A stretch of 64,000 nucleotides of DNA from Romanomermis culicivorax. Its lineage: Eukaryota > Nematoda > Enoplea > Mermithida > Mermithidae. Location of the stretch: assembly GCA_963922205.1 (NCBI GenBank), contig CAWUHX010000084.1:1114975-1178974 (forward strand), written 5' to 3'. The position numbers and the translations under genes were made by a program. This document shows, piece by piece, positions 1 to 64,000 of this stretch; position 1 is the first letter of the stretch, and every line of letters starts with the position of its first letter. The notes under the pieces are model-generated. The model searched no databases, was not told the origin of the DNA, and saw only the letters and a list, made by a program, of their open reading frames with translations.

Positions 1-340
1 TTTTATTACTTTTCCGTGCAAGACCAATTTATCAACTTAATCGGTTTTTTCTGCAAGACCACTTTGATGCTTTGCTTTTTGCTAATCTGCATATATGAAA
101 CTTGTGAAATGAGCAACAAAAAACGAGGTGATATTTTTCCTATCAAAATTGACACGTTCGGTTTAGTTGGAAGTCGAAATCACTATACATTTCGAATGGA
201 TCTGATCTTCGAAAAAGAACTCGTGGAGTGTTGTTTGCATGCTCGTTTTCCTCGTCCAAATTTCTCAAAAAATTGATGAAATCAACAACTTCCATAGTTA
301 TAGTGTTGTAAATCAGTCTTACTCCACCGAATACACCTGC
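1..340. other. No gene recognised
   Basis: AT-rich sequence. An 86-codon frame at 16-276 (+) has a hydrophobic stretch but no family I recognise and no splice context that would support it. I see nothing else here. Confidence 0.4.
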
Positions 341-595
341 CCGATGAAGGTTTAGAAAAAGAAAAGGAAAAACGTTTTTTTAGTCCACTGTTTGCCCTAC
401 TCTTCTTTCTGGCATACCAAAAAAATATAAACCACAGCCTACTCCGCTTTCTGGCATACCGATTTATTCTACTCTGCTCTTCCCTTTACTCCTCCTTCTG
501 GAATGCCAACTGGAGATAATCCAGGAAATAATCCATCGTTTACTCCATGGAGTAGGTTAATCCACCTTCTGGCATACGGGCCTAAGCGGATATCT
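340..595. repeat. Tandem CTTCTGGCATACC repeats, possible transposon end
   Basis: About four degenerate units of the form TACTCC-x-CTTTCTGGCATACC lie between 398 and 580. The last unit runs into ACGGGCCTAA. Read on the minus strand this end is TTAGGCCCGTATGCCAGAAGG-like, close in layout to the TTA plus GGGCCRTATTCACAAA terminus of the element at 21675. It may be one end of a PIF/Harbinger-type element whose other end lies outside the window or has been lost. That interpretation is inference. Confidence 0.4.
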
Positions 596-599
596 TTTT

Positions 600-1065
600 T
601 CTTAGATCGACAGTGGCAATCACGGAACTAAAACTTGAATTGGCAAGCGATGCAGGTTTACTGCCCCCCCCCGGATTTCTTCGAGTTCTGAAGCTGATTT
701 CGAAATAAATAGACTATAATTTTCATTGCACACGTCAGGTGATTGTAGGCAATCGAATGAATTGGAATATGTGTTTTTCCATAATTAGCACTTGAAGATC
801 TTCCCTTGTCAACCAATGTACGAATTATATCTTTCATAAATACGGTGTAGAAAATGATAATCATTGTGTTGGAGAATTTACGAGTCGCTCTATTTTATCT
901 ATGTACGAAATATGACATGCAGCGTATATCTGCGTATTGTTATTGTAGCTGATATTTCCAGTTTTGAGTTATGTGCTTTATGGGAGTAATAAGCTAATTA
1001 GCAGTGATATTCTACACATGCATAAATTTACCCTCATGCTGTTCCGTCATATACACGGTAATTTA
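600..1065. other. No gene recognised
   Basis: AT-rich non-coding sequence with a short C-run at 662-671. Nothing supportable was seen. Confidence 0.4.
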
Positions 1066-1069
1066 GGAA

Positions 1070-1160
1070 CGATTGTGTCTCGCTACAGCCACCACCCCAC
1101 AATAGCCACCGTCCCAATATGGTTACTGTCTCACTACAGCCACCATCATTCTAAAAATAA
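1070..1160. repeat. GTCTC-CTACAGCCACC short tandem repeats (minus-strand form)
   Basis: Units of the type GTCTCACTACAGCCACC. The inverse form, GGTGGCTGTAGTGAGAC, is repeated at about 3762-3910, on the other side of the foldback element at 1222-3297. The two blocks may therefore belong to one larger inverted structure. Confidence 0.5.
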
Positions 1161-1221
1161 AGGGCTAATATTTAGTTTTTCAATATTTTTATCGATGCTA
1201 ATTTGCCAATTGGGAGTCAAT

Positions 1222-3297
1222 GTCTGAGAGAATTCATCTTCTTATACAGAGAGTTGTGATAAGTAAAAAATTAACTATCCATTAGTGTAAAGTGCTTATT
1301 AGGAATACAGGGGTGCTAGAAACATCAAATTTTGAGAGCGAAAATTTTCATTTTTTTACAAAAATTACTATATCTACCATTAAGGCTCAGAAGCACCAAA
1401 AAATTCCCTATACAATAAATAGCTTACGATGTTTTCTATCTGCTGCAAAAAATTACGGAAATTCATGTACTGCTAAAGGGTCACACAACCTGAAGTTTAA
1501 AAACTATCTTATAGTTGTATTTTCTGAAAGTTAAAACCTTGACTGTGGAACTACTAGAGCTTGATAAATTTTAAAAAAGAGACAGTAAAACAATTTTCTT
1601 ATGGTGAATATTAATAGCCCAACTGATAAAAAAATCAAATTTGCCGGGCTGCAGTATCCCAAAGTTTTGAATTTTCACATTTTTAAACATTTTTCTGTCT
1701 ATTTACGTGACTTGAGATATATCAGACTAGGCATGAAGTAATTTTATTATTGACTGTGTATTTGATACAGAATACAATTCTCTATAATGTATTATGAAAA
1801 TGTTTTCCGAATTTTGCATTCTACACTTTTTAGGAAGTTCAAAAACGTCAAAAATCAGACCATAAAAATGGTGCAAATGCAGGTTCCTCTGCACAACAAT
1901 GACTATATGTACTGCTGAAGTCGAAAGCACCCAAGTACAGTGGATATATTATGATGTCTGCTAGTTGCATACAAAAAATGTCAAAATTTGTGCACTGCTA
2001 GGGTGTTAAATCTGCAAAAAAACTATTATAGTTGATAAATTTTAATTTTCAATTCTTGATCAGCAAATGTTTACTTTTCTCGAAATTTATTGTTCCAGTT
2101 GAGATGATAGGGAATTATTGGAAGTTTGAACATAAATAGAAAAACAAAGCATCACAAGCTTTCGAAGCAATCAGTTTGGAAAAATTCACTTTCCATCTGC
2201 AAATTCGGATCATATTGTGCTGGGTCCTTTATAGCTTCAGCTTCATCCTCTTCACACAAACTGTCTGCTTCAGCAGGATTATAATAGGTTCCTTGGTCTT
2301 CACGACCAAGGAACTTTCTTCCGGTGACCAGAAGCTTGCAATTTGTTGGCCTGTTAGAAATTCATCCTTGGAAAACCGTCCATTTTTGTGCATCAGCCTG
2401 AATATCATTTCAGCATCAAACTTTTGTTTGAGATGGATTCCTTCATCAAATTTGCCCAGTAAAAACTGCTTCTGCTTTGCTGTGATCATTTTACATCTTC
2501 TTTGACTTTTGAGTGCCCATCCTTCTAAAATATTTGTTCTATCGGCAGCATAGTAAGCTTGTAATGCTTCTTGAAGATCTGGAAGTAATGGCATCAAACG
2601 GGCTGCTTCCATTTTCTTGCTATATGCATTTATAGCAGTGTCTCTCAAGCTGACTCTTTGTGGTATTAGTCGATGATTACTGACAAGTAGATGCCAGAGT
2701 AAGTTGCCATGTTTGGAGGAAAGACTTGACACATCCTTCTTCTGGTCAAATGGAGGTCGGAACTACCCGAAGATACAAGTATTAGATAGTATTCAAACTT
2801 CAGGTTGTACGACCCTCTAGCAGTATATAAATTTCTGTAATTTTTTGCCAGCAGGTAGAAGACATTGTAAGCTATGTATTGTACAGAGAATTTTTTGGTG
2901 CTTCTGAGCTAGTGATTTTTGTGAAAAAAATTACAATTTTTGCTCTCAAAATTTGATGTTTTGAGCAGTTTTGAGCACCTAATAAGCACTTCGCACTACT
3001 GAATCATACAGTAAATTTCGGCTCATCCATTGGCCTAATATTGGGTAAATTTTAAGAACATGATGTCTGACGTACCAAAATTTGCAAAAGTTAGAAGAAG
3101 TGTATGTCAAAAGTCAAAAAAATAGGAAATTTTTAACTTTTGTCTCACTGTAGAAATGCGACTTTCGATTTTCAGACGAAATGAATATCATTTGTGTTCC
3201 TTGCGCATCAAGTAAACCAAATATGTGATTTTCAGGTAGGGTTAATTGTTTACTTATCACAACTAAACTGAATCCTTTCAGAAATCATGTCTTAAAA
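1222..3297. mobile_element. Long-inverted-repeat (foldback-type) element, copy A
   Basis: The left arm starts near 1222 (GTCTGAGAGAATTC) and runs to about 1975. The right arm at about 2790-3297 is an inverted, diverged version of the same sequence. The family is shared with 58752-61562, where both arms are longer. Copy A has lost about 240 bp from the left arm relative to copy B. The centre, about 2030-2760, carries the broken coding segment at 2229-2732. The shared arms and interior are seen directly. Classification as a DNA transposon is inference, because I cannot define exact ends or a target duplication. Confidence 0.55.
2229..2732 (-). pseudogene. Fragment of a transposon-associated protein in foldback copy A
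   Basis: A 167-codon open frame. Its C-terminal half has a F-L-x-x-x-F-x-x-G spacing, then basic and acidic helices, then a L-T-x-x-Q-I-x-S-F motif near residues 125-135. I associate this pattern with a conserved tail of repeat-borne proteins in many invertebrate genomes; that is recall, not a search result. No DDE triad or start context is visible, so I treat it as an internal fragment. A more decayed homologue, without a long frame, lies at about 14500-14830 in the same orientation. The original function of the full protein is unknown to me. Confidence 0.4.
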
Positions 3298-3755
3298 CAT
3301 ACAAAATAAGGCATTTAAGCATATAACAGTATTCAAGAAGTCTCACACAGTTCTCTAGGTTTTTATCTAATTGCATCTTTTTTAATTATAAAAGCAACTT
3401 GAAATAGCACATAAAAGCATGATCGTCCGTTATTTTCTAATGTGCTTTTTGCGCCAGCTAGTGATAAAAAGTCTGATAATGAAGGGTGTCCACCACAGAT
3501 ATAAGCAGTTCCTAAATCGTGAGGCGTCAAGGGGGGAGGTGTGTACAACTCGGCTCTTCATTCAGAAAACAAACCTCTGAAATAGCGTTTTTTCAACATT
3601 CTTATAGTTCTGCTTCATTTTTGAAGCTAACAGAGACTTCACTCAAAAGTTAGCCAAAATGCCTACGGAATTGCTAGTCAAATCTACTGCTGGTCCATCC
3701 ACATCGCATCCTTGAGACATATGAACACCTGTAAAATCGTCGGTAGCTGTTGCGA
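3298..3755. other. No gene recognised
   Basis: AT-rich spacer. The 61-codon minus frame at 3363-3548 has no recognisable features. Confidence 0.4.
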
Positions 3756-3761
3756 AAATGT

Positions 3762-3915
3762 GGCTGTAGTGAACAGTTACTAGGTGACAGTTGGCTATAG
3801 TGAGACGCCGATTGACAGTTTAGTGGCTCTAGTGAGACAGTGGCTGTAGTAGAACAGTGGCTGTATCGAGAAAGTTGCTGTAGCGAGAAAGTGGCTGTAG
3901 TGAGATTTTGTGTGT
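3762..3915. repeat. Tandem GTGGCTGTAGTGAGACA repeats
   Basis: About seven degenerate copies of a 17-22 bp unit (AGTGGCTGTAGTGAGACA and variants). This is the inverse of the block at 1070-1160. Confidence 0.6.
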
Positions 3916-3919
3916 ATGA

Positions 3920-3995
3920 GTTAAGCTACAGCTTAACGACAATGGTTTAACATGTAGAGTTAAGCTACAGCTTAAGGTGTAGCTCAGCTGGAGCT
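3920..3995. repeat. Duplicated hairpin GAGTTAAGCTACAGCTTAA
   Basis: Two direct copies of GAGTTAAGCTACAGCTTAA about 40 bp apart. Each contains the inverted repeat TTAAGCT/AGCTTAA, and a third, weaker copy follows. They would extrude as short hairpins. Confidence 0.55.
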
Positions 3996-3999
3996 TAAG

Positions 4000-4685
4000 T
4001 CTCTTTGATGAAACCGTCCCCTGGTCATGTTTGGCACAAGGTTTGCAAAAAAATCAACCTGAAGCCAATACGATTGCTGAACATCAATTTAATGCTGTGA
4101 AATGGGAAGTGAGGACAAACTATCATGCAATGGCCCATCCAAGACTTCACGTTCTATGGCAAGGACCATCGCCCCAAACCGGGCCATGGTTTACTGGAAG
4201 CCGATTATGATACTCATAATGGAATTTTATGAAAAATTGTTTGAAAAACTTGATTAGAAATTAGATTTAAAAGGCTCAGTGGTCATATGAGCCTGTTTTT
4301 CAGCTGGACAACCATGTCAATAAACACTATTGCATTTACTGTGCTCTAAAGAATCTACACAAACAGACCGAATTGAGCCTTAAGTACGCAGAGCTTTTGT
4401 TTGGGCCAGGATAAGGTCCAACAGAATTGTTAGCTCTCATTTTTTGTTGACATTGTGATCATACATGCACAGCATAGAAATTCTGCTGGGAGTCAGCCAG
4501 GATAGGGGGTGGAATACAAAATTTTTTAAAATTCTTGATGATGAAAAGGAAAGTCTCAGAAAGTCTTTTAACATACAAGCAGCATATTCTTCAAGCCATA
4601 TTAGTCAGATATGTGAAATTATTCGCTTAGACATCACTTTCTAAAGTTTCCATGTTATTTTTTTTTAATCAAGTATGATTGGTTA
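4000..4685. other. No gene recognised
   Basis: Unremarkable AT-rich sequence with stops in all frames and no repeat that I could match elsewhere in the window. Confidence 0.35.
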
Positions 4686-4689
4686 AGAA

Positions 4690-4885
4690 AAATTGTCAAA
4701 CGACAGCATCATTTCCATTTTTATGACGACTTTCTCTTCCCTCTTGCTCATTTTCCTTCGTCATCTTCTCAATCATTGCTGGAAAACTCAAATCTGCTGG
4801 GGGTCAGCAAGAATCTGCTGGGGGTCAATAAAAACCTGCTGGGGTTTAAACCCCCCCCCCAAACCCCCCCCCCCCCCACGTGCAT
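4690..4885 (+). repeat. Dispersed repeat, copy 1 (CTGCTGGGGGTCA units plus poly-C)
   Basis: About 200 bp that reappears in inverted orientation at 49375-49570. It shares the segment from GACAGCATC through ATTGCTGG, followed by three tandem CTGCTGGGGGTCAA-type units and long C runs (4850-4876). Two short overlapping frames run through it but are low-complexity and not genes. Confidence 0.65.
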
Positions 4886-4963
4886 GTATGATTGTGATGA
4901 TAAAAATTATCTGATTGTGTTAAACGACAAACTGCAGCCTGATATTCAGCATTATTCAGACTT

Positions 4964-5156
4964 AGGGGCCAACTGTACTTCACCATAGTTCGTCATACAG
5001 TGCCGTACGGCACGTAAGAATAGCAGCTACTTATTATGCACCGTACAGCACCGTGCAGCACTGTACGGCATGTAAGTATAGCAGCTACTTATTATTTTCA
5101 TTTACTTATTATCATTTACCACTGTACGGTGCTGTATGGCGAAGTATAGTTGGCTT
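4964..5156. mobile_element. Small inverted-repeat element (MITE-like)
   Basis: Left end GGGGCCAACTGTACTTCACC and right end GGCGAAGTATAGTTGGC are inverted repeats, each flanked by TTA. The interior contains two direct copies of a roughly 55-bp unit with GTACGGCACGTAAG and AGCAGCTACTTATTAT, plus GTACGGC palindromes. The TTA flanks suggest a PIF/Harbinger-type target duplication. The ends are imperfect, so the class is tentative. Confidence 0.5.
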
Positions 5157-5323
5157 AGAAACCATGAGGGTAATGCATGGCAGGGTTCCTCTCATTATGC
5201 TTTTGAGGTCTGTCAGTAGCTGAACTTGTGTGTCCTCGAATTGATGGTTAGGTGGTCCAGTGCTAAATGAATTACCACCATGTTGCTATGACTTGATCAC
5301 TCCTTATATTTTACTATAGGGAG

Positions 5324-6205
5324 TGTAACGCCCGATTTTCACTATACTTTTACTTGTCTCAAATTACTCGTTTCCCAATATCCTTGAGACGAAAGCACAA
5401 TAGCGAGACAGGGGATGCACAGTATGATAAACAATAATGAACGACAATACGATTTTGCCAACTGCTTCATGAGGTGTTGACGATACACGCTTGCTTTTAC
5501 AGGGATTTCTAACACACGAATTTAAAACGAAAATACGAAAAGACTAATTATTTCACACTTTCTTCACCTTTTATCCTGCTTCCTGTTGGCCACACCCTTG
5601 ATCCGTGGGGGTACACTTCTGAAATCTTCTTCCACCAATCGTCACTTCCTGCTTCATACGCTTCTGTGTACTGTATGCTTACCTAACCAAGCCTTTCAAG
5701 CTTCCTAACTATCGTATGCTTTACCACGCCTTTTTGTGTTTTGCTTAACTTCTCTGTCTGTATGCTTCCGACTTATGGTGGGCTTAGCCACACCTATGTG
5801 CTTCCTTATTAATTATGCGTGTATATGCTTCTGTAAGGAACCACGGCTACTGTTCCACTGGAGACCAGTGTCTGGGTTGGGGTTTCTACATTTTATTACG
5901 AGACAGGTGTATTTACGATTTTGGGCAGGATTATTGTACCTATAGAATGTGTGTCTTCATGTGAGTTATGAGGGCCAGGCGCCGATGTGCAAATTAATTA
6001 TGTAACATCTTTAATTGGGTCAATAACGGCTTCTGGGTGTGAGACTTTCGAAACAGAATGCTTCAAATGAATTTACAGGAACTTCAATATAGGGAAATTC
6101 AGACATCCTTGAGACAATGAATTATGGAATAAATTTATATGCAGTAATAGAATACACATATCGTACATTGTGAATTTACACTGATGCATTAGCACCTATA
6201 TTACA
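5324..6205 (-). repeat. 3' LTR of the decayed minus-strand retroelement (882 bp)
   Basis: Read on the minus strand it begins TGTAATATAGG and ends GCGTTACA, giving TG...CA termini with inverted TGTAA/TTACA ends. Immediately upstream in element orientation is a polypurine tract (6206-6219). A diverged homologue with the same left boundary lies at 61910-62819, in the same orientation. The long matching middle section, including the conserved CTTAGCCACACCTA and GTGTATATGCTTC segments, supports the family. I found no partner LTR on the far side of the internal region, so this element is 5'-truncated. Confidence 0.7.
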
Positions 6206-7240
6206 TTCCCCTCTTTCTGAAGTTGAACATTCTCATTCAAGGGGTTTTGAGGGAGAGAGGTGGTCGGGGTAGTTTCAGTAGGAGTTGCTCGGGGGTGGAA
6301 ACGGGTTGTCTTGTTGACATGAATGGTAAAGGTAGTATTTTTGAGGGGATGTTGGAGTGTAACGTTAGGGTACAGAAAACTCTTGACTGCATAAAGGCCA
6401 TTGTGGCAGGGTAAAAATTTAGGTGTGAGCCCTTGCTTGCAAGAGTAATTTTTGTATAAAATGAGGTCACCTAACTTGTATTGGACATTGTGTGCGTTTG
6501 TGTTGTACTGAACTGTATATTGGTTCTGTGCTTTTTGTAAGTTTTTCTGAACTGTGGAGAGGGCTTCTGTGAAATGAGATTTGACTCGGAGGGTGTAGTC
6601 ATCAAGATCGATCAAGAGGTGGGGAGGAAATTTAAGGCTGTGTCAGATAGTAATTTGGGTTGTCGGCCATGGAGTAATTCAAATGGGGGTATGAAGTGCT
6701 ATCATTTTTGTGAATATTGATGGCAAAAAATGTGAATGGTAAATAAGTGTCCCAATCAGTATGCTTAGAGTTGATGTACATACGTATATGGGCAGCGAGG
6801 GTTTGGTTACAGTGTTCCACTTCCCCATTGACAATTGGGTGATATGGAGTTGTGTGAACTTTTTGGGTATTGCATAATTCCGTGATTTGTGTGAAAAGAT
6901 CGGAAACAAATTGGATCTGCAATCACAGTGGATGATTTTTGGGGAGCCATGACAGCAAACAATTTTGTTTATGAATAGCTGGGCAAATAGTAGCTGCTGT
7001 GATGTCAGGGGTTGGGAAGGCCTCGACATACTTGGTGAAATAGTTGATAAATACAACAATGAATCGATTCCCATCCCCAGTTAGGGGTAACGGCCCCATG
7101 CAATCAACACTGACTCTGTCAAATGGGCCTGTGGGTTGAATGGGGACAAGACTAGCATGTACTTTGTGCCATAGAGCTTTGTGAGTTTGGCATGGGGGGC
7201 AAGTTTTGCAGTAGAGTTTTACATCACTACTCATTTTTGA
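6196..7240 (-). pseudogene. Decayed integrase (zinc-binding region to GPY/F tail)
   Basis: Three overlapping open stretches (7234-6923, 6922-6632, 6615-6196) together align over the whole integrase of the intact element at 41300-42330. Visible are the C-x-x-C of the zinc-binding region (K-T-C-P-P-C-Q), the first catalytic Asp in V-D-C-M-G-P, the second in H-C-D-C, and the Glu in N-G-E-V-E. A G-L-Y replaces the usual G-P-Y of the C-terminal module. The reading frame is broken between the second Asp and the NGEVE region and again at about 6620. It is a dead copy, and its frame ends beside the polypurine tract. Confidence 0.75.
6206..6219 (-). promoter_or_regulatory. Polypurine tract of the minus-strand element
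   Basis: The minus-strand sequence CAGAAAGAGGGGAA directly abuts the LTR start TGTAAT. This is the expected position and composition of a plus-strand primer in LTR retroelements. Confidence 0.65.
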
Positions 7241-7447
7241 CCAGAAATATTTATGTCCGAGGAGATATGAGGTTTTAGGTGAGGCAAAATGGCCTGTAAA
7301 CTTGCTGTCATGGTGAGATGTGATTACATCATTGATTTGTGATTTCCGAATATATAATTTTGGTATCTTGTCGACTATATGAAATAGGAAATAGGACTGT
7401 GAATTTGAGCATGGTAGGGGGATGTTTTTGGGTAAGTTTGGTTAGGA

Positions 7448-7990
7448 TTACCTTGATGGTTGGATCACTGGGTTAGAGTTATGCAAAATTTTTCTGTTCC
7501 TCTTCCTGCTCAGAGGCTTCAGCTTCAAGGATGGTATTGACAGGGGATATCTCAGGTCGGGTTTTGAGGTGCTCAATGTCAAAAGATGGTTTTGCTGTGT
7601 CCGATGGGAAACAGGAAATAGTATCAGCATTTTGGTTTGCAGCACCTTTCTTAGGCTGAATGTCAAGTTGAATACAGCAGAGAGCTAGTCCCCAATGGGC
7701 AATTTGAGGGGAGGGGTTTTCTTTTTGAAGAACCGCCTGAACAGCAGTATGATCTGTGTGGATGATAACATGTTGTTGGAACAGATAGGGCCGAAAATGT
7801 TTAATGAATTCCACTACGGCAAGGGTTTCTAATTCAGTTATGGGGTAGTTACATTCTGTGGGTTTTAATGCAAACCTCCCAAAAGTGATGGGGCAGTCAA
7901 GACCTTTGTCATCGAGCTGGCTTAGAATTGTGCCAATTCCAAGCTTTGATGCATCAGTTTGCAGGATGTAAGGTTTGCTAAAATCGGGGT
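7448..7990 (-). pseudogene. Decayed RNase H domain
   Basis: The frame at 7814-7479 carries [18 protein letters not shown] and Q-N-A-D-T-I-S, the same order of motifs as RNase H in the intact element at 40540-40910. The upstream part with the first acidic residues lies in 7815-7990 in other frames. Frame breaks and an A-D-A-L-S to A-D-T-I-S change mark it as non-functional. Confidence 0.7.
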
Positions 7991-7991
7991 G

Positions 7992-8792
7992 CTACAGGAT
8001 TGGTGCCTGAATCAGCAATGCTTTGAGTTTCTCGAAGGCAGTCTGTTGTTCGGGACCCCACAAAAATTCAAAGTTCTTTTTGAGGAATGCAGTAAGTGGC
8101 ATGGAGATTTGGGAGCAACTGGGGATGAATCGGCGATAATAGGAGGGCAAGCCTAGAAATGATTTGACTTCTTTTGAGCTTTTCAGTATAGGGATGTCAA
8201 GAATGGATTGTATCTTGTTTGGGTCTGGAGAAATACGCTGTTGTGAGATAACATGACCTAAATATTGAACTTGGGGTTGACAAGATTTGCATTTCTGTAT
8301 ATTAAGTTTTAATCCAGCTTTTGGAAAATGACTAAGGATGATGTCTAAGCATCCTAGCATTTGAGTATGTGATTGTGCAAAGATTAGTACATTGTGGAGG
8401 TAGACGAGACATGTGTTCCATTGTAATCCAGAAAGGATAATGTCCATTAGCCGTTGGAATGTAGCAGGGGCATTCGTGAGGCCAAAGGGGAGGAAATTAA
8501 ACTGGCATTGTCCAGCTGAGCAGTTAAAGGCTGTTTTCTCTCTGTCACTTTCTGCGATGGGGATGGAGTAATATGCATTGGACTGGTCTAGGGATGTGAA
8601 ATATCACATTCCATGCAGGGTGTCTAGGATTTCATCAATGTGTGGTAATGGATATGTGTCCTTTTTGGTTACCCTATTCAGGCCCCGGAAATTAATGCAT
8701 AGGCGATGTCCACCATCTTTTTTGTGGACAAGAACTGTTTTTGTACACCAAGGGGAATTGCTCTGGCTAATTATGCCAGCTGCTTCGAGTTT
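7992..8792 (-). pseudogene. Decayed reverse transcriptase, YLDD changed to YLHN
   Basis: The frame ending at 7992 carries the palm and thumb ([19 protein letters not shown]). Upstream, on the same strand between 8450 and 8600, the sequence encodes the D-Q-S-N-A-Y and F-L-P-F-G-L-T-N-A-P palm motifs in line with it. The catalytic box reads Y-L-H-N instead of Y-L-D-D, so both metal-binding Asp residues of that box are lost. Family: Ty3/gypsy. The match to the intact element is clear but strongly diverged, so this is an old relative and not a recent duplicate. Confidence 0.8.
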
Positions 8793-9720
8793 TCAACTTC
8801 TGCTTGAATGAGCTGCTTTTTTTTGGAGATGTCCAGAAAAGATGTTTGGGAATGGGTTTGGAACCATTTGTGTCAATGTTGTGGGAGAAAGTGTCATGCG
8901 ACCCAGGTCCATTTTGGAGTTAGCATATAGGGTGGGGTATTTAGATAAGAATCGTAGGAGTTGATTTTTCTCTGCTTCAGTCAGGTTGCTTGGGGTTAAA
9001 TTGGCATTCTCTTTTAACCATGTGAAAGTATCAAAGCAGTTTGGCTTGCTTGGAGCAGGAAGGGGTAGTTGGGTAGAGGAGTTTGCTTTTGGTATAAAAC
9101 ACAAAACAGCGCCAATGCATGTGCCAGGATAAAGGGTCTGGGGGGTGTCACGTGTGTTTAAAACTGAAATGCGGATAAGATTATTTTGATTCTCTGAAAT
9201 GGAAGCAGCGAAATGAACTTTAGAGTTTTGTCTGGCTTTTGGGGTAAATTTGAGTTGGTTGATGTGTAGGTATGATTTGGGTAAGGGTATGGTAAATTTG
9301 GTAATGGTGCACGGTGGTAGTTCCAATTTCTCATCCAAATAGGTTCCACCACAGGTCGACAGGGGGTTGTATTCTAGGCCTTCACAAGTGAGTATGACAT
9401 CGCCAAATTTTACTTGGGACTCTTGGTTGTTGATGGTATATTCAGAAAATCCACTCAGGAAATTTTTCCCCAGGCGTACATCTGCTGTGCAATCTTTTTG
9501 GACATGTACCATGATTGTTTCTTGTATGGATTGGGCCATTACTGTCACAAGGGTTGTTCCTATGAAGTGGATGGGAAGGTTGTTTGCTGCTTTTGCTTGA
9601 ACTAGCAGGGGCTTCATGTCTAGTTCTAGGGCTTTAGCAATATGGGAATCAATGAGGAAGCACACAGCACCAGTGTTAATCATGCCTTTAGTGAATAGCC
9701 TCCCATTCAGTGTAATTGGG
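8793..9720 (-). pseudogene. Decayed retropepsin-type protease and PR-RT linker
   Basis: The frame starting near 9683 has I-N-T-G-A where the intact relative has V-D-T-G-A, so the catalytic Asp is replaced by Asn. The flap-side motif V-R-L-G-K-N-F-L-S-G-F follows at the expected distance. The rest is the linker leading into RT, matching the intact element at 39130-39600. Only one protease domain is present: the 9720-9876 interval reads through stops and shows no DTG motif. The first protease of the intact element is therefore missing here. Confidence 0.7.
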
Positions 9721-9875
9721 ATATGGGGGGGGGTATGTTTCTCAAGTACGGCTGGTGGGGGGTTATTTGAAATGGATTGGTGTATCTGGTTTATAAGTTC
9801 AATTGCAGGAGTCCTTGGTGTATCTATGTCAACAATGATGTATTTCTGTTGAGTTTATGCTCCATGACGATTTGC

Positions 9876-10226
9876 TTATTCTAGGAGGGCATGACCACAT
9901 GAGGGAGGGATGGTGTTGGGTAACCACATACTGTGTAAAGGCAGTTTGTATGTGTGTTCACTGGCCATGTGGTGTTTAGGGTAATGGAAATATTTGCGCA
10001 AAACAAGGAAGGAGTAGAAGATACCAGCTAGGACAACAATGATAATGGCTAGGTTGATGAGTATTTGCAAGGGCCCCTTTAGTAAGTTATTTAACCCGTC
10101 TGTGAGGCTTTGGGTGGTGCCTGTTATAACATGTTCTATGCCTCGACCAGTGCTAGAAAGTGTGTTGCCCATTGCTTGACCACTGTTTGAGATCACGGTA
10201 TACACTGTATCAGAATTAAGTGACAT
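9876..10226 (-). pseudogene. Decayed Env transmembrane segment
   Basis: The frame encodes an Env membrane-proximal region (H-V-I-T-G-T-T-Q-S-L-x-x-G-L, parallel to [14 protein letters not shown] in the intact copy). A long hydrophobic run (about residues 52-74) and a short basic tail follow. It is separated from the Env ectodomain at 10287-11504 by a frame break. Confidence 0.7.
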
Positions 10227-10286
10227 TTGGGCAGTGTAATTAACTAGTTTGTCAACAATGCTTTTGAGGGTGTGGGTTTTGTATAT

Positions 10287-11504
10287 TTATTGCTTCAAGA
10301 AGAGCAAGTTTGTTGATATTGTTGCAAGTTGGTCATGGAAGATTGGTGGTGTATTGAAGTGGAAAAGGGAGAAATTTTGATTCCATACTATTTCTAAGGG
10401 AAGATTGGTCACATGTGGGGATCCAGTTTCACTGATCCATCGGGTATTTTGTTTGTATAGGGCGACATGCATGTGATGGCAGTTGACAGTTTGGGAGAAA
10501 GCGGTCAAATCATTTCCTCCAGGCTTTGAGAACATAATGTCTGTCCCTACAAGGATAGGTAGGAGTTTGTAACAGGTCCCATTGATTTTGTGATTGTAAA
10601 AGATTTTTGATGTGTTTACATGTTTAAAGGGCCAGATTGTGAGGGCATCCCCTGTGAATTCAGCAATCATGTCTGTCCTTTGTAAAAATGTGCATGCTAC
10701 AAGTGTTGCATCAAGGCGCAAGATTTGCCACACTAAGTCAAGATGATGTTGAGCTTGCCTGCATAACTCATTCCATACGTTTTTGAAATTCTGAATTTCA
10801 AACTCTTGAATTTTGTTTGCTAGGTAATTTAGTTTTGCATATATAGATTCGAAATCATCAAAGTCGTATAATGTGGTTTTAGTTTCATTAATTTGTGGGG
10901 TTAAAAAGGCATTCTGGTGCCGTGTCCTTTTGTCTAACTGTACAATAATACCTTGTTCGGTCAGGACACTGTCTTTGGTTTCGGGACAGTTGGGGTTCCG
11001 AAAGAGGGCATTTTTGATAGAGAATGCTCCTTGCAGTTCCTTGATGATCATGTATGTTTTTTTCAGTTTTATGGAATAGGTGTTCTTATATTCAAAGGGG
11101 CATAGGCTTTCAAATGTGGTCTCATTCCAGATAATGGCTCCGTCAGCTGTTACACAATGACCTGATATTGGTTTGCATGAACCCAGGTCACCTAATGTAC
11201 CTGTCATTGATTTTCCATCCCATGATGCAACTTGACCAGTTTCTACGATGACATTAGTAATGGACATGCAATGGTCAGTACAACACCATGCATATTCTGC
11301 GCTTAGCAAGTTGTTGGTGGACCCAAATCCCGGTTTTGTTTCATACAGTTTTTGACTATTATGCTCTTTGTCTATGACAATTGCCTTGCAAACATGTGGG
11401 GTTAGATTTTCCATTTCAGTTTGGTCGAAAACAATGCCTTTTGACCCAAAAAAATCCAGTGTTGGTACAAATTTTCCTTTTGCGAATACTACATTTGTAT
11501 GCAT
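10287..11504 (-). pseudogene. Decayed Env ectodomain
   Basis: A 405-codon stretch homologous to the Env of the intact element. Conserved landmarks include the W-C-C-x-D-x-C box, [15 protein letters not shown], the L-C-R-x-A-Q-x-x-L-D-L-x-W-Q-L-L-R-type helix and [10 protein letters not shown]. Its N-terminus lies in the overlapping gag frame (11416-12720), so one frameshift near 11420-11500 separates the signal-peptide part from the main body. It is placed upstream of protease and RT, confirming the env-before-pol order. I cannot assign this glycoprotein to a fusion class from sequence alone. Confidence 0.75.
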
Positions 11505-12720
11505 CTGTTATGTGGGGTTTAGTGGAAGGGATATAAATTTTTCCGCATGTTTGTATGGGTTTGTGGATTGTAGAAGGGGGCATGCACGATACCGTTTTTG
11601 GTATGCTGACTGAATGACTGCTCAATGAGGTTCCACACAGCTGAAACTGGGCATGACAAGATGATGGAATTATTATACAAAACAAAATGCAACAAAGAAA
11701 CCAACAGAAAGTTTCATTGGGGATGACATGTTGTTTGTTGGCCGTTGGAGCGATTGTATGGGCGTCGCATTGGTGTGTTGTGTGATTCTCTGGTGGGGTT
11801 GGTTGGGTTGCTGCCTGGACAGTTTTTAGAATTTGAGAAGTTTGGTTGCATGATTGGGTCGGATTGTTCTTACTTTTTGGGGTGGGAAGGAGAGTTTTAC
11901 GGGGGTGAAATTTATATGGTTCGTTCCTGAGACCATGGAGTAGCGAGAGAATGTTGCCCCCTTTTTTGTGTGGTAGTTCCAAAGTAATGGATGAGGGGCA
12001 TGGGCGTTTGGGGGGTATCTTGTAGTCCAGCAGTAGGGTGGGCAACGGTTTTGGAATGGCGTCAGTTTTGGGAGGCGAGGGTGGCGACATATTACACCAA
12101 TCGGGTATGGCGAGGCCAAGGACATATTCCTCATCATTGCGTTGGTGGTAAGCGGGCATGATGGTTCCTAAAGTATGCTGGGGGCCGCTATGTATAGTGG
12201 GCAATGTGGGATAGAGGGCTGGGTCATCCATGTCCATTTGTGGTTGGGGTTGTCTATCTTCAATGCAGTTTTGTACATTACAACTCTGTTGGTTGGGGCA
12301 ATACCTGCTTGTGTGGCCTCTTTGTTTACAGACAAAACACTGAACGTTAGAATAACTTTTAGATATGCAGTGGTCAGATCTATGGCCTGTTTCGTAGCAA
12401 TGAATACATCGGCTCTTGCAGTCTAGGGTAGTATGATTGTTGTGAAAACAGATTTCACATGATTTTCGTGTTCCCGATAAATTACAATTTGGAGCTAAAT
12501 GACCAACTTGTCCGCATTGAAAACATGTAGGCTGCCTGAAACTGTTATTGTTATTCTGTGGCGAGGGTTGTGAGCTTTGTTTGATCTGTAATTGTAAGTC
12601 CTTTACTTGTTGTTCTAACTTATGCAAAAGTCCCTGTTGGTCAGTGTTGTTTGTTAATGAAAAGATGGGTTCGGGTTTCTGGGGTATGAATGGTGAGAAC
12701 AAACCTCCAATTAGAAACAC
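11416..12720 (-). pseudogene. 5'-truncated gag nucleocapsid fused in frame to the Env N-terminus
   Basis: A 434-codon frame. Residues about 30-50 form a Q/K-rich coiled coil. Four perfect C-x2-C-x4-H-x4-C zinc knuckles follow at about 66-79, 88-101, 105-118 and 128-141, compared with one perfect knuckle plus one near-match in the intact element. A proline-rich linker leads to a hydrophobic signal-peptide-like segment (W-F-L-C-C-I-L-F-C-I-I-I) ending in S-C-H-A, then A-Q-F-Q-L-C-G, matching A-Q-Y-Q-F-C-G in the intact Env. The capsid part of gag is absent: element homology stops at about 12760. Gag and Env share one frame here as in the intact copy. Confidence 0.75.
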
Positions 12721-12759
12721 CCCGTATATTGAATTACGATGCAGGTTTTATATTTGCGT

Positions 12760-13600
12760 GAACATCTTTTTTTTGTGTCACCAGGCTTCACCTGAGAAAA
12801 ATTGCTTATTATTTTGCAAATTATATAGCCAACTCAAATTTGGCTAAAAATTAAATCATAAATCTCCATTATTATCTTCTGATCTTTTTGCACAAGTCGT
12901 TCTACACTTGCAATGGTCACTTGAAAAAATTGATAGGTTCCAAAATAATACTTAACATTTTTTAATGTGCACCGCGAAATTTCAAGACGTGGTGGTGTAA
13001 AAAATTAAGATGTAAGAGTTTCTCAATATTCAATTCTTTTTCATCTAATTTTTCGTAATTTTTATCAAGATACGTAATCTTGAAAAAAATCAAGTTTAAC
13101 GGCCAATCAGTTTGGCTACAAAATAAGAGCAGTTCATTAGTTCCGTTGGACTACTCTTGGGGTTCAATGTCTCAGTAGTGGATTTTTCTCGATTGCACAA
13201 ACGCGTATACTACTGACTGGAGTAGTTTAGTGGACCTGGGGTAGTCCAAAGACGACTAGAAAACATTTGGTGCACCTAAAAACTAGTAGTGCAGAAGTCT
13301 CTACTGTGGATACTGTTATTTTATCCACTATAGATGTTCATTTGCCGATGGCATTCACACTGAAGAAATATTTAAAATTATAGTCTGTTTTTCTTAAATG
13401 CTTGTGAATAATTACAGTATGAAGCAAGTACTAATCCGTATTTTAAGGTTGTCTGCTACATTTTTGAGTAGAAAGTCTACCGTGTTTAAAACATCGTGTA
13501 GATAGTTTTAACAACAATACAAATTTTTGTCATTTTCCAAGTTACAAACATTTTATATAAAACTGACTGTAAATTCAATTTTTTGATCGCCATTTTCTAT
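12760..13600. other. No gene recognised
   Basis: AT-rich sequence beyond the truncated end of the minus-strand retroelement. Stretches around 13180-13310 contain ACTAGTAGT- and AGTAGT-type short words but no clear repeat. Nothing codes convincingly. Confidence 0.4.
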
Positions 13601-13614
13601 AATCGGAAGTTTAC

Positions 13615-14270
13615 GATTTTTTTCGTCTTCCACTTGTCAAAATTTGTCTCATCGTTCTAGGAGTAAAAAAGATAAACAAAAGAATGCGGCGAAAAAACAA
13701 AAGATCAAAAGAAAAAGAAAAACAAGTCGACACAAATGAAGTCATTAAGTATAAGTGACAATAAATAAGCATTAGGAAAAAAGAAAACATAAAAATGTGA
13801 CAAGCAAGAAAGAGCAACATGGAGAAAGCGGCAAGAAAGAAAGAAAAAATAATATGAAAAAAGAACAAAAAAGAAAAGAGCAGGAGAATAAAAATAGGGA
13901 AAAATAAATAAACAAAATCAAAAAACTAAGATGAAAAGTACGTAAGAATGAAGAAAAAATCACAAGAGAGAAGATTAAATAGAAAATAGAGTAGCGTGCC
14001 GAACTGTATAAGAATAACACGGGAGACTATCATTTCCAAATGATAACTTTTGATTTATTGTTTCATAAGCAAAAAAGAAAAAAGTTGATGACAAGAAAAA
14101 AGAAAAAGAAAAAAGCAGGGACAGAGGATGAAAACGTTAAAACATGCATAAACGAAAACATGAACAAAAACATAGGGAACACAAACAGAAAACGGAAGAA
14201 AAAAAATACATGCAAGGGAAATAAAGATAAAGAAGATATGAAAAAAGTGTTATTACGTTATCGAGCACTC
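13615..14270. repeat. Purine-rich low-complexity tract
   Basis: About 650 bp made largely of AAGAAAAAGAA-type words on the plus strand. The open frames on either strand here encode poly-Lys/Glu or poly-Phe/Leu/Ser protein and reflect composition, not genes. Confidence 0.7.
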
Positions 14271-14319
14271 ATTTGAGAATGTATAAAAATCCGCTTGAGA
14301 ACATACAAAAATTCGCTAA

Positions 14320-14960
14320 GTATTTCAATCAATAAATTTTATTTTTCAAATACTTGATCAACAGGAGTCGGCATTTCTCGAAATCGTATGTGTCAGATTA
14401 GATAATAGTAATGTATTTGGAGTGAACAAGATTAGATAATAGTAATGTATTTGGAGTGAACAAAAATATAATACAAAGAATCACAAGCATTTGAATCAAT
14501 CGGTTTTGATTAAATCACTTTGCATCTGCAAATTCGGATCAAATAGTAGAAGGGGGTTCCTGCTTAATTTTTTCTAAATAAATCGTCTGCTACAGCAAAA
14601 TCGTGGTGGATTCCTTGGTCTTCACAAAGGCAACTTGCTCCCGCGACCAGACACTAGCAACTTGTTGCACTGTTGAAAATTTATCTTTGGAAAAAACTGC
14701 CTATTTTTGCATCAGTCTGGATATCATTTCAGCATCAAAGCTTTGTTTGAGACGACTTCGTTACCCCAAATTTGCTTATTAAAAACTGTTTCTACTTTTT
14801 TGTGAGAGTTTTACATGTTCTTGCACTTTTGAGTGCCCTTCTACAATATTTTTGGTTCATGGTATGTAGAATCATTGTAATGCTTCCTGAAAGTTTGAGA
14901 GTAATGACGTCAAGCCGACTGCTATGCGCCGTCAGAAAAATTTATTCAATGTGGGCCTGC
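14320..14960. mobile_element. Partial third copy of the foldback-family interior
   Basis: The segment matches the interior of copy A (about 2030-2620): TTGATCA, CTCGAAAT, CACAAGC-TTTGAA, TCTGCAAATTCGGATCA, CCTTGGTCTTCAC and CATTTCAGCATCAAA occur in the same order. The long arms are missing. The minus-strand coding fragment seen at 2229-2732 is destroyed by frame breaks here. Confidence 0.6.
14396..14463 (+). repeat. 34-bp perfect tandem duplication
   Basis: Two adjacent identical 34-bp units (14396-14429 and 14430-14463), starting GATTAGATAATAG and ending GGAGTGAACAA. Perfect identity points to a recent local duplication. Confidence 0.85.
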
Positions 14961-15665
14961 CGACCGTCGACGACTGTTGGCGACAAAAATCCTAGGACTT
15001 TTTCACTTCTGAATTTTAAGCTTTCGGCAAATTACTTATTCATTCCATAAAGTCGCCAAGCCGACAATCCCCGACAAAAATCATGGGATTTTTTCTTGTT
15101 CCTTATTCCTCGAACGTTCCCTTTCCTCTAAAGTCTCGATTCTTCGAAAGTCCCGATTCCTCGAAAAGAAGATAAAATTTATGATTCATCGAACATTGGT
15201 GCATCACAAATCCCAGTTCATCGAAACTGCGTATACAAACAGATCGATTTTCTTAAAACGTCTGTAAATTTGATCGTAAATACTATAATTTCAAAATAAC
15301 CATATCTGATGGCTTAAACTTAGGCTTAGGCTCTTGCTGGACCATATTTTATCTCAAATTTAAAAAGCCGCAATTCAAAGGAAAATGATTCTGTAACACA
15401 AGCGATTTCGATTTTGACCACAATTTTTTACTTTTCAACGTGGAAAGGACCGTGGAAAATTTATGTCATGGGAACCTTCACATTACAAAATGGTAAATTT
15501 AAACTTGCACATTTATTGTTTTCGAGGAATGGGGACTTTCGCTAAAACGGGACTTAGTAGATAGAATCTTAAGCACTATTCAAAGAATTGGAACTTTCGA
15601 GGAATCGGGACTTTCGGCGAATCGGAATGTTCCAGGAATAGGGACATTCGATGAATCGACACGCA
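14945..15665. repeat. CGACAAAAATCCTAGGA / GGAATCGGGACTTTCG repeat cluster
   Basis: Short words such as CGACAAAAATCCTAGGA, TCGAAAGTCCCGATTCCTCG and the inverse GGAATCGGGACTTTCG recur in both orientations at about 14945-15180 and 15590-15660. The same vocabulary forms larger blocks at 54440-56470, so this is a dispersed palindromic repeat family. Confidence 0.6.
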
Positions 15666-15669
15666 ATCA

Positions 15670-18600
15670 AACCGCAGATTAGATTCGAATAAAATCTCTT
15701 GGTATAGAATGCTTGTATCATCAGTGGAGTAACAAATTCTTTTAAGCGGCCTTTGTCGTATTCTCTTCTAACTTCCGTATTGTTCATTGAGCTTGGTCTC
15801 TAGTTTTGATCTTTCTCTTGATTCTTTGATTCGCTGTCTTTCTATTCTGTTTTTCTTATAATGTTTATAAATAATAACAAAGAAGAGGGCAAGTAATATT
15901 TCATATTTTGACGCTAATTATTGTCACACGAACTAAAAATTTGTAAATTTGTGAGCATACTCCGCTAACTTGAAACAAATTGCTGAGAAAAAATCCTAAT
16001 GGTAAAATCCGGCTTACGAAACGTAAACGACTTCGACGACAATGCCAATTCTTGTCGTTTGCCGATTTACAAAGATTTGATAGAGGGACGGACCATAGGG
16101 AAAATTGGCATTGAAAATCAATCGGATGATGCCCGATTAATGCCTGTTCGTTTCATCAAAGAGATTCGAGCTGCAGATGAATTGCACCCTGAAGACAGAT
16201 TACTTTTTATGTTGTTGAGCTGTCTGAGCCCACTTTCAAGACGAGTAGCAGGCGCTTTTTATTTCTAAATGCAACTTATTGGGTATCTAAAGAATAATAA
16301 TTGATGATGATAATAATTGAGTACCTAAAGTAACTAAGGAGCTCGTTGAAATGTATCCAAATTGTCCAATAAAATATATGACTATGAACATTTCGAAAAG
16401 TATACAGTATTTGCCCCATCAAGTCAATGGGTCCAATTAAGAGTACTTTTGCAGTTAAAAACATTATTGGGTCAGTTTCGGATGTATTTAGTATTCTGTA
16501 GTTTACAACTTCATTCTTAATGTTATTGTCTTCCATTTTCCAGCTATTGTTTTGTTTTGAAAAGAATCAGGAGAACAAAATATTTTGACGTGTTCGTGAC
16601 AGTTTTTAGCACACCTAGGAGTAAAGGAGAGCCCGGGGATTATCACCGGTGAGTTTTAGACCAGGGAATAACTTCCGGACGATTTTGGACGAAAAGAAGT
16701 CTTAGCCATATAGATGCCCTGTCGAGTAAATCTTCGGCCATCGCATGTGCTACAGTAGGACCTAAAATTGGATATTGGCTTCTATTATTTACCACAATTT
16801 TAGCGTAAACAAAGTTCAGAGGGAAAAGTTAATAATGTTACATGGCTCAAGTTATTTTTGGCTATCAAATGCACTATAGCATGTCATCTTGCGGAATTTA
16901 TACCTGGAAGCCTTCTCTGGTCAGAATATGTTTTTCGTGGTGTCGTTTTGAGATATTATCTGCCTATTTTTTCCACTCATTGGTGATAATATCTTTAAAT
17001 GAACTCCTCGTATTCTTACACAGTTTCATCGTTTCAAGTATTTTGCGCCACATTGAGTGTCTACCGCAATTGGTGTTTTCACTTTCCTCCAACTTTGCGT
17101 CTTAGGAAAACCCTTTTACGAGTACATGCAAAGTTTTGGAGTTTTTGCTGTATAGTAGCTTATTTGACTACGGTAGGCAGCAGATCTGCTACCCAATTAT
17201 CTCAAGGTTGAGCACGATCCAGTATCGAATTTTCGATCCGTGAAATGTCGCACCCTGGGAATAAATCATAACTAAATATATAAAATTGGCTCTACATAGC
17301 TTCGTGACCATTTTTCAGAGAAATTTCAATTGAATAAGCTATCGTAAGTTGGCTTTGCTTTCGCCATCTGGCTCAAACATGATGAACTTACCTTTCCTCA
17401 TAGACCTGGTGCCATATTCGCAGTTTGACAGCCCATTAGTTCCTTTATGTGCTTTTCCTCTCCAGTCTGTATAATGCTCGAATTTATGTGTGATATAGGG
17501 ATAATTCTATACTTATACATTCCCGCAAATTATATCATTTAATGCTGTTCATCCACCCTATATATAAGTCAACAGGATATGACTTACGCCATAGAACCCG
17601 TGACATCAAAGAAACTATCAAAGAAAAGCAGATTTTACATAGTCAATAATGTATTGTGAGCGTTCATGCAGTATTGAGTCCGTTTTCTCAAGACGTTTTT
17701 AAACAATTTTTGAGTGCAAATTTTTGAAGTAACCATTTGTAACTATTTTAAAGACTGTTTCAGGGTCTATTAACACTAAACGCGCAATTTGGGATTTCAA
17801 GTGCTTTGAGAACTCCTCAAAACCAAGAGTCATCACATGCCATGGTATCCCGACTCGCCCATAATACAATATCTAAACCAATAGAAGCTGTTCAAGTTCC
17901 ACCCTTATCTCACCTAAATTTTGAAGACTCTAAATTTTCATGCTGAAAATTGTTCATTATGACCGAAAAAGTATTAAAAATGTTAATTTTTTGGTTCAAT
18001 GTGCAATAAAAGGCTGTTTTTTTAGGACTTTTGAGATTTAAAAATCTATTGGGTGACATTTTAATCAATTTTTGAGGTTCTTATCAATGTTGACCCCTTC
18101 CAAAAATATATATCCAACAACGCCCTTGTATGATTAACGCGTTGCCCCGAATGTTTAGTGGTTTAAGTGCCCTGTGGAAATCTTTTAAATTTGTTGCTTC
18201 TTTTGAACTTTTCTCTTTCACATTTACAGTGCTAGACATCATTCAAAGTATACGAGTTTTTTTCGGTTAGCAAAAAGTAATTTTGCCACTTTTGTGATTG
18301 AAAAAACTTCTAATATGATCGATCAGACTGTTCCCTTCATAAAAGTATTATGGTCAAGTGGATTGTAGAAGAATCAATCGTATTTTCGTTGCGCTCAAAT
18401 GACAAGTAGAATAATCAATAAATAGTCGTTTTTAGTAGTTCATTGATTTAGTTGACTTTTCAGTGTTTCCTTACTTATAAGTATAATATGCATAGATTTT
18501 TGCTTTGATTATAAGCTTACAACGCCCATACCAGTTGGTAGGATGTTTGTTAAATGCTTTTAAAAACCTAATTCGGAAACGAAGTGTTATTTCGCATTTT

Positions 18601-19480
18601 TATCATTTTCTGCTAAGCACATGTCAAGAAGAACTGCGTATTTGCAAGATTTTTGCAACAAAGTACAAACTAACGTTTAGCATTTGTTGATGAAAAAATT
18701 CTACGGTAAAAGATTTGACTAAACGACCCCGAAGACAGCACCTATTTGTGTGATTTTTTCATTTAGAGGCATATTATAAAGAACAGACTGTCGGGATATA
18801 TTTTCAGGTTCTCTAGATTTTTTTGACTCGTGGAAAATTTGAGTGGGATCTGGTGCCAAGAAATACAGAAATACTGATTCACCAGATTTTTATTGATCCT
18901 GATGCAATTCTAATGGCTCGAATTGCTGAGCTCATGAGGTAGTTAAGCAATTAAATAGATTGAATGAACGAAATTCTTGACAACTGAACTGTCAAAACTT
19001 CAGATCATTTTTTAGCCCGTTTTGGAATACTTACTTGTTGAGCATTTCTCACCCAGAACATTTCCGTGTTTTTATCTTGCAGTTCTCATACCCTCGCCTG
19101 TTTTGACGCGCCGTAGCAACAGATGCATAGATTTCTTTTCTTTACTGATTTGAATAGAATTTTTGATGATTGTTAGGTAATGTTAAAAATAATCTGTTAC
19201 TAAGCATTTCGACGAGCTTGTTGCCGAGAGTGCACGGACAATAATATTACATTTTTCAAATGTAGGATCTTACATGTCCGAACTGGAGTTCCATATCATC
19301 TTTACTGATAGACTATTTTTTCTTCGGCGGATGATCTCATCTTTTGCTTGTGTACTTGAAATAAACTAGAGCTCAGAGAGGTATAGCCCATTTTTGTTCT
19401 CAGAAAGCAAGGTTGTAGCCCTGATTAGTATTAGTACAGCATTCTCCACATGGGTCAAAAACCGATTGAAAAAAATTTCG
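15670..19480. other. Gene-poor AT-rich stretch
   Basis: I see no gene that I can support. A 89-codon frame at 15999-16268 (+) has a mixed, protein-like composition (R-F-I-K-E-I-R-A-A-D-E-L-H-P-E-D-R) and might be an exon or TE relic, but no family is recognised. A short TTAGGC-like patch (GGCTTAAACTTAGGCTTAGGC) is just upstream at about 15312. The remainder has frequent stops on both strands. Confidence 0.35.
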
Positions 19481-19488
19481 AGCTTAAA

Positions 19489-19626
19489 TTAGAATAGCTT
19501 AAGCCTAAACTTAAGTCTAAGCCCAAGTCTAAACCTTAGGCTTAGCCTTAACCTTAACCTTAGCCTTAGCCTTAGCATAAGCCTAGGCCTAAGCCTAAGC
19601 CTAAGCCTAAGCCTAAGCCTAGGATA
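19489..19626. repeat. Interstitial telomere-like array (TTAGGC)n
   Basis: Consecutive GCCTAA units (TTAGGC on the minus strand) occupy about 19587-19622. They are preceded by degenerate CCTTAG and CCTTAA units from 19489. TTAGGC is the canonical nematode telomere repeat. The array is short, with a perfect core of about five to six units, so it is an interstitial relic and not a chromosome end. Confidence 0.75.
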
Positions 19627-19629
19627 TTC

Positions 19630-21660
19630 AATGATATGTGTGCTCAAATTGCTCGTCAGTTCCCCTTGGTTTGATAAAAATGTGATTAAACTGTGCAAGA
19701 ATAAATTTTGATTAAACTTTGAAATTATTTTTATTGGAAAAACACTTCAAGACCTGCTCCTATAAAATTTCTGATATCATATTCGTAATCGGCGACATCG
19801 GTTTACCCAACAAACCATTCTACTCAAAAAATTTTCCAATCGATTTTTGACCCACGTGGTGACATGCTATACTAATACCGCTCAGATTGCTACACTGAAT
19901 TTGAGAGAAAAGATGTTCGCTAACACAGCAGTTTTTTATTTGCATGAACAATCTGGACTATAGTATCATTTCTAAAGCCAAAGATACAAATTTCTTCATT
20001 TGAGTATTTTTGATATGTAATATATGCCCATTGCTGGCGTCATATCAGGTTTTAACGAAAATTGGTATTGAAAGTCTTTGGCACCTTAACGCCAAATTTT
20101 TTCCGCAGTAATAGCTTACATAGAGGACATTTTTACGGCACACGGAACACGTATCTCACAGAATGAAAATCAACAAGTAAACTGTGTCATGATCACATTT
20201 CAATTGTAACTTTCAACACATATTCAATTCATTTCATTATATTTTCTGTTGAATGAGTACGAAAATATCGTTGATTATTGCCAAATGACGGAGTTTAAAC
20301 TGAACTTTAAAATGAATCACATGACACGAGCTACAGTAAGCTTCCCGGTTTTTCAGATATTGCATTGTTAAAACACTCATAGTGGAGATGTTGCGGCTGG
20401 ACAACGTTTACGCATTTTTAATCAATGCCAGCTTTGTTTTCAAAGATTGTCAATTATTAGTTCATTCATATTTATTACGAGTGATGAACAAGCTTTTTCC
20501 CTCTAGTCGAAGAAGCACTGATCAAGAAAATCTCATTTTGTTCGTTTTTCCTCTATCTCTATTTTTTAAGTTTTGCATACCAGTAGGCTTGTCTACTCAG
20601 TACATTTTCCTCATAGGCGGATCACGAAGCTTTGTACACGAAATACATACTATCACATGGCAACCCACCCCATACAAAAATGTGCTGGTCCACGTGGTTA
20701 TCGTTTACTCAACGTTATTTTACTGTACTGAGTAGTCTTGGCATTGTCAGCTTTCCCTATATTGCGATGCTGTACGTAACCATGCTAGACAGACTCTAAT
20801 ATTCCATCAAGTCGCCGTAGAACATGGCATATTTGGATAGCTGAAACCCTTCATAGGTGGTGGCGATCGGTGATCTACAACTGCTGCCTAATGTAAGATT
20901 TTATTGTGTAACCACGTTCCAAAATCACCTCCCCATTTTTGACCGAAAGCTCCACTGAGTAGGCCATGAAAAGGTTGTTGCAAGTTTTTCACAAATAATA
21001 ACACCATGAGGATTCGAACCAAAAACTTTGCGGCCTGAAGTTTCTAGTCCACCATCGGGGAGTTTCTCACTGGCGTAGCTGGGGTTTCTGGATGTAGCCT
21101 GTCAACTATGCTGGTAGTTTCTCTTCCCCCGAATGAGATTGAAAAATTCGGCCGTCAAGACTAAAACAGTGCATTTCAGAAAGTCAACATCTCAAAATTT
21201 TCCAGCGCTTCGTGCTGATTATGGCATAATTTTCAGCATATATCTGAATTTGGCTCAAGTGCTGCTCCTGTAAAGTCCAGTACCATTACTCAATTAATTG
21301 CGTTAGTGTATTCGTAAGGTTTTAACTATTTCATTTCTAATCATTTTAAACGTTTTTCAATAGCAGTGTTAATAGAGTTTCAGCTTTTCTGTTGATTCTT
21401 GTTTCTCACTTGATGGATTTTTATGAAATTGAAGGAAGTTCAAAGAGGAAAATTTCTCAACTTTATCATTGACAAACACTAAAAATGTTTTTCAAAAGCT
21501 TACTTTTTAATTTCTCGACGGAGCTAGATTTTGAGCGGTGTTCATTTATTATGTTTTCCATTAATTTTTTATAACTGAAATTCTGGATTTTTCAATTTTC
21601 AATTATATATTTTTGCTGAAAAATATCATTTTCCACATATTTTTAACTTCAGTTGTGAAA
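19630..21660. other. No gene recognised
   Basis: AT-rich sequence with no recognisable coding or structural features. A 117-codon frame at 20382-20735 (+) has no family signature and is not supported. Confidence 0.35.
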
Positions 21661-21674
21661 ACTTTCGACACTTA

Positions 21675-22589
21675 GGGCCGTATTCACAAAGGCGAATTAG
21701 CGTTAATCTGAGACTAAATGCCGGGTTAAACCTCGGACTATTTTTCAGTCCGTATTCACAAACGCGGACTAAAGTTAGTCCGATCTAAAAACAAGTAGTA
21801 TTCACAAAACAGGATTAAGTTTAGTTCAGACTAAATTTTGGCCGATTTAGTTCGCCGTTTTAATCCTGCTCATAGCAGGTTTAAAAGGCCGACTAAGTCA
21901 TTTATATCTGCAGTTGTGTGTATTTTATACGTTTTCAGGTCCTTTTTTGCAAAAAATGAATTTGTTAGAGTTTTTGGATAATTTGGATGATGTCGACCGA
22001 AATCCAGTCGACCGAGGGATTTTTCGTGACAAGAGTAATCCGTTGGAGCTTCACGACCATACAACTTTCACAAATCGATATAAGCTCGTAAAGCTAGAGC
22101 TGTAGATTTCATCAATCCTCTAAATTTGGAACCATCAACAGAAAGAAGTCATGCTATTCCTGCTCATTTGCAGGTATCTATTTATCATGTATTCAAAATA
22201 ACCAAATTTTCAAATCAATTTTACTCAACAAAACCAAAAATTCAATTTCTTTCGGTTTAAAATTTGGTTCACGATTTCTTTCACAAGCCATAGTAAAAAT
22301 TCACAAATATTCAATTCTGCAAAGATAAAATAACGCGGTCAATACGGAATTTATTTTGGTGAGTAGTAGACTTATTCTGTTGCTTGTCTATTTTTAGAAT
22401 AGTGCGTCCACGTAGCCCGGGTTAATTTGCATTTAGTCCGGGCTAACTAATCCACCTTTAGTCTATCGTTCCGAATACCGACTAGCGTTACTCCAGACTA
22501 AAGTTAGTCTGGGTTAAAACTCGGATTAGTTAGCCCGAGCTAAGTCATTAACCCTGGATTAGTCTAGTCCGTTTTTGTGAATATGGCCC
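21675..22589 (+). mobile_element. PIF/Harbinger-type element, non-autonomous (915 bp)
   Basis: Terminal inverted repeats GGGCCGTATTCACAAA (left) and, inverted at the right, GGGCCATATTCACAAA are flanked by TTA on both sides (21672-21674 and 22590-22592). TTA/TWA target duplications with GG-starting inverted ends are characteristic of PIF/Harbinger transposons. Sub-terminal regions are rich in GACTAAA/TTTAGTC words in both orientations. The interior keeps a short piece of transposase-like coding sequence (21957-22180) but no DDE core, so it would depend on a full-length relative. Confidence 0.8.
21957..22180 (+). pseudogene. Residual Harbinger transposase N-terminal exon
   Basis: From 21957 the plus strand encodes M-N-L-L-E-F-L-D followed by R-D-K-S-N-P-L-E-L and F-x-x-R-Y-K-L. 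After an in-frame stop at about 22103 a second stretch, in another frame, encodes N-L-E-P-S-T-E-R-S-H-A-I-P-A-H-L-Q, ending at CAG/GTATCT, a plausible splice donor. The R-x-N-P-x-x-x-x-D...F-x-x-R-Y-x-L and R-x-x-A-x-x-x-x-x-Q spacing is what I recall of HARBI1-like N-terminal regions. The catalytic domain is absent, so this is a relic. Confidence 0.55.
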
Positions 22590-22599
22590 TTAGTGTCGA

Positions 22600-24905
22600 T
22601 TCTTCTAGTACCCTTGGATTGAAAAATACAGATAAATATTCTTCTGATGTGACAACAACTTTAAGAACGTGGAACTCTTGTGAGAGATACTTTTTATGAC
22701 ATTTTTGCTATTGTACTTGACCAAATTGTGACTAATTATAAAAAATCAAATGTTACCTTGACTTTAAGAATTTTCAAAGTCAATGACAGTAACGCAAAAA
22801 TAGTTCAAAGAGGCAGAGAAAAATTTGAATACTTAGAAATTCCTAGTGCTCTATTCTGACTTGAACCTTATTTTATTTATCCAAATTTGACTTAAGCCTG
22901 GCCGTTTGAAGGTCTATTCATTTTTAAAGCATTGTTTATTTGGACTGTTTTATTGCTTTGTCTGCAACCACTGACTAACAAATTATGCAAAAAAATTTCA
23001 AATATGTGAGATCCCAAAAGGAAAATCTTTGATGTTATAACAGTACGTTGTATGTGATTCAAAGAGCTCCAATGTGTCACTAATACGAAAATGTTGCTAA
23101 AATTCTTTGTCTAATTATTTTTTTTTGTATAGAAGATGTCGGCGGCATTTTGATTTTCTTCACAAAAATTTTTGACTACCGTATTAAAAAAATTTCTGGC
23201 TACGTGACTGTACCTGCTCGGCTCTATCTTCCCTTTCGCTTGCCTTCTTTCTGCGCCTTCCGTTTTTGATGAATAGAGGGGAAAGATCTTAAAACATATC
23301 ATATCTTTCTGAATCCTCCATTTCATGATTTCCGGAATAGAATGAAGCTTTTTGTAGTTTTCGTAATTGAGACCACAAATTTAATTTTCTCTTTATGATT
23401 AAAAAATTTTAGTTATGAATGTTTACACATGCTTACTGTAGAAAAGGTTATACAAAGAGAAATTAATTTTCCGAATATAAACCCTTTCTTTTTAAGCTTA
23501 TGTTAGTATGTCCCTGCATTGATTAATATAAAGAATATCTTTTTAATCACATTTTAGATCTCGTTAGGATCAAATGCTTAGAATCAAAATTGGAAAAATA
23601 GTAAGTTCTACGGTCTTACTTCTCTTGCGAAATGACAAATTCAATTGGAAAATCTCAAAGGTCGCTATTATCGGAATGCTTTCGATCTGATTTTTATAAA
23701 CTTTCAATGTCTGTTAACAATGCTATACTGATCAATGAAGCAAATAAGATCCTTAAATGTGATACTGCGTCGCGGAATTCATAAAACGTAAAATCATTCA
23801 ATGGTAGTTTTCGACCGTTCGATCATTTTTATCAATGTCAAGCCAAATCTGAGCTTTTGCATAATATAGCAGGCATTTATCAGACAGCCGAGATTTGATA
23901 TTTTTGCCTTATTAGGGGTGGATCACTTTGAATGAACATTTATTTTCAATTCTTAGCCTACCTAAAGGTCATTAGGAGATTTCATTATACGAGTCACGCT
24001 TAACATCTGCAGAGATACAGATACTGTAAAATCTATTATGGCTTTTTGATATGAATGCAATTTTGAAACAGTACGATACATTCAAATAAACGTTCGTCCA
24101 CAAAGTTACAGGTAATGAGCATTGGTTATCAAACAATCATGACGAATGATATGAAAAGATTATTCTCTATTAGATTTTTTTCCCGTAAATAATTTCTTTC
24201 AACAGGATTTTATCAAGCTGGTCAAAAATGTTCACAAATAAGACAATTGGTATCGACAAGCTGAAAATTCAAAGCAGTCTACAATCATCTCATGAAGTAC
24301 ACATGGAGGATAAGAGAATTGTCAGGATTTTGTTGTGAACGTCCCAACGAAATAGTTGCACAGTATGACTCGAACATTGAGAGCATACTCAACTAAAATT
24401 CAATGTTTTTTATATTAAAAATCTTATTGTAAAAGCTTTGTGTATACGATATGACGTAAAATTCTAATGAATCTCTTAAAATGCAGCAAAATTTTATGTA
24501 AATTGAAGAGACCTTTCATAAAGAAAACTTCTCCTCGGTATGGATTGTTCATCAAGTGGATTCCTGAGGATGTTAGTTCTAAACTTTTGGAAGAAACTGT
24601 CGCTACAGTAAGATTTGTAGACGATGATTTTATAAATTTTACTTCATATTTTTATTCTTATGCGGAAAATGTACAGTAAATAATACAGACAATGTAAGAT
24701 ACTATTTGTCGACCTTGTTGCACATAACCCTTTTAGTTCACGTCAAACAGCATTGATGGCTTTTCATGCTGATGGAGTATAATCGTCGTTATGGTGTTTA
24801 CTGCAGTCTCTACAGTGTGCCTGACGAACACATCCCGTAGTTTTTTTTTTGCTGATTGCTTTTTTCTTTTCCAATGACTATTGTCCTTATATGTAATCGC
24901 ATTTC
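22600..24905. other. No gene recognised; upstream flank of the GPCR
   Basis: AT-rich sequence without recognisable exons. A 70-codon frame at 24467-24679 (+) is not attributable to a family. Any promoter or upstream untranslated exon of the GPCR would lie here or further left, but I cannot identify one. Confidence 0.35.
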
Positions 24906-24928
24906 CTATGTTTTACAGATAACAAAAA

Positions 24929-25335
24929 ATGAATAGTTCGAATATAAGTCAGCTAGATGACGACATACCAAATCGGCTATTCAGCGATTACGTACAAATT
25001 TTAATTTTGATGACAATTTTTGTACCCGGTATTTGCATGAACTTTTATACATTTTTAAAAATTTATCGCCGATACAAAATCACCGAATCGCGGATTATGC
25101 TGCTCAATTTGCAATTGAACGTCACAAATTCTAAAATTTTGATCTTTTTCGTTTTTACTCGAATTTGTTGGCTAGCCACTTACAAGTGGATGGGCGGCTG
25201 GTTTTTGTGCAAAGCTGTTAAATTCGGACAGGCTTTGAGTTTTATGTCTTCAAGCAATATAGTCGTGTGCATCGGTTCGGACAGGCTTCTTTCGTTGCTG
25301 TACCCTCTACAGGTCAAGCCTAAAGCCAACAAGCG
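24929..25335 (+). other. GPCR exon 1 (TM1-TM3)
   Basis: The start codon at 24929 follows a TTTTACAG acceptor ending at 24918. The exon ends AAGCG before GTGAGA (donor at 25336), leaving a split Arg codon that exon 2 completes. It encodes the extracellular N-terminus with N-x-S sites, TM1, TM2 and TM3 with the S-D-R box. Confidence 0.8.
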
Positions 25336-28300
25336 GTGAGAGTGTTTGCCAATTTTCCACTTGTACTATCAGTAGATGCTTTAGTTGAATGATTTTGGCA
25401 GTTATCGAATAGAATCGCAGTAATGATTTAGAATGGTGACAGAGAATGCTCGTCTATCACGACTAAAGTGAATTCATATTAGTATAAGTGTGCCCCAACT
25501 AGCCGTCAATCCTCGTCTGCAAGTTACTTTATGTAAATGGCATCGAAGTACTTTTAATCTTATTAGCAATACACGTTTGACCCATTTTCTACTGTTTTAA
25601 TGTTCTATATTTTTGTTTGTTTCCTAATTTTCTATATTTTTTCTATTTTCTCCTAGAGATGTAATTATTCATGACGATCAAACTAAAAATTATAGATTAT
25701 TCGAAAAGCGGATAAATTTTACACCATATTCACCGTTTGAAATTATATTTGAATTTGGATAAATTTGAATTAAATATTAAAATTCATTCTTAGTTTGAAC
25801 TGATGGAATGGAGCATTTTTAGTCATTCAATGAAATGTTACTGCATTTCATTATTTAACAAGTATTCTAATGGAAAAAACTATTCATAAACTTCAGCGTG
25901 AAACTCGTTGATGTGACGAACGAATTTTTCCGAATGAGTCTTCCATTAAATATTTCTCCAAAGCTACTCTTTTCTCGTCATATTGAAGATTCTCATACAG
26001 AAAATGTGAACACGTAAAAAATTCCAACGAAAACAAAAATTTTTCATAAAAAAGAGAAGATAAGAATTATTATAAGTTGCACGAGTTAAGGAAATTTGCG
26101 CAACCGTCAGTGGAATAAATGAGTACTAATTTGGGACAGAAAAAGAATATACTTGCTTGAATTGTTGTCAAGCTAGAAAAAGAGGTGGATTAGATTCTTG
26201 AGAATTTGGGTGAAAATTTAAAAAATCCATCTTTGTAATATTGGATTTTCATTCTTTTGCATTAAAAAGTTTTCCATGTCTGTGAGCCCAATTCATATTC
26301 CCCTTAGCATTACATCAACTACAGTGAAATTTTTCTGAATGAAAATCATATGCATTTATGCTGAAGGCAGATTTCGCTCAAATGTGGCGAAATGGTAACC
26401 TAGAAAATCGAAACTGGTTATCCCTCAGCCAACATCTTCTGATCAGAAAACATGATTTTTACCCACAAAAGAATTTGTGACCCACAACATACAAACTGCA
26501 ACTTGCCAATTTCTAACTCAACCCACCCAAACCCGACCTTCAGGCTGCAGGTTGGATCAATACCCACCCCCTTATATCTATAAACTGATGCATGTTTGAT
26601 TTCATATGAAATAAAGTTGTATGGCACTCACTATTCACCAATTACTCATTTGTATCTCTGTCGAACGTTATGGGCAACCTCACTCTGCTTGTGCCATGGA
26701 ATTTTAATGTGTTATAGCCATTTCTGATCAACACCTATGTGTTGACTTGTATAACACATCGAACAAAAAAGTATCCATATAGCACCAGTTGAATGAAAAT
26801 TCAATATTTGTAGGGCAATGTTTCATGTCAATCTTATTTTTACATTTCCGACTTTTTCTTATCTGCACAATTTTAATGCTTTGAATTGGTTCACATAATT
26901 AATTTAGTTCTAAGAAGACTTTGTGCTGTAACTTTTTCTCTAAGAAAACGGAGTTGGACTTTCTGTCTCAATTTTCCGCGCATTATTCCTGTTTCATTGA
27001 CACTAAATTTAGTAATAAACTTCAATGCAATTGGAAGTACAGGGTACGTACCTGCCCAGAGTTTTGAAATTGAAAATTTTTTCGTGTAGGAGACAATTTT
27101 TGGCCAACTTTTTTGGACATGTGTCTCAAAAAACGCCAGAAAACCAGGAACCGCCCCCTGTACCCCCCTTATTTTGGAGCTGCATATGTATGGTTGGAAA
27201 GTGTATTGATGCAGAATATACTTTTTCACAGAAATGGAAAATTTTTTAATGGGAAAGAATGGAAATTAAATTTTAGAAAACAGGATTTTCGAAACTCTCA
27301 CCCAAGTTCTCAAAAATCTTGTCCAGCCCTTTTTCTGCAACTATCTTAGCAGGTACATCCCCCTTCTCTGCCCCAGCGGGGCATTTCCAACAAACTAGTC
27401 CATCCCTTTTTAGTGGATCTTCCTTAACCAAACATATAAACCTTCATTGATCTCTTTTGTCTACTTCATGGGTCACCCCGAGTTACACCTCAGATTGATA
27501 CCCCTTACATTACTTTTGCCTAGAGCTTCACACGACAAAAATTTCGTACCCAGGTACCCATTTATTCATTACCCAGGTATCCGAATTACCCGGGTATACC
27601 CGGGTACATGTTAAAATGAGTTGTAATGTTAATGTACATATATAATATTACACAGATACACCGTGAATTCGAGACATAAAACAAATGTTCATAAAATTTA
27701 TTGATAAATCTATTTTTCAATCAATAACATTCACAAAAATGTATCAACCGGTAGGCGAGAATATAATACTACTATTATTTTATCTAACACTGACAAAAAG
27801 AGCTTACCAGTAGAAGATGGTAGAGTGAATTGTGGTGACTAATAAGATGGGCTGTGTGTTGAGTGGTGAAAGTCGAATAGAATGATGCATTACACACACT
27901 CTGTAGTCCCTACTACATAATATTTTTCAACACTTGTGTTGAAACACTCACTGGTTGTGTTGTTGTATACAATAGGCTGCATAGGTATATATTGCGAATA
28001 TAATGCTAGAGATGACGATTGATACACATTATCGACGCACCTACACTGCAAAATACTACACATCACATCACGACAGCTCAATATTATTGACGAGACAATG
28101 CAAAATTTGCATACCCCTATTCTCAAGACCACCCGGGTATACCCGTCGGGTACCCGGTGTGAAGCTCTACTTTTGCCCTTTTCCATATCTACAATAAAAA
28201 AGGGAAAAGAACATGATTCTCTAACCTGGTTCCGATGAAATCTGTCACGTGCCGCTCAATTCTCCAACGTCACGTGATTCCGATCATGCCGACATTTTGT

Positions 28301-30712
28301 TAATTTTCATGTTTTGTTTATTACTCGATCATGCTTTTGTTTATTTCATTTTTACACATGCATTTTACGTTCGTTTTTATATTTTTCATGCATTTCTATG
28401 TTTCGTTTTGTTGTATTTTTATTTCTTTACAAACGCGGGCTACAGTAGGCCCTTTAGCTAAAAACTTCCGCCAGTCGTGCTCCACGAGCACATGGCTATT
28501 TTTGGTGCGCTCACGCACCTCTTATCATCAAAAATTAGCGTCGTTTTTGTTACGCAAAACGACTAGCTAAGAAGTTTTAGCTAAAGACGTTCATATGCTT
28601 AGCATAGGCACTGCAGCCGGCCTCAGTGCTAAACGCATGTGAATGAAAAAATGTCTATGTGCTCATAGGCATCTTCTGCATCGCGTCTAGCTGCAGAAGT
28701 TAGCTTGAGCGCCGAGAAACTCCGCCCAAGCTGCAGCTGTAGCCAAACATGTCCTTAAAAGGACATGTTTCTTTAGTTTTTCGCTCATTCTTGGGTTCAC
28801 CAAGCTTTCGTCCAGTTGTCACTCCGCGTCCGCCGCCTTCTCGTCAAATTTGCATAATTTTGTTATATACCTGTGCATCCGCCGCCTTACTATCAATAAA
28901 TTTGCATAAATTTACCCGTGTTCACTGCGTCCGCCGCTTAACGTCCACAGTACCCCCGCTGCCCATCAGTGCCAGGTGTCCGACCGCCCCGGTTCGTGAA
29001 TTAAACGTTGGAGTTTCGCCTCCCGCTCGCTCCCGCTCCCTCCCGCTCACCGCCGCTCGCCGCCGCTCGCCGCCTAGGACGTTTGAGGATCGCATCCCCC
29101 GCTCCCAGTGCCAGAAGACCGAAAGCATCCAGGGACTTGCCGCCCGTTGCGTCGTAATCGCTTGAGAAACAGGACTAGGTGAGTCTTCTCAGGGGATTGT
29201 TGTTATTTGTGGGTTATTTGTTGGGAAATCCTTCCTGAGTCGGTTTCCCAAAGTCTCCACAGATAAGTAGGGCCTCCACCACTCAGGTTCGGGCAAAAAG
29301 GGGCTGTCTGGTTCATAATCGGGCCCCATAATTTAGGTCATTTTACGGGTGACCCTGTCCCCACTCTCACTGAGTAGGACTCGGGGATTGTCGCACCTAG
29401 CCTGGCCGCGTTGTCCATTACCCTACAGCAAGACCCCAAGGACAACCCAAAAGAACCAACTATAGACCTCTCTCTATAGCCACCCATTGCCAGGTTAGGC
29501 CCCAACGCCATTTGGGGAATCCTGGGGAAAATGCCAGTATCCATCAGGAGTCACAGCCTATTACTCACTGTAATAGGATCAATCTGATATGGTTCACCAT
29601 CAATGTGACGTCTAAAACACGGTATCACCTGATGAGATACCCAAACCTCCCCAGCTCTTCCAAATCCACATGTCATACACGTGACATGGATGGCGCAATA
29701 TGTGACATGGCGAGGCTGGAAAATCGACCTTAAGTCTGGCACTCGCCCTTAAGTGTAAAACTTTACCCTTGGGTCGGATCTACCCCCAGGTCGGGCCAAC
29801 TCCCATTTTTAAGTCGGACAAGCCCCCTTAAAATTGGGCACTAGCCATCCAATAAGTCGGAGACCCCCCCAAATTCGGGTTTACTGCCTAATGGGTCGGG
29901 AATGCCCCTTATTTCGGATTAACGCTCCTGTAGGTCGGATACCCCCACCTCACGTCGCGTGTTATTACTGTAAGTCGGAAATTTTTCCCGTACCACCGAG
30001 AGTTATTACTGTAGGTCGGGAATTTATCCCTGAACATCAAATTTAATTACTGTAAGACGGGATTTGCCCTTACGAGTGATCTAAATGTGATCTATATGTG
30101 TAAATAACTATCTCATGCGTGTGTATTACCCCTATGAGCAATAAATCCCCTCTGAGTCGAGTTATTTATCCCCAGAGTCGCGTTATTTGTCCCAGAGTTG
30201 AGTTATATATCGAGTATTCTGTATTTCTCCTCTGATTCATTCTGTACATTCATACTTAATCTGTGTTGTAAACTGCCTTATCTGTTTTCTTTTCCCTTAT
30301 TCCCCCCCTCTTCCCCTAATCCTGGGTGGTATACTGTAGCCCTCCAGGTGGGTGCCATTACAGTACGCCTGTGCCCACTCCCGTACTGTAACTACAGTAT
30401 ACCCATACGCGGGTACTGGTATCACAGCTGTAGGGGTTTACGGCCTCTCCTGACTGTTGGTGGTCCTTGACCCCATGATACAGTACACCCTCCCCGTATG
30501 ATTCTGGACGTCATACGTGGCTGCGATCTGTTACTTGTGTACAGTCTTTTTTGTATGTCGGCGGAAACTGTCGGAACTGCTCACTTTTCCGGCCCCAAAA
30601 ACACTTTTACACCGACTGTTTACACCTTTAACACGCGTATGCCCAAATCCCGTATTCCCCGTCTTCGGTTCTTTTCCTTTCCCTTTTCCTTTCTCGGTCA
30701 GCTGAGCGGTGT

Positions 30713-30764
<52 letters not shown>

Positions 30765-33700
30765 CGGATGCCACCGCTACAGTATGACACCCTTACATAA
30801 GTTTCTCTTTTCCACATTTCTACTTACTGTAAGGTCTGTTTCTTCTACTTTCCGGTTGTTGCATCTAGACCATAGACTTTACGGGTCATGTTCTTTGACG
30901 TCAGCAACAACAACGTTACGGGTTGTTGTTGTTGTGTGGTTCAGCCTCACGGATGCAACCACTAACGTCTGCAACAGCCGCTTCACTTGCTGTTGCTTTA
31001 AGGGGTGGGTAGCCCTCCGGGTTCTACCCCTGACGTCAGCAACCGACACTACGTGTTGTTGTTCAAGTTAACACTCCAGCAGTAATGACTTCTGACGTCT
31101 GCAACAGGTGAAGCCAACGTTGTTGTGACAGGTTCGGCTGGTTCTCTGCACCCCATCTGTGACGTCAGCAATGGTGACGCACCGTGTCACTATTCGAAGA
31201 TGTGCAGGTCTTACGGGTGCCACATCTGACGTCTGCAACAACTGCATCTCATGTCATTGACCAAAGGTATCAGACCCTCGGTTCCACCTTTTGACGTCAG
31301 CAACGGCACCATCACGTGTTGCTGTATACCGATAGCTGGCTTCAGGGCCCTATTGCTGACGTCAGCAATGACAATGTATCATGCTCTCGCAGCAGGAATT
31401 GAGGTTACATGATCCTATTTCTGACGTCTGCAACGGTAACATTACGTGCTACTGCAGGGGTTTGCTGGCCTTAGGCACTCACCCCTGGCGTCTGCAACTG
31501 CGACGTGATACTTGAATACTCTTATCCCAGGCACCTGCAGTCAGCACCAAGGTTGTGTGTTGGTCCATACCCCCTACCTTCTGACGTCCGCACCAGGTTA
31601 CTGTCGGCCCTATGAGTATTCCACTTGAGTTGTAGGTGGTCGCTGGCGCATGGTCCCATCACCTACCTCTCTTGTTCAAGGGTTTGTGTGTGTCTGGGGG
31701 CTGATGCCTGGGAAACATCAGTCCACATACATACACCACCTGAGATGCTCACTAGCCTACGTACTGATCAGGTTGTCCGCCCGGGTAGCGGCACTGTTGA
31801 TCAGTATGTGGCTGTTTTCAAGCTTTAACTGCAGGTTTGAACGAGTTACACTCGGCCTCAGCTGGGTTGGTTGCTTGACTCGTGCAGACGATAGGCATTT
31901 GCAGTCGGTACTGCCTGTGTCTGACGTCTGCAAGGGTTCGGCAATCTTCTTGTAAATTTCTTATCTAAATTCACTCATTTTCTTTCATCTCATTGAGCTG
32001 TCATACATAGATCTTCTTTAGTGTCCCCGCCGTAGTGGTTCCCAAGGGACCGCGGCACAGCCTCCGGTTGGGCCTAGAGTGTATAGGACCCCCTGTCATA
32101 TTTCTCTCACTCGAACGCCTTTGTTAACTGGCTTAACGATGCCCGCGCTAGAGTCGCCACTGACCCAGAGTCCGCCTCCGCGGTCTACCCTTTATTAGTC
32201 ATGTAAATAATAGGCACCGTTGAGTCCGCCTCAGCGAAGGTATTGAGTACGCCTCGATACATACTTTACACTCATATTCAATCAGGGACACCTTGTACCC
32301 GTGATCCCTTAGATGTTTTCGGGTGCGCCCTCAAAACATCCAGAGATTTCATTTTAACTGACTGAGTGTGTCAGAATAGCACCCTTGGTACCCGTGCTCC
32401 TTCCCTCTTCTACTGTGTGACCTGCGAACCTCACTTCATCTCAGTGATCGGCAAACCCGGCCACCAGCTGTGTATAATACTCCTGGAGAGTGTCCGTTCT
32501 GTTCGGAATGCGGGCTCCCGTTTCGAACACGGCTGTAAGTTATTTGCGAATGTCGTCCAGCACGGAACCTCCTGTATAGTCCATCTCACTATGCAGAGAT
32601 CGCAATCGCTCCTGGCGAGTGAGGCCCGTTGCGTAACTGCGCGACCCCTTTGCGTAACTGGGTTTGTAAATTAGTTTTGTCCCTATTTATTGCTCCCTTT
32701 TAAGTTCACTTTCAGTTGACCCCATCCTTTTCCACCTCATGCCACTTTATGCGCTACTCCTGGTGAGTAGGATCTTGCCGGCTACGAGTCCGCCTCGCCC
32801 CAAGGTTTGTAAACTAGTACAGCGGTCGAACTTCCAGGAAAAATCCCTCCTGAGCGGGTTTATCCGTCACCCTATTTCTCGGCAGGAAAAACCGCCTCTT
32901 CTCTTCTTTCTACATGATCTTCTGTCCTCTTCACCTATTCTAATTGCCGGGTCCAGGCCCCAAACTCTACGTTCTGGTCGGGATCGATTCCCCATATCTC
33001 AGGCCAAGCCTCTGTCCATCACGGGCGACCAGATAAATTCCCTTCTGCGTCACCCTGATGTACTCTGATCTTACATCTTATAATCCTATTCCATTCTAGC
33101 TCCCTTTCCGTGGTCGCTAGTCTTAAGCTAAGTCAATTTACGTCTTAAACGCCGTCGCACACGCGTTTTCCCGAATTCACGCGCTCTTTCGCCGCGAATT
33201 CAAAAGTAGTACTCACTTTCATTTTACACAATAGAGACACCCCGTCGTTCCTGCCGTCTCAGTACCCAGCCTGTACAGACCAGTGAGCCGCTCTCTATTC
33301 AATTTGACTTAATTGCTTCACGGGCAAGGACGTCTGTTCTAACCACCTTACGGGAAAACGAACCCTCGGACATGAAGTCGGAAACTGATCTCCCTTCACA
33401 GATCGAGAACAAGGTCCAGGCAGCATTTGAGAATGCTCTTGGACCCCTCAACCAAAAGTTAGAGGCCATGAATGGTCGGAGGCACCCTCCCGTGTCCAGC
33501 TTTATGGCCCCTCCCACCTTCTCCGGTGCTTTTGGTGAGTCTATCACCGATTTTATGTCGCATCTTACTCGTTTCTTTACACTCCAGGGTGTAAGCGAAA
33601 CGGATCATGCGTATAAAATCGCCTTTCTGGAGTCATGCCTCACGGGTCCTGCTCTCGCCTCCTACCGGGACTTTAGCAGCAGCACTCCAATACCTACCCG

Positions 33701-36700
33701 CTACGAAGAGTTTACGGCTTTTCTACGGAGAGATTTTCCGGTAGGGCGCGACTCTGATCTGCATCAGCAGCTGATCCAAGATCGACTGCAGAAGCCGACG
33801 GAGTCCGCGATAGTCTACCTTGAGCACCTCAAGAGACTATCCAGGGTAGCGTATCCAGATCTCGCGACGGATGTCCGAGATTCTATCATCAAACCTATCT
33901 TTCTGCGGGGACTGAAGCCGGTCCTCCGAGATAGTATCAAGTTTAGGGAGTTCACGACTCTTGAAGAGACACTCAAGGCAGCCTGTTACGCAGAATCCCA
34001 AATCTTTCGGGACGAGATCCGGTACACTGCTCCATCTAACGCCGTTTTCTCTTCAGAACCTAAACACGCCGGATATAATCCCGATATGCCTAACAGAAGC
34101 GCAAACGGTCGTCAGAGCAACGCTCCAACGTCGTCATCCTCCGCCGATGAGGTTCGCCGCTTGAAACAGGAAATGGCCAGGCTCACGGCCCACGTAGTGA
34201 AGCTCACGGCCCAGCAACGTGCACCCGCGCCAATCCAACAGACGCCGCCTCCACAGCCGTCGACACCAAATCAGTCCGCCGGGCGACGCTCGTCGGGAGC
34301 ACACCTTCAAACGTGCTCCTTCCACGGACTGTGTACACATAGCGACGCCGACTGCCGGGCCCAGCGTCCCACCGGTGCCGCCCCCGGTAACAACGCCGCT
34401 AACGGTGGTCGCTGTTATTTTTGCCGTACACGTGCCCACCCCACGGACCGATGTGACAGGCCATGCCCTCATTGTCGTCAAGTGCGAGTGCACCGATCAA
34501 CTGCCTGTCCGCAGCGCAATCCGGCAAACACGGGTGAGAATGTCTACCAAGATACTGGTTATTCTTCCCAGGGGACAAATGTGTATCAGCAAAGAAATGG
34601 TTATCACCCTCCCAACGGGACAGGAAACCATTATCGGCAGCCCATACGCCGCAACAACGCCGTTGGGGCTACCGATAGCCCTCCTCATCCAGATCCTCTT
34701 GACCTGGATGATGAGGCACTTGCTGAACACCTGACAGATTCTTCACAACAGTGTTATCCTGTCTGCGTAATCAGTACTGGATTTTCAGTGGTCCAAGCAG
34801 CCCAGGTACCCGTACCGATGAACGTATCGGACATACCGCTGCCACCACCACCACCAAAGTATGTGATGCCGGTCACTCTGGACCCCTCAACGACACCGCA
34901 GTTTGTTGGCCACGCTAACATCCTCGCATCGTATCGCATTCCTAAACTCAAGACTGCCGAGCCAGCTCCAGCCGCGAATACGACGTCTTCGGCGCCACCG
35001 GCCCGCACCGTCCCTCCAGGACCACCGCCTTCGATCCCCACGGATTCGGCTACGGAAGTCCTCGACCAGGTCGAGCCCATGAATTTGTCAGGTATACTAC
35101 CTTCTTCTTCAGGTGATCCTAGAGTAGGAACCAGGAATCTATCTCAGTCCACGACTCTATTGATTTCTCGTTCACAGCGCCATCGCCCGTCCAAGACGCG
35201 ATGTTGGCCATCTGGTCAGTCGACCTGGCCAAGAAATACCCGCATTTGCCGTGGACTCTCCTCAACGAGCCATCAAATGTCGAAGCGCTCACGGCCGCCG
35301 ACGTCGTGCTTGCAGCACCCGTCTCGATGCGCCTATTACGACCCGACGTCGCCCGCCGGGCACTCGAGTTCATTGCCAATGGGACTATCACCATCTCGCC
35401 CGTCGAGAAGTTCTTATTGGACGGGGAGCCATCCTCGCCTTCAGTCGACGCCGTCCGCCGAGCAGTCGAACAGGCCAGTCGGATCCTCCTGCCTGCTGCC
35501 GCCGCTACATCACCGGCAGCAGCACCACCTGTTGCCGCGACATCGCCAACTAAGATGGACATTACTGCTTCCTCGCCCCCGGCCAAGGAACCCGCAAATG
35601 ATCCTACACCGCCGGCAACAGCCCAGGCCAAATCGCCGGCACCAGCCCAAACGACATCTCCGACCGCCGCGACCAAGTCGCCCGTCGTCGAACCCATGGC
35701 CGTCGACGAGACCTTACGTCCAGTTAATGAGGATGTCAGCATTGTCGAAACATCACCGTTCCCAACGGCAGTCAACCCACGGTCGCCGAAAGTCGGTACC
35801 CTTCGGGAAATCCTCCCCAGCGGTGAATTGGTCCTCGATTTCCCCGACCAGGAACCAATCTCGTCCGACAGCGACGAAGAAGAAATCTGACACTGCCCCT
35901 CAGGCCAGATTTGTGAAATTGAGTGAACACTTACAAATTACGTTTGTACAGTCGTTTTTGACAATAAAATTGACCTTGGTAGCATCACTGTTTCTAGGGG
36001 TGAGTTTGTCAGCACCGGCGGCTCAGTATCAATTTTGCGGTCTCTCAAGAAGCGGACATCCACTTGAGTTACCCCAGCGTGTAGAGTGTAAACCACCGCA
36101 ATCTTCATGGAGCCCGCGGCGCATGAATGTTACGGTGTATGTCCCTAGCTCAGACCCGATTACAACCACAGCGTGGAAATGCACATTGCGCTCCCGCAAA
36201 GTCTGCACCAACACTGGTTTCTTCGGCTCTAGGGGCATCACTGCAGACGTCATCACCACTCAGCACTTAGCGCCTGCGGCATGCACGCTAGCACATCGCA
36301 CTAAAATGTTTGGTTCACAAAAACTTGTCGGCATTCGCCCTGGCTTTTATAGCACAAACCAAACATTGGAAGTGATGTACGAATGGTGCTGCAGCGACGT
36401 CTGCAAGACAGTGACTAACCTCTTCATCGAGGAGGGACAAGTCGCTTCGTGGGACGGCACTACGGCCCTAAGCACCTTAGGCGATGTAGGTGGATGCAGT
36501 CCCACTGCAGGCCAGTGCACTACCCTAGACGGGGTCATTGTCTGGCCTGCACAAAACTTCACGGCGCGGTGTCATTATCACCCCAAGGGAAATTACACTG
36601 CGTCCATGTCAGGGAACCACGTCATCATCGATGATCTGCAGGTTGCCCTCAAGATCCCGGGAAACTCCCGTGTCTTCCAACTGTGCCCAGAACTACGTTC

Positions 36701-39700
36701 CACCACAGTCCGGACGGATCAGGGTCTTCTCCTTCGCATCCACGGGAGATACAATTTGACCCAAAACATGTTCAGAGTGGCAACGGACAGCCGTCCCGAT
36801 CCTGTCAATGCCAAGCTGAACTATCTGGCTCAGCAGATCAAGGAGTCGGAAATTAACGGTTTCCGGTTCACGTGGCTTGAGCTTTGCTCTCACGCTCAAC
36901 GCTATCTTGATCTGACTTGGCAGCTGCTTCGCTTCGACCCTACCCTGGGTGCCCGGGCATTCCTCCAGAGGAATGACCTGACGGCGGAATTCACAGGCGA
37001 TGCGCTGACAATATGGCCGTGTCAGAAGGTCAACGCCACCTACGTTTACCATTCGTACCGGGTGGGGAACGTTTGCTACAAGTACTTACCTGTGCAGGTT
37101 GGCGGCACCATCTACTTCGCCACCCCCGGTGGTCCGGATCTCATTAAATCTAGCCCAATTGTGCCGTGTCATCACCACTTTGCAGGGATTTTCCGAAATC
37201 GCTCGGGCTGGTTTACTGAGTCTGGCGCGGTCCATGTGAGCCACATCCCACTGGAACTCTTCTGGAAGCAGCGCTTCAACATCACTCACTTTGAGGCACC
37301 AGCGCTCTTCCATGACCAGTTGGCGATGACCCCTTCAAACTTTGCCTTCTTTAAACAGTACGTTTACAAGACTGAGCAAATTGAAGCGGTACTCAACCGG
37401 CTGGTAAATTTTACCGCTGGTCTATCCCTGCAACCAGACGCCATCTACCAGGCCTTTGCAGGGGTAGGAACCGACATCAAGGCCTCTCTGGAAGGTGTCG
37501 GTTTGGCAGCAAACCATGTTATTACGGGTCAAGAGCACACCCTCGCCCAGGGCTTGCATGCTGTCCTGAGCGGGCCGGTCCAGTTGATCTTTAACATCCT
37601 AATCACCCTGACAGTGCTGATCGGTGCAGGATACCTTGCCTATCTTGGTGTATCTTATTATCTCAGCTACCGTCTGCGGAGCAAACAGGTCAGGTTTGTT
37701 AGCCGTTTCTCCCCGTTGGGTCTTTACCGCAAAGTCCAACGCTGGATCGGTTTTCACTACGTGCAAAACGATGTACCCTCCCAGCTTGACCGAATCACAC
37801 CGTGCTTTGTCGTGCTGCTGGACACCAAGGAAACTCCTGCTTTCCTTGATACGGGTTGCCCACGCACTATCATTAGCCAACGCCTTCATAAAGCCTTGGC
37901 TAAAGAAAGTCCGAAGGCGGTCATGGCGTTCCAGCAACATCACGACTTTAACCCATTGATGAGCATCAATGGTAAAGCCGTTCATACCATCCTTTCGGGA
38001 CCATATGAAATCATGTTGCCCGGAAACCGCCAGCCGAACACACGGATCGATGTACATCTCCATGTGTGCAAGACTACGTCTCCCTTCTGGGCACCTGTTG
38101 ACCTCATACTCGGACTGGACTTCTTAGAACAGTTCAAGAACATTATGTTTGACTACCAACGTAATGTTTGTCGGCTGGACGCGGTAGAATTACCCCTCCT
38201 GCTGACCACGCCGGAGATTGACCAGATCGACCCCTGGTGGGAGAACACCCGTGCTCTCTCGCGAAACTCACACAGGTCGGGATCACGATCGCGGTCCAGG
38301 GCTTCGTCCATCTCTCGGCCACACTCACGGGCCTCCTCAGTTGCCTCATCACGTGGGTCAACTAGGGGATCCCGGGCCTCTTCTAGACGGGCAAGTCGTC
38401 ATCTGTCGACCTTGCACGGGTCAGGTTGCCCTCGACCTCCGCCTGGAACCTCTCCAGTTACACTAGAGAAGGGCCGATACCGTGAGCCCAGTGATTCAGA
38501 TGCTCCGACATCACCCGTGCCAAACGCGCCTCCGCTATCGGACACCGAGGTTGAATCACTAGGAGCTACTCAGAGTCCGAAGGATCACTCAGACCACATA
38601 CTAACGGTACAGGATGAGTCCACCCTTCTGAATGACCCGGAACCCTCCGTCGGATACGCTCTAGTAGGCCTCCTACGTCGTACGGGACTGCCGATTCCAA
38701 AGCGGTCCGGTAAGACCAAACATGTTAGTGGTGCCACCACACCTGATTCCGGTCATGTGGTCACGGCTTTTTACCCAAATGATATTCGGACACCCCATAT
38801 CAAAGTTCTCCTCAACAACTGGGTAGAAGCCAAGGCACTGGTCGACACAGGAGCTGTTTTCTCACTCTTGGACCACAAGTTAGCGGCCCAGCTGCCCAAC
38901 TTGTCACTATCACCAACCAGGGCACGCCCTATCGCAGCCAACGGGTCCCCGATCCCACTGCTAGGAGCAGCCTACATCACAGTTACAGTGGCTGATGTCT
39001 CTGAACGGATTCAGGTCCAAATACAGGAGAACTGTTCAGCTGAACTGGTCCTCGGAACCAATTTCCTCGGCCGGTTCAATTGTGTCAGTTTGAACTGGGA
39101 GAAATCTTTCCTCCAGTTCAAAGAGAGTAGAATCCCCTGTGACGGTCTCATCCACAGCCCACCTTCTGCCCGCGGCGCTTTGCCCCTGAAGGACTTGGTG
39201 ATTCTAGAGCCTCGCTCCATGACACGATTCACTGTACCTGTCCCACCAATCTATACGAACGTGCCTGAGGTGGCCTTCTTTCCGAAGAACCTCACCGGGT
39301 CTCAACGACACGTATATTTTGCAGGAAGCGTCAGTACCGTGACCAACGGTCACATACCGCTTCAGGTGGTTAACCCGAGTACTCACTCCGTGGTTCTCTA
39401 CCCGCACACGACCATCGGTCATGTGCAAATGCATAGTGAGCCCTCACGGGAATCACCGGTCGACTCAGACACCGTCCTCGACCGTCAGTGGGTCGAGGCC
39501 AATGCTGTGATCTCACCGGACATCTCCCCCCGGGACCGGGCAGCCTTACTCGATCTACTGGTTGCATACACCGACCTTTATGCTCTTGATGAAAAGGACA
39601 CAGGTTCCACTGATCTCGTCCAGCACGAAATCAGCACGGGTGATGCCCGCCCAGTCCGCCGTTTTCCTTACCGGTCCTCACCTAAGGAAAAGGATCTCAT

Positions 39701-42700
39701 CATGCAAGAGGTCAAGGCGCTCCAGGAGAAAGGTATTATTCGGCCCAGCACGTCTCCGTGGGCTACTAATACTGTCCTGGTGCGCAAGAAAAACGGTTCT
39801 CACCGTATGTGTGTTGACTTTCGTGGTCTTAACGAGGTCACGAAAAAGGATGTCTACCCTCTCCCACGGATAGATGACATCCTCGACACACTCAAGGGTA
39901 TGAAGTATTTCACTACCCTTGACCAGGCTAACGCTTATTGGTCAATCCCGATTGCCGAGGCCGATAAGGAAAAGACGGCTTTTAATACGCCTATTGGACT
40001 ATTCGAATTCAATTATTTACCTTTCGGTTTATGCAACGCGCCAGGGACATTCCAACGCCTTATGGACCTCCTCCTTACTGGAATCCAATGGCGCACGGTT
40101 CTGACTTATCTCGACGACATTTTGGTGTTCGGGAACTCTCACACCCAAATGCTTGAGCGCCTGGCAGATGTGTTCGCCCGTCTTCGCCAGGGTGGAATGA
40201 AGCTCAGACTGAGCAAGTGCAAATTTTCGCACTCGGAGGTAGAGTACCTAGGCTATCGCATCTCACAGAGCGGCCTAGAACCTGACCAAGCCAAGCTGGC
40301 CGCCGTCCAAAACCTACCCATTCCACAAAACGCCAAAGACATCAAGTCCTTCCTAGGCCTCGTGTCTTACTACAGGCGTTTCATCCCTGGTTGTGCCCGG
40401 CTCAGCGAGCCACTCACCAAGCTCTTACGGAAGGAAACTACTTTCCAGTGGTCAAAACCTCAGCAGGAGGCGTTCGATGAACTCCGCCGCCTGCTGACCA
40501 ACCCTCCTATCCTGCGCCATCCGGACTTTTCGAAATCCTTTATCCTTCAAACTGATGCAAGTATTTCGGGGATAGGAGCGGTTCTTAGCCAGTTAGACGA
40601 AAATGGATACGACCATCCTGTCGCGTACGCCAGCCGAGGGTTAACAGCGGCCGAGAAAAACTACTCCATTACAGAACTGGAGACTCTCGCTGTTGTCCAT
40701 TTCGTCAAGCACTTTCGACCATACCTCTTCCAGCACGAGGTGGTCGTTCAGACTGACCATACCGCGGTCAAAGCAGTGTTGGAGAAGCCTAACCCCTCTG
40801 CTCGGATCGCTCGGTGGGGACTCGCGCTCGCCGAATTCAAACTGACAATTCGGCCGCGAAAAGGTCAGTCTAATGGTAATGCTGACGCATTATCACGCCT
40901 GCCGGATCCTAACTCCCTCACCGGTCAGAGTATTGATGATACTCCCCTTTACAGACCTGAGGGGCACGTTATGATGATCACCGATGGTGCGCAGCACCTG
41001 GCGAGATCAAGGACCTTGACCGATGGTGTGCAGCACCTGGCGCGTTCAAGTAATTCAGCACCGATCGCTGTTGGCGCGGAGCGCCCGGTACGATCAGAGT
41101 CTTATGCCGAGATATCCGTCGGTGCGCAGCACCCCGACCTTTTCGCTGCTCAGCTGGAGGATCCGGAATTAGCCGACATCATTCGCTCTCTTAAGCCTCT
41201 GGGCGACCAGAATGATGTGCGAGGCTACCATCTGTTGGATAACGTCCTTCAGAAATGGACAGGCGAGTCCAATAAGATCGTCATACCCAGGTCCATGGTT
41301 ACTACCATTATCCGGGCTCATCACGATGACATCTTAGCCGGACATTTCGGTGCTAAACGTACTGCGCGGCTCATTGCTCGCAGATACCACTGGCCCTCCC
41401 TCAGTCGGGATGTCAAGTCCTTCTGTCAGCGGTGTGATCTTTGCCAACGGAATAAGCCCGCTCGACAGAAAACCACTGCGACCCTGAAACCTATCACCAT
41501 CACGGGACCGTTTCACCGGGTAGGTGTCGACTGCATGGGACCAATGACCACTAGCGAAGCTGGCAACCGTTTCATCGTAGTCTTTATCGACTACTTTACG
41601 AAATGGGTCGAGGCTTTCGCTACTCCGGACATCACTGCGAACACCATAGCCCGGCTGTTTGTAACGCAAATTGTCTGCCGGCACGGGGCACCGCAGATCC
41701 TTCAGTCAGATCGTGGCACTGATTTCACATCAAAACTGATGACTGAAATCACTGCGATCTGCGCAACGAAGAAAATCCACTCTACCGCCTATCACCCGAT
41801 GACCAACGGCGAAGTGGAAAGAGCTAATCAGACGCTAGCCACACGGCTACGTATGTATGTTCATCAAGGACATACTGATTGGGATGAACACCTACCATAC
41901 GCTGTGTTTGCCGTCAATATCAGCATGAATGAGTCAACAGGGTACTCGCCCTTTGAACTCATGTACGGTCGCACACCCATGCTCCCTGTTGACGCCGCGC
42001 TCTCATTCAACCCTCCGGCCCATATCATTAATGTTTCCTCATATGATATGGAGGTCAAACGTCATTTCACGAATGCGTTAACCTTAATCCAGAGTCGGAT
42101 TGAGAAAGCACAGGAAGCCTATGCACGGTCGTACGACCGGAGGGCACATGATGTCTCCTACAAAGTAGGGGATCAGGTGCTTAAACTGCGCACCTCCAGC
42201 AAACGTGGACTCACTCCTAAATTGCTGCCCATCTACGATGGACCCTACCTTGTAACAAGTGTGGCATATCCCAATGTCACACTTCGTCTCGAGATGGATC
42301 AGGAAGACACTGTACATGTCAACCAGCTTCGACTTTACGTGTCCCCTGAACAACCGAGTGAAGCAGAGGATACACCTCCCACTTCACAGGCAACGGATTC
42401 GGCACCCTTATTGTATCCATCAATAAGCCGGGACTTTACACCGAATCTAATTGACCCACATCTTGATGCAGAGGTCCCCGACCCGTAACTCAGGATGCAC
42501 TCTCTTCATTGTCCCCGCTTACGGACGAGGACGTCCTTTTTCGAAGGACCGCCGTGCCCCTCACGAAGTATCCACTCTTGTCCATGCTGGATCTTAGTGG
42601 ATAGAAGAGAGCGTTCAGCAACCTAAGCGTCACGCCTTAGGCGCATCCTCACGCGATAGCCTACACCTCTCAGGGTGCATCCCCTGCGATAGCCCGACAA

Positions 42701-45700
42701 TCTGTACCTCACTGGGCGCATCCTCTGCGATAGCCTACATCTTGCCCTGAAAATTTTTCTTTTCTGTGTTCTAGACCTTCGCACAGGATATTCAATGTCG
42801 GCAACTCCACGCATCAACGACCCCCGGTCACCATACCACCGGACAAATTACGATCAAAGAAGGCCTCATCCACCGACAACCCAACGGACCTATTCGACCA
42901 CTCTCGCCGTCACACCTTGGAATGCCCTACGACCACGGACACGCCGCATAAAACCTCACTACTGACCACTGCAAGGACGAGGACGCCCTTTTTCGAAGGA
43001 CCGCCGTGTCACGTGCCGCTCAATTCTCCAACGTCACGTGATTCCGATCATGCCGACATTTTGTTAATTTTCATGTTTTGTTTATTACTCGATCATGCTT
43101 TTGTTTATTTCATTTTTACACATGCATTTTACGTTCGTTTTTATATTTTTCATGCATTTCTATGTTTCGTTTTGTTGTATTTTTATTTCTTTACAAACGC
43201 GGGCTACAGTAGGCCCTTTAGCTAAAAACTTCCGCCAGTCGTGCTCCACGAGCACATGGCTATTTTTGGTGCGCTCACGCACCTCTTATCATCCAAAATT
43301 AGCGTCGTTTTTGTTACGCAAAACGACTAGCTAAGAAGTTTTAGCTAAAGACGTTCATATGCTTAGCATAGGCACTGCAGCCGGCCTCAGTGCTAAACGC
43401 ATGTGAATGAAAAAATGTCTATGTGCTCATAGGCATCTTCTGCATCGCGTCTAGCTGCAGAAGTTAGCTTGAGCGCCGAGAAACTCCGCCCAAGCTGCAG
43501 CTGTAGCCAAACATGTCCTTAAAAGGACATGTTTCTTTAGTTTTTCGCTCATTCTTGGGTTCACCAAGCTTTCGTCCAGTTGTCACTCCGCGTCCGCCGC
43601 CTTCTCGTCAAATTTGCATAATTTTGTTATATACCTGTGCGTCCGCCGCCTTACTATCAATAAATTTGCATAAATTTACCCGTGTTCACTGCGTCCGCCG
43701 CTTAACGTCCACAGTACCCCCGCTGCCCATCAGTGCCAGGTGTCCGACCGCCCCGGTTCGTGAATTAAACGTTGGAGTTTCGCCTCCCGCTCGCTCCCGC
43801 TCCCTCCCGCTCACCGCCGCTCGCCGCCGCTCGCCGCCTAGGACGTTTGAGGATCGCATCCCCCGCTCCCAGTGCCAGAAGACCGAAAGCATCCAGGGAC
43901 TTGCCGCCCGTTGCGTCGTAATCGCTTGAGAAACAGGACTAGGTGAGTCTTCTCAGGGGATTGTTGTTATTTGTGGGTTATTTGTTGGGAAATCCTTCCT
44001 GAGTCGGTTTCCCAAAGTCTCCACAGATAAGTAGGGCCTCCACCACTCAGGTTCGGGCAAAAAGGGGCTGTCTGGTTCATAATCGGGCCCCATAATTTAG
44101 GTCATTTTACGGGTGACCCTGTCCCCACTCTCACTGAGTAGGACTCGGGGATTGTCGCACCTAGCCTGGCCGCGTTGTCCATTACCCTACAGCAAGACCC
44201 CAAGGACAACCCAAAAGAACCAACTATAGACCTCTCTCTATAGCCACCCATTGCCAGGTTAGGCCCCAACGCCATTTGGGGAATCCTGGGGAAAATGCCA
44301 GTATCCATCAGGAGTCACAGCCTATTACTCACTGTAATAGGATCAATCTGATATGGTTCACCATCAATGTGACGTCTAAAACACGGTATCACCTGATGAG
44401 ATACCCAAACCTCCCCAGCTCTTCCAAATCCACATGTCATACACGTGACATGGATGGCGCAATATGTGACAAATCTATGAGATTAACGGAAACGCACGAT
44501 TACCAAATATTTAGGTCATTATGGCTTAGTGACCTGAATCATTAATTTTGGTAATTAAAGCCATTGTAGACGTAACACACTAAAGTTTTGAATTCAATCA
44601 TCTTCACGTCAGAGAAACAATAAAAAACCAATTTTAAATCTGCGAATTCTCACACTCTGTCAGAGTAACGGATGTGTAAACCTCATAGTTCTTAAAACAC
44701 GTTGTAAACAAGTCAACTATGGTCGAAAACTCCATTAAGCTTTCATTTCATTGCATTTTATTTTTTTGTTCATTTTTCTTCGACTAGTTGCAATTCGATA
44801 ATTTGCTTGAGTTCTGATAGACGGTCAATGCCTGCAGACGGCTGTTTTTCACTTGCGGACGGCTCGTCTCACTGCATCTATATTGTGGGTGACTGAGTCC
44901 CTCTGCGTCTTAATTGCGGAAATCTGCGTCTCACTTGCCCGTGGATGACTTTGCCTCGATTGCGGGTGACTGCGTCTCATTTCCGAACGCTTTTATATTG
45001 CTTGCAGATAGCTGCGTCTCAACTGTGGACGGCTGCATCCCACTTGTAAATGGCTGTGTCCGGCTGCAGCTCAGTTGTGGACGGCTATTTCTCACTTGCG
45101 GTCGGCTGCATGCTGCACCCTGCTCGCGGACGCATGCTTATCATTTGCGGGCTGCAGCCTCTCACTTGCGACGGCTCGTCTTACTAGCAGATAGTTACAT
45201 CTTACGTATTGATGGTTGCGTTTCACTTATGGACAGCTACGTCTCACTCCAGACCCCAGCTGCCCACTTGCGGATAGCCTCGCTCTGCTTGCGGACAGCT
45301 GCCTTCACTTGTAGGCGTCTGCGTCTCGCATACAGACGGATGCACAGTCCAACTATGCGAGGCTCCAATATTTTAAATAGGCGGCGCTCAGATAGTTCAC
45401 CTACAAGTGTATGCATGCAGTCATTTGGGAAGGAATGCATCATGCTTAGGAAAACCAGCAGAGAACAATAACAAAATTGTGGAATTTTGGGGTTTTTCGG
45501 GTCTCTGGACCATGGTATGACTGAATTGAGGCCATATTTTCAAAAGAGAAAAAGTGTAATTTGAAGGGCGCTGGGTAGTATCAAGCTCGAGGGTGCTACA
45601 CCCAATGTGGTGCATGCTGGAACTGGAATATTAAAACACGCTATTTTTTCACGTTTTTGGAGCCCCACCCAGAACGATTTGCGGATAGAGACCAAATGAT

Positions 45701-48700
45701 CATATGCACCGCACAGTTTGTCCCTAGGCCCACAATGACGAAAGAATTCCAAGATTCAAATTCTTAAGGTTTTGCACAAGGGGAAGTCAAGGTTAGGAGT
45801 CCAAGTATGTTATAGGCCGTCGCTAACGCGCCACCAATGATTTGAGCTAAAAATTCTCTGGTGTCGCTCAGTCTGATTCTGACTAACTGCATGTGGCTAT
45901 GTGGTAATCAGTTTTCCTGTTAGACCCTTTTTTATCAATAAAGACAACCGCAAGAATCATTTTTTATTTACAATTTTTTCGTATGTTACGTGTTGGACAA
46001 TTTTTGTACTTCAATGTTTTAGCAGGCTGAAAATTTATGTTTTCCGACTGTACAGATTTCACAAACTTTGTCTCGAAGTTTTGAAAACTGCATACTGCTT
46101 CGTGTGCTCACCGGGTTTGAAAATACAGTACAAAAGCTATCATTTCTTCCATTAATTATTTCGTGAATACACTGAAGTTTTCCATGAAGTCTTAGTTGAA
46201 AGAACAAACGAAGAGACGGACTGCTTAGCGATTCCATTGATTTATGAGCTTCCAAGATTAAAAAAAAGAATATTTTTACTTTTTAACTTTTTTTGGAACT
46301 CTACTGAGGATAGTCTTGACATTTCAGTATGAGGTTGAAGTATAGCTTAAGTTCAGAGAATGTCTTGGAAATCGAGCGATCTAGCAAATTTGGATTAATC
46401 CAGCGCTGAAAAATTCAGGTGTTTCAAGTTACTAAATAATAGGAAAAGGCTCCCAAATTTTCGTTTGACAAATGTAACATTGTTTGCAATGTTGTGAGAG
46501 ACCATAAGTCAGCTGCTATACTCACGTTGCATGCCTTTTAAGAAATGAGATTCCGATGAGGTTGATCTATTAAATTATGAATATCTAACTCGATCAGAAG
46601 TGAACTTATTTTTACAGTGCTAATCTGCGTTCAATTTACTACGTTTTAGCCAGAACATTTTCAGGGCTAAGAACAGGTTCTCAAGAGCTCTCAAATTGAA
46701 CTAAAGAACTGTCAGGAGTTTTTTGAACAGTCGAACATAGCTATCGCACTTTTTTCTCTGATATCTCTCGGAGAATAGTTCAGTTCAAACTATGGTCAAG
46801 GTCAGAGACGAGGTAAAAGCCTCCCTCACACTTCTATGTGCTAATAAACTCCGGCATCAGCAAGGTGATGAAAGGAGTGATAATTAATCAAGGACCTAAA
46901 TTTATTTTGAACTATTCATAGCGATCTGGTTTGATTATTTACTCACATTTCAGACAATTGAAAAAATTCCTAACCTTCGTAATGGACACAGATTTTGGAG
47001 TTCATCCGTAAAATTCATCTTTTTTTGGAATCCAAGCATATTTGAGCAACATCTAATATAATCTTTTGTCATAGACACGCTCCATCGTAGCACTGTTTAT
47101 GTTTCACAGGATTTTCCACATTAGCAATGATTTCCTGTTTTTATTGTACATATAATTTGAGACTTCAAAAAGAACTATTCATGCACGTAAAATGCCATAA
47201 GCATACGAGTTAGTTTCAATCATTTTTCCATGACAAAGCTGAAATTCTCCCTTAAATAATAAAGTCATGCGTTTCTATCCCTTGTCTTCCATTGCTGGAT
47301 TATATCCCGTTCAGAATGACTCTTTGAATTAAGAGTTTTTGTCCAACATCACGTTTTACTACACGCGTTTTGCAGATGTCGTCATTGAACCTATTTTTTA
47401 TAGAGACCTTAATGAATTTCCCCCATATTTTGATTACTAGCTTGACTTGATTAGTTTTCATGATTACTCGAGATGTAGCGATTGGGGAATGCAAGAGAAT
47501 GAGATATATTCAAAAAAATCTGGGCAAGATGATAAAAAATAATTGGAATTGCTCGGACATCCAAAATTTTTGTCAACCCAAGATCATATTTTTCCATCTT
47601 CAATGAAGAGTTTTCTGAAACACGTAGCGGAATTCATTATTTTGGAAGTGTATAAAGATGCACATCAAAGCATGTTAAGTAGAATGCATTGTGGATTAAT
47701 GCTGGTATAGCCTCAAGTACAATTACAGTCAATTTTTTATAAAATGCACCCGAATTTAAAAATGGCTAAGATTAGTGCTCGGTTACACAAGCTTTCACCG
47801 CCGTGCTTTTTGCTATGGGCTGTTTTTCTTGAAATGCTTCCATATTATAAAACTGGAAAGCGAGTCATAAGCTCATTAGTTTTTCTCAGGAATGAACTTA
47901 CTTTCATGATCGCTGCATCGATCATTTCAAAATGAATAGAGTATAATATTCTTAACACATAGGTCATAGCAGAATAAAACACATCTTCAGCATGATAGAG
48001 AAGCACATATATCTACAGTGCAAAACAAAATTATCATTCTATAATTAATGAATGACCTCATGTATGGAAATTGAGAATAATTAGCCTCAACTTAGTATAC
48101 GATTCATGAGTTTTTTAAAGTTCTGAAAAAATTGGCTTTTACGGGCCGGGTTGAGTTTTTTTTGTTAGCCTGTCAATGGGCCGGACAGGACCTAGTCAAA
48201 ATTGTGATCTTTGCGGGCTGGGCCGGACTGCATTTGTTAGGTCGGTGGATTTCACTACTTGCTTTCCAGTTTCACTAGTTTGACGCATTTCAAGAAAAAC
48301 AGGCCGCAGTTTTTCGACATCATTTTCCACTCACTACTTCGTACTTTATTTCATTCAGTTTTTCATTACTGTAATTCACTTGCAGTTGCAAAATCATGAT
48401 CATTTTCGCTTGGGCCGTCGCATTCGCATGCAGTTGCCCACAAGCCGTGGTTTGGACGGTAGTCGAAGTGACGCCCAATTGGCACCAATGTACGGACATT
48501 TGGTCGCCGGACATTCGCATTTGGTCGTCGATCGACGACAAATGGTCGTCTTATACGAAACGTAAATACTACAGTATTTTTCATTTGTCGGTCGTTTTTT
48601 GGCTACCGTTCGTTTGCATTTGCGTTTGTTACGTTATCATACTGAGGATCGTATATTTGAATAGCCACCTGAAAGGTATCAGGAATAGCCAGCGACGTTC

Positions 48701-51700
48701 AACTACGAAAAATGATGTTTGCTTGCCGGAGAATCAACAACTGCGGCATCAACAAGAAATGAAAAATTTTTCGAACCATTTTCATAATGGATCGTCCATG
48801 TCCTCGTCGGCTGTTCGTAGAAAAATGGACGAAATAAACGAAGAGAAACGAAGGCGGATTTTGAAAAAAGAAGTATCAAAAATGTATCTGAAGTAAGCAA
48901 ATTCTATGAAAATCTTCAATCATAGAGAGTGCTGTATGAATAGTAACAGCTTTCAAAGACGTTGGAAAAAATGGCTACCAATAAATAACAAAATAATAAT
49001 AATAATAACAATTTCTCAAATATTGTCAATAATACTCCATGAAGCAGCAATCCCATGAAAGTAAGTTCTATGGGGAATAACTATATCCTATTTGCTTGAA
49101 AATAGCAAATGCAGCGACAACTATTAGATACGCAATTTTTACGGAGTGGAAAATAGGGCCTGAATCGGGCCTGGAATTTCCGGCCCGGCCCGAAATTTTT
49201 TTTAGAAGCACGAACCCAGCCCGGTCCGAAATTGGGCCTTAACCTTGAAGTCCGGCCCGAAAGTCCGATTCTAAAATTTTGTGTCATTTTATATTTTACT
49301 ATTGTTCAATATTGCACTTTTAGTTGAACATGATACAACAGTTAAGGAATAGTCACATCAAATCGATATTACTATACAAGCAGGTGGGGGGTTTGGGGGG
49401 ATTTTGACCTTCAGCAGATTTTGATTGACCCCCAGCAGATTCTTGCTGATTTGACCCCCCCAGCAATGATTGAGAAGATGACGAAGGAAAATGAGCAGGA
49501 GAGGGAAGAAAGTCGTCATAGAAATGGAAACGATGCTGTTGTTTACCAATTTTTTTAAACAAAGCATACTTGATTCCAAAAAAGTAGCGTTAAAACTTTA
49601 AAAAGTGCTGTCTAAGACAATAATTTCACACCCTGTTTTTTTTGTACGAGTCAAACATTTTGGGCTCCGTACAAAGATGCTCTTGATAATCTTAATACAA
49701 AGTACAAGGAGATTTTATCGACATTATCCGGTCAGAAAACACTGCTCGAGGCTCTAGTATCAGAAAACACGAAAAAAAATTTCCGGCGCTTCGCGTGCGC
49801 ATGATTTTATAATTCTTTGCAATAGTTTATCCACTATATTTCTACAAATCGTGACTTCTGAAGAAAAATTTCCGGAGAAAAGAAAAAATGTTGGTGATCC
49901 TGTACGGAGAAGACGAATTTTGGTGCTTTCAGAAGGTCAACATCTATTGCTCCAACTTTTTTGTAACTGTAATTTTAAACATGAAGCCGCGTTTGGATTC
50001 AGGGCATCATAGAAGTAATTTTTCAGAAATTTCCGGTTTAACTCGAAGTTTTTCAGACTTATGGAAGTATGAGTATATTTTCTTAATCTGTAAAATGATT
50101 TTGGAGGAAATGAATTCGAGTGCAATCAGGAAAAACGTTTGTGCGTTTTTCCTGATTCTCGTCAATGAGCGGTAAACCGAACAGCTGGAAATTATCCTCC
50201 CATAACATCGTTAAATGGTCAAAATTTTCCGAGTAACACTCATTGTGTCAAACACATTTCTATTCAAATCAAAGGTACATAAACATCGTGGTTTTTCTGA
50301 TCTTAACCTTAACATTGTCCAGGAGAAGTTCGGCGTTTCCCTACAACATAAAATTTTTCATCGGATAAGAATTGTGTACGAATTCGAACCTCTGTTTTTG
50401 TGGTTACATTATCTCTCTATTTTAGATTAAACTTTTGTTGCTTTTTCGCTGTACCTACCATTTCAAAATAGACTACAATTGTGTTCACTTACTACAGTCA
50501 CTTCTTCAACCAGAACTATTTTACCAATGATTTACTATTACAGCTAACCAACTCACAAAAACAAATAAACACAAATTTTTTTATTTTCTTTTCGTCATAT
50601 GAAACTGTGATATGAAAAATTTAGGACATGCCAATGTAAGAGCCAACAGGTGTACGTTTGCCTGAAAGTTTTTAAAATCGCATCTAGTGCGCCCAATATC
50701 ATTGTATAAGTCGACTCTGCAGAGATTAAGAATGTTTTCGAAAAAAGGAATTCATTAATAAAGGTGTCATTTAATTCATTAGCTCCCCTGTTGGGGAGGT
50801 TACGTAGAACAGTGGACCCTGGAACTTATGATCACTGCGCAACGGTTTTAGCTTTTTTGTCCTTACGACTTTATAATTAGAATTGCTTATCTTATTTTTA
50901 AATAGACATTCACTGTCCGTATAACCAGTGCAATTTTTTGGATTATGGAAGGGATATAAAATGCAGGCGCGGACAAAATATGGAATAATCCTTTGATACC
51001 TTCTTTGGGAAAACACGTTATGTTGCATAAATTATCTCGATCCTAGATTGATCTTAGAAGCCAAAATCCGCGACGCTCGACTCGTTTTGGTAATTTGCTC
51101 AAAACTACGTGCATAATTCTGCGATGAATATTATTATCCTGGGTTGATTTTCGGCACTCCTGGCGATCCATAGATGATGATGAGGCACTCGTCTCCATTC
51201 TGACTTATAAATGTAATTGGGGGGACGAAGTGCCATTGGAACCCCTCCCCCAGAAATCGTCGGCCAAATGGCTAGCCATAGTGCGACCCACCCCGGGATT
51301 TTCCAATCCTATGGCTAGCCATTACCTCCATACTTTTGTTCGGGAAAATACTGAAAATGTCAATTTTTTGATGGAAAATGTCAATTTTTGAACAAAAAAT
51401 GGTCAAAAACGTCAATTTTCTCGGCGCTTCGTACCAAAAATACATTTTTATCGTTTTTTAAACAAATATTACTATCGTTGGACAGTTTTTCGGACTTTTG
51501 TGGTGAAAAAATCGATTGCTTTCTTCTCCACAGATCTCTCACCCAAAATTTTGGAGAATTAGTGACCCCCGGCCCCAAAAAAGTCGCCGAACCTCCCCCC
51601 AGACCTCGGGGCCCTGTTATGTTTTCGACTACCTCCAATGGAGGAGTAGAAATATTATTTCTACTAAAGTTCGTTAAAAATTTCCGATGAAATTTGGGCA

Positions 51701-51790
51701 TATCTTTGATTAAAATTGCCGGTTCACAAATCATTGACAGTACTCGTGTTCTTTTCAACAAATAAGAGCACCCTTGCCAAAAAAGGTTTA

Positions 51791-51827
<37 letters not shown>

Positions 51828-54085
51828 GCAACTGTGTTGTCTATAAAACAGCCACCGCCTAGTGCAATAAAGGTAACCCAGACCTGCTGGGAAATGGAAA
51901 AAGTTGTAAAAAACGATCCCTTACACAGATAAATACAGCTACAAGAATGCAAAAAAAAGAACTTGAACAGTGGAAGAGGAAAGAAAGATTAGTTTGACAA
52001 TGACATATGTTTCCAATAGATATTCTTCCAGTGTTCTATAGTTTCTTTTATTTTAAATGTCTTTCTTAAGTCTTTAAATATTCAAGAAATGTTTGCAATT
52101 GTGTCATTATCTTTTCGTTAAAGCGATCCCATGTTCCAAGCAATCCGACCGCAATGGCATTAGCATAAGCTCAAAGCTCAAGTTTCTGAAATCGGCTTAT
52201 ATGCCAGCCGCTTTCAAAGTCGAGCTTTGATGAAGGATTGCTTGTCATTTTCGTATGTACATATTATGCTACATCAATAATATCTACTCTGTTGTCCCAC
52301 CCATTGATGACGACTATTTCAGGCCTTACATTCCGACACTCCTCCACATTGCAGACTGCACTTACTTGAATAGTGGCATGCTTATTTGTAAATCCACCGT
52401 TTTTTGGATATCATACGATCCAGTACTGAGTTGTGACACCGATCCAGTACTGAGTTGTGACCGTCAATAATTTCATTCGTCAAATGTGCTTTGCCATGAC
52501 AAACAGCCTGGGGCAAGGTTTTCTATGATTCCGTCTGCACTGTCGCATAAGATGGCTTGTGTTGATACTGTGCTGCGCATAGGGGGAAGGGTGGCAGTAG
52601 ATTCAGTCTTGCCCTATAAATAAATTTGTACCCCGAAAATGATGTATAGTGCGTTCATCCTTGATGACTGCATAGTTGTTACTGTGCCGTTGTAGTAAAT
52701 TTCAAAAGTCTGCTCTGGCTATGCAGATAAGCATAAAATAATTTTCTTCAAATGTATCTTGAAATGCTTTTCGGATAGAATAATAAAATGTATTCCGACT
52801 TTTTTCCGTGTTCGACTTTCTTTTCAAATGCACCGCAATTTTTCCAAGTGCATCACATTTTTTTCAAGATAAGCCTGGGAAAAACCAAGATGACATCTTG
52901 AAAAAAATCGAGATACCATATTCAGAAAAATCAAGATCATATCTTGAAAAAATCAGGATGGCGTCTAATCAATATCACATCCCGAAGAAAAATCGAGATG
53001 GGCAGAACATCAAAGGATGAACATTTTTGATATTAGTCAATCAGAGGCATACCTGCGCCTCGTGTGTTTTATATATGCCGGAAATCTTCAAAGCAGATAT
53101 CTGAGGCCAGGGCTTGTTCGCGGAGGGCGCCCTTGGTTTTCCGGCAAAATTCTGACTGTTAACAATTAAAAGAGAGGTAAGATACCTCAATTAATAGTTG
53201 AAGTATTGAAGATTAATTAGCAAGTGTAAGTTGATGGGCTAACGATATAATGACTGTTACACTCCATGATCGGCGCGAGGCGCTGGATGCTCTTGATAGG
53301 TTCGACCCGATGCAGACTTAACTATTGAACCCATGGAGAATTATGGCATGCTAACAAACTTTCAATTCTTTTGCATAAAGTAAAGTATATGGAATATTTG
53401 ACAACGGTTCAAAAATCATTTGCGAGAACTTTAGTTATAATGGAATATTGTACAGCCTAACAAATTTTCAAGACAATATGTGAATGAGTTCATCCCGCGT
53501 GTACCCTGAAGACCCATCGAATGTTAGCTGATGGACACATATGTATGCCCACCATGTACTTTATAAGGGAGGATAGATACTTCATGGGGCGCTTTTGGCC
53601 CCATGAAGTAGCTATCCTTTCTTATAAAGATTCGGCGATACGTGTAAATTTTTCGTAAAAGATTTTGCTCATCCGTCCTGAATAATTGCAGCTATCGGCA
53701 AGATATCCGAACCTGCATTCTGCAAAACTGCAGCGTGATCAACACGTCGAGGGCTAGGCGATCACGCAAAAAAGCCTTCAAAGTCAGTACCCTGATCATC
53801 ATAGCTTACACCGTGTGCTGGCTTCCATACAACGTGCTGGCTGCTTGGAACATCATTGATACTGACTCCTACCGAAAAATAGAAGATCACGTTTATTGGG
53901 GCTATAGTCTGATCGCTTTGAACACTTTGATCAACCCGCTGATCTATGGGCCGACGAAATTGCCGTCTTTTAAAAATCTACGCCGTTGGATTTCTAATTG
54001 GCGTGTGATGCTTTTGTCCGATAAACGTTCGTCGAAAAAAGTGTCGAACGCTATAGCGGCCAAAAGACGTGATTATTGGAGATAG
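24929..54085 (+). CDS. GnRH/AKH-type neuropeptide GPCR, three exons
   Basis: Joining 24929-25335, 48386-48892 and 53692-54085 gives an uninterrupted 435-residue seven-transmembrane receptor, expected at the plasma membrane. Exon 1 has TM1-TM3 with the W-x-G-G-W-F-L-C-K box before TM3 and S-D-R in place of D-R-Y. Exon 2 has TM4 ([13 protein letters not shown]), a Cys in the following loop, and TM5. Exon 3 has TM6 (V-C-W-L-P-Y) and TM7 (N-P-L-I-Y-G). The C-S-x-P-Q box of TM4 and W-x-P-Y with N/D-P-L-x-Y-G resemble GnRH, AKH and corazonin receptors; the ligand is unknown. The conserved TM2 Asp appears replaced by Asn (L-N-V-T-N-S). Intron phases match at both junctions. An acceptor TTTTACAG ends 10 bp before the start codon, which fits either a 5' UTR intron or trans-splicing. 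Confidence 0.8.
25336..27510 (+). other. Start of GPCR intron 1, no gene recognised
   Basis: AT-rich intronic sequence. A short block at 26400-26600 has ACCCACC/GGGTTGG-type words typical of decayed transposon ends, but I cannot delimit an element. Confidence 0.45.
27521..28169. mobile_element. hAT-type non-autonomous element (649 bp)
   Basis: It begins TAGAGCTTCACAC and ends GTGTGAAGCTCTA, which are inverted repeats. It is flanked by the perfect 8-bp direct repeat CTTTTGCC (27513-27520 and 28170-28177), the target-duplication length of hAT transposons. Sub-terminal regions carry several GGGTACCCGGGTA-type words in both orientations. No transposase is encoded: the open frames inside are short and unrelated to hAT. 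Confidence 0.85.
28239..28242. repeat. Target-site duplication, left copy (AATC)
   Basis: AATC directly before the 5' LTR TGTCAC. It is repeated as AATC at 44472-44475 directly after the 3' LTR GTGACA. Confidence 0.75.
28243..29707 (+). repeat. 5' LTR (1465 bp)
   Basis: It begins TGTCAC and ends GTGACA (inverted termini). A TATATA at about 28864 and AATAAA at 28895-28900 are the only promoter- and poly(A)-like signals I see in the central part. A 26-nt near-palindrome with 12-bp arms lies at 28745-28770, and a CCGCTCGCC-type low-complexity block at 29020-29072. A strong splice donor AG/GTGAGT lies at 29178/29179. The 138-codon frame at 28749-29165 is identical in both LTRs only because the LTRs are nearly identical; I do not call it a gene. 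Confidence 0.92.
29179..29184 (+). promoter_or_regulatory. Candidate splice donor in the LTR (AG/GTGAGT)
   Basis: GGACTAG/GTGAGTC matches the metazoan donor consensus. A pyrimidine-rich acceptor CCTATTCCATTCTAG ends at 33099, 273 bp before the polyprotein start, so splicing could remove a 3.9-kb leader. A second acceptor, CTTCTTCTTCAG, ends at 35112, upstream of the 229-codon overlapping frame. Both pairings are inference. Confidence 0.4.
29708..29721 (+). promoter_or_regulatory. Primer-binding site
   Basis: TGGCGAGGCTGG begins directly after the LTR terminal CA. It is complementary to a tRNA ending CCAGCCTCGCCA. The position and the TGG start are as expected; I cannot name the tRNA species. 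Confidence 0.7.
29727..30075 (+). repeat. Leader array 1: about 20-bp period, TAGGTCGG / TTATTACTG units
   Basis: About sixteen degenerate units of 19-22 bp. Units with a (A/G)(A/G)GTCGG core followed by a C-run alternate loosely with units ending TTATTACTG or TTTACTGCC, so the larger repeat is about 41 bp. It lies just downstream of the primer-binding site, where retroelements often keep RNA dimerisation or packaging signals. That role is inference. Confidence 0.75.
30147..30212 (+). repeat. Leader triplicate GAGTCGAGTTATTTATCCCC
   Basis: Three adjacent degenerate units (GAGTCGAGTTATTTATCCCC, GAGTCGCGTTATTTGTCCC, GAGTTGAGTTATATATC). Related words do not occur outside the leader. Confidence 0.6.
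30714..30760 (+). repeat. 47-nt poly-A tract in the leader
   Basis: An uninterrupted run of 47 A. Its length may be an assembly or sequencing artefact. It could also be a captured poly(A) tail. Confidence 0.85.
30896..31594 (+). repeat. Leader array 2: about 65-bp units with TGACGTC(A/T)GCAAC boxes
   Basis: Boxes start near 30896, 30963, 31031, 31093, 31160, 31227, 31292, 31357, 31422, 31486, 31536 and 31582, and an outlier lies at 31922. Spacing is 62-68 bp for the first ten. TGACGTCAGCA and TGACGTCTGCA forms alternate through the first seven. Each box is followed about 10-20 bp later by an ACGTGTTG-like or ACGTTRC-like word. TGACGTCA is the CRE consensus, and the copy at 31353-31368 (TTGCTGACGTCAGCAA) is a perfect 16-bp palindrome matching the CRE-type Maf site. 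Clustered protein-binding sites in a leader recall the gypsy insulator array of Drosophila by position. Function here is inference. Confidence 0.85.
31600..33371 (+). other. Rest of the leader to the polyprotein start
   Basis: No gene is recognised. GAGTCCGCCTC-type words recur at 32169-32260. A candidate splice acceptor ends at 33099. The polyprotein frame is open for 54 codons upstream of the ATG, back to a stop at about 33207, so initiation further upstream on a spliced transcript cannot be excluded. Confidence 0.5.
33372..35112 (+). other. Gag region of the polyprotein
   Basis: An N-terminal helical region, then a Ty3-type capsid signature around residues 45-215 (P-P-T-F-S-G, W/F-containing helices, Y-L-E-H-L-K-R-L). 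A Q-rich coiled segment follows at about 258-282. The nucleocapsid has one exact C-x2-C-x4-H-x4-C knuckle (348-361) and a near-match C-x2-C-x5-H-x4-C (365-379). It continues into a Pro-rich tail containing P-P-P-P-P-P-K and [10 protein letters not shown]. The decayed relative has L-L-D-Y-K-I-P at the matching place. Confidence 0.75.
33372..42488 (+). CDS. Gag-Env-Pol polyprotein, 3038 aa
   Basis: A single uninterrupted frame. Order: Gag capsid-like region (about 40-220), zinc knuckles (348-379), Pro-rich linker, basic Ser/Pro/Arg-rich stretch that overlaps another frame (about 584-840), internal signal peptide (856-884), Env ectodomain (885-1400), transmembrane segment (1403-1433), retropepsin 1 (DTG at 1493), RS-rich linker (1628-1690), retropepsin 2 (DTG at 1825), RT (YLDD at 2246-2249), RNase H (D2395, E2435, D2462, D2505), repeat linker (2538-2590), and integrase (zinc-binding HHCC to C2691; D2720, D2780, E2816; GPY near 2957). 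Normal Ty3/gypsy elements place env, if present, after pol. The ATG at 33372 is the first in the frame. How one polyprotein is both cytosolic and secreted is unexplained, so internal initiation, splicing or cleavage by signal peptidase must be involved. Confidence 0.9.
35123..35890 (+). CDS. Overlapping 229-codon frame at the gag/env junction (frame -1)
   Basis: In the -1 frame relative to the polyprotein, the sequence is open from 35123 to a stop at 35888-35890, with its first ATG at 35201. The 229-aa product looks like a designed protein: an N-terminal helical domain (about 1-100, with W-S-V-D-L-A and [10 protein letters not shown]), a P/A/T/S-rich middle, and an acidic end S-D-S-D-E-E-E-I. 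The polyprotein frame over the same bases is Ser/Pro/Arg/His-rich with no fold-like pattern. It could be a spliced accessory protein (acceptor at 35112), a frameshifted Gag C-terminus, or a chance frame. The decayed relative has only about 130 codons here. No function is assigned. Confidence 0.5.
35937..37700 (+). other. Env glycoprotein region (signal peptide, ectodomain, TM anchor)
   Basis: Residues 856-884 form an internal signal peptide (hydrophobic core about 862-880, small residues A-P-A-A before Q-Y-Q). The ectodomain (885-1400) is Cys-rich with several N-x-S/T sites. It has [15 protein letters not shown], a conserved helix ending L-L-R-F-D-P-T-L, and [11 protein letters not shown]. 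An anchor at 1403-1433 and a basic cytoplasmic tail follow. Clear homology to the decayed Env at 10287-11504 shows a lineage-wide gene. I cannot assign the fusion class. Env is followed directly by protease, not by a stop. Confidence 0.75.
37803..38186 (+). other. Retropepsin-like domain 1 (DTG at residue 1493)
   Basis: [19 protein letters not shown] begins the domain, with catalytic Asp 1493. The C-terminal [11 protein letters not shown] box at 1578-1588 is the usual retropepsin landmark, and the spacing of about 85 residues fits. It follows the Env tail by only about 45 residues. The decayed relative lacks this domain. Confidence 0.7.
38252..38440 (+). other. RS-rich linker between the two proteases
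   Basis: Residues about 1628-1690 are dominated by Ser-Arg and Ser-Ala-Ser dipeptides ([11 protein letters not shown]). It is disordered and strongly basic, like RS domains of splicing factors, and could bind RNA or act as a flexible linker. Confidence 0.65.
38799..39125 (+). other. Retropepsin-like domain 2 (DTG at residue 1825)
   Basis: [20 protein letters not shown], with catalytic Asp 1825, and the terminal [11 protein letters not shown] box at 1892-1902. This is the domain that corresponds to the single (inactivated, NTG) protease of the decayed relative. Confidence 0.8.
39627..40560 (+). other. Reverse transcriptase
   Basis: Ty3/gypsy-type [39 protein letters not shown], and the catalytic Y-L-D-D at residues 2246-2249. 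The L-G-Y-R-I and [13 protein letters not shown] thumb boxes follow. All catalytic Asp residues are present. Confidence 0.92.
40540..40910 (+). other. RNase H
   Basis: Q-T-D-A-S (D2395), T-E-L-E-T-L-A (E2435), Q-T-D-H-T-A (D2462) and N-A-D-A-L-S-R (D2505) give the four acidic active-site residues, in the order and spacing of Ty3/gypsy RNase H. Confidence 0.88.
40975..41140 (+). repeat. In-frame tandem repeats between RNase H and integrase
   Basis: Four degenerate copies of a 16-20 codon unit, [27 protein letters not shown] and V-G-A-Q-H-P-D. They are visible at DNA level as repeated GGTGYGCAGCACCTGGCG. No such repeat is evident in the decayed relative. Confidence 0.75.
41300..42330 (+). other. 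Integrase with GPY/F module
   Basis: The zinc-binding HHCC region has H2650, H2658, C2688 and C2691. The DD35E core has Asp 2720 in V-D-C-M-G-P, Asp 2780 in Q-S-D-R-G-T, and Glu 2816 in N-G-E-V-E. The C-terminal G-P-Y module (near residue 2957) ends in H-V-N-Q-L-R-L-Y. There is no chromodomain. All catalytic residues are intact. Confidence 0.9.
42489..43006 (+). repeat. 3' region with three GATAGCC units and a 34-bp direct repeat
   Basis: About 520 bp between the polyprotein stop and the 3' LTR. Three GCGCATCC-x-GCGATAGCCTACA units lie at 42641-42740. A 34-bp sequence occurs twice with one mismatch, at 42523-42556 and 42975-43008, the second copy ending across the LTR boundary. It contains an inverted repeat GTCCTT/AAGGAC with a 5-nt loop. 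I see no ordinary polypurine tract next to the LTR: the nearest purine-rich run is AAGGACGAGGA at 42973-42983. Confidence 0.7.
43007..44471 (+). repeat. 3' LTR (1465 bp)
   Basis: Same length and termini as the 5' LTR. The only differences I found are 43294 C (5' copy A) and 43641 G (5' copy A). It is followed by AATC. Confidence 0.92.
44472..44475. repeat. Target-site duplication, right copy (AATC)
   Basis: Matches the AATC before the 5' LTR. Confidence 0.75.
44815..45345. repeat. Minisatellite GCTGCGTCTCACTTGCGGACG (about 27-bp unit)
   Basis: Roughly 18-20 degenerate copies of a 20-30 bp unit with the core CTGCGTCTCACTTGCGGACGG. A 185-codon frame at 44914-45471 runs through it and encodes a repetitive Cys/Leu-rich protein, which reflects the repeat. 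It lies in GPCR intron 1 just downstream of the retroelement. Confidence 0.75.
45350..48120 (+). other. End of GPCR intron 1, no gene recognised
   Basis: AT-rich intronic sequence with no recognisable coding region. The short frame at 47744-47935 is not supported by any family. Confidence 0.45.
48140..48255. repeat. GGGCCGG-rich decayed repeat
   Basis: GGGCCGGGTTG, GGGCCGGAC and GGGCTGGGCCGG words cluster here, just before exon 2. The inverse words GGCCCGGCCCG cluster at 49150-49270 in intron 2. The two may be ends of the same repeat family in opposite orientation. Confidence 0.45.
48386..48892 (+). other. GPCR exon 2 (TM4, loop 2, TM5, third intracellular loop)
   Basis: The acceptor is TTCACTTGCAG ending at 48385. 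The first base completes the Arg codon from exon 1, and translation continues C-K-I-M-I-I-F-A-W into TM4. The third intracellular loop is long and basic ([10 protein letters not shown]). The exon ends CTGAA before GTAAGC (donor at 48893). Confidence 0.8.
49150..49270. repeat. CCGGCCCGAAA repeats
   Basis: CGGGCCTGGAA, CCGGCCCGGCCCGAAA and CCGGTCCGAAA recur over about 120 bp in intron 2. Probably the inverted counterpart of the block at 48140. Confidence 0.45.
49375..49570 (-). repeat. Dispersed repeat, copy 2 (inverted relative to 4690-4885)
   Basis: Contains GGGGGGTTTGGGGGG, TTGACCCCCAGCAGATT units and AGAAAGTCGTCATAGAAATGG, the reverse complement of the repeat at 4690-4885. Confidence 0.65.
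49600..51790 (+). other. GPCR intron 2, no gene recognised
   Basis: AT-rich intronic DNA. A GGCTAGCCAT inverted pair occurs at about 51268-51320. Frames on both strands at 51381-51761 overlap each other and have no family signature. Confidence 0.4.
51794..51824. repeat. (AT)n microsatellite
   Basis: An uninterrupted AT dinucleotide run of about 31 bp. Confidence 0.9.
52417..52462 (+). repeat. 24-bp tandem duplication (GATCCAGTACTGAGTTGTGAC)
   Basis: Two adjacent copies of a GATCCAGTACTGAGTTGTGA-type unit (52417-52440 and 52441-52462). Confidence 0.8.
52470..53690 (+). other. End of GPCR intron 2, no gene recognised
   Basis: AT-rich. Repeated AAAATCAAGAT and AAAATCGAGAT words occur at 52880-53000. 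No coding region is supported. Confidence 0.4.
53692..54085 (+). other. GPCR exon 3 (TM6, TM7, C-tail)
   Basis: The acceptor is AATAATTGCAG ending at 53691. The joined codon is AAC and the frame then runs through a basic segment ([13 protein letters not shown]) into TM6 with C-W-L-P-Y, an acidic loop, TM7 with N-P-L-I-Y-G, and a basic, Ser-rich cytoplasmic tail to the stop at 54083-54085. Confidence 0.8.
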
Positions 54086-54424
54086 TTCTCGGGTCTGATT
54101 TTGATATTGTACGCATCGTTTTATTGCTTTAATTTGGTTTTTGAGGAGCTTTTCTAGAATGTACAGTTTTCAAGCAACCTAATAGTCTACTGAAGCTACT
54201 GCGACATGAGTTTCGCCTCAAACTGTCCTCCAACGTCATCGATAGCCAAAAGGGTAAAGTTGAAATAGACATCTTCCACGCTAACCGTTTACCCTGTGAT
54301 TCTTCTTTACACTAAAATTTGCATGAATGTGGTAAACGGTGGAAAGCTTGTCTATGGCCGATCTCTGGCAGCGAAGTAAATCAACATGTGCCCGACAACG
54401 CATCTTGAAAACTGCAATAATGCT

Positions 54425-56475
54425 CATGTGATTAATCATCGACACGAATCGAAAAAATCCCGGGATTTTTATCGCCAATTGTCACTGATTATAGAGGATT
54501 GTCGCCGATTGTCGCGCTCAGTGGGAATTTTGTTTTTTGATTATACCGATTCAGAAGTAAAAAAATCCTAGGATTTTTGTCCATGACAGTCGGTGACGAT
54601 CGCCGACTGTCACCGATTTTAATCCTAGGAATCGGTGATGAAATCCGAGAAATAGAACACTGTTCTATTTTCCAAGCCGTAAAAACATCCAGTGCGCATG
54701 GGTATACAATCGACACATTATGTGGGAAGAAAATTTTGTCTTACTTTTCAGGTGCAACCTTATTTTGCTTTCTGTCATTAAAATAATAAAAGTCACTAAA
54801 TAAGCAACAATCAGTCCGCAATTACTGCCCATCCCACAAATTCATTCTAGAAAATCGACGACAATAAAGCCCTATTCAGAAGTGAAATCACCGACTGCTG
54901 CCGATTGTCGCCGATTTCTAGGACTTAATTGGCGACAGTCGCCGATTTTTTAAGAATGAAATTCCGGGAATCGGGAAATTTGGGGAATCGGGCTGTTCGG
55001 GGAATAGAGACTTTCGGGGAATCGGGACATTGCGGGAAAAGGAATGTTCGGGGAATAAGGACACAATAAAAAAGGTAACATTTTTGAAAAAATGAGTGTA
55101 GACATTCCCTTTACAGAAAACGGAAGGGTGTATCCCCATTCCCCGAATATCAGTTTTCCCGCATGTCCTAATTCCCCGAATGTCCCGTTTTCCCAAGAAT
55201 GCTTTAAATCAAACATTGATTTTCCCTTTTCCCCATATGTCCCTATTTCCTGAAGAATTAGCCTAAATGTCGTTGAAGTTTGAATTATTGTCAAAAAATA
55301 AATTATCAAAATTTTGTTGTTAAATTTGTTATTCTATTGTCAAGCGACATTTATTCTCATGATGCAACGAGAATCGCAGTTACTGAAATGTGAAGGTGTG
55401 ATTAATCCCACTTTTTCATCTTGATGGAAATTTTCTATTGCGATGAACAAGGAATCATTGATTTTGCTCACACTCTTCCTTCACTTATTTAATACAATCA
55501 TTTTTCGTCTGAATATCCGAACCGAAAGTAAAAACTTGAGTAGAATTTCTTCAGTCATTCCTGCACTGTGCAGATAGAGGCTTGCAAAAAAGCCTAGTCA
55601 AAATTTTTGAGCTCTTGCTTTAATTTGCTTCTCATTTCAATGATTAACAACGTTTAAACTGCTAAGAAATATAAATTCACAGAATTTGATCCTGAAAAAT
55701 TAAGAATTATATGTATATGATTCATACAAGATACGGATCCGATCTGAATCCGATTATATCTGCTGTTTAGGATCCGGATCCGTATCGACGATTGCAGTTT
55801 TCGAGATCCAGACCCGGACCCCGATCCATCCCATCCCCAGTATTCAGATAATCAGGACATTCGGGGAATACGGACTAATGCATTGTTCGGGGGAACGATG
55901 ATTTTATTCATTATTCGGGGAATCGGGACATTCGCTGGAAAAGGCACATTTGGCTAATAAGGACATAATCAAACAAAATAAGGTTGCTCCTGGAAATAGC
56001 CAAACAAAATTTTCCTCCCACACTGTAGATTGTATATACGTGCGCACTGAATATTTTTTGGGCTTTATATTGTCTAGGCAAAGCTAAAAATAACCTACGT
56101 GATGCCGCAATCGGCGATTGTCGCCGACAAAAATCCTAGAATTTCGAATTCGGAAACATTCGCCGATAAAATTTCCAAAGAATCGGCGACAGGCAACAAG
56201 GCGATCGTCGGCGACAATGGGCGACTGTTGGCGACAAAAATTCTAGGATTTTTTCACTTCTAAATTTTGCTTAAAGAATAAATCGGCAAAATCGGCCACA
56301 GTCGGCAATTCTAAGGAATGAATCGGCAGAATTGCCGATATCTCCAATCTTATCCTAGGAATCAGTGATAGTTAGCGATTGCACCGATTGCCGATTCATT
56401 TTTTAGAAGCGACGACTGCCACCGATACCGGTTAAATCCTTGGAATCGGCGACAGTCGGTGATTCCATGTTGAAG
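54425..56475. repeat. Palindromic CCTAGGATTTTT / GCCGATTGTCGCC repeat cluster
   Basis: Words of three types dominate: AATCCTAGGATTTTTGTC palindromes, GTCGCCGATTGTCGCC and its inverse, and GGGGAATCGGGACATTCGGG tandem units (54960-55050, 55140-55200, 55850-55970). They occur in both orientations and would form multiple hairpins. The same vocabulary appears at 14945-15665. I cannot define ends or a class. Confidence 0.65.
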
Positions 56476-56479
56476 AAAA

Positions 56480-58745
56480 CATTCGAGCATTTCAAGAAAA
56501 AAATACTTGCAGAAGAAATTTCAACGTAACTGTTTTTTTGTCATCCCATTTGAAGTAGCAAGGAGAAACGGCCGGCTCAAACCATTTGTACTTGAAAAAT
56601 CGACCCCTAAAGTTTTGATGGTGCGAGTACTGTCAGGGTCTTTATATATGCTTGCGCCACCGTTCGTGATAATCTAACTTTTAGGAGGGGGAAATTACTT
56701 TGATTCCTTTTGAGTTTTCTATTTATTCGACTACAAAATATACAAGATTTAAGAACAACACAATCTTCTGACGATATAAGAAACATATTTGAGTTTTCGA
56801 CTAATGGTAGCGGGGTCCTTCCCACACTGCTGGACTTGTGATTTAAGGCCCATCTATTGTTTTTTCTCGAAGATCTGCCGCAAGTGATTGCAACAATCAA
56901 AATTGAACGAATCCCTCATTTTCTCTGTGAGCAAGATAGGTCGTGACAAGTTCTATCCACTTAAATTGTTTTGCAAAAAACATTTGAGTAGTGTTGCAGA
57001 TACCGGCTATTTCGTAAGCGTCTTGCGTTTCTTACGTTTCTTGCGTCAAAGCTGGATTTAAAGCGCACTGTAGGAACTTGTTAAATGTGCTGGGTGTCTT
57101 TCGATCAGAAATTTCGATATCTACCTTGCGATGTATTACATACTAAAATTGCTCCAATACTTGAGCAAATCGCTTGCGTATGTATTTTAACGAAAAAATA
57201 TCGATGGGCCTTTAAGGTTCCTCGCACGACCACCAATATTAGGGGTTTAAAATGTCCTTCCCTATATCTCCTATGAGTTCTAATTAGTTTTGGTCAGTGC
57301 ACCAAAAACCAAATATGCAATATCTTTTTTCCAACTCTGGTGTCTTTCTAACTCTTCTCTCAATTACTGTTCCTTCTCTAGTACCACTTCCTTGGGTCCT
57401 TCCAATCAAAGCGATTGTCTACAGTAACCTTTACCGTTAGACTAGGGCGTGGTCATTGTCTATCCCAGAACCTTTTCAGGTCGATTGCCCATGCATATAC
57501 CTCCGTGCAGGCATAAAACGCAGTCGCATATTTGTGTAGTTGGTATGTAGGTGGTAGTGTGCCTGGATTCTAGATACAAGTAGCATTATGAATTTGATCT
57601 ATAGATGTTCCTGATCTCCCTCCTAGCACACAAACACTGGTCTAATGTGCAGCAAATTTACTTAAAAAATGAATAACTTGTACGTACACAAAAATGAACT
57701 ACAGAGCAAAAAAATATGCATCCAAAATAATTAACATAATATAAACAAAATAGACGATACGAAACAATAACAAAAATTAAGAAAAATTAGCTTATATTTA
57801 TAACAGAAATAAACGAAGTTATAAGCATTGAAAAAGGCGGAAAAAATGCAAATAATCAAAACATGGGTGGTATAAAAATATATATGGTGTCTCATTAGCA
57901 CAATTATTTCACAAATTGCATAAAATGTTGCATACTGTGCACATCTTTTTTCATTAGTCCATTAGACTTTGTGGGAAGTGAGTCCTTCACAGCATCGAAG
58001 GCCCCATGTGCAGGGTCCATTTCAGTCTCTTGCAGATGTTTTTGGATAATTTTTGGATCATAGTCAGGGGTCAGAAAATCAAGGTCAAGTGAAAATGTAC
58101 TAAAGAAGGCGAGAAGAACAAAACGCTTATGAAAATGTACGTATAGAAAATCTTCCAATATATGAAAAAAACACGAAAGTAATTACTGTATTCTTATTAC
58201 ACGTTTTGAATAATTTTACAAGAATTATCTACAGAATGTTACACTTCATCACAGTACAGACAAAAAAGCTACGGACTAATAAGCAAGCATGCATACAATA
58301 GAAGTTAACATACCAGTTTACAGTTTTGTGTGAGCACCATGTGCTAGTGTTACACCCGGCAATCGGCAGCAAAACTTTATGCCATAAATGAGTTTAATGA
58401 TTGCTACTTTATGATTCTTCCTATCTATCATAGGTGGCATGACAGCATCAACCTATAATATACGTCAACCTATAATACGCATGGTTTTTAGGACACGTTT
58501 TTCATTGTTTCAGGACAGATTTTCACTCATTCGGGGCACATTGGTTCATTCAAGACGCTTGAAAATCGTGTCCCGAAAACAATGCTTATGAAAAGCTCTT
58601 TCAACATCAGGCTTGGAGCTTACAATCCAGATGACAAGTCACGTGGCATGTCCACAAGCGCTTGGCAAGCGTCGTGCTAGCATATTTTGAAAAACGTATG
58701 ATACATTTTTCTTTTCCAAAAAAGTCAAAAACAAAAAATGTCTGC
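56480..58745. other. No gene recognised
   Basis: AT-rich sequence. Frames at 56607-56900 (-), 57085-57276 (+) and 57904-58158 (-) are short and match no family I recognise. Confidence 0.35.
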
Positions 58746-60084
58746 TGTTGCTTGAGACAATGTCTGAGAGAATTCAGCTTCTTATACAGAGAGTTGTGAT
58801 GAGTAAAAAATTAACCCTACCTGAAAATCACTTATTTGATTAACTTGATGCGCTAGGAACGAAAATAATATTTATTTCGTCTGAAAATCAAAACTCGCAT
58901 AGCTACAGTAAGACGAAAAATGAAAATTTTCGATTTTTTTTGATTTTTAACATACACTTCTTTCAACTTTTGCAACTTTACGTATGTCAGATATCGTGTT
59001 GTCAAAACTTACCCAATATTAGGCCAATAGATGGGCTACAATTTACTGTAGGATTCATTAGTGTAAAGTGCTTATTAGGAATACACTGGGCCATGAAACA
59101 TCAAATTTTGAGAGAAAAATTTTTCATTTCTTTCACAAAAATCATCATATATACTGCTAAAGCTCAGAAGGACCAAAAAATTCATTATGCAATAGATAGC
59201 TTACAATGTCTTTACCTGCTGACAAAAAATTACGAAAATTCATGTACTGCTAGAGGGTCGCACAACCTGGAGTTTGAACACTGTCTTGTAATTGTATTTT
59301 CTGTAAGTTCTGACCTCTACTGTGGAACTAATAGAGCTTGATAAATTTTAAAAATGAGACAGTAATACAAGTTTCGTATTGTGAATATTAATATAATTCC
59401 CAAACTTATGAAAAAAACGAAATTCACCAGGCTACTGTATCCCAAAGTTTGGAATTTTCACAATTGTTATCATTTTTCTGACTATTTACGTGACTTGAGA
59501 TGTATCGGCCTAGGCATGAAGTAACTTTGTTATTAACCGTGTATTTGATACATGATACAATGCTCTATAGTGTGGTATGAAAATGTTTTTTGAATTTTGC
59601 ATTTTACACATTTTAGGAAATTTTAAAATGTCAAAAATGAGGCTGTAAAAATAATGAAAAAGCAGGTTTCTCTCCACAACAATGACTATATGTACTGCTA
59701 AAGCTAAAAACATCCAAAATTTCCCTATACAGTGGATATTTTACGATTGGTGCATTTATTATTTTGACCTACGAACAACTGAACTTGCTGCGTCACCAGT
59801 GCTGCAATAGAATCACAGGGTCCTTTGCCAAACTGAGGTTCAGAAAAATCCCATCATCTTACTGCCAATTACATGCATGGAGCCTAAAGTGTTGGATCCA
59901 TGATAGCAACCAGCATTGTCTGAGTGGATATAAGCCAGACCTATGTTTGGAAGTTCTTGTTTGACTCACAGTATTTTATCGCAGTATTGTATTGCTGATG
60001 ATTGCAATGACTGCATCACTATCTTGTGATAGCGTATCAAATACATGTGTGTCAGTCCTCGAGTGGAGCTAACCACTGATATGT

Positions 60085-60190
60085 ATTTGAAAAATAGAGT
60101 GCAGCCAGTAGTCCAACCTGGGTTACCAGCATTCTGGGCTGATGTCCTCACCACTAGACCACCACACCACGAGGTAAACCCAGATTAAGG
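60085..60190 (-). repeat. tRNA-derived SINE-like segment, left (inverted) copy
   Basis: The reverse complement of the segment at 60235-60342 with few differences, including GTGGTGGTCTAGTGGTGAGG. Together they form a hairpin with a loop of about 45 bp containing GGATTAAGGATTAAAG. Confidence 0.6.
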
Positions 60191-60234
60191 ATTAAGGATT
60201 AAAGATTATACGATTAATCATAGCCTAGGGGTGC

Positions 60235-60342
60235 ACCTTAATCTGAGTTCACCTCTTGGTGTGGTGGTCTAGTGGTGAGGACATCAGCCCGGAATGCTGG
60301 TAACCCAGGTTAGGTTCCTGGCTGCATCCTATTTTTCAAATT
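60235..60342 (+). repeat. tRNA-derived SINE-like segment, right copy
   Basis: TGGTGGTCTAGTGGTGAGGA closely resembles the 5' half of eukaryotic tRNA-Glu, including box A (TGGTCTAGTGG at 60265-60275). A box-B-like GGTTAGGTTCCTGG follows about 50 bp downstream. The arms do not pair into a full cloverleaf, so this is a SINE-type pol III relic and not a tRNA gene. Confidence 0.6.
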
Positions 60343-61654
60343 CATTTTCACTCCGAAAATTCCATATAATTTTCACTGATATGTATGTAATATGCCAAGG
60401 TATCCCTCTCTTGCCATACCTGTTTGATTGATCCTCACAGCACTGATTGGTTGAATTTTCATGGTCCAGTCTAGCCTGCATGAATATTTCATCATCCCCT
60501 AATCTAGTAGTCAAATCAGGCCATACCATATCATGGTGCACTGCACAGAGAAATTTTTTGCATGCAACTAGCAGACATCGTAATATATCCACGGTATAGA
60601 TAAATTTTGGGTGCTTTTGGCTTTAGCAGTACACATAGTCATTTTTGTGAAGAGAAACCTGCTTTTTCATCATTTTTATGGTCTCACTTTTGGGATTTTA
60701 AAACTTTGTGAAAAATGTAAAATGCAAAATTCAAAAAACATTTTCATACCACACTATAGAGCATTGTATTCTATATCAAATACACGGTCAATAACAAAGT
60801 TATTTCATGGCTAGGCCAATACATCTCAAGTCACGTAAATAGAAAGAAAAATGCTGAAAAATGAAAATTCCAAAGTTTGGGATACTGTAGCCCGGCGAAT
60901 TTTATTTTTTGATGAGTGTGGGAATTATATTAATATTCACCATACTAAACTTGTATTACTGTCTCATTTTTAAAATTTATCGAGCTCTAGTCGTTTCACA
61001 GTAGGGGTCGGAATTTCCAGAAAATACAATTATAGGATAGTGTTCAAACTTCAGGTTGTGTGACCCTCTAGCAGTACACGAATTTCTGTAATTTTTTTAT
61101 TAGCAGGTAGAAGACATTGTAAGCTATCTATTGTATAAGGAATTTTCTGGTCCTTCTGAGCTTTAGCAGTATATATGGTGATTTTCGTGAAAAAATGACA
61201 ATTTTTGCTCTCAAAATTTAATGTTTCTAGCACTTTTGTATTCCTAATATGCACTTTACACTAATGAATCCTGCAGTATTGTGGCCCATCTATTGGCCTA
61301 ATATTTGGTAAATATTCAGAACACGATGTCTGATGTTCCTAAACTTGCAGAAGTTTAAAGAACTGTATGTCAAAAATTGAAAAAATCGAAAATTTTCAAC
61401 TTTCGTCTTACTGTAGCTGTGCGAGTTTTGATTTTCAGACAAAACAAATATTATTTTCGTTCCTAGCGCATCATGTTAAGCAAATGAGTGATTTTCAGGT
61501 AGGGTTAATTTTTTACTTATCACCACAAAGCTGAATACTCTCAGAAATCGTGTCTTAAAAGCCACATGTTATGGACGTCCTCAAAGTACACTCCGACAGA
61601 CTTCCAATAAATAATTGCCTTCATAAATATATTCCAACTGACATTCACATTCAC

Positions 61655-61825
61655 AGCTGCAAGTGCTTGGCAAGCAACTCACAAGCACTTGGCAAGCGAC
61701 TCACAAGCACTTGGACAAGCAACCCACAAGCGTTCCACAAGCAATCCACAAGTGCTTTGCTTGTGGATTGCTTGCCAAGCGCTTGCCAAATTGGTGCTTG
61801 TGACAAGCAACCGACAAGCAAAGAC
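61655..61825. repeat. CAAGCACTTGG / CAAGCAATCCACAAG repeats
   Basis: About ten degenerate units of 15-18 bp (AAGCACTTGGCAAGCGACTCAC and related). The second half inverts (GTGCTTTGCTTGTGGATTGCTTGCC), producing a strong hairpin. Confidence 0.65.
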
Positions 61826-61909
61826 ACACGTTACTTGTGATCTGGACTCTACTTTATGCATGGAAGTCGGATTTTACACCTTAAAGCTCCCCGCATACTT
61901 TCTACGTCC

Positions 61910-62819
61910 TGTAACGCCCAAATGAGGTAAATGGGTCGGTTCTCACTCTAACTCCTACAATACTTTTACTTGATGAAACTGCGATCCAATTAAACGATCA
62001 CGGGGCACCTGGGGTGTAAAAATTACGACAATAAGTTACGACAATGATACGATAAAATTAAGAATGATGTCGCCGATGGCTATACGATTAGCTTCGACAA
62101 TCCACAAACACTTTTCCGATCTCACATAATACACGAATCAAGTTTTACACCACGAATTTAAGAATTAAAAAACTAACTATTTTCCTTAAGTTTTCGTCTT
62201 TTATACTACTTCCTTTAGACCACACCCTTAGTCCGTGGGGGGTCTGCTCCCGTAGTTCTTCTTCCAACCAATTGTCGCTTTGCTTCAGGCGCTTCCGCTT
62301 CCGCTTCCGTATACTGTATGCTTGATTTGCCACGCATTTACGCTTTTTGGACTATCATACGCTTAACCACGCCTTTAAGCATAGTTTCTCTGCCTGTGTG
62401 CTTCGGATTTATTGTAAGCTTAGCCACACCTAGGTGCTTCTTTTTTACTAACTATGTGTGTATATGCTTCCATAATGTACTGGTGGCTACCGTTCTACTT
62501 GAGACAGTGTTTGGATTGGAGTTTCTTCATTTTATTGCATGACAGGTGTTTTTAAGACTGTGGTGGGGATACTGTAATTGCTAGAAAAGTGCGTTTCAAG
62601 TGCCTCGGGTGGGTTATGGGGCTAGGTGCCGATGTGCGAATTTATTATGTAACGATTCCCTAATTGGGTCAATAGCGGTTTTCGGGTGCAGGAACATCGA
62701 AAACAAAATACTTGTACAACACTTCACAAGAATGTACAGGAATGTCAATACGAGGGGAACCAGACACACTTGAGAAAATAGATAACAATGAGTTCGGATC
62801 ATCGATCATACTCTCTACA
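61910..62819 (-). repeat. Diverged relative of the 882-bp LTR (910 bp)
   Basis: Starts TGTAACGCCC on the plus strand like the LTR at 5324 and aligns along most of its length. It ends near CTCTACA, followed by CCCCCTG, a polypurine-tract-like position. No matching internal region is recognised to the right, and I see no obvious target duplication. It may be a solo LTR or an LTR with a lost interior. Confidence 0.6.
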
Positions 62820-62821
62820 CC

Positions 62822-63420
62822 CCCTGTATCACCCTGCATGTTAACAGAATTATCGTCCCGGCACAGGCAGGCGTTATGTATAAACTAATAGCATGATAAT
62901 CATCTGAAAACAGAATCTGTGAATCATATACGTACGGTAAATTACTAGATTTCATGCCAACACTTCACAAATCATATAACGGATATTTTTTTTTATTTAT
63001 TCAAATTCGTTATGGCCAAACTCGTGTTGCAGCGTCGTTTTCGATATCAAAAAAAAAACTCATGTTTATAATTTTATAAGTTATTCCATCATGACTGCTC
63101 TTTACTGTTTCCATACAGCGCGTAAATTAAAAATTTATTTTCTTTTCCTTGAACCGAAAATAAAATTACTTTTTTGCTGATCATGTACTTTGTTCTGCAA
63201 AGTTCATCAGTTCAGGCGGTAAGGTGCATTTATTTTCGTCACTCTAGTTTTACGATAAAGTTGGCACGCAGGCCACGGAAATGTACACATGAAGACGTTG
63301 CCTAAATTTCAGTATATACATGATGTTTGAAAAAGAAATTTGTATACAATGACGCCAAATGGTGCGTAATTTCGGAGCGAAAATTCGCCGCAATTGAAAA
63401 GACCTTAAAGAAAATTTACA
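62822..63420. other. No gene recognised
   Basis: AT-rich spacer between the LTR relic and the recombinase gene. I see nothing supportable in it. Confidence 0.35.
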
Positions 63421-63424
63421 GTTA

Positions 63425-64000
63425 CTAAATTAGCGATTTGGATACAGTAAGCCTCCTGGATAGCGAATTTTTGATATAGCAATTTTTGGCGTTGTCGGAT
63501 TTCCAACGGCCATGTAGTTTAATGAGGTCGTGGGGAACTCCTGCTTCTGCTGCTGCGCTAGCCCCACCTGATCTTAAACTATGAGTTCCGTATTGGGACG
63601 CATTCAAGCCGATTTGTTCGTAGAGTTTTTTCAATAATTCCCGGGCCCTTCCATATCCTAATCTACGATCTGTCATCTTTTCGACTGCGTGATGCCTGAC
63701 TATTGTACGAAACAAGTATTCTGATGAGTTGAGCTGTAATTTTGCTACACTGATGTGAAGGAGGAGGGCTGTGCAAGGGCAAGATGGTTTGTCCGTTCGT
63801 GCGATTACAACTGATTGCCCTTCTCTGTAAGTGTCTGTCTTGCTGTGTGGCAGATTTATTCTGACGTGGTCTCGAAATATTTTTAAATCTGACATTTTCA
63901 TGTTCAATGTTTCTGAAATTCGTAGAAAACCGGCGAAGGATATTAGTACTAGGGCTAAGTACTCTGCGTTGATACCACTGCTTAATCTGATAGAGTGTGT
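63425..64000 (-). CDS. Tyrosine recombinase, partial (runs off the window)
   Basis: The frame is open from the window edge (64000) to the stop at 63425, about 191 codons on the minus strand. It contains the C-terminal catalytic domain of an integrase of the tyrosine-recombinase family. G-F-L-R-I-S-E carries the first catalytic Arg, H-S-L-R-S-G-G-A the H-x-x-R box, G-R-W-K-S the next conserved position, and N-C-Y the nucleophile Tyr. The family cuts and rejoins DNA through a covalent Tyr intermediate. In animals such genes are found in DIRS/PAT/Ngaro retrotransposons and Crypton-type DNA transposons. No RT or terminal repeat is visible on this side, so I cannot choose between them. All catalytic residues in view are intact. 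Confidence 0.8.
   Translation of the reverse strand, partial: THSIRLSSGINAEYLALVLISFAGFLRISETLNMKMSDLKIFRDHVRINLPHSKTDTYREGQSVVIARTDKPSCPCTALLLHISVAKLQLNSSEYLFRTIVRHHAVEKMTDRRLGYGRARELLKKLYEQIGLNASQYGTHSLRSGGASAAAEAGVPHDLIKLHGRWKSDNAKNCYIKNSLSRRLTVSKSLI

What the first reader, a model, noticed from the sequence alone, without database searches (positions are those of the whole stretch)
33372..42488. Retroelement with Env between Gag and Pol in a single 3038-codon frame
The intact element reads gag, signal peptide plus env plus TM anchor, protease, RT, RNase H, integrase without a stop. Known env-bearing LTR elements (errantiviruses, Tas/Cer-type nematode elements, vertebrate retroviruses) place env after pol, often with spliced expression. 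An internal signal peptide in the middle of a polyprotein also implies unusual topology: cytosolic Gag, secretory Env, cytosolic Pol. The order, landmarks and open frame are seen directly; that it is undescribed is my inference.
Basis: partly seen in the sequence, partly recalled or inferred. Interest (0 to 1): 0.88.

Follow-up and report, generated by a model that had tools for sequence, protein, structure and literature searches.

The report
Retroelement with envelope inside its polyprotein
A recently inserted retrovirus-like element carries its membrane-fusion (envelope) protein in the middle of its protein chain, between the shell proteins and the enzymes, instead of at the end as in described relatives, and other elements in public sequence data share this layout.

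Summary
A 16.2-kb LTR element (28243-44471; 1465-bp LTRs with 2 mismatches; 4-bp target duplication) has one open frame of 3038 codons reading Gag, signal peptide, Env, TM anchor, protease, RT, RNase H, integrase. The Env is a class III fusion glycoprotein: Pfam Monjiviricetes_fusion E 1.9e-14, and the predicted fold matches herpesvirus gB and negative-strand RNA virus glycoproteins. The layout is not a one-copy accident: a decayed second element in the window has the same order, and six complete public polyproteins (2499-2973 aa) have it in one frame.

Three corrections. About 255 codons between Gag and Env overlap a second ORF (35201-35890) that carries the codon-usage signal there. Two tandem proteases follow Env, shared with the sister element P0017. 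The topology is not paradoxical: charges and glycosylation sites fit a membrane-threaded polyprotein with Gag and Pol cytosolic, Env lumenal.

ICTV's Metaviridae profile places Env downstream of integrase; ten searches of open-access papers found no gag-env-pol element. I call it a new variant of a known kind: Metaviridae-like by pol, with an order I found undescribed. How Env is expressed is inferred, not shown; host unidentified.

The parts
28239..28242 (.). target site duplication AATC, left copy (right copy 44472-44475)
   Evidence: flanks read directly
28243..29707 (+). 5' LTR, 1465 bp, starts TGTCAC, ends GTGACA
   Evidence: 99.86% identical to 3' LTR, 2 internal mismatches
29708..29727 (+). 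probable tRNA primer binding site, begins TGG directly after the LTR; tRNA not identified
   Evidence: position and TGG start only
30897..31498 (+). leader array: 10 plus-strand copies of GACGTCWGCAAY (up to 1 mismatch), start-to-start spacing 62-68 bp
   Evidence: 17 matches in the whole window, both strands, up to 1 mismatch, against 0.77 expected; 10 of them form this array
33372..42488 (+). single open frame, 3038 codons: Gag-Env-PR-PR-RT-RH-IN
33540..33986 (+). Gag capsid domain
   Evidence: Pfam Ty3_capsid E 2.8e-07
34413..34508 (+). two nucleocapsid zinc-knuckle-like motifs
   Evidence: pattern match only; no Pfam zinc-knuckle match in the window element
35201..35890 (+). overlapping ORF in another + frame, 229 aa from ATG; open from 35123; probable accessory protein, ends just before the Env signal peptide
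   Evidence: codon-usage signal switches to this frame; no Pfam match; its ATG is the first after the acceptor-like site at 35096-35112
35096..35112 (+). candidate splice acceptor (pyrimidine tract + CAG)
   Evidence: sequence only
35940..36023 (+). internal signal peptide (aa about 857-884); last preceding Met is aa 788
   Evidence: hydropathy and flanking charge
36024..37670 (+). Env: class III fusion glycoprotein ectodomain and TM anchor (TM core 37584-37628)
   Evidence: Pfam PF24664 E 1.9e-14; AlphaFold2 plus Foldseek/VIA matches to gB
37806..38180 (+). PR1: upstream retropepsin-like domain (DTG...LILGLDFL)
   Evidence: profile match to PR2 alignment, probability 96% alone and 99% together with the sister's copy; sister P0017 has two protease stretches in Pfam
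38793..39086 (+). PR2: canonical retropepsin
   Evidence: Pfam gag-asp_proteas E 4.2e-11
39780..40262 (+). reverse transcriptase
   Evidence: Pfam RVT_1 split over two query pieces, E 3.9e-17 and 9e-11
40449..40838 (+). RNase H
   Evidence: Pfam RT_RNaseH_2 E 5.8e-37 and RT_RNaseH E 1.3e-36
41283..41798 (+). integrase zinc-binding and core domains
   Evidence: Pfam Integrase_H2C2 E 4.1e-22, rve E 2.3e-08
43007..44471 (+). 3' LTR
6310..12720 (-). second, decayed element with the same order: zinc knuckles (ORF 11416-12720), signal peptide plus Env (about 11712-9981), PR-RT (9728-8439), RH (8438-7605), IN (7414-6310); no capsid match seen

Best explanation
It is a young copy of a Metaviridae (Ty3/gypsy)-like endogenous retrovirus from a lineage that carries a negative-strand-RNA-virus type class III fusion glycoprotein between nucleocapsid and protease, and that translates Gag, Env and Pol as one chain. 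Shown: the order, the open frame, the Env family and fold, and recurrence in related elements. Inferred mechanism: ribosomes make cytosolic Gag, then the internal signal peptide opens the translocon and Env is threaded into the ER. The TM anchor stops transfer and the protease-RT-RNase H-integrase part is made back in the cytosol. Signal peptidase would free Gag from Env, leaving Pol as Env's cytoplasmic tail until the element's proteases cut it, so that one membrane protein brings both fusogen and enzymes to the budding site.
For: Env family and fold. Same order in a decayed second element and in all 6 of the 11 Env-positive proteins that are complete. The Env and pol trees share the pairs window+P0017 and P0011+P0012 and are otherwise compatible. 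Topology in seven elements: net charge after the TM core +2 to +6 (7 of 7); before the signal-peptide core positive (6 of 7); after it 0 or -1 (6 of 7). Glycosylation sequons are denser between the two segments (54 in 3830 residues) than outside (121 in 15253), Fisher p 6e-4. The main frame through the Gag-Env junction is open more than chance allows given the overlapping ORF, 0.011. No Met lies close upstream of the signal peptide in the window element or in the second element. In the 302-960 aa size class only 2 Env relatives were found among 6171 candidates, neither a complete stand-alone Env. An Env-less relative inside the clade, P0023, keeps two hydrophobic segments 44 residues apart at the same place, the only one of 34 Env-less hits examined with two such segments upstream of RT.
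Against: No RNA or protein data. The codon signal between Gag and Env sits in the other frame, and around the signal peptide itself (35772-36131) no frame scores well, so the junction may not be translated in the main frame most of the time. Relatives P0011, P0012 and P0013 have a Met near the signal peptide, which would allow internal initiation there. A consensus splice donor lies in the LTR (29177) and acceptor-like sites exist, so spliced Env mRNAs are possible. Equal amounts of Gag, Env and Pol would be unusual. P0023's two segments show no sequence similarity to the others. Searching for proteins of 990-3150 aa favours fused forms. P0047 breaks the charge pattern at the signal peptide, though its core was picked at 776 rather than 797. 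P0014 is Gag-Env without Pol.
Confidence: 0.6

Rival explanations
1. Env is normally made from a spliced mRNA, as in known retroviruses; the continuous frame is the genomic default (or a Gag-Pol form arises by splicing Env out), and the full chain is rare or never made.
For: Consensus donor AGGTGAGT in the LTR and a pyrimidine-rich acceptor at 35096-35112. Cer1, a C. elegans Ty3/gypsy element, makes its CERV protein from a spliced mRNA (PMC10309623, abstract and passages).
Against: No ATG near the signal peptide in the main frame of the window element. The acceptor at 35096-35112 leads to the overlapping ORF's ATG instead. The frame is kept open across Gag-Env-Pol in 6 of 6 complete relatives. 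A donor of this kind is expected about 0.5 times in 16 kb (my estimate).
Confidence: 0.25
2. Gag really ends in the overlapping frame at 35890, reached by frameshift or splicing, and Env-Pol is a separate ORF; the main frame is open there by accident of a GC-rich stretch.
For: Codon usage; the minus strand is open there too, 218 aa; the overlapping ORF stops just before the signal peptide.
Against: Chance of an open main frame 0.011 in synonymous shuffles. Relatives read Gag to Env in one frame. The second element's zinc knuckles and Env start share one ORF. No frameshift site was identified.
Confidence: 0.12
3. The Env block is a passenger or assembly artefact without function.
For: None found beyond the odd position.
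Against: Same place in separate public sequences and in a second element of the window; conserved cysteines and intact frames.
Confidence: 0.03

Closest known systems
Metaviridae (Ty3/gypsy), including errantiviruses
   Same: LTRs, 4-bp target duplication, Ty3-type capsid match, PR-RT-RH-IN order; Ty3 Gag-Pol is the best solved-structure match of the mixed profile
   Different: Env between nucleocapsid and protease, not downstream of integrase (PMC7879559); Env is class III; tandem proteases
Anakin (BEL/Pao element with a chuvirus glycoprotein in mosquitoes; PMC7642597, passages)
   Same: Captured glycoprotein of the negative-strand RNA virus type
   Different: BEL/Pao pol; the passages I read do not state the glycoprotein's position in Anakin, but put Env downstream of the polyprotein in Roo, Tas and Cer-7
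Cer1 of C. elegans (PMC10309623, abstract and passages)
   Same: Ty3/gypsy element that carries an extra protein (CERV, from a spliced mRNA); here too an extra ORF, 35201-35890, is present
TelKA of bdelloid rotifers (PMC5408684, passages)
   Same: LTR element with an env-like glycoprotein from negative-strand RNA viruses
   Different: Its env-like protein is described under ORF3, downstream of pol, and is most like class I fusion proteins of paramyxoviruses
Flavivirus-type polyprotein (recalled, not tested)
   Same: Works like it in topology: cytosolic capsid, signal peptide, lumenal glycoprotein, TM, cytosolic enzymes
   Different: No relation in sequence claimed; reverse-transcribing element

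Membership tests
Metaviridae | LTRs and Ty3-type PR-RT-RH-IN order | tested here: met
Metaviridae | Env, where present, encoded downstream of integrase (PMC7879559) | tested here: not met
   Env at 36024-37670 precedes PR; profile text
Metaviridae | RT phylogeny inside Ty3/gypsy | tested here: inconclusive
   Env clade groups among Ty3-like proteins, but the sampling was chosen by me and held no named reference set or other family
Errantivirus (gypsy-type) | Env after pol | tested here: not met
   no ORF of 200 aa or more between 42488 and the end of the window
Class III viral fusion glycoproteins (Monjiviricetes type) | Sequence profile match | tested here: met
   PF24664 E 1.9e-14, 53 bits against a cut-off of 27; also above cut-off in the Env-bearing relatives scanned
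Class III viral fusion glycoproteins (Monjiviricetes type) | Fold | tested here: met
Class III viral fusion glycoproteins (Monjiviricetes type) | Fusion activity | not testable with these tools
   no experiment
Troyka | 3-bp target duplication and CG...CG termini, no Env (PMC12440569, parts 1-2 of 5) | tested here: not met
   4-bp AATC, TG...CA, Env present (paper)

The most novel reading that the evidence does not exclude
A lineage of animal retroviruses that build particles from one membrane-threaded Gag-Env-Pol chain, in which Pol is made as the cytoplasmic tail of the fusogen, so one polyprotein delivers capsid, entry protein and enzymes. The membrane hairpin would be part of assembly itself, retained even when the fusogen ectodomain is lost (P0023), and an overlapping ORF in the Gag-Env linker would encode an accessory protein.
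Probability: 0.4. Interest if true: 0.87.

Novelty: new variant of a known kind. Interest (0 to 1): 0.75.

Why it matters
The ICTV profile gives gag, pol, env as the order for env-bearing Metaviridae. A lineage with Env inside the polyprotein shows a different route from retrotransposon to retrovirus, and predicts that fusogen and enzymes can travel as one membrane protein. It also adds a capture of a negative-strand RNA virus-type fusion protein by a Ty3/gypsy-like lineage; one survey reported no clear evidence of such capture of Jingchuvirales glycoproteins by Gypsy elements (PMC10084718, passages).

Tried and rejected
Own-genome search (genome search, where own) for further copies did not complete: nine identical requests met a busy machine. 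Host and copy number therefore remain unknown.

Viral contigs (4 scans) and prokaryote genome contigs gave no relative.

PDB sequence search with the Env alone gave nothing below E 0.017. The profile was mixed (Env plus full-length relatives), so its hits speak for pol, not Env. Considered and dropped: Troyka (wrong termini), Cer1-type CERV as the Env block. The VIA rows shown are herpesvirus glycoproteins only, and Foldseek pre-selects them; other class III proteins are not excluded.

The RT-IN tree used 36 rows: the window, 7 Env relatives, 2 close rows without a detected Env (P0023, P0028) and 26 of the other Env-less hits chosen by me. P0010 was left out and P0013 is a long, unplaced branch. 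P0028 is a pol-only piece, so whether its element has an Env upstream is unknown. The P0023 control used only the 34 Env-less hits with 500-1600 aa before RT.

Paper searches: ten, open-access PMC only; most papers were seen as listings. One paper held a queried phrase ('gag-env fusion', PMC5290741; only its title and the start of its abstract were seen, which concern a vaccine-induced T-cell study).
Full report
Boundaries. The element spans 28243-44471. Its LTRs are 1465 bp with two internal mismatches (28530, 28877), start TGTCAC and end GTGACA, and are flanked by AATC on both sides. So few differences imply a recent insertion. The 5' leader is 3664 bp long.

The frame and its domains. One search lists 33372-42488 as 3038 codons. 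Pfam (four pieces) gives Ty3_capsid in Gag (E 2.8e-07), Monjiviricetes_fusion in the Env block (E 1.9e-14), gag-asp_proteas (4.2e-11), RVT_1, RNase H (5.8e-37) and integrase domains, in that order. Hydropathy shows one strong segment just before the Env block and one at its end.

Not a one-copy event. On the minus strand of the same window a decayed element has zinc knuckles, a hydrophobic segment and the Env start in one ORF (11416-12720), Env 42% identical over 390 residues, then PR-RT, RH and IN; no capsid match was seen there. A 514-bp direct repeat of 74.5% identity (2102-2607 and 14434-14923) may be its old LTRs. Public proteins: (302-960 aa) found 2 Env relatives, (990-3150 aa) found 5, and (by pol; 120 of 6629 listed) added 4. 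BLAST found Env in 11 of the 125 proteins collected. Six are complete, and in all six the order is Gag, Env, PR, RT, RH, IN: P0011, P0012, P0013, P0017, P0047, P0081. P0013's Gag rests on a weak Ty3_capsid match (0.0011) and a BLAST match to the Gag part of P0014. P0010 and P0033 are Env-Pol pieces; P0014 is Gag-Env; P0008 and P0009 are Env fragments.

Trees. In the RT-IN tree (36 rows) seven Env rows and the close rows P0023 and P0028 form one group (support 100/99). P0013 falls outside on a long branch, so one origin is likely but not proved; the tree needs 4 changes of the Env label, of which starred branches force 3. P0028 is a pol-only piece whose upstream part is unknown. The Env tree recovers window+P0017 (93/91), P0011+P0012 (100/100), P0010+P0047 (100/100) and P0081 with P0011+P0012 (99/98). 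The first two pairs are also in the pol tree; P0010 was not in that tree, and P0081's place is unresolved there. P0023 reads Gag to PR in one frame without Env, but keeps two hydrophobic segments 44 residues apart between nucleocapsid and PR; no sequence similarity to other Envs was found. Among 34 Env-less hits with 500-1600 aa before RT it is the only one with two such segments. I read it as an ectodomain loss; that is inference.

Overlapping ORF. A codon-usage score trained on this element's Env and pol favours the main frame in most windows, Gag included, but between about 35172 and 35890 another + frame scores +0.08 to +0.16 per codon while the main frame scores -0.05 to -0.20. The main frame is also weak, without another frame standing out as strongly, in the zinc-knuckle stretch (34092-34691), around the signal peptide (35772-36131) and in a serine-arginine-rich stretch (38172-38531). 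The ORF from ATG 35201 to 35890 encodes 229 aa without Pfam match. Keeping its protein and shuffling synonymous codons, the main frame stays open in 1.1% of 20,000 shuffles (mean 2.9 stops); the reverse test (at most one stop in the other frame, mean 5.1) gives 1.8%. Both frames therefore appear to be kept. The first ATG after an acceptor-like site at 35096-35112 is the ORF's own.

Two proteases. PR1 (about 37806-38180) has DTG and ILG motifs. Profile comparison with an alignment of eight PR2 domains gives probability 96% for the window's copy alone and 99% for the sister P0017's copy alone. Pfam finds two protease stretches in P0017. Seven other relatives (P0010-P0013, P0033, P0047, P0081) showed no second DTG between Env and PR.

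How it may work. In seven elements, net charge after the TM core is +2 to +6 (7 of 7), before the signal peptide core positive (6 of 7) and after it 0 or -1 (6 of 7). Sequons are denser between the two segments, 54 in 3830 against 121 in 15253 residues, p 6e-4; related rows are not independent, so the p-value is optimistic. This fits cytosolic Gag, lumenal Env, cytosolic Pol. The comparison with flavivirus polyproteins is recalled. In the window element the last Met before the signal peptide is aa 788, so internal initiation there is unlikely; P0011, P0012 and P0013 have a nearer Met.

Known or not. ICTV's Metaviridae profile (PMC7879559, whole text) puts Env downstream of integrase. PMC7642597 (passages) places Env downstream of the polyprotein in Roo, Tas and Cer-7. 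PMC10084718 (passages) reports no clear capture of Jingchuvirales glycoprotein by Gypsy elements. PMC5408684 (passages) treats env-like proteins as ORF3, downstream of pol. PMC12440569 (parts 1-2 of 5) describes Troyka, which differs. The passages seen of PMC8672886, PMC11963269 and PMC10513252 held no such order. Ten searches found no gag-env-pol element; the library is open-access only.

Verdict. The finding is real, recurrent and, as far as searched, undescribed. I file it as Metaviridae-like by pol with one tested feature of the profile (Env position) not met, hence a new variant. Expression and topology are inferred.

Noticed in passing
30897-31498: Regular array of 10 plus-strand GACGTCWGCAAY sites, 62-68 bp apart, in the 5' leader; possibly a protein-binding array, as the gypsy insulator is (recalled).
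   Followed up: partly
35201-35890: Overlapping 229-aa ORF with acidic C-terminus and no Pfam match; possible accessory protein.
   Followed up: partly
37806-38180: Second retropepsin upstream of the canonical one, shared with P0017.
   Followed up: yes
2102-2607 and 14434-14923: 74.5% identical direct repeats flanking the decayed minus-strand element, possibly its LTRs.
   Followed up: no
42523-42556 and 42975-43008: 34-bp repeat (97%) between the end of the ORF and the 3' LTR.
   Followed up: no
P0011 500-555 and P0012 419-475 (proteins): RNA recognition motif (RRM_1) between the zinc knuckles and Env of two relatives.
   Followed up: no
60097-60168 (-) and 60258-60329 (+): Two tRNA-Ser genes on opposite strands.
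   Followed up: no
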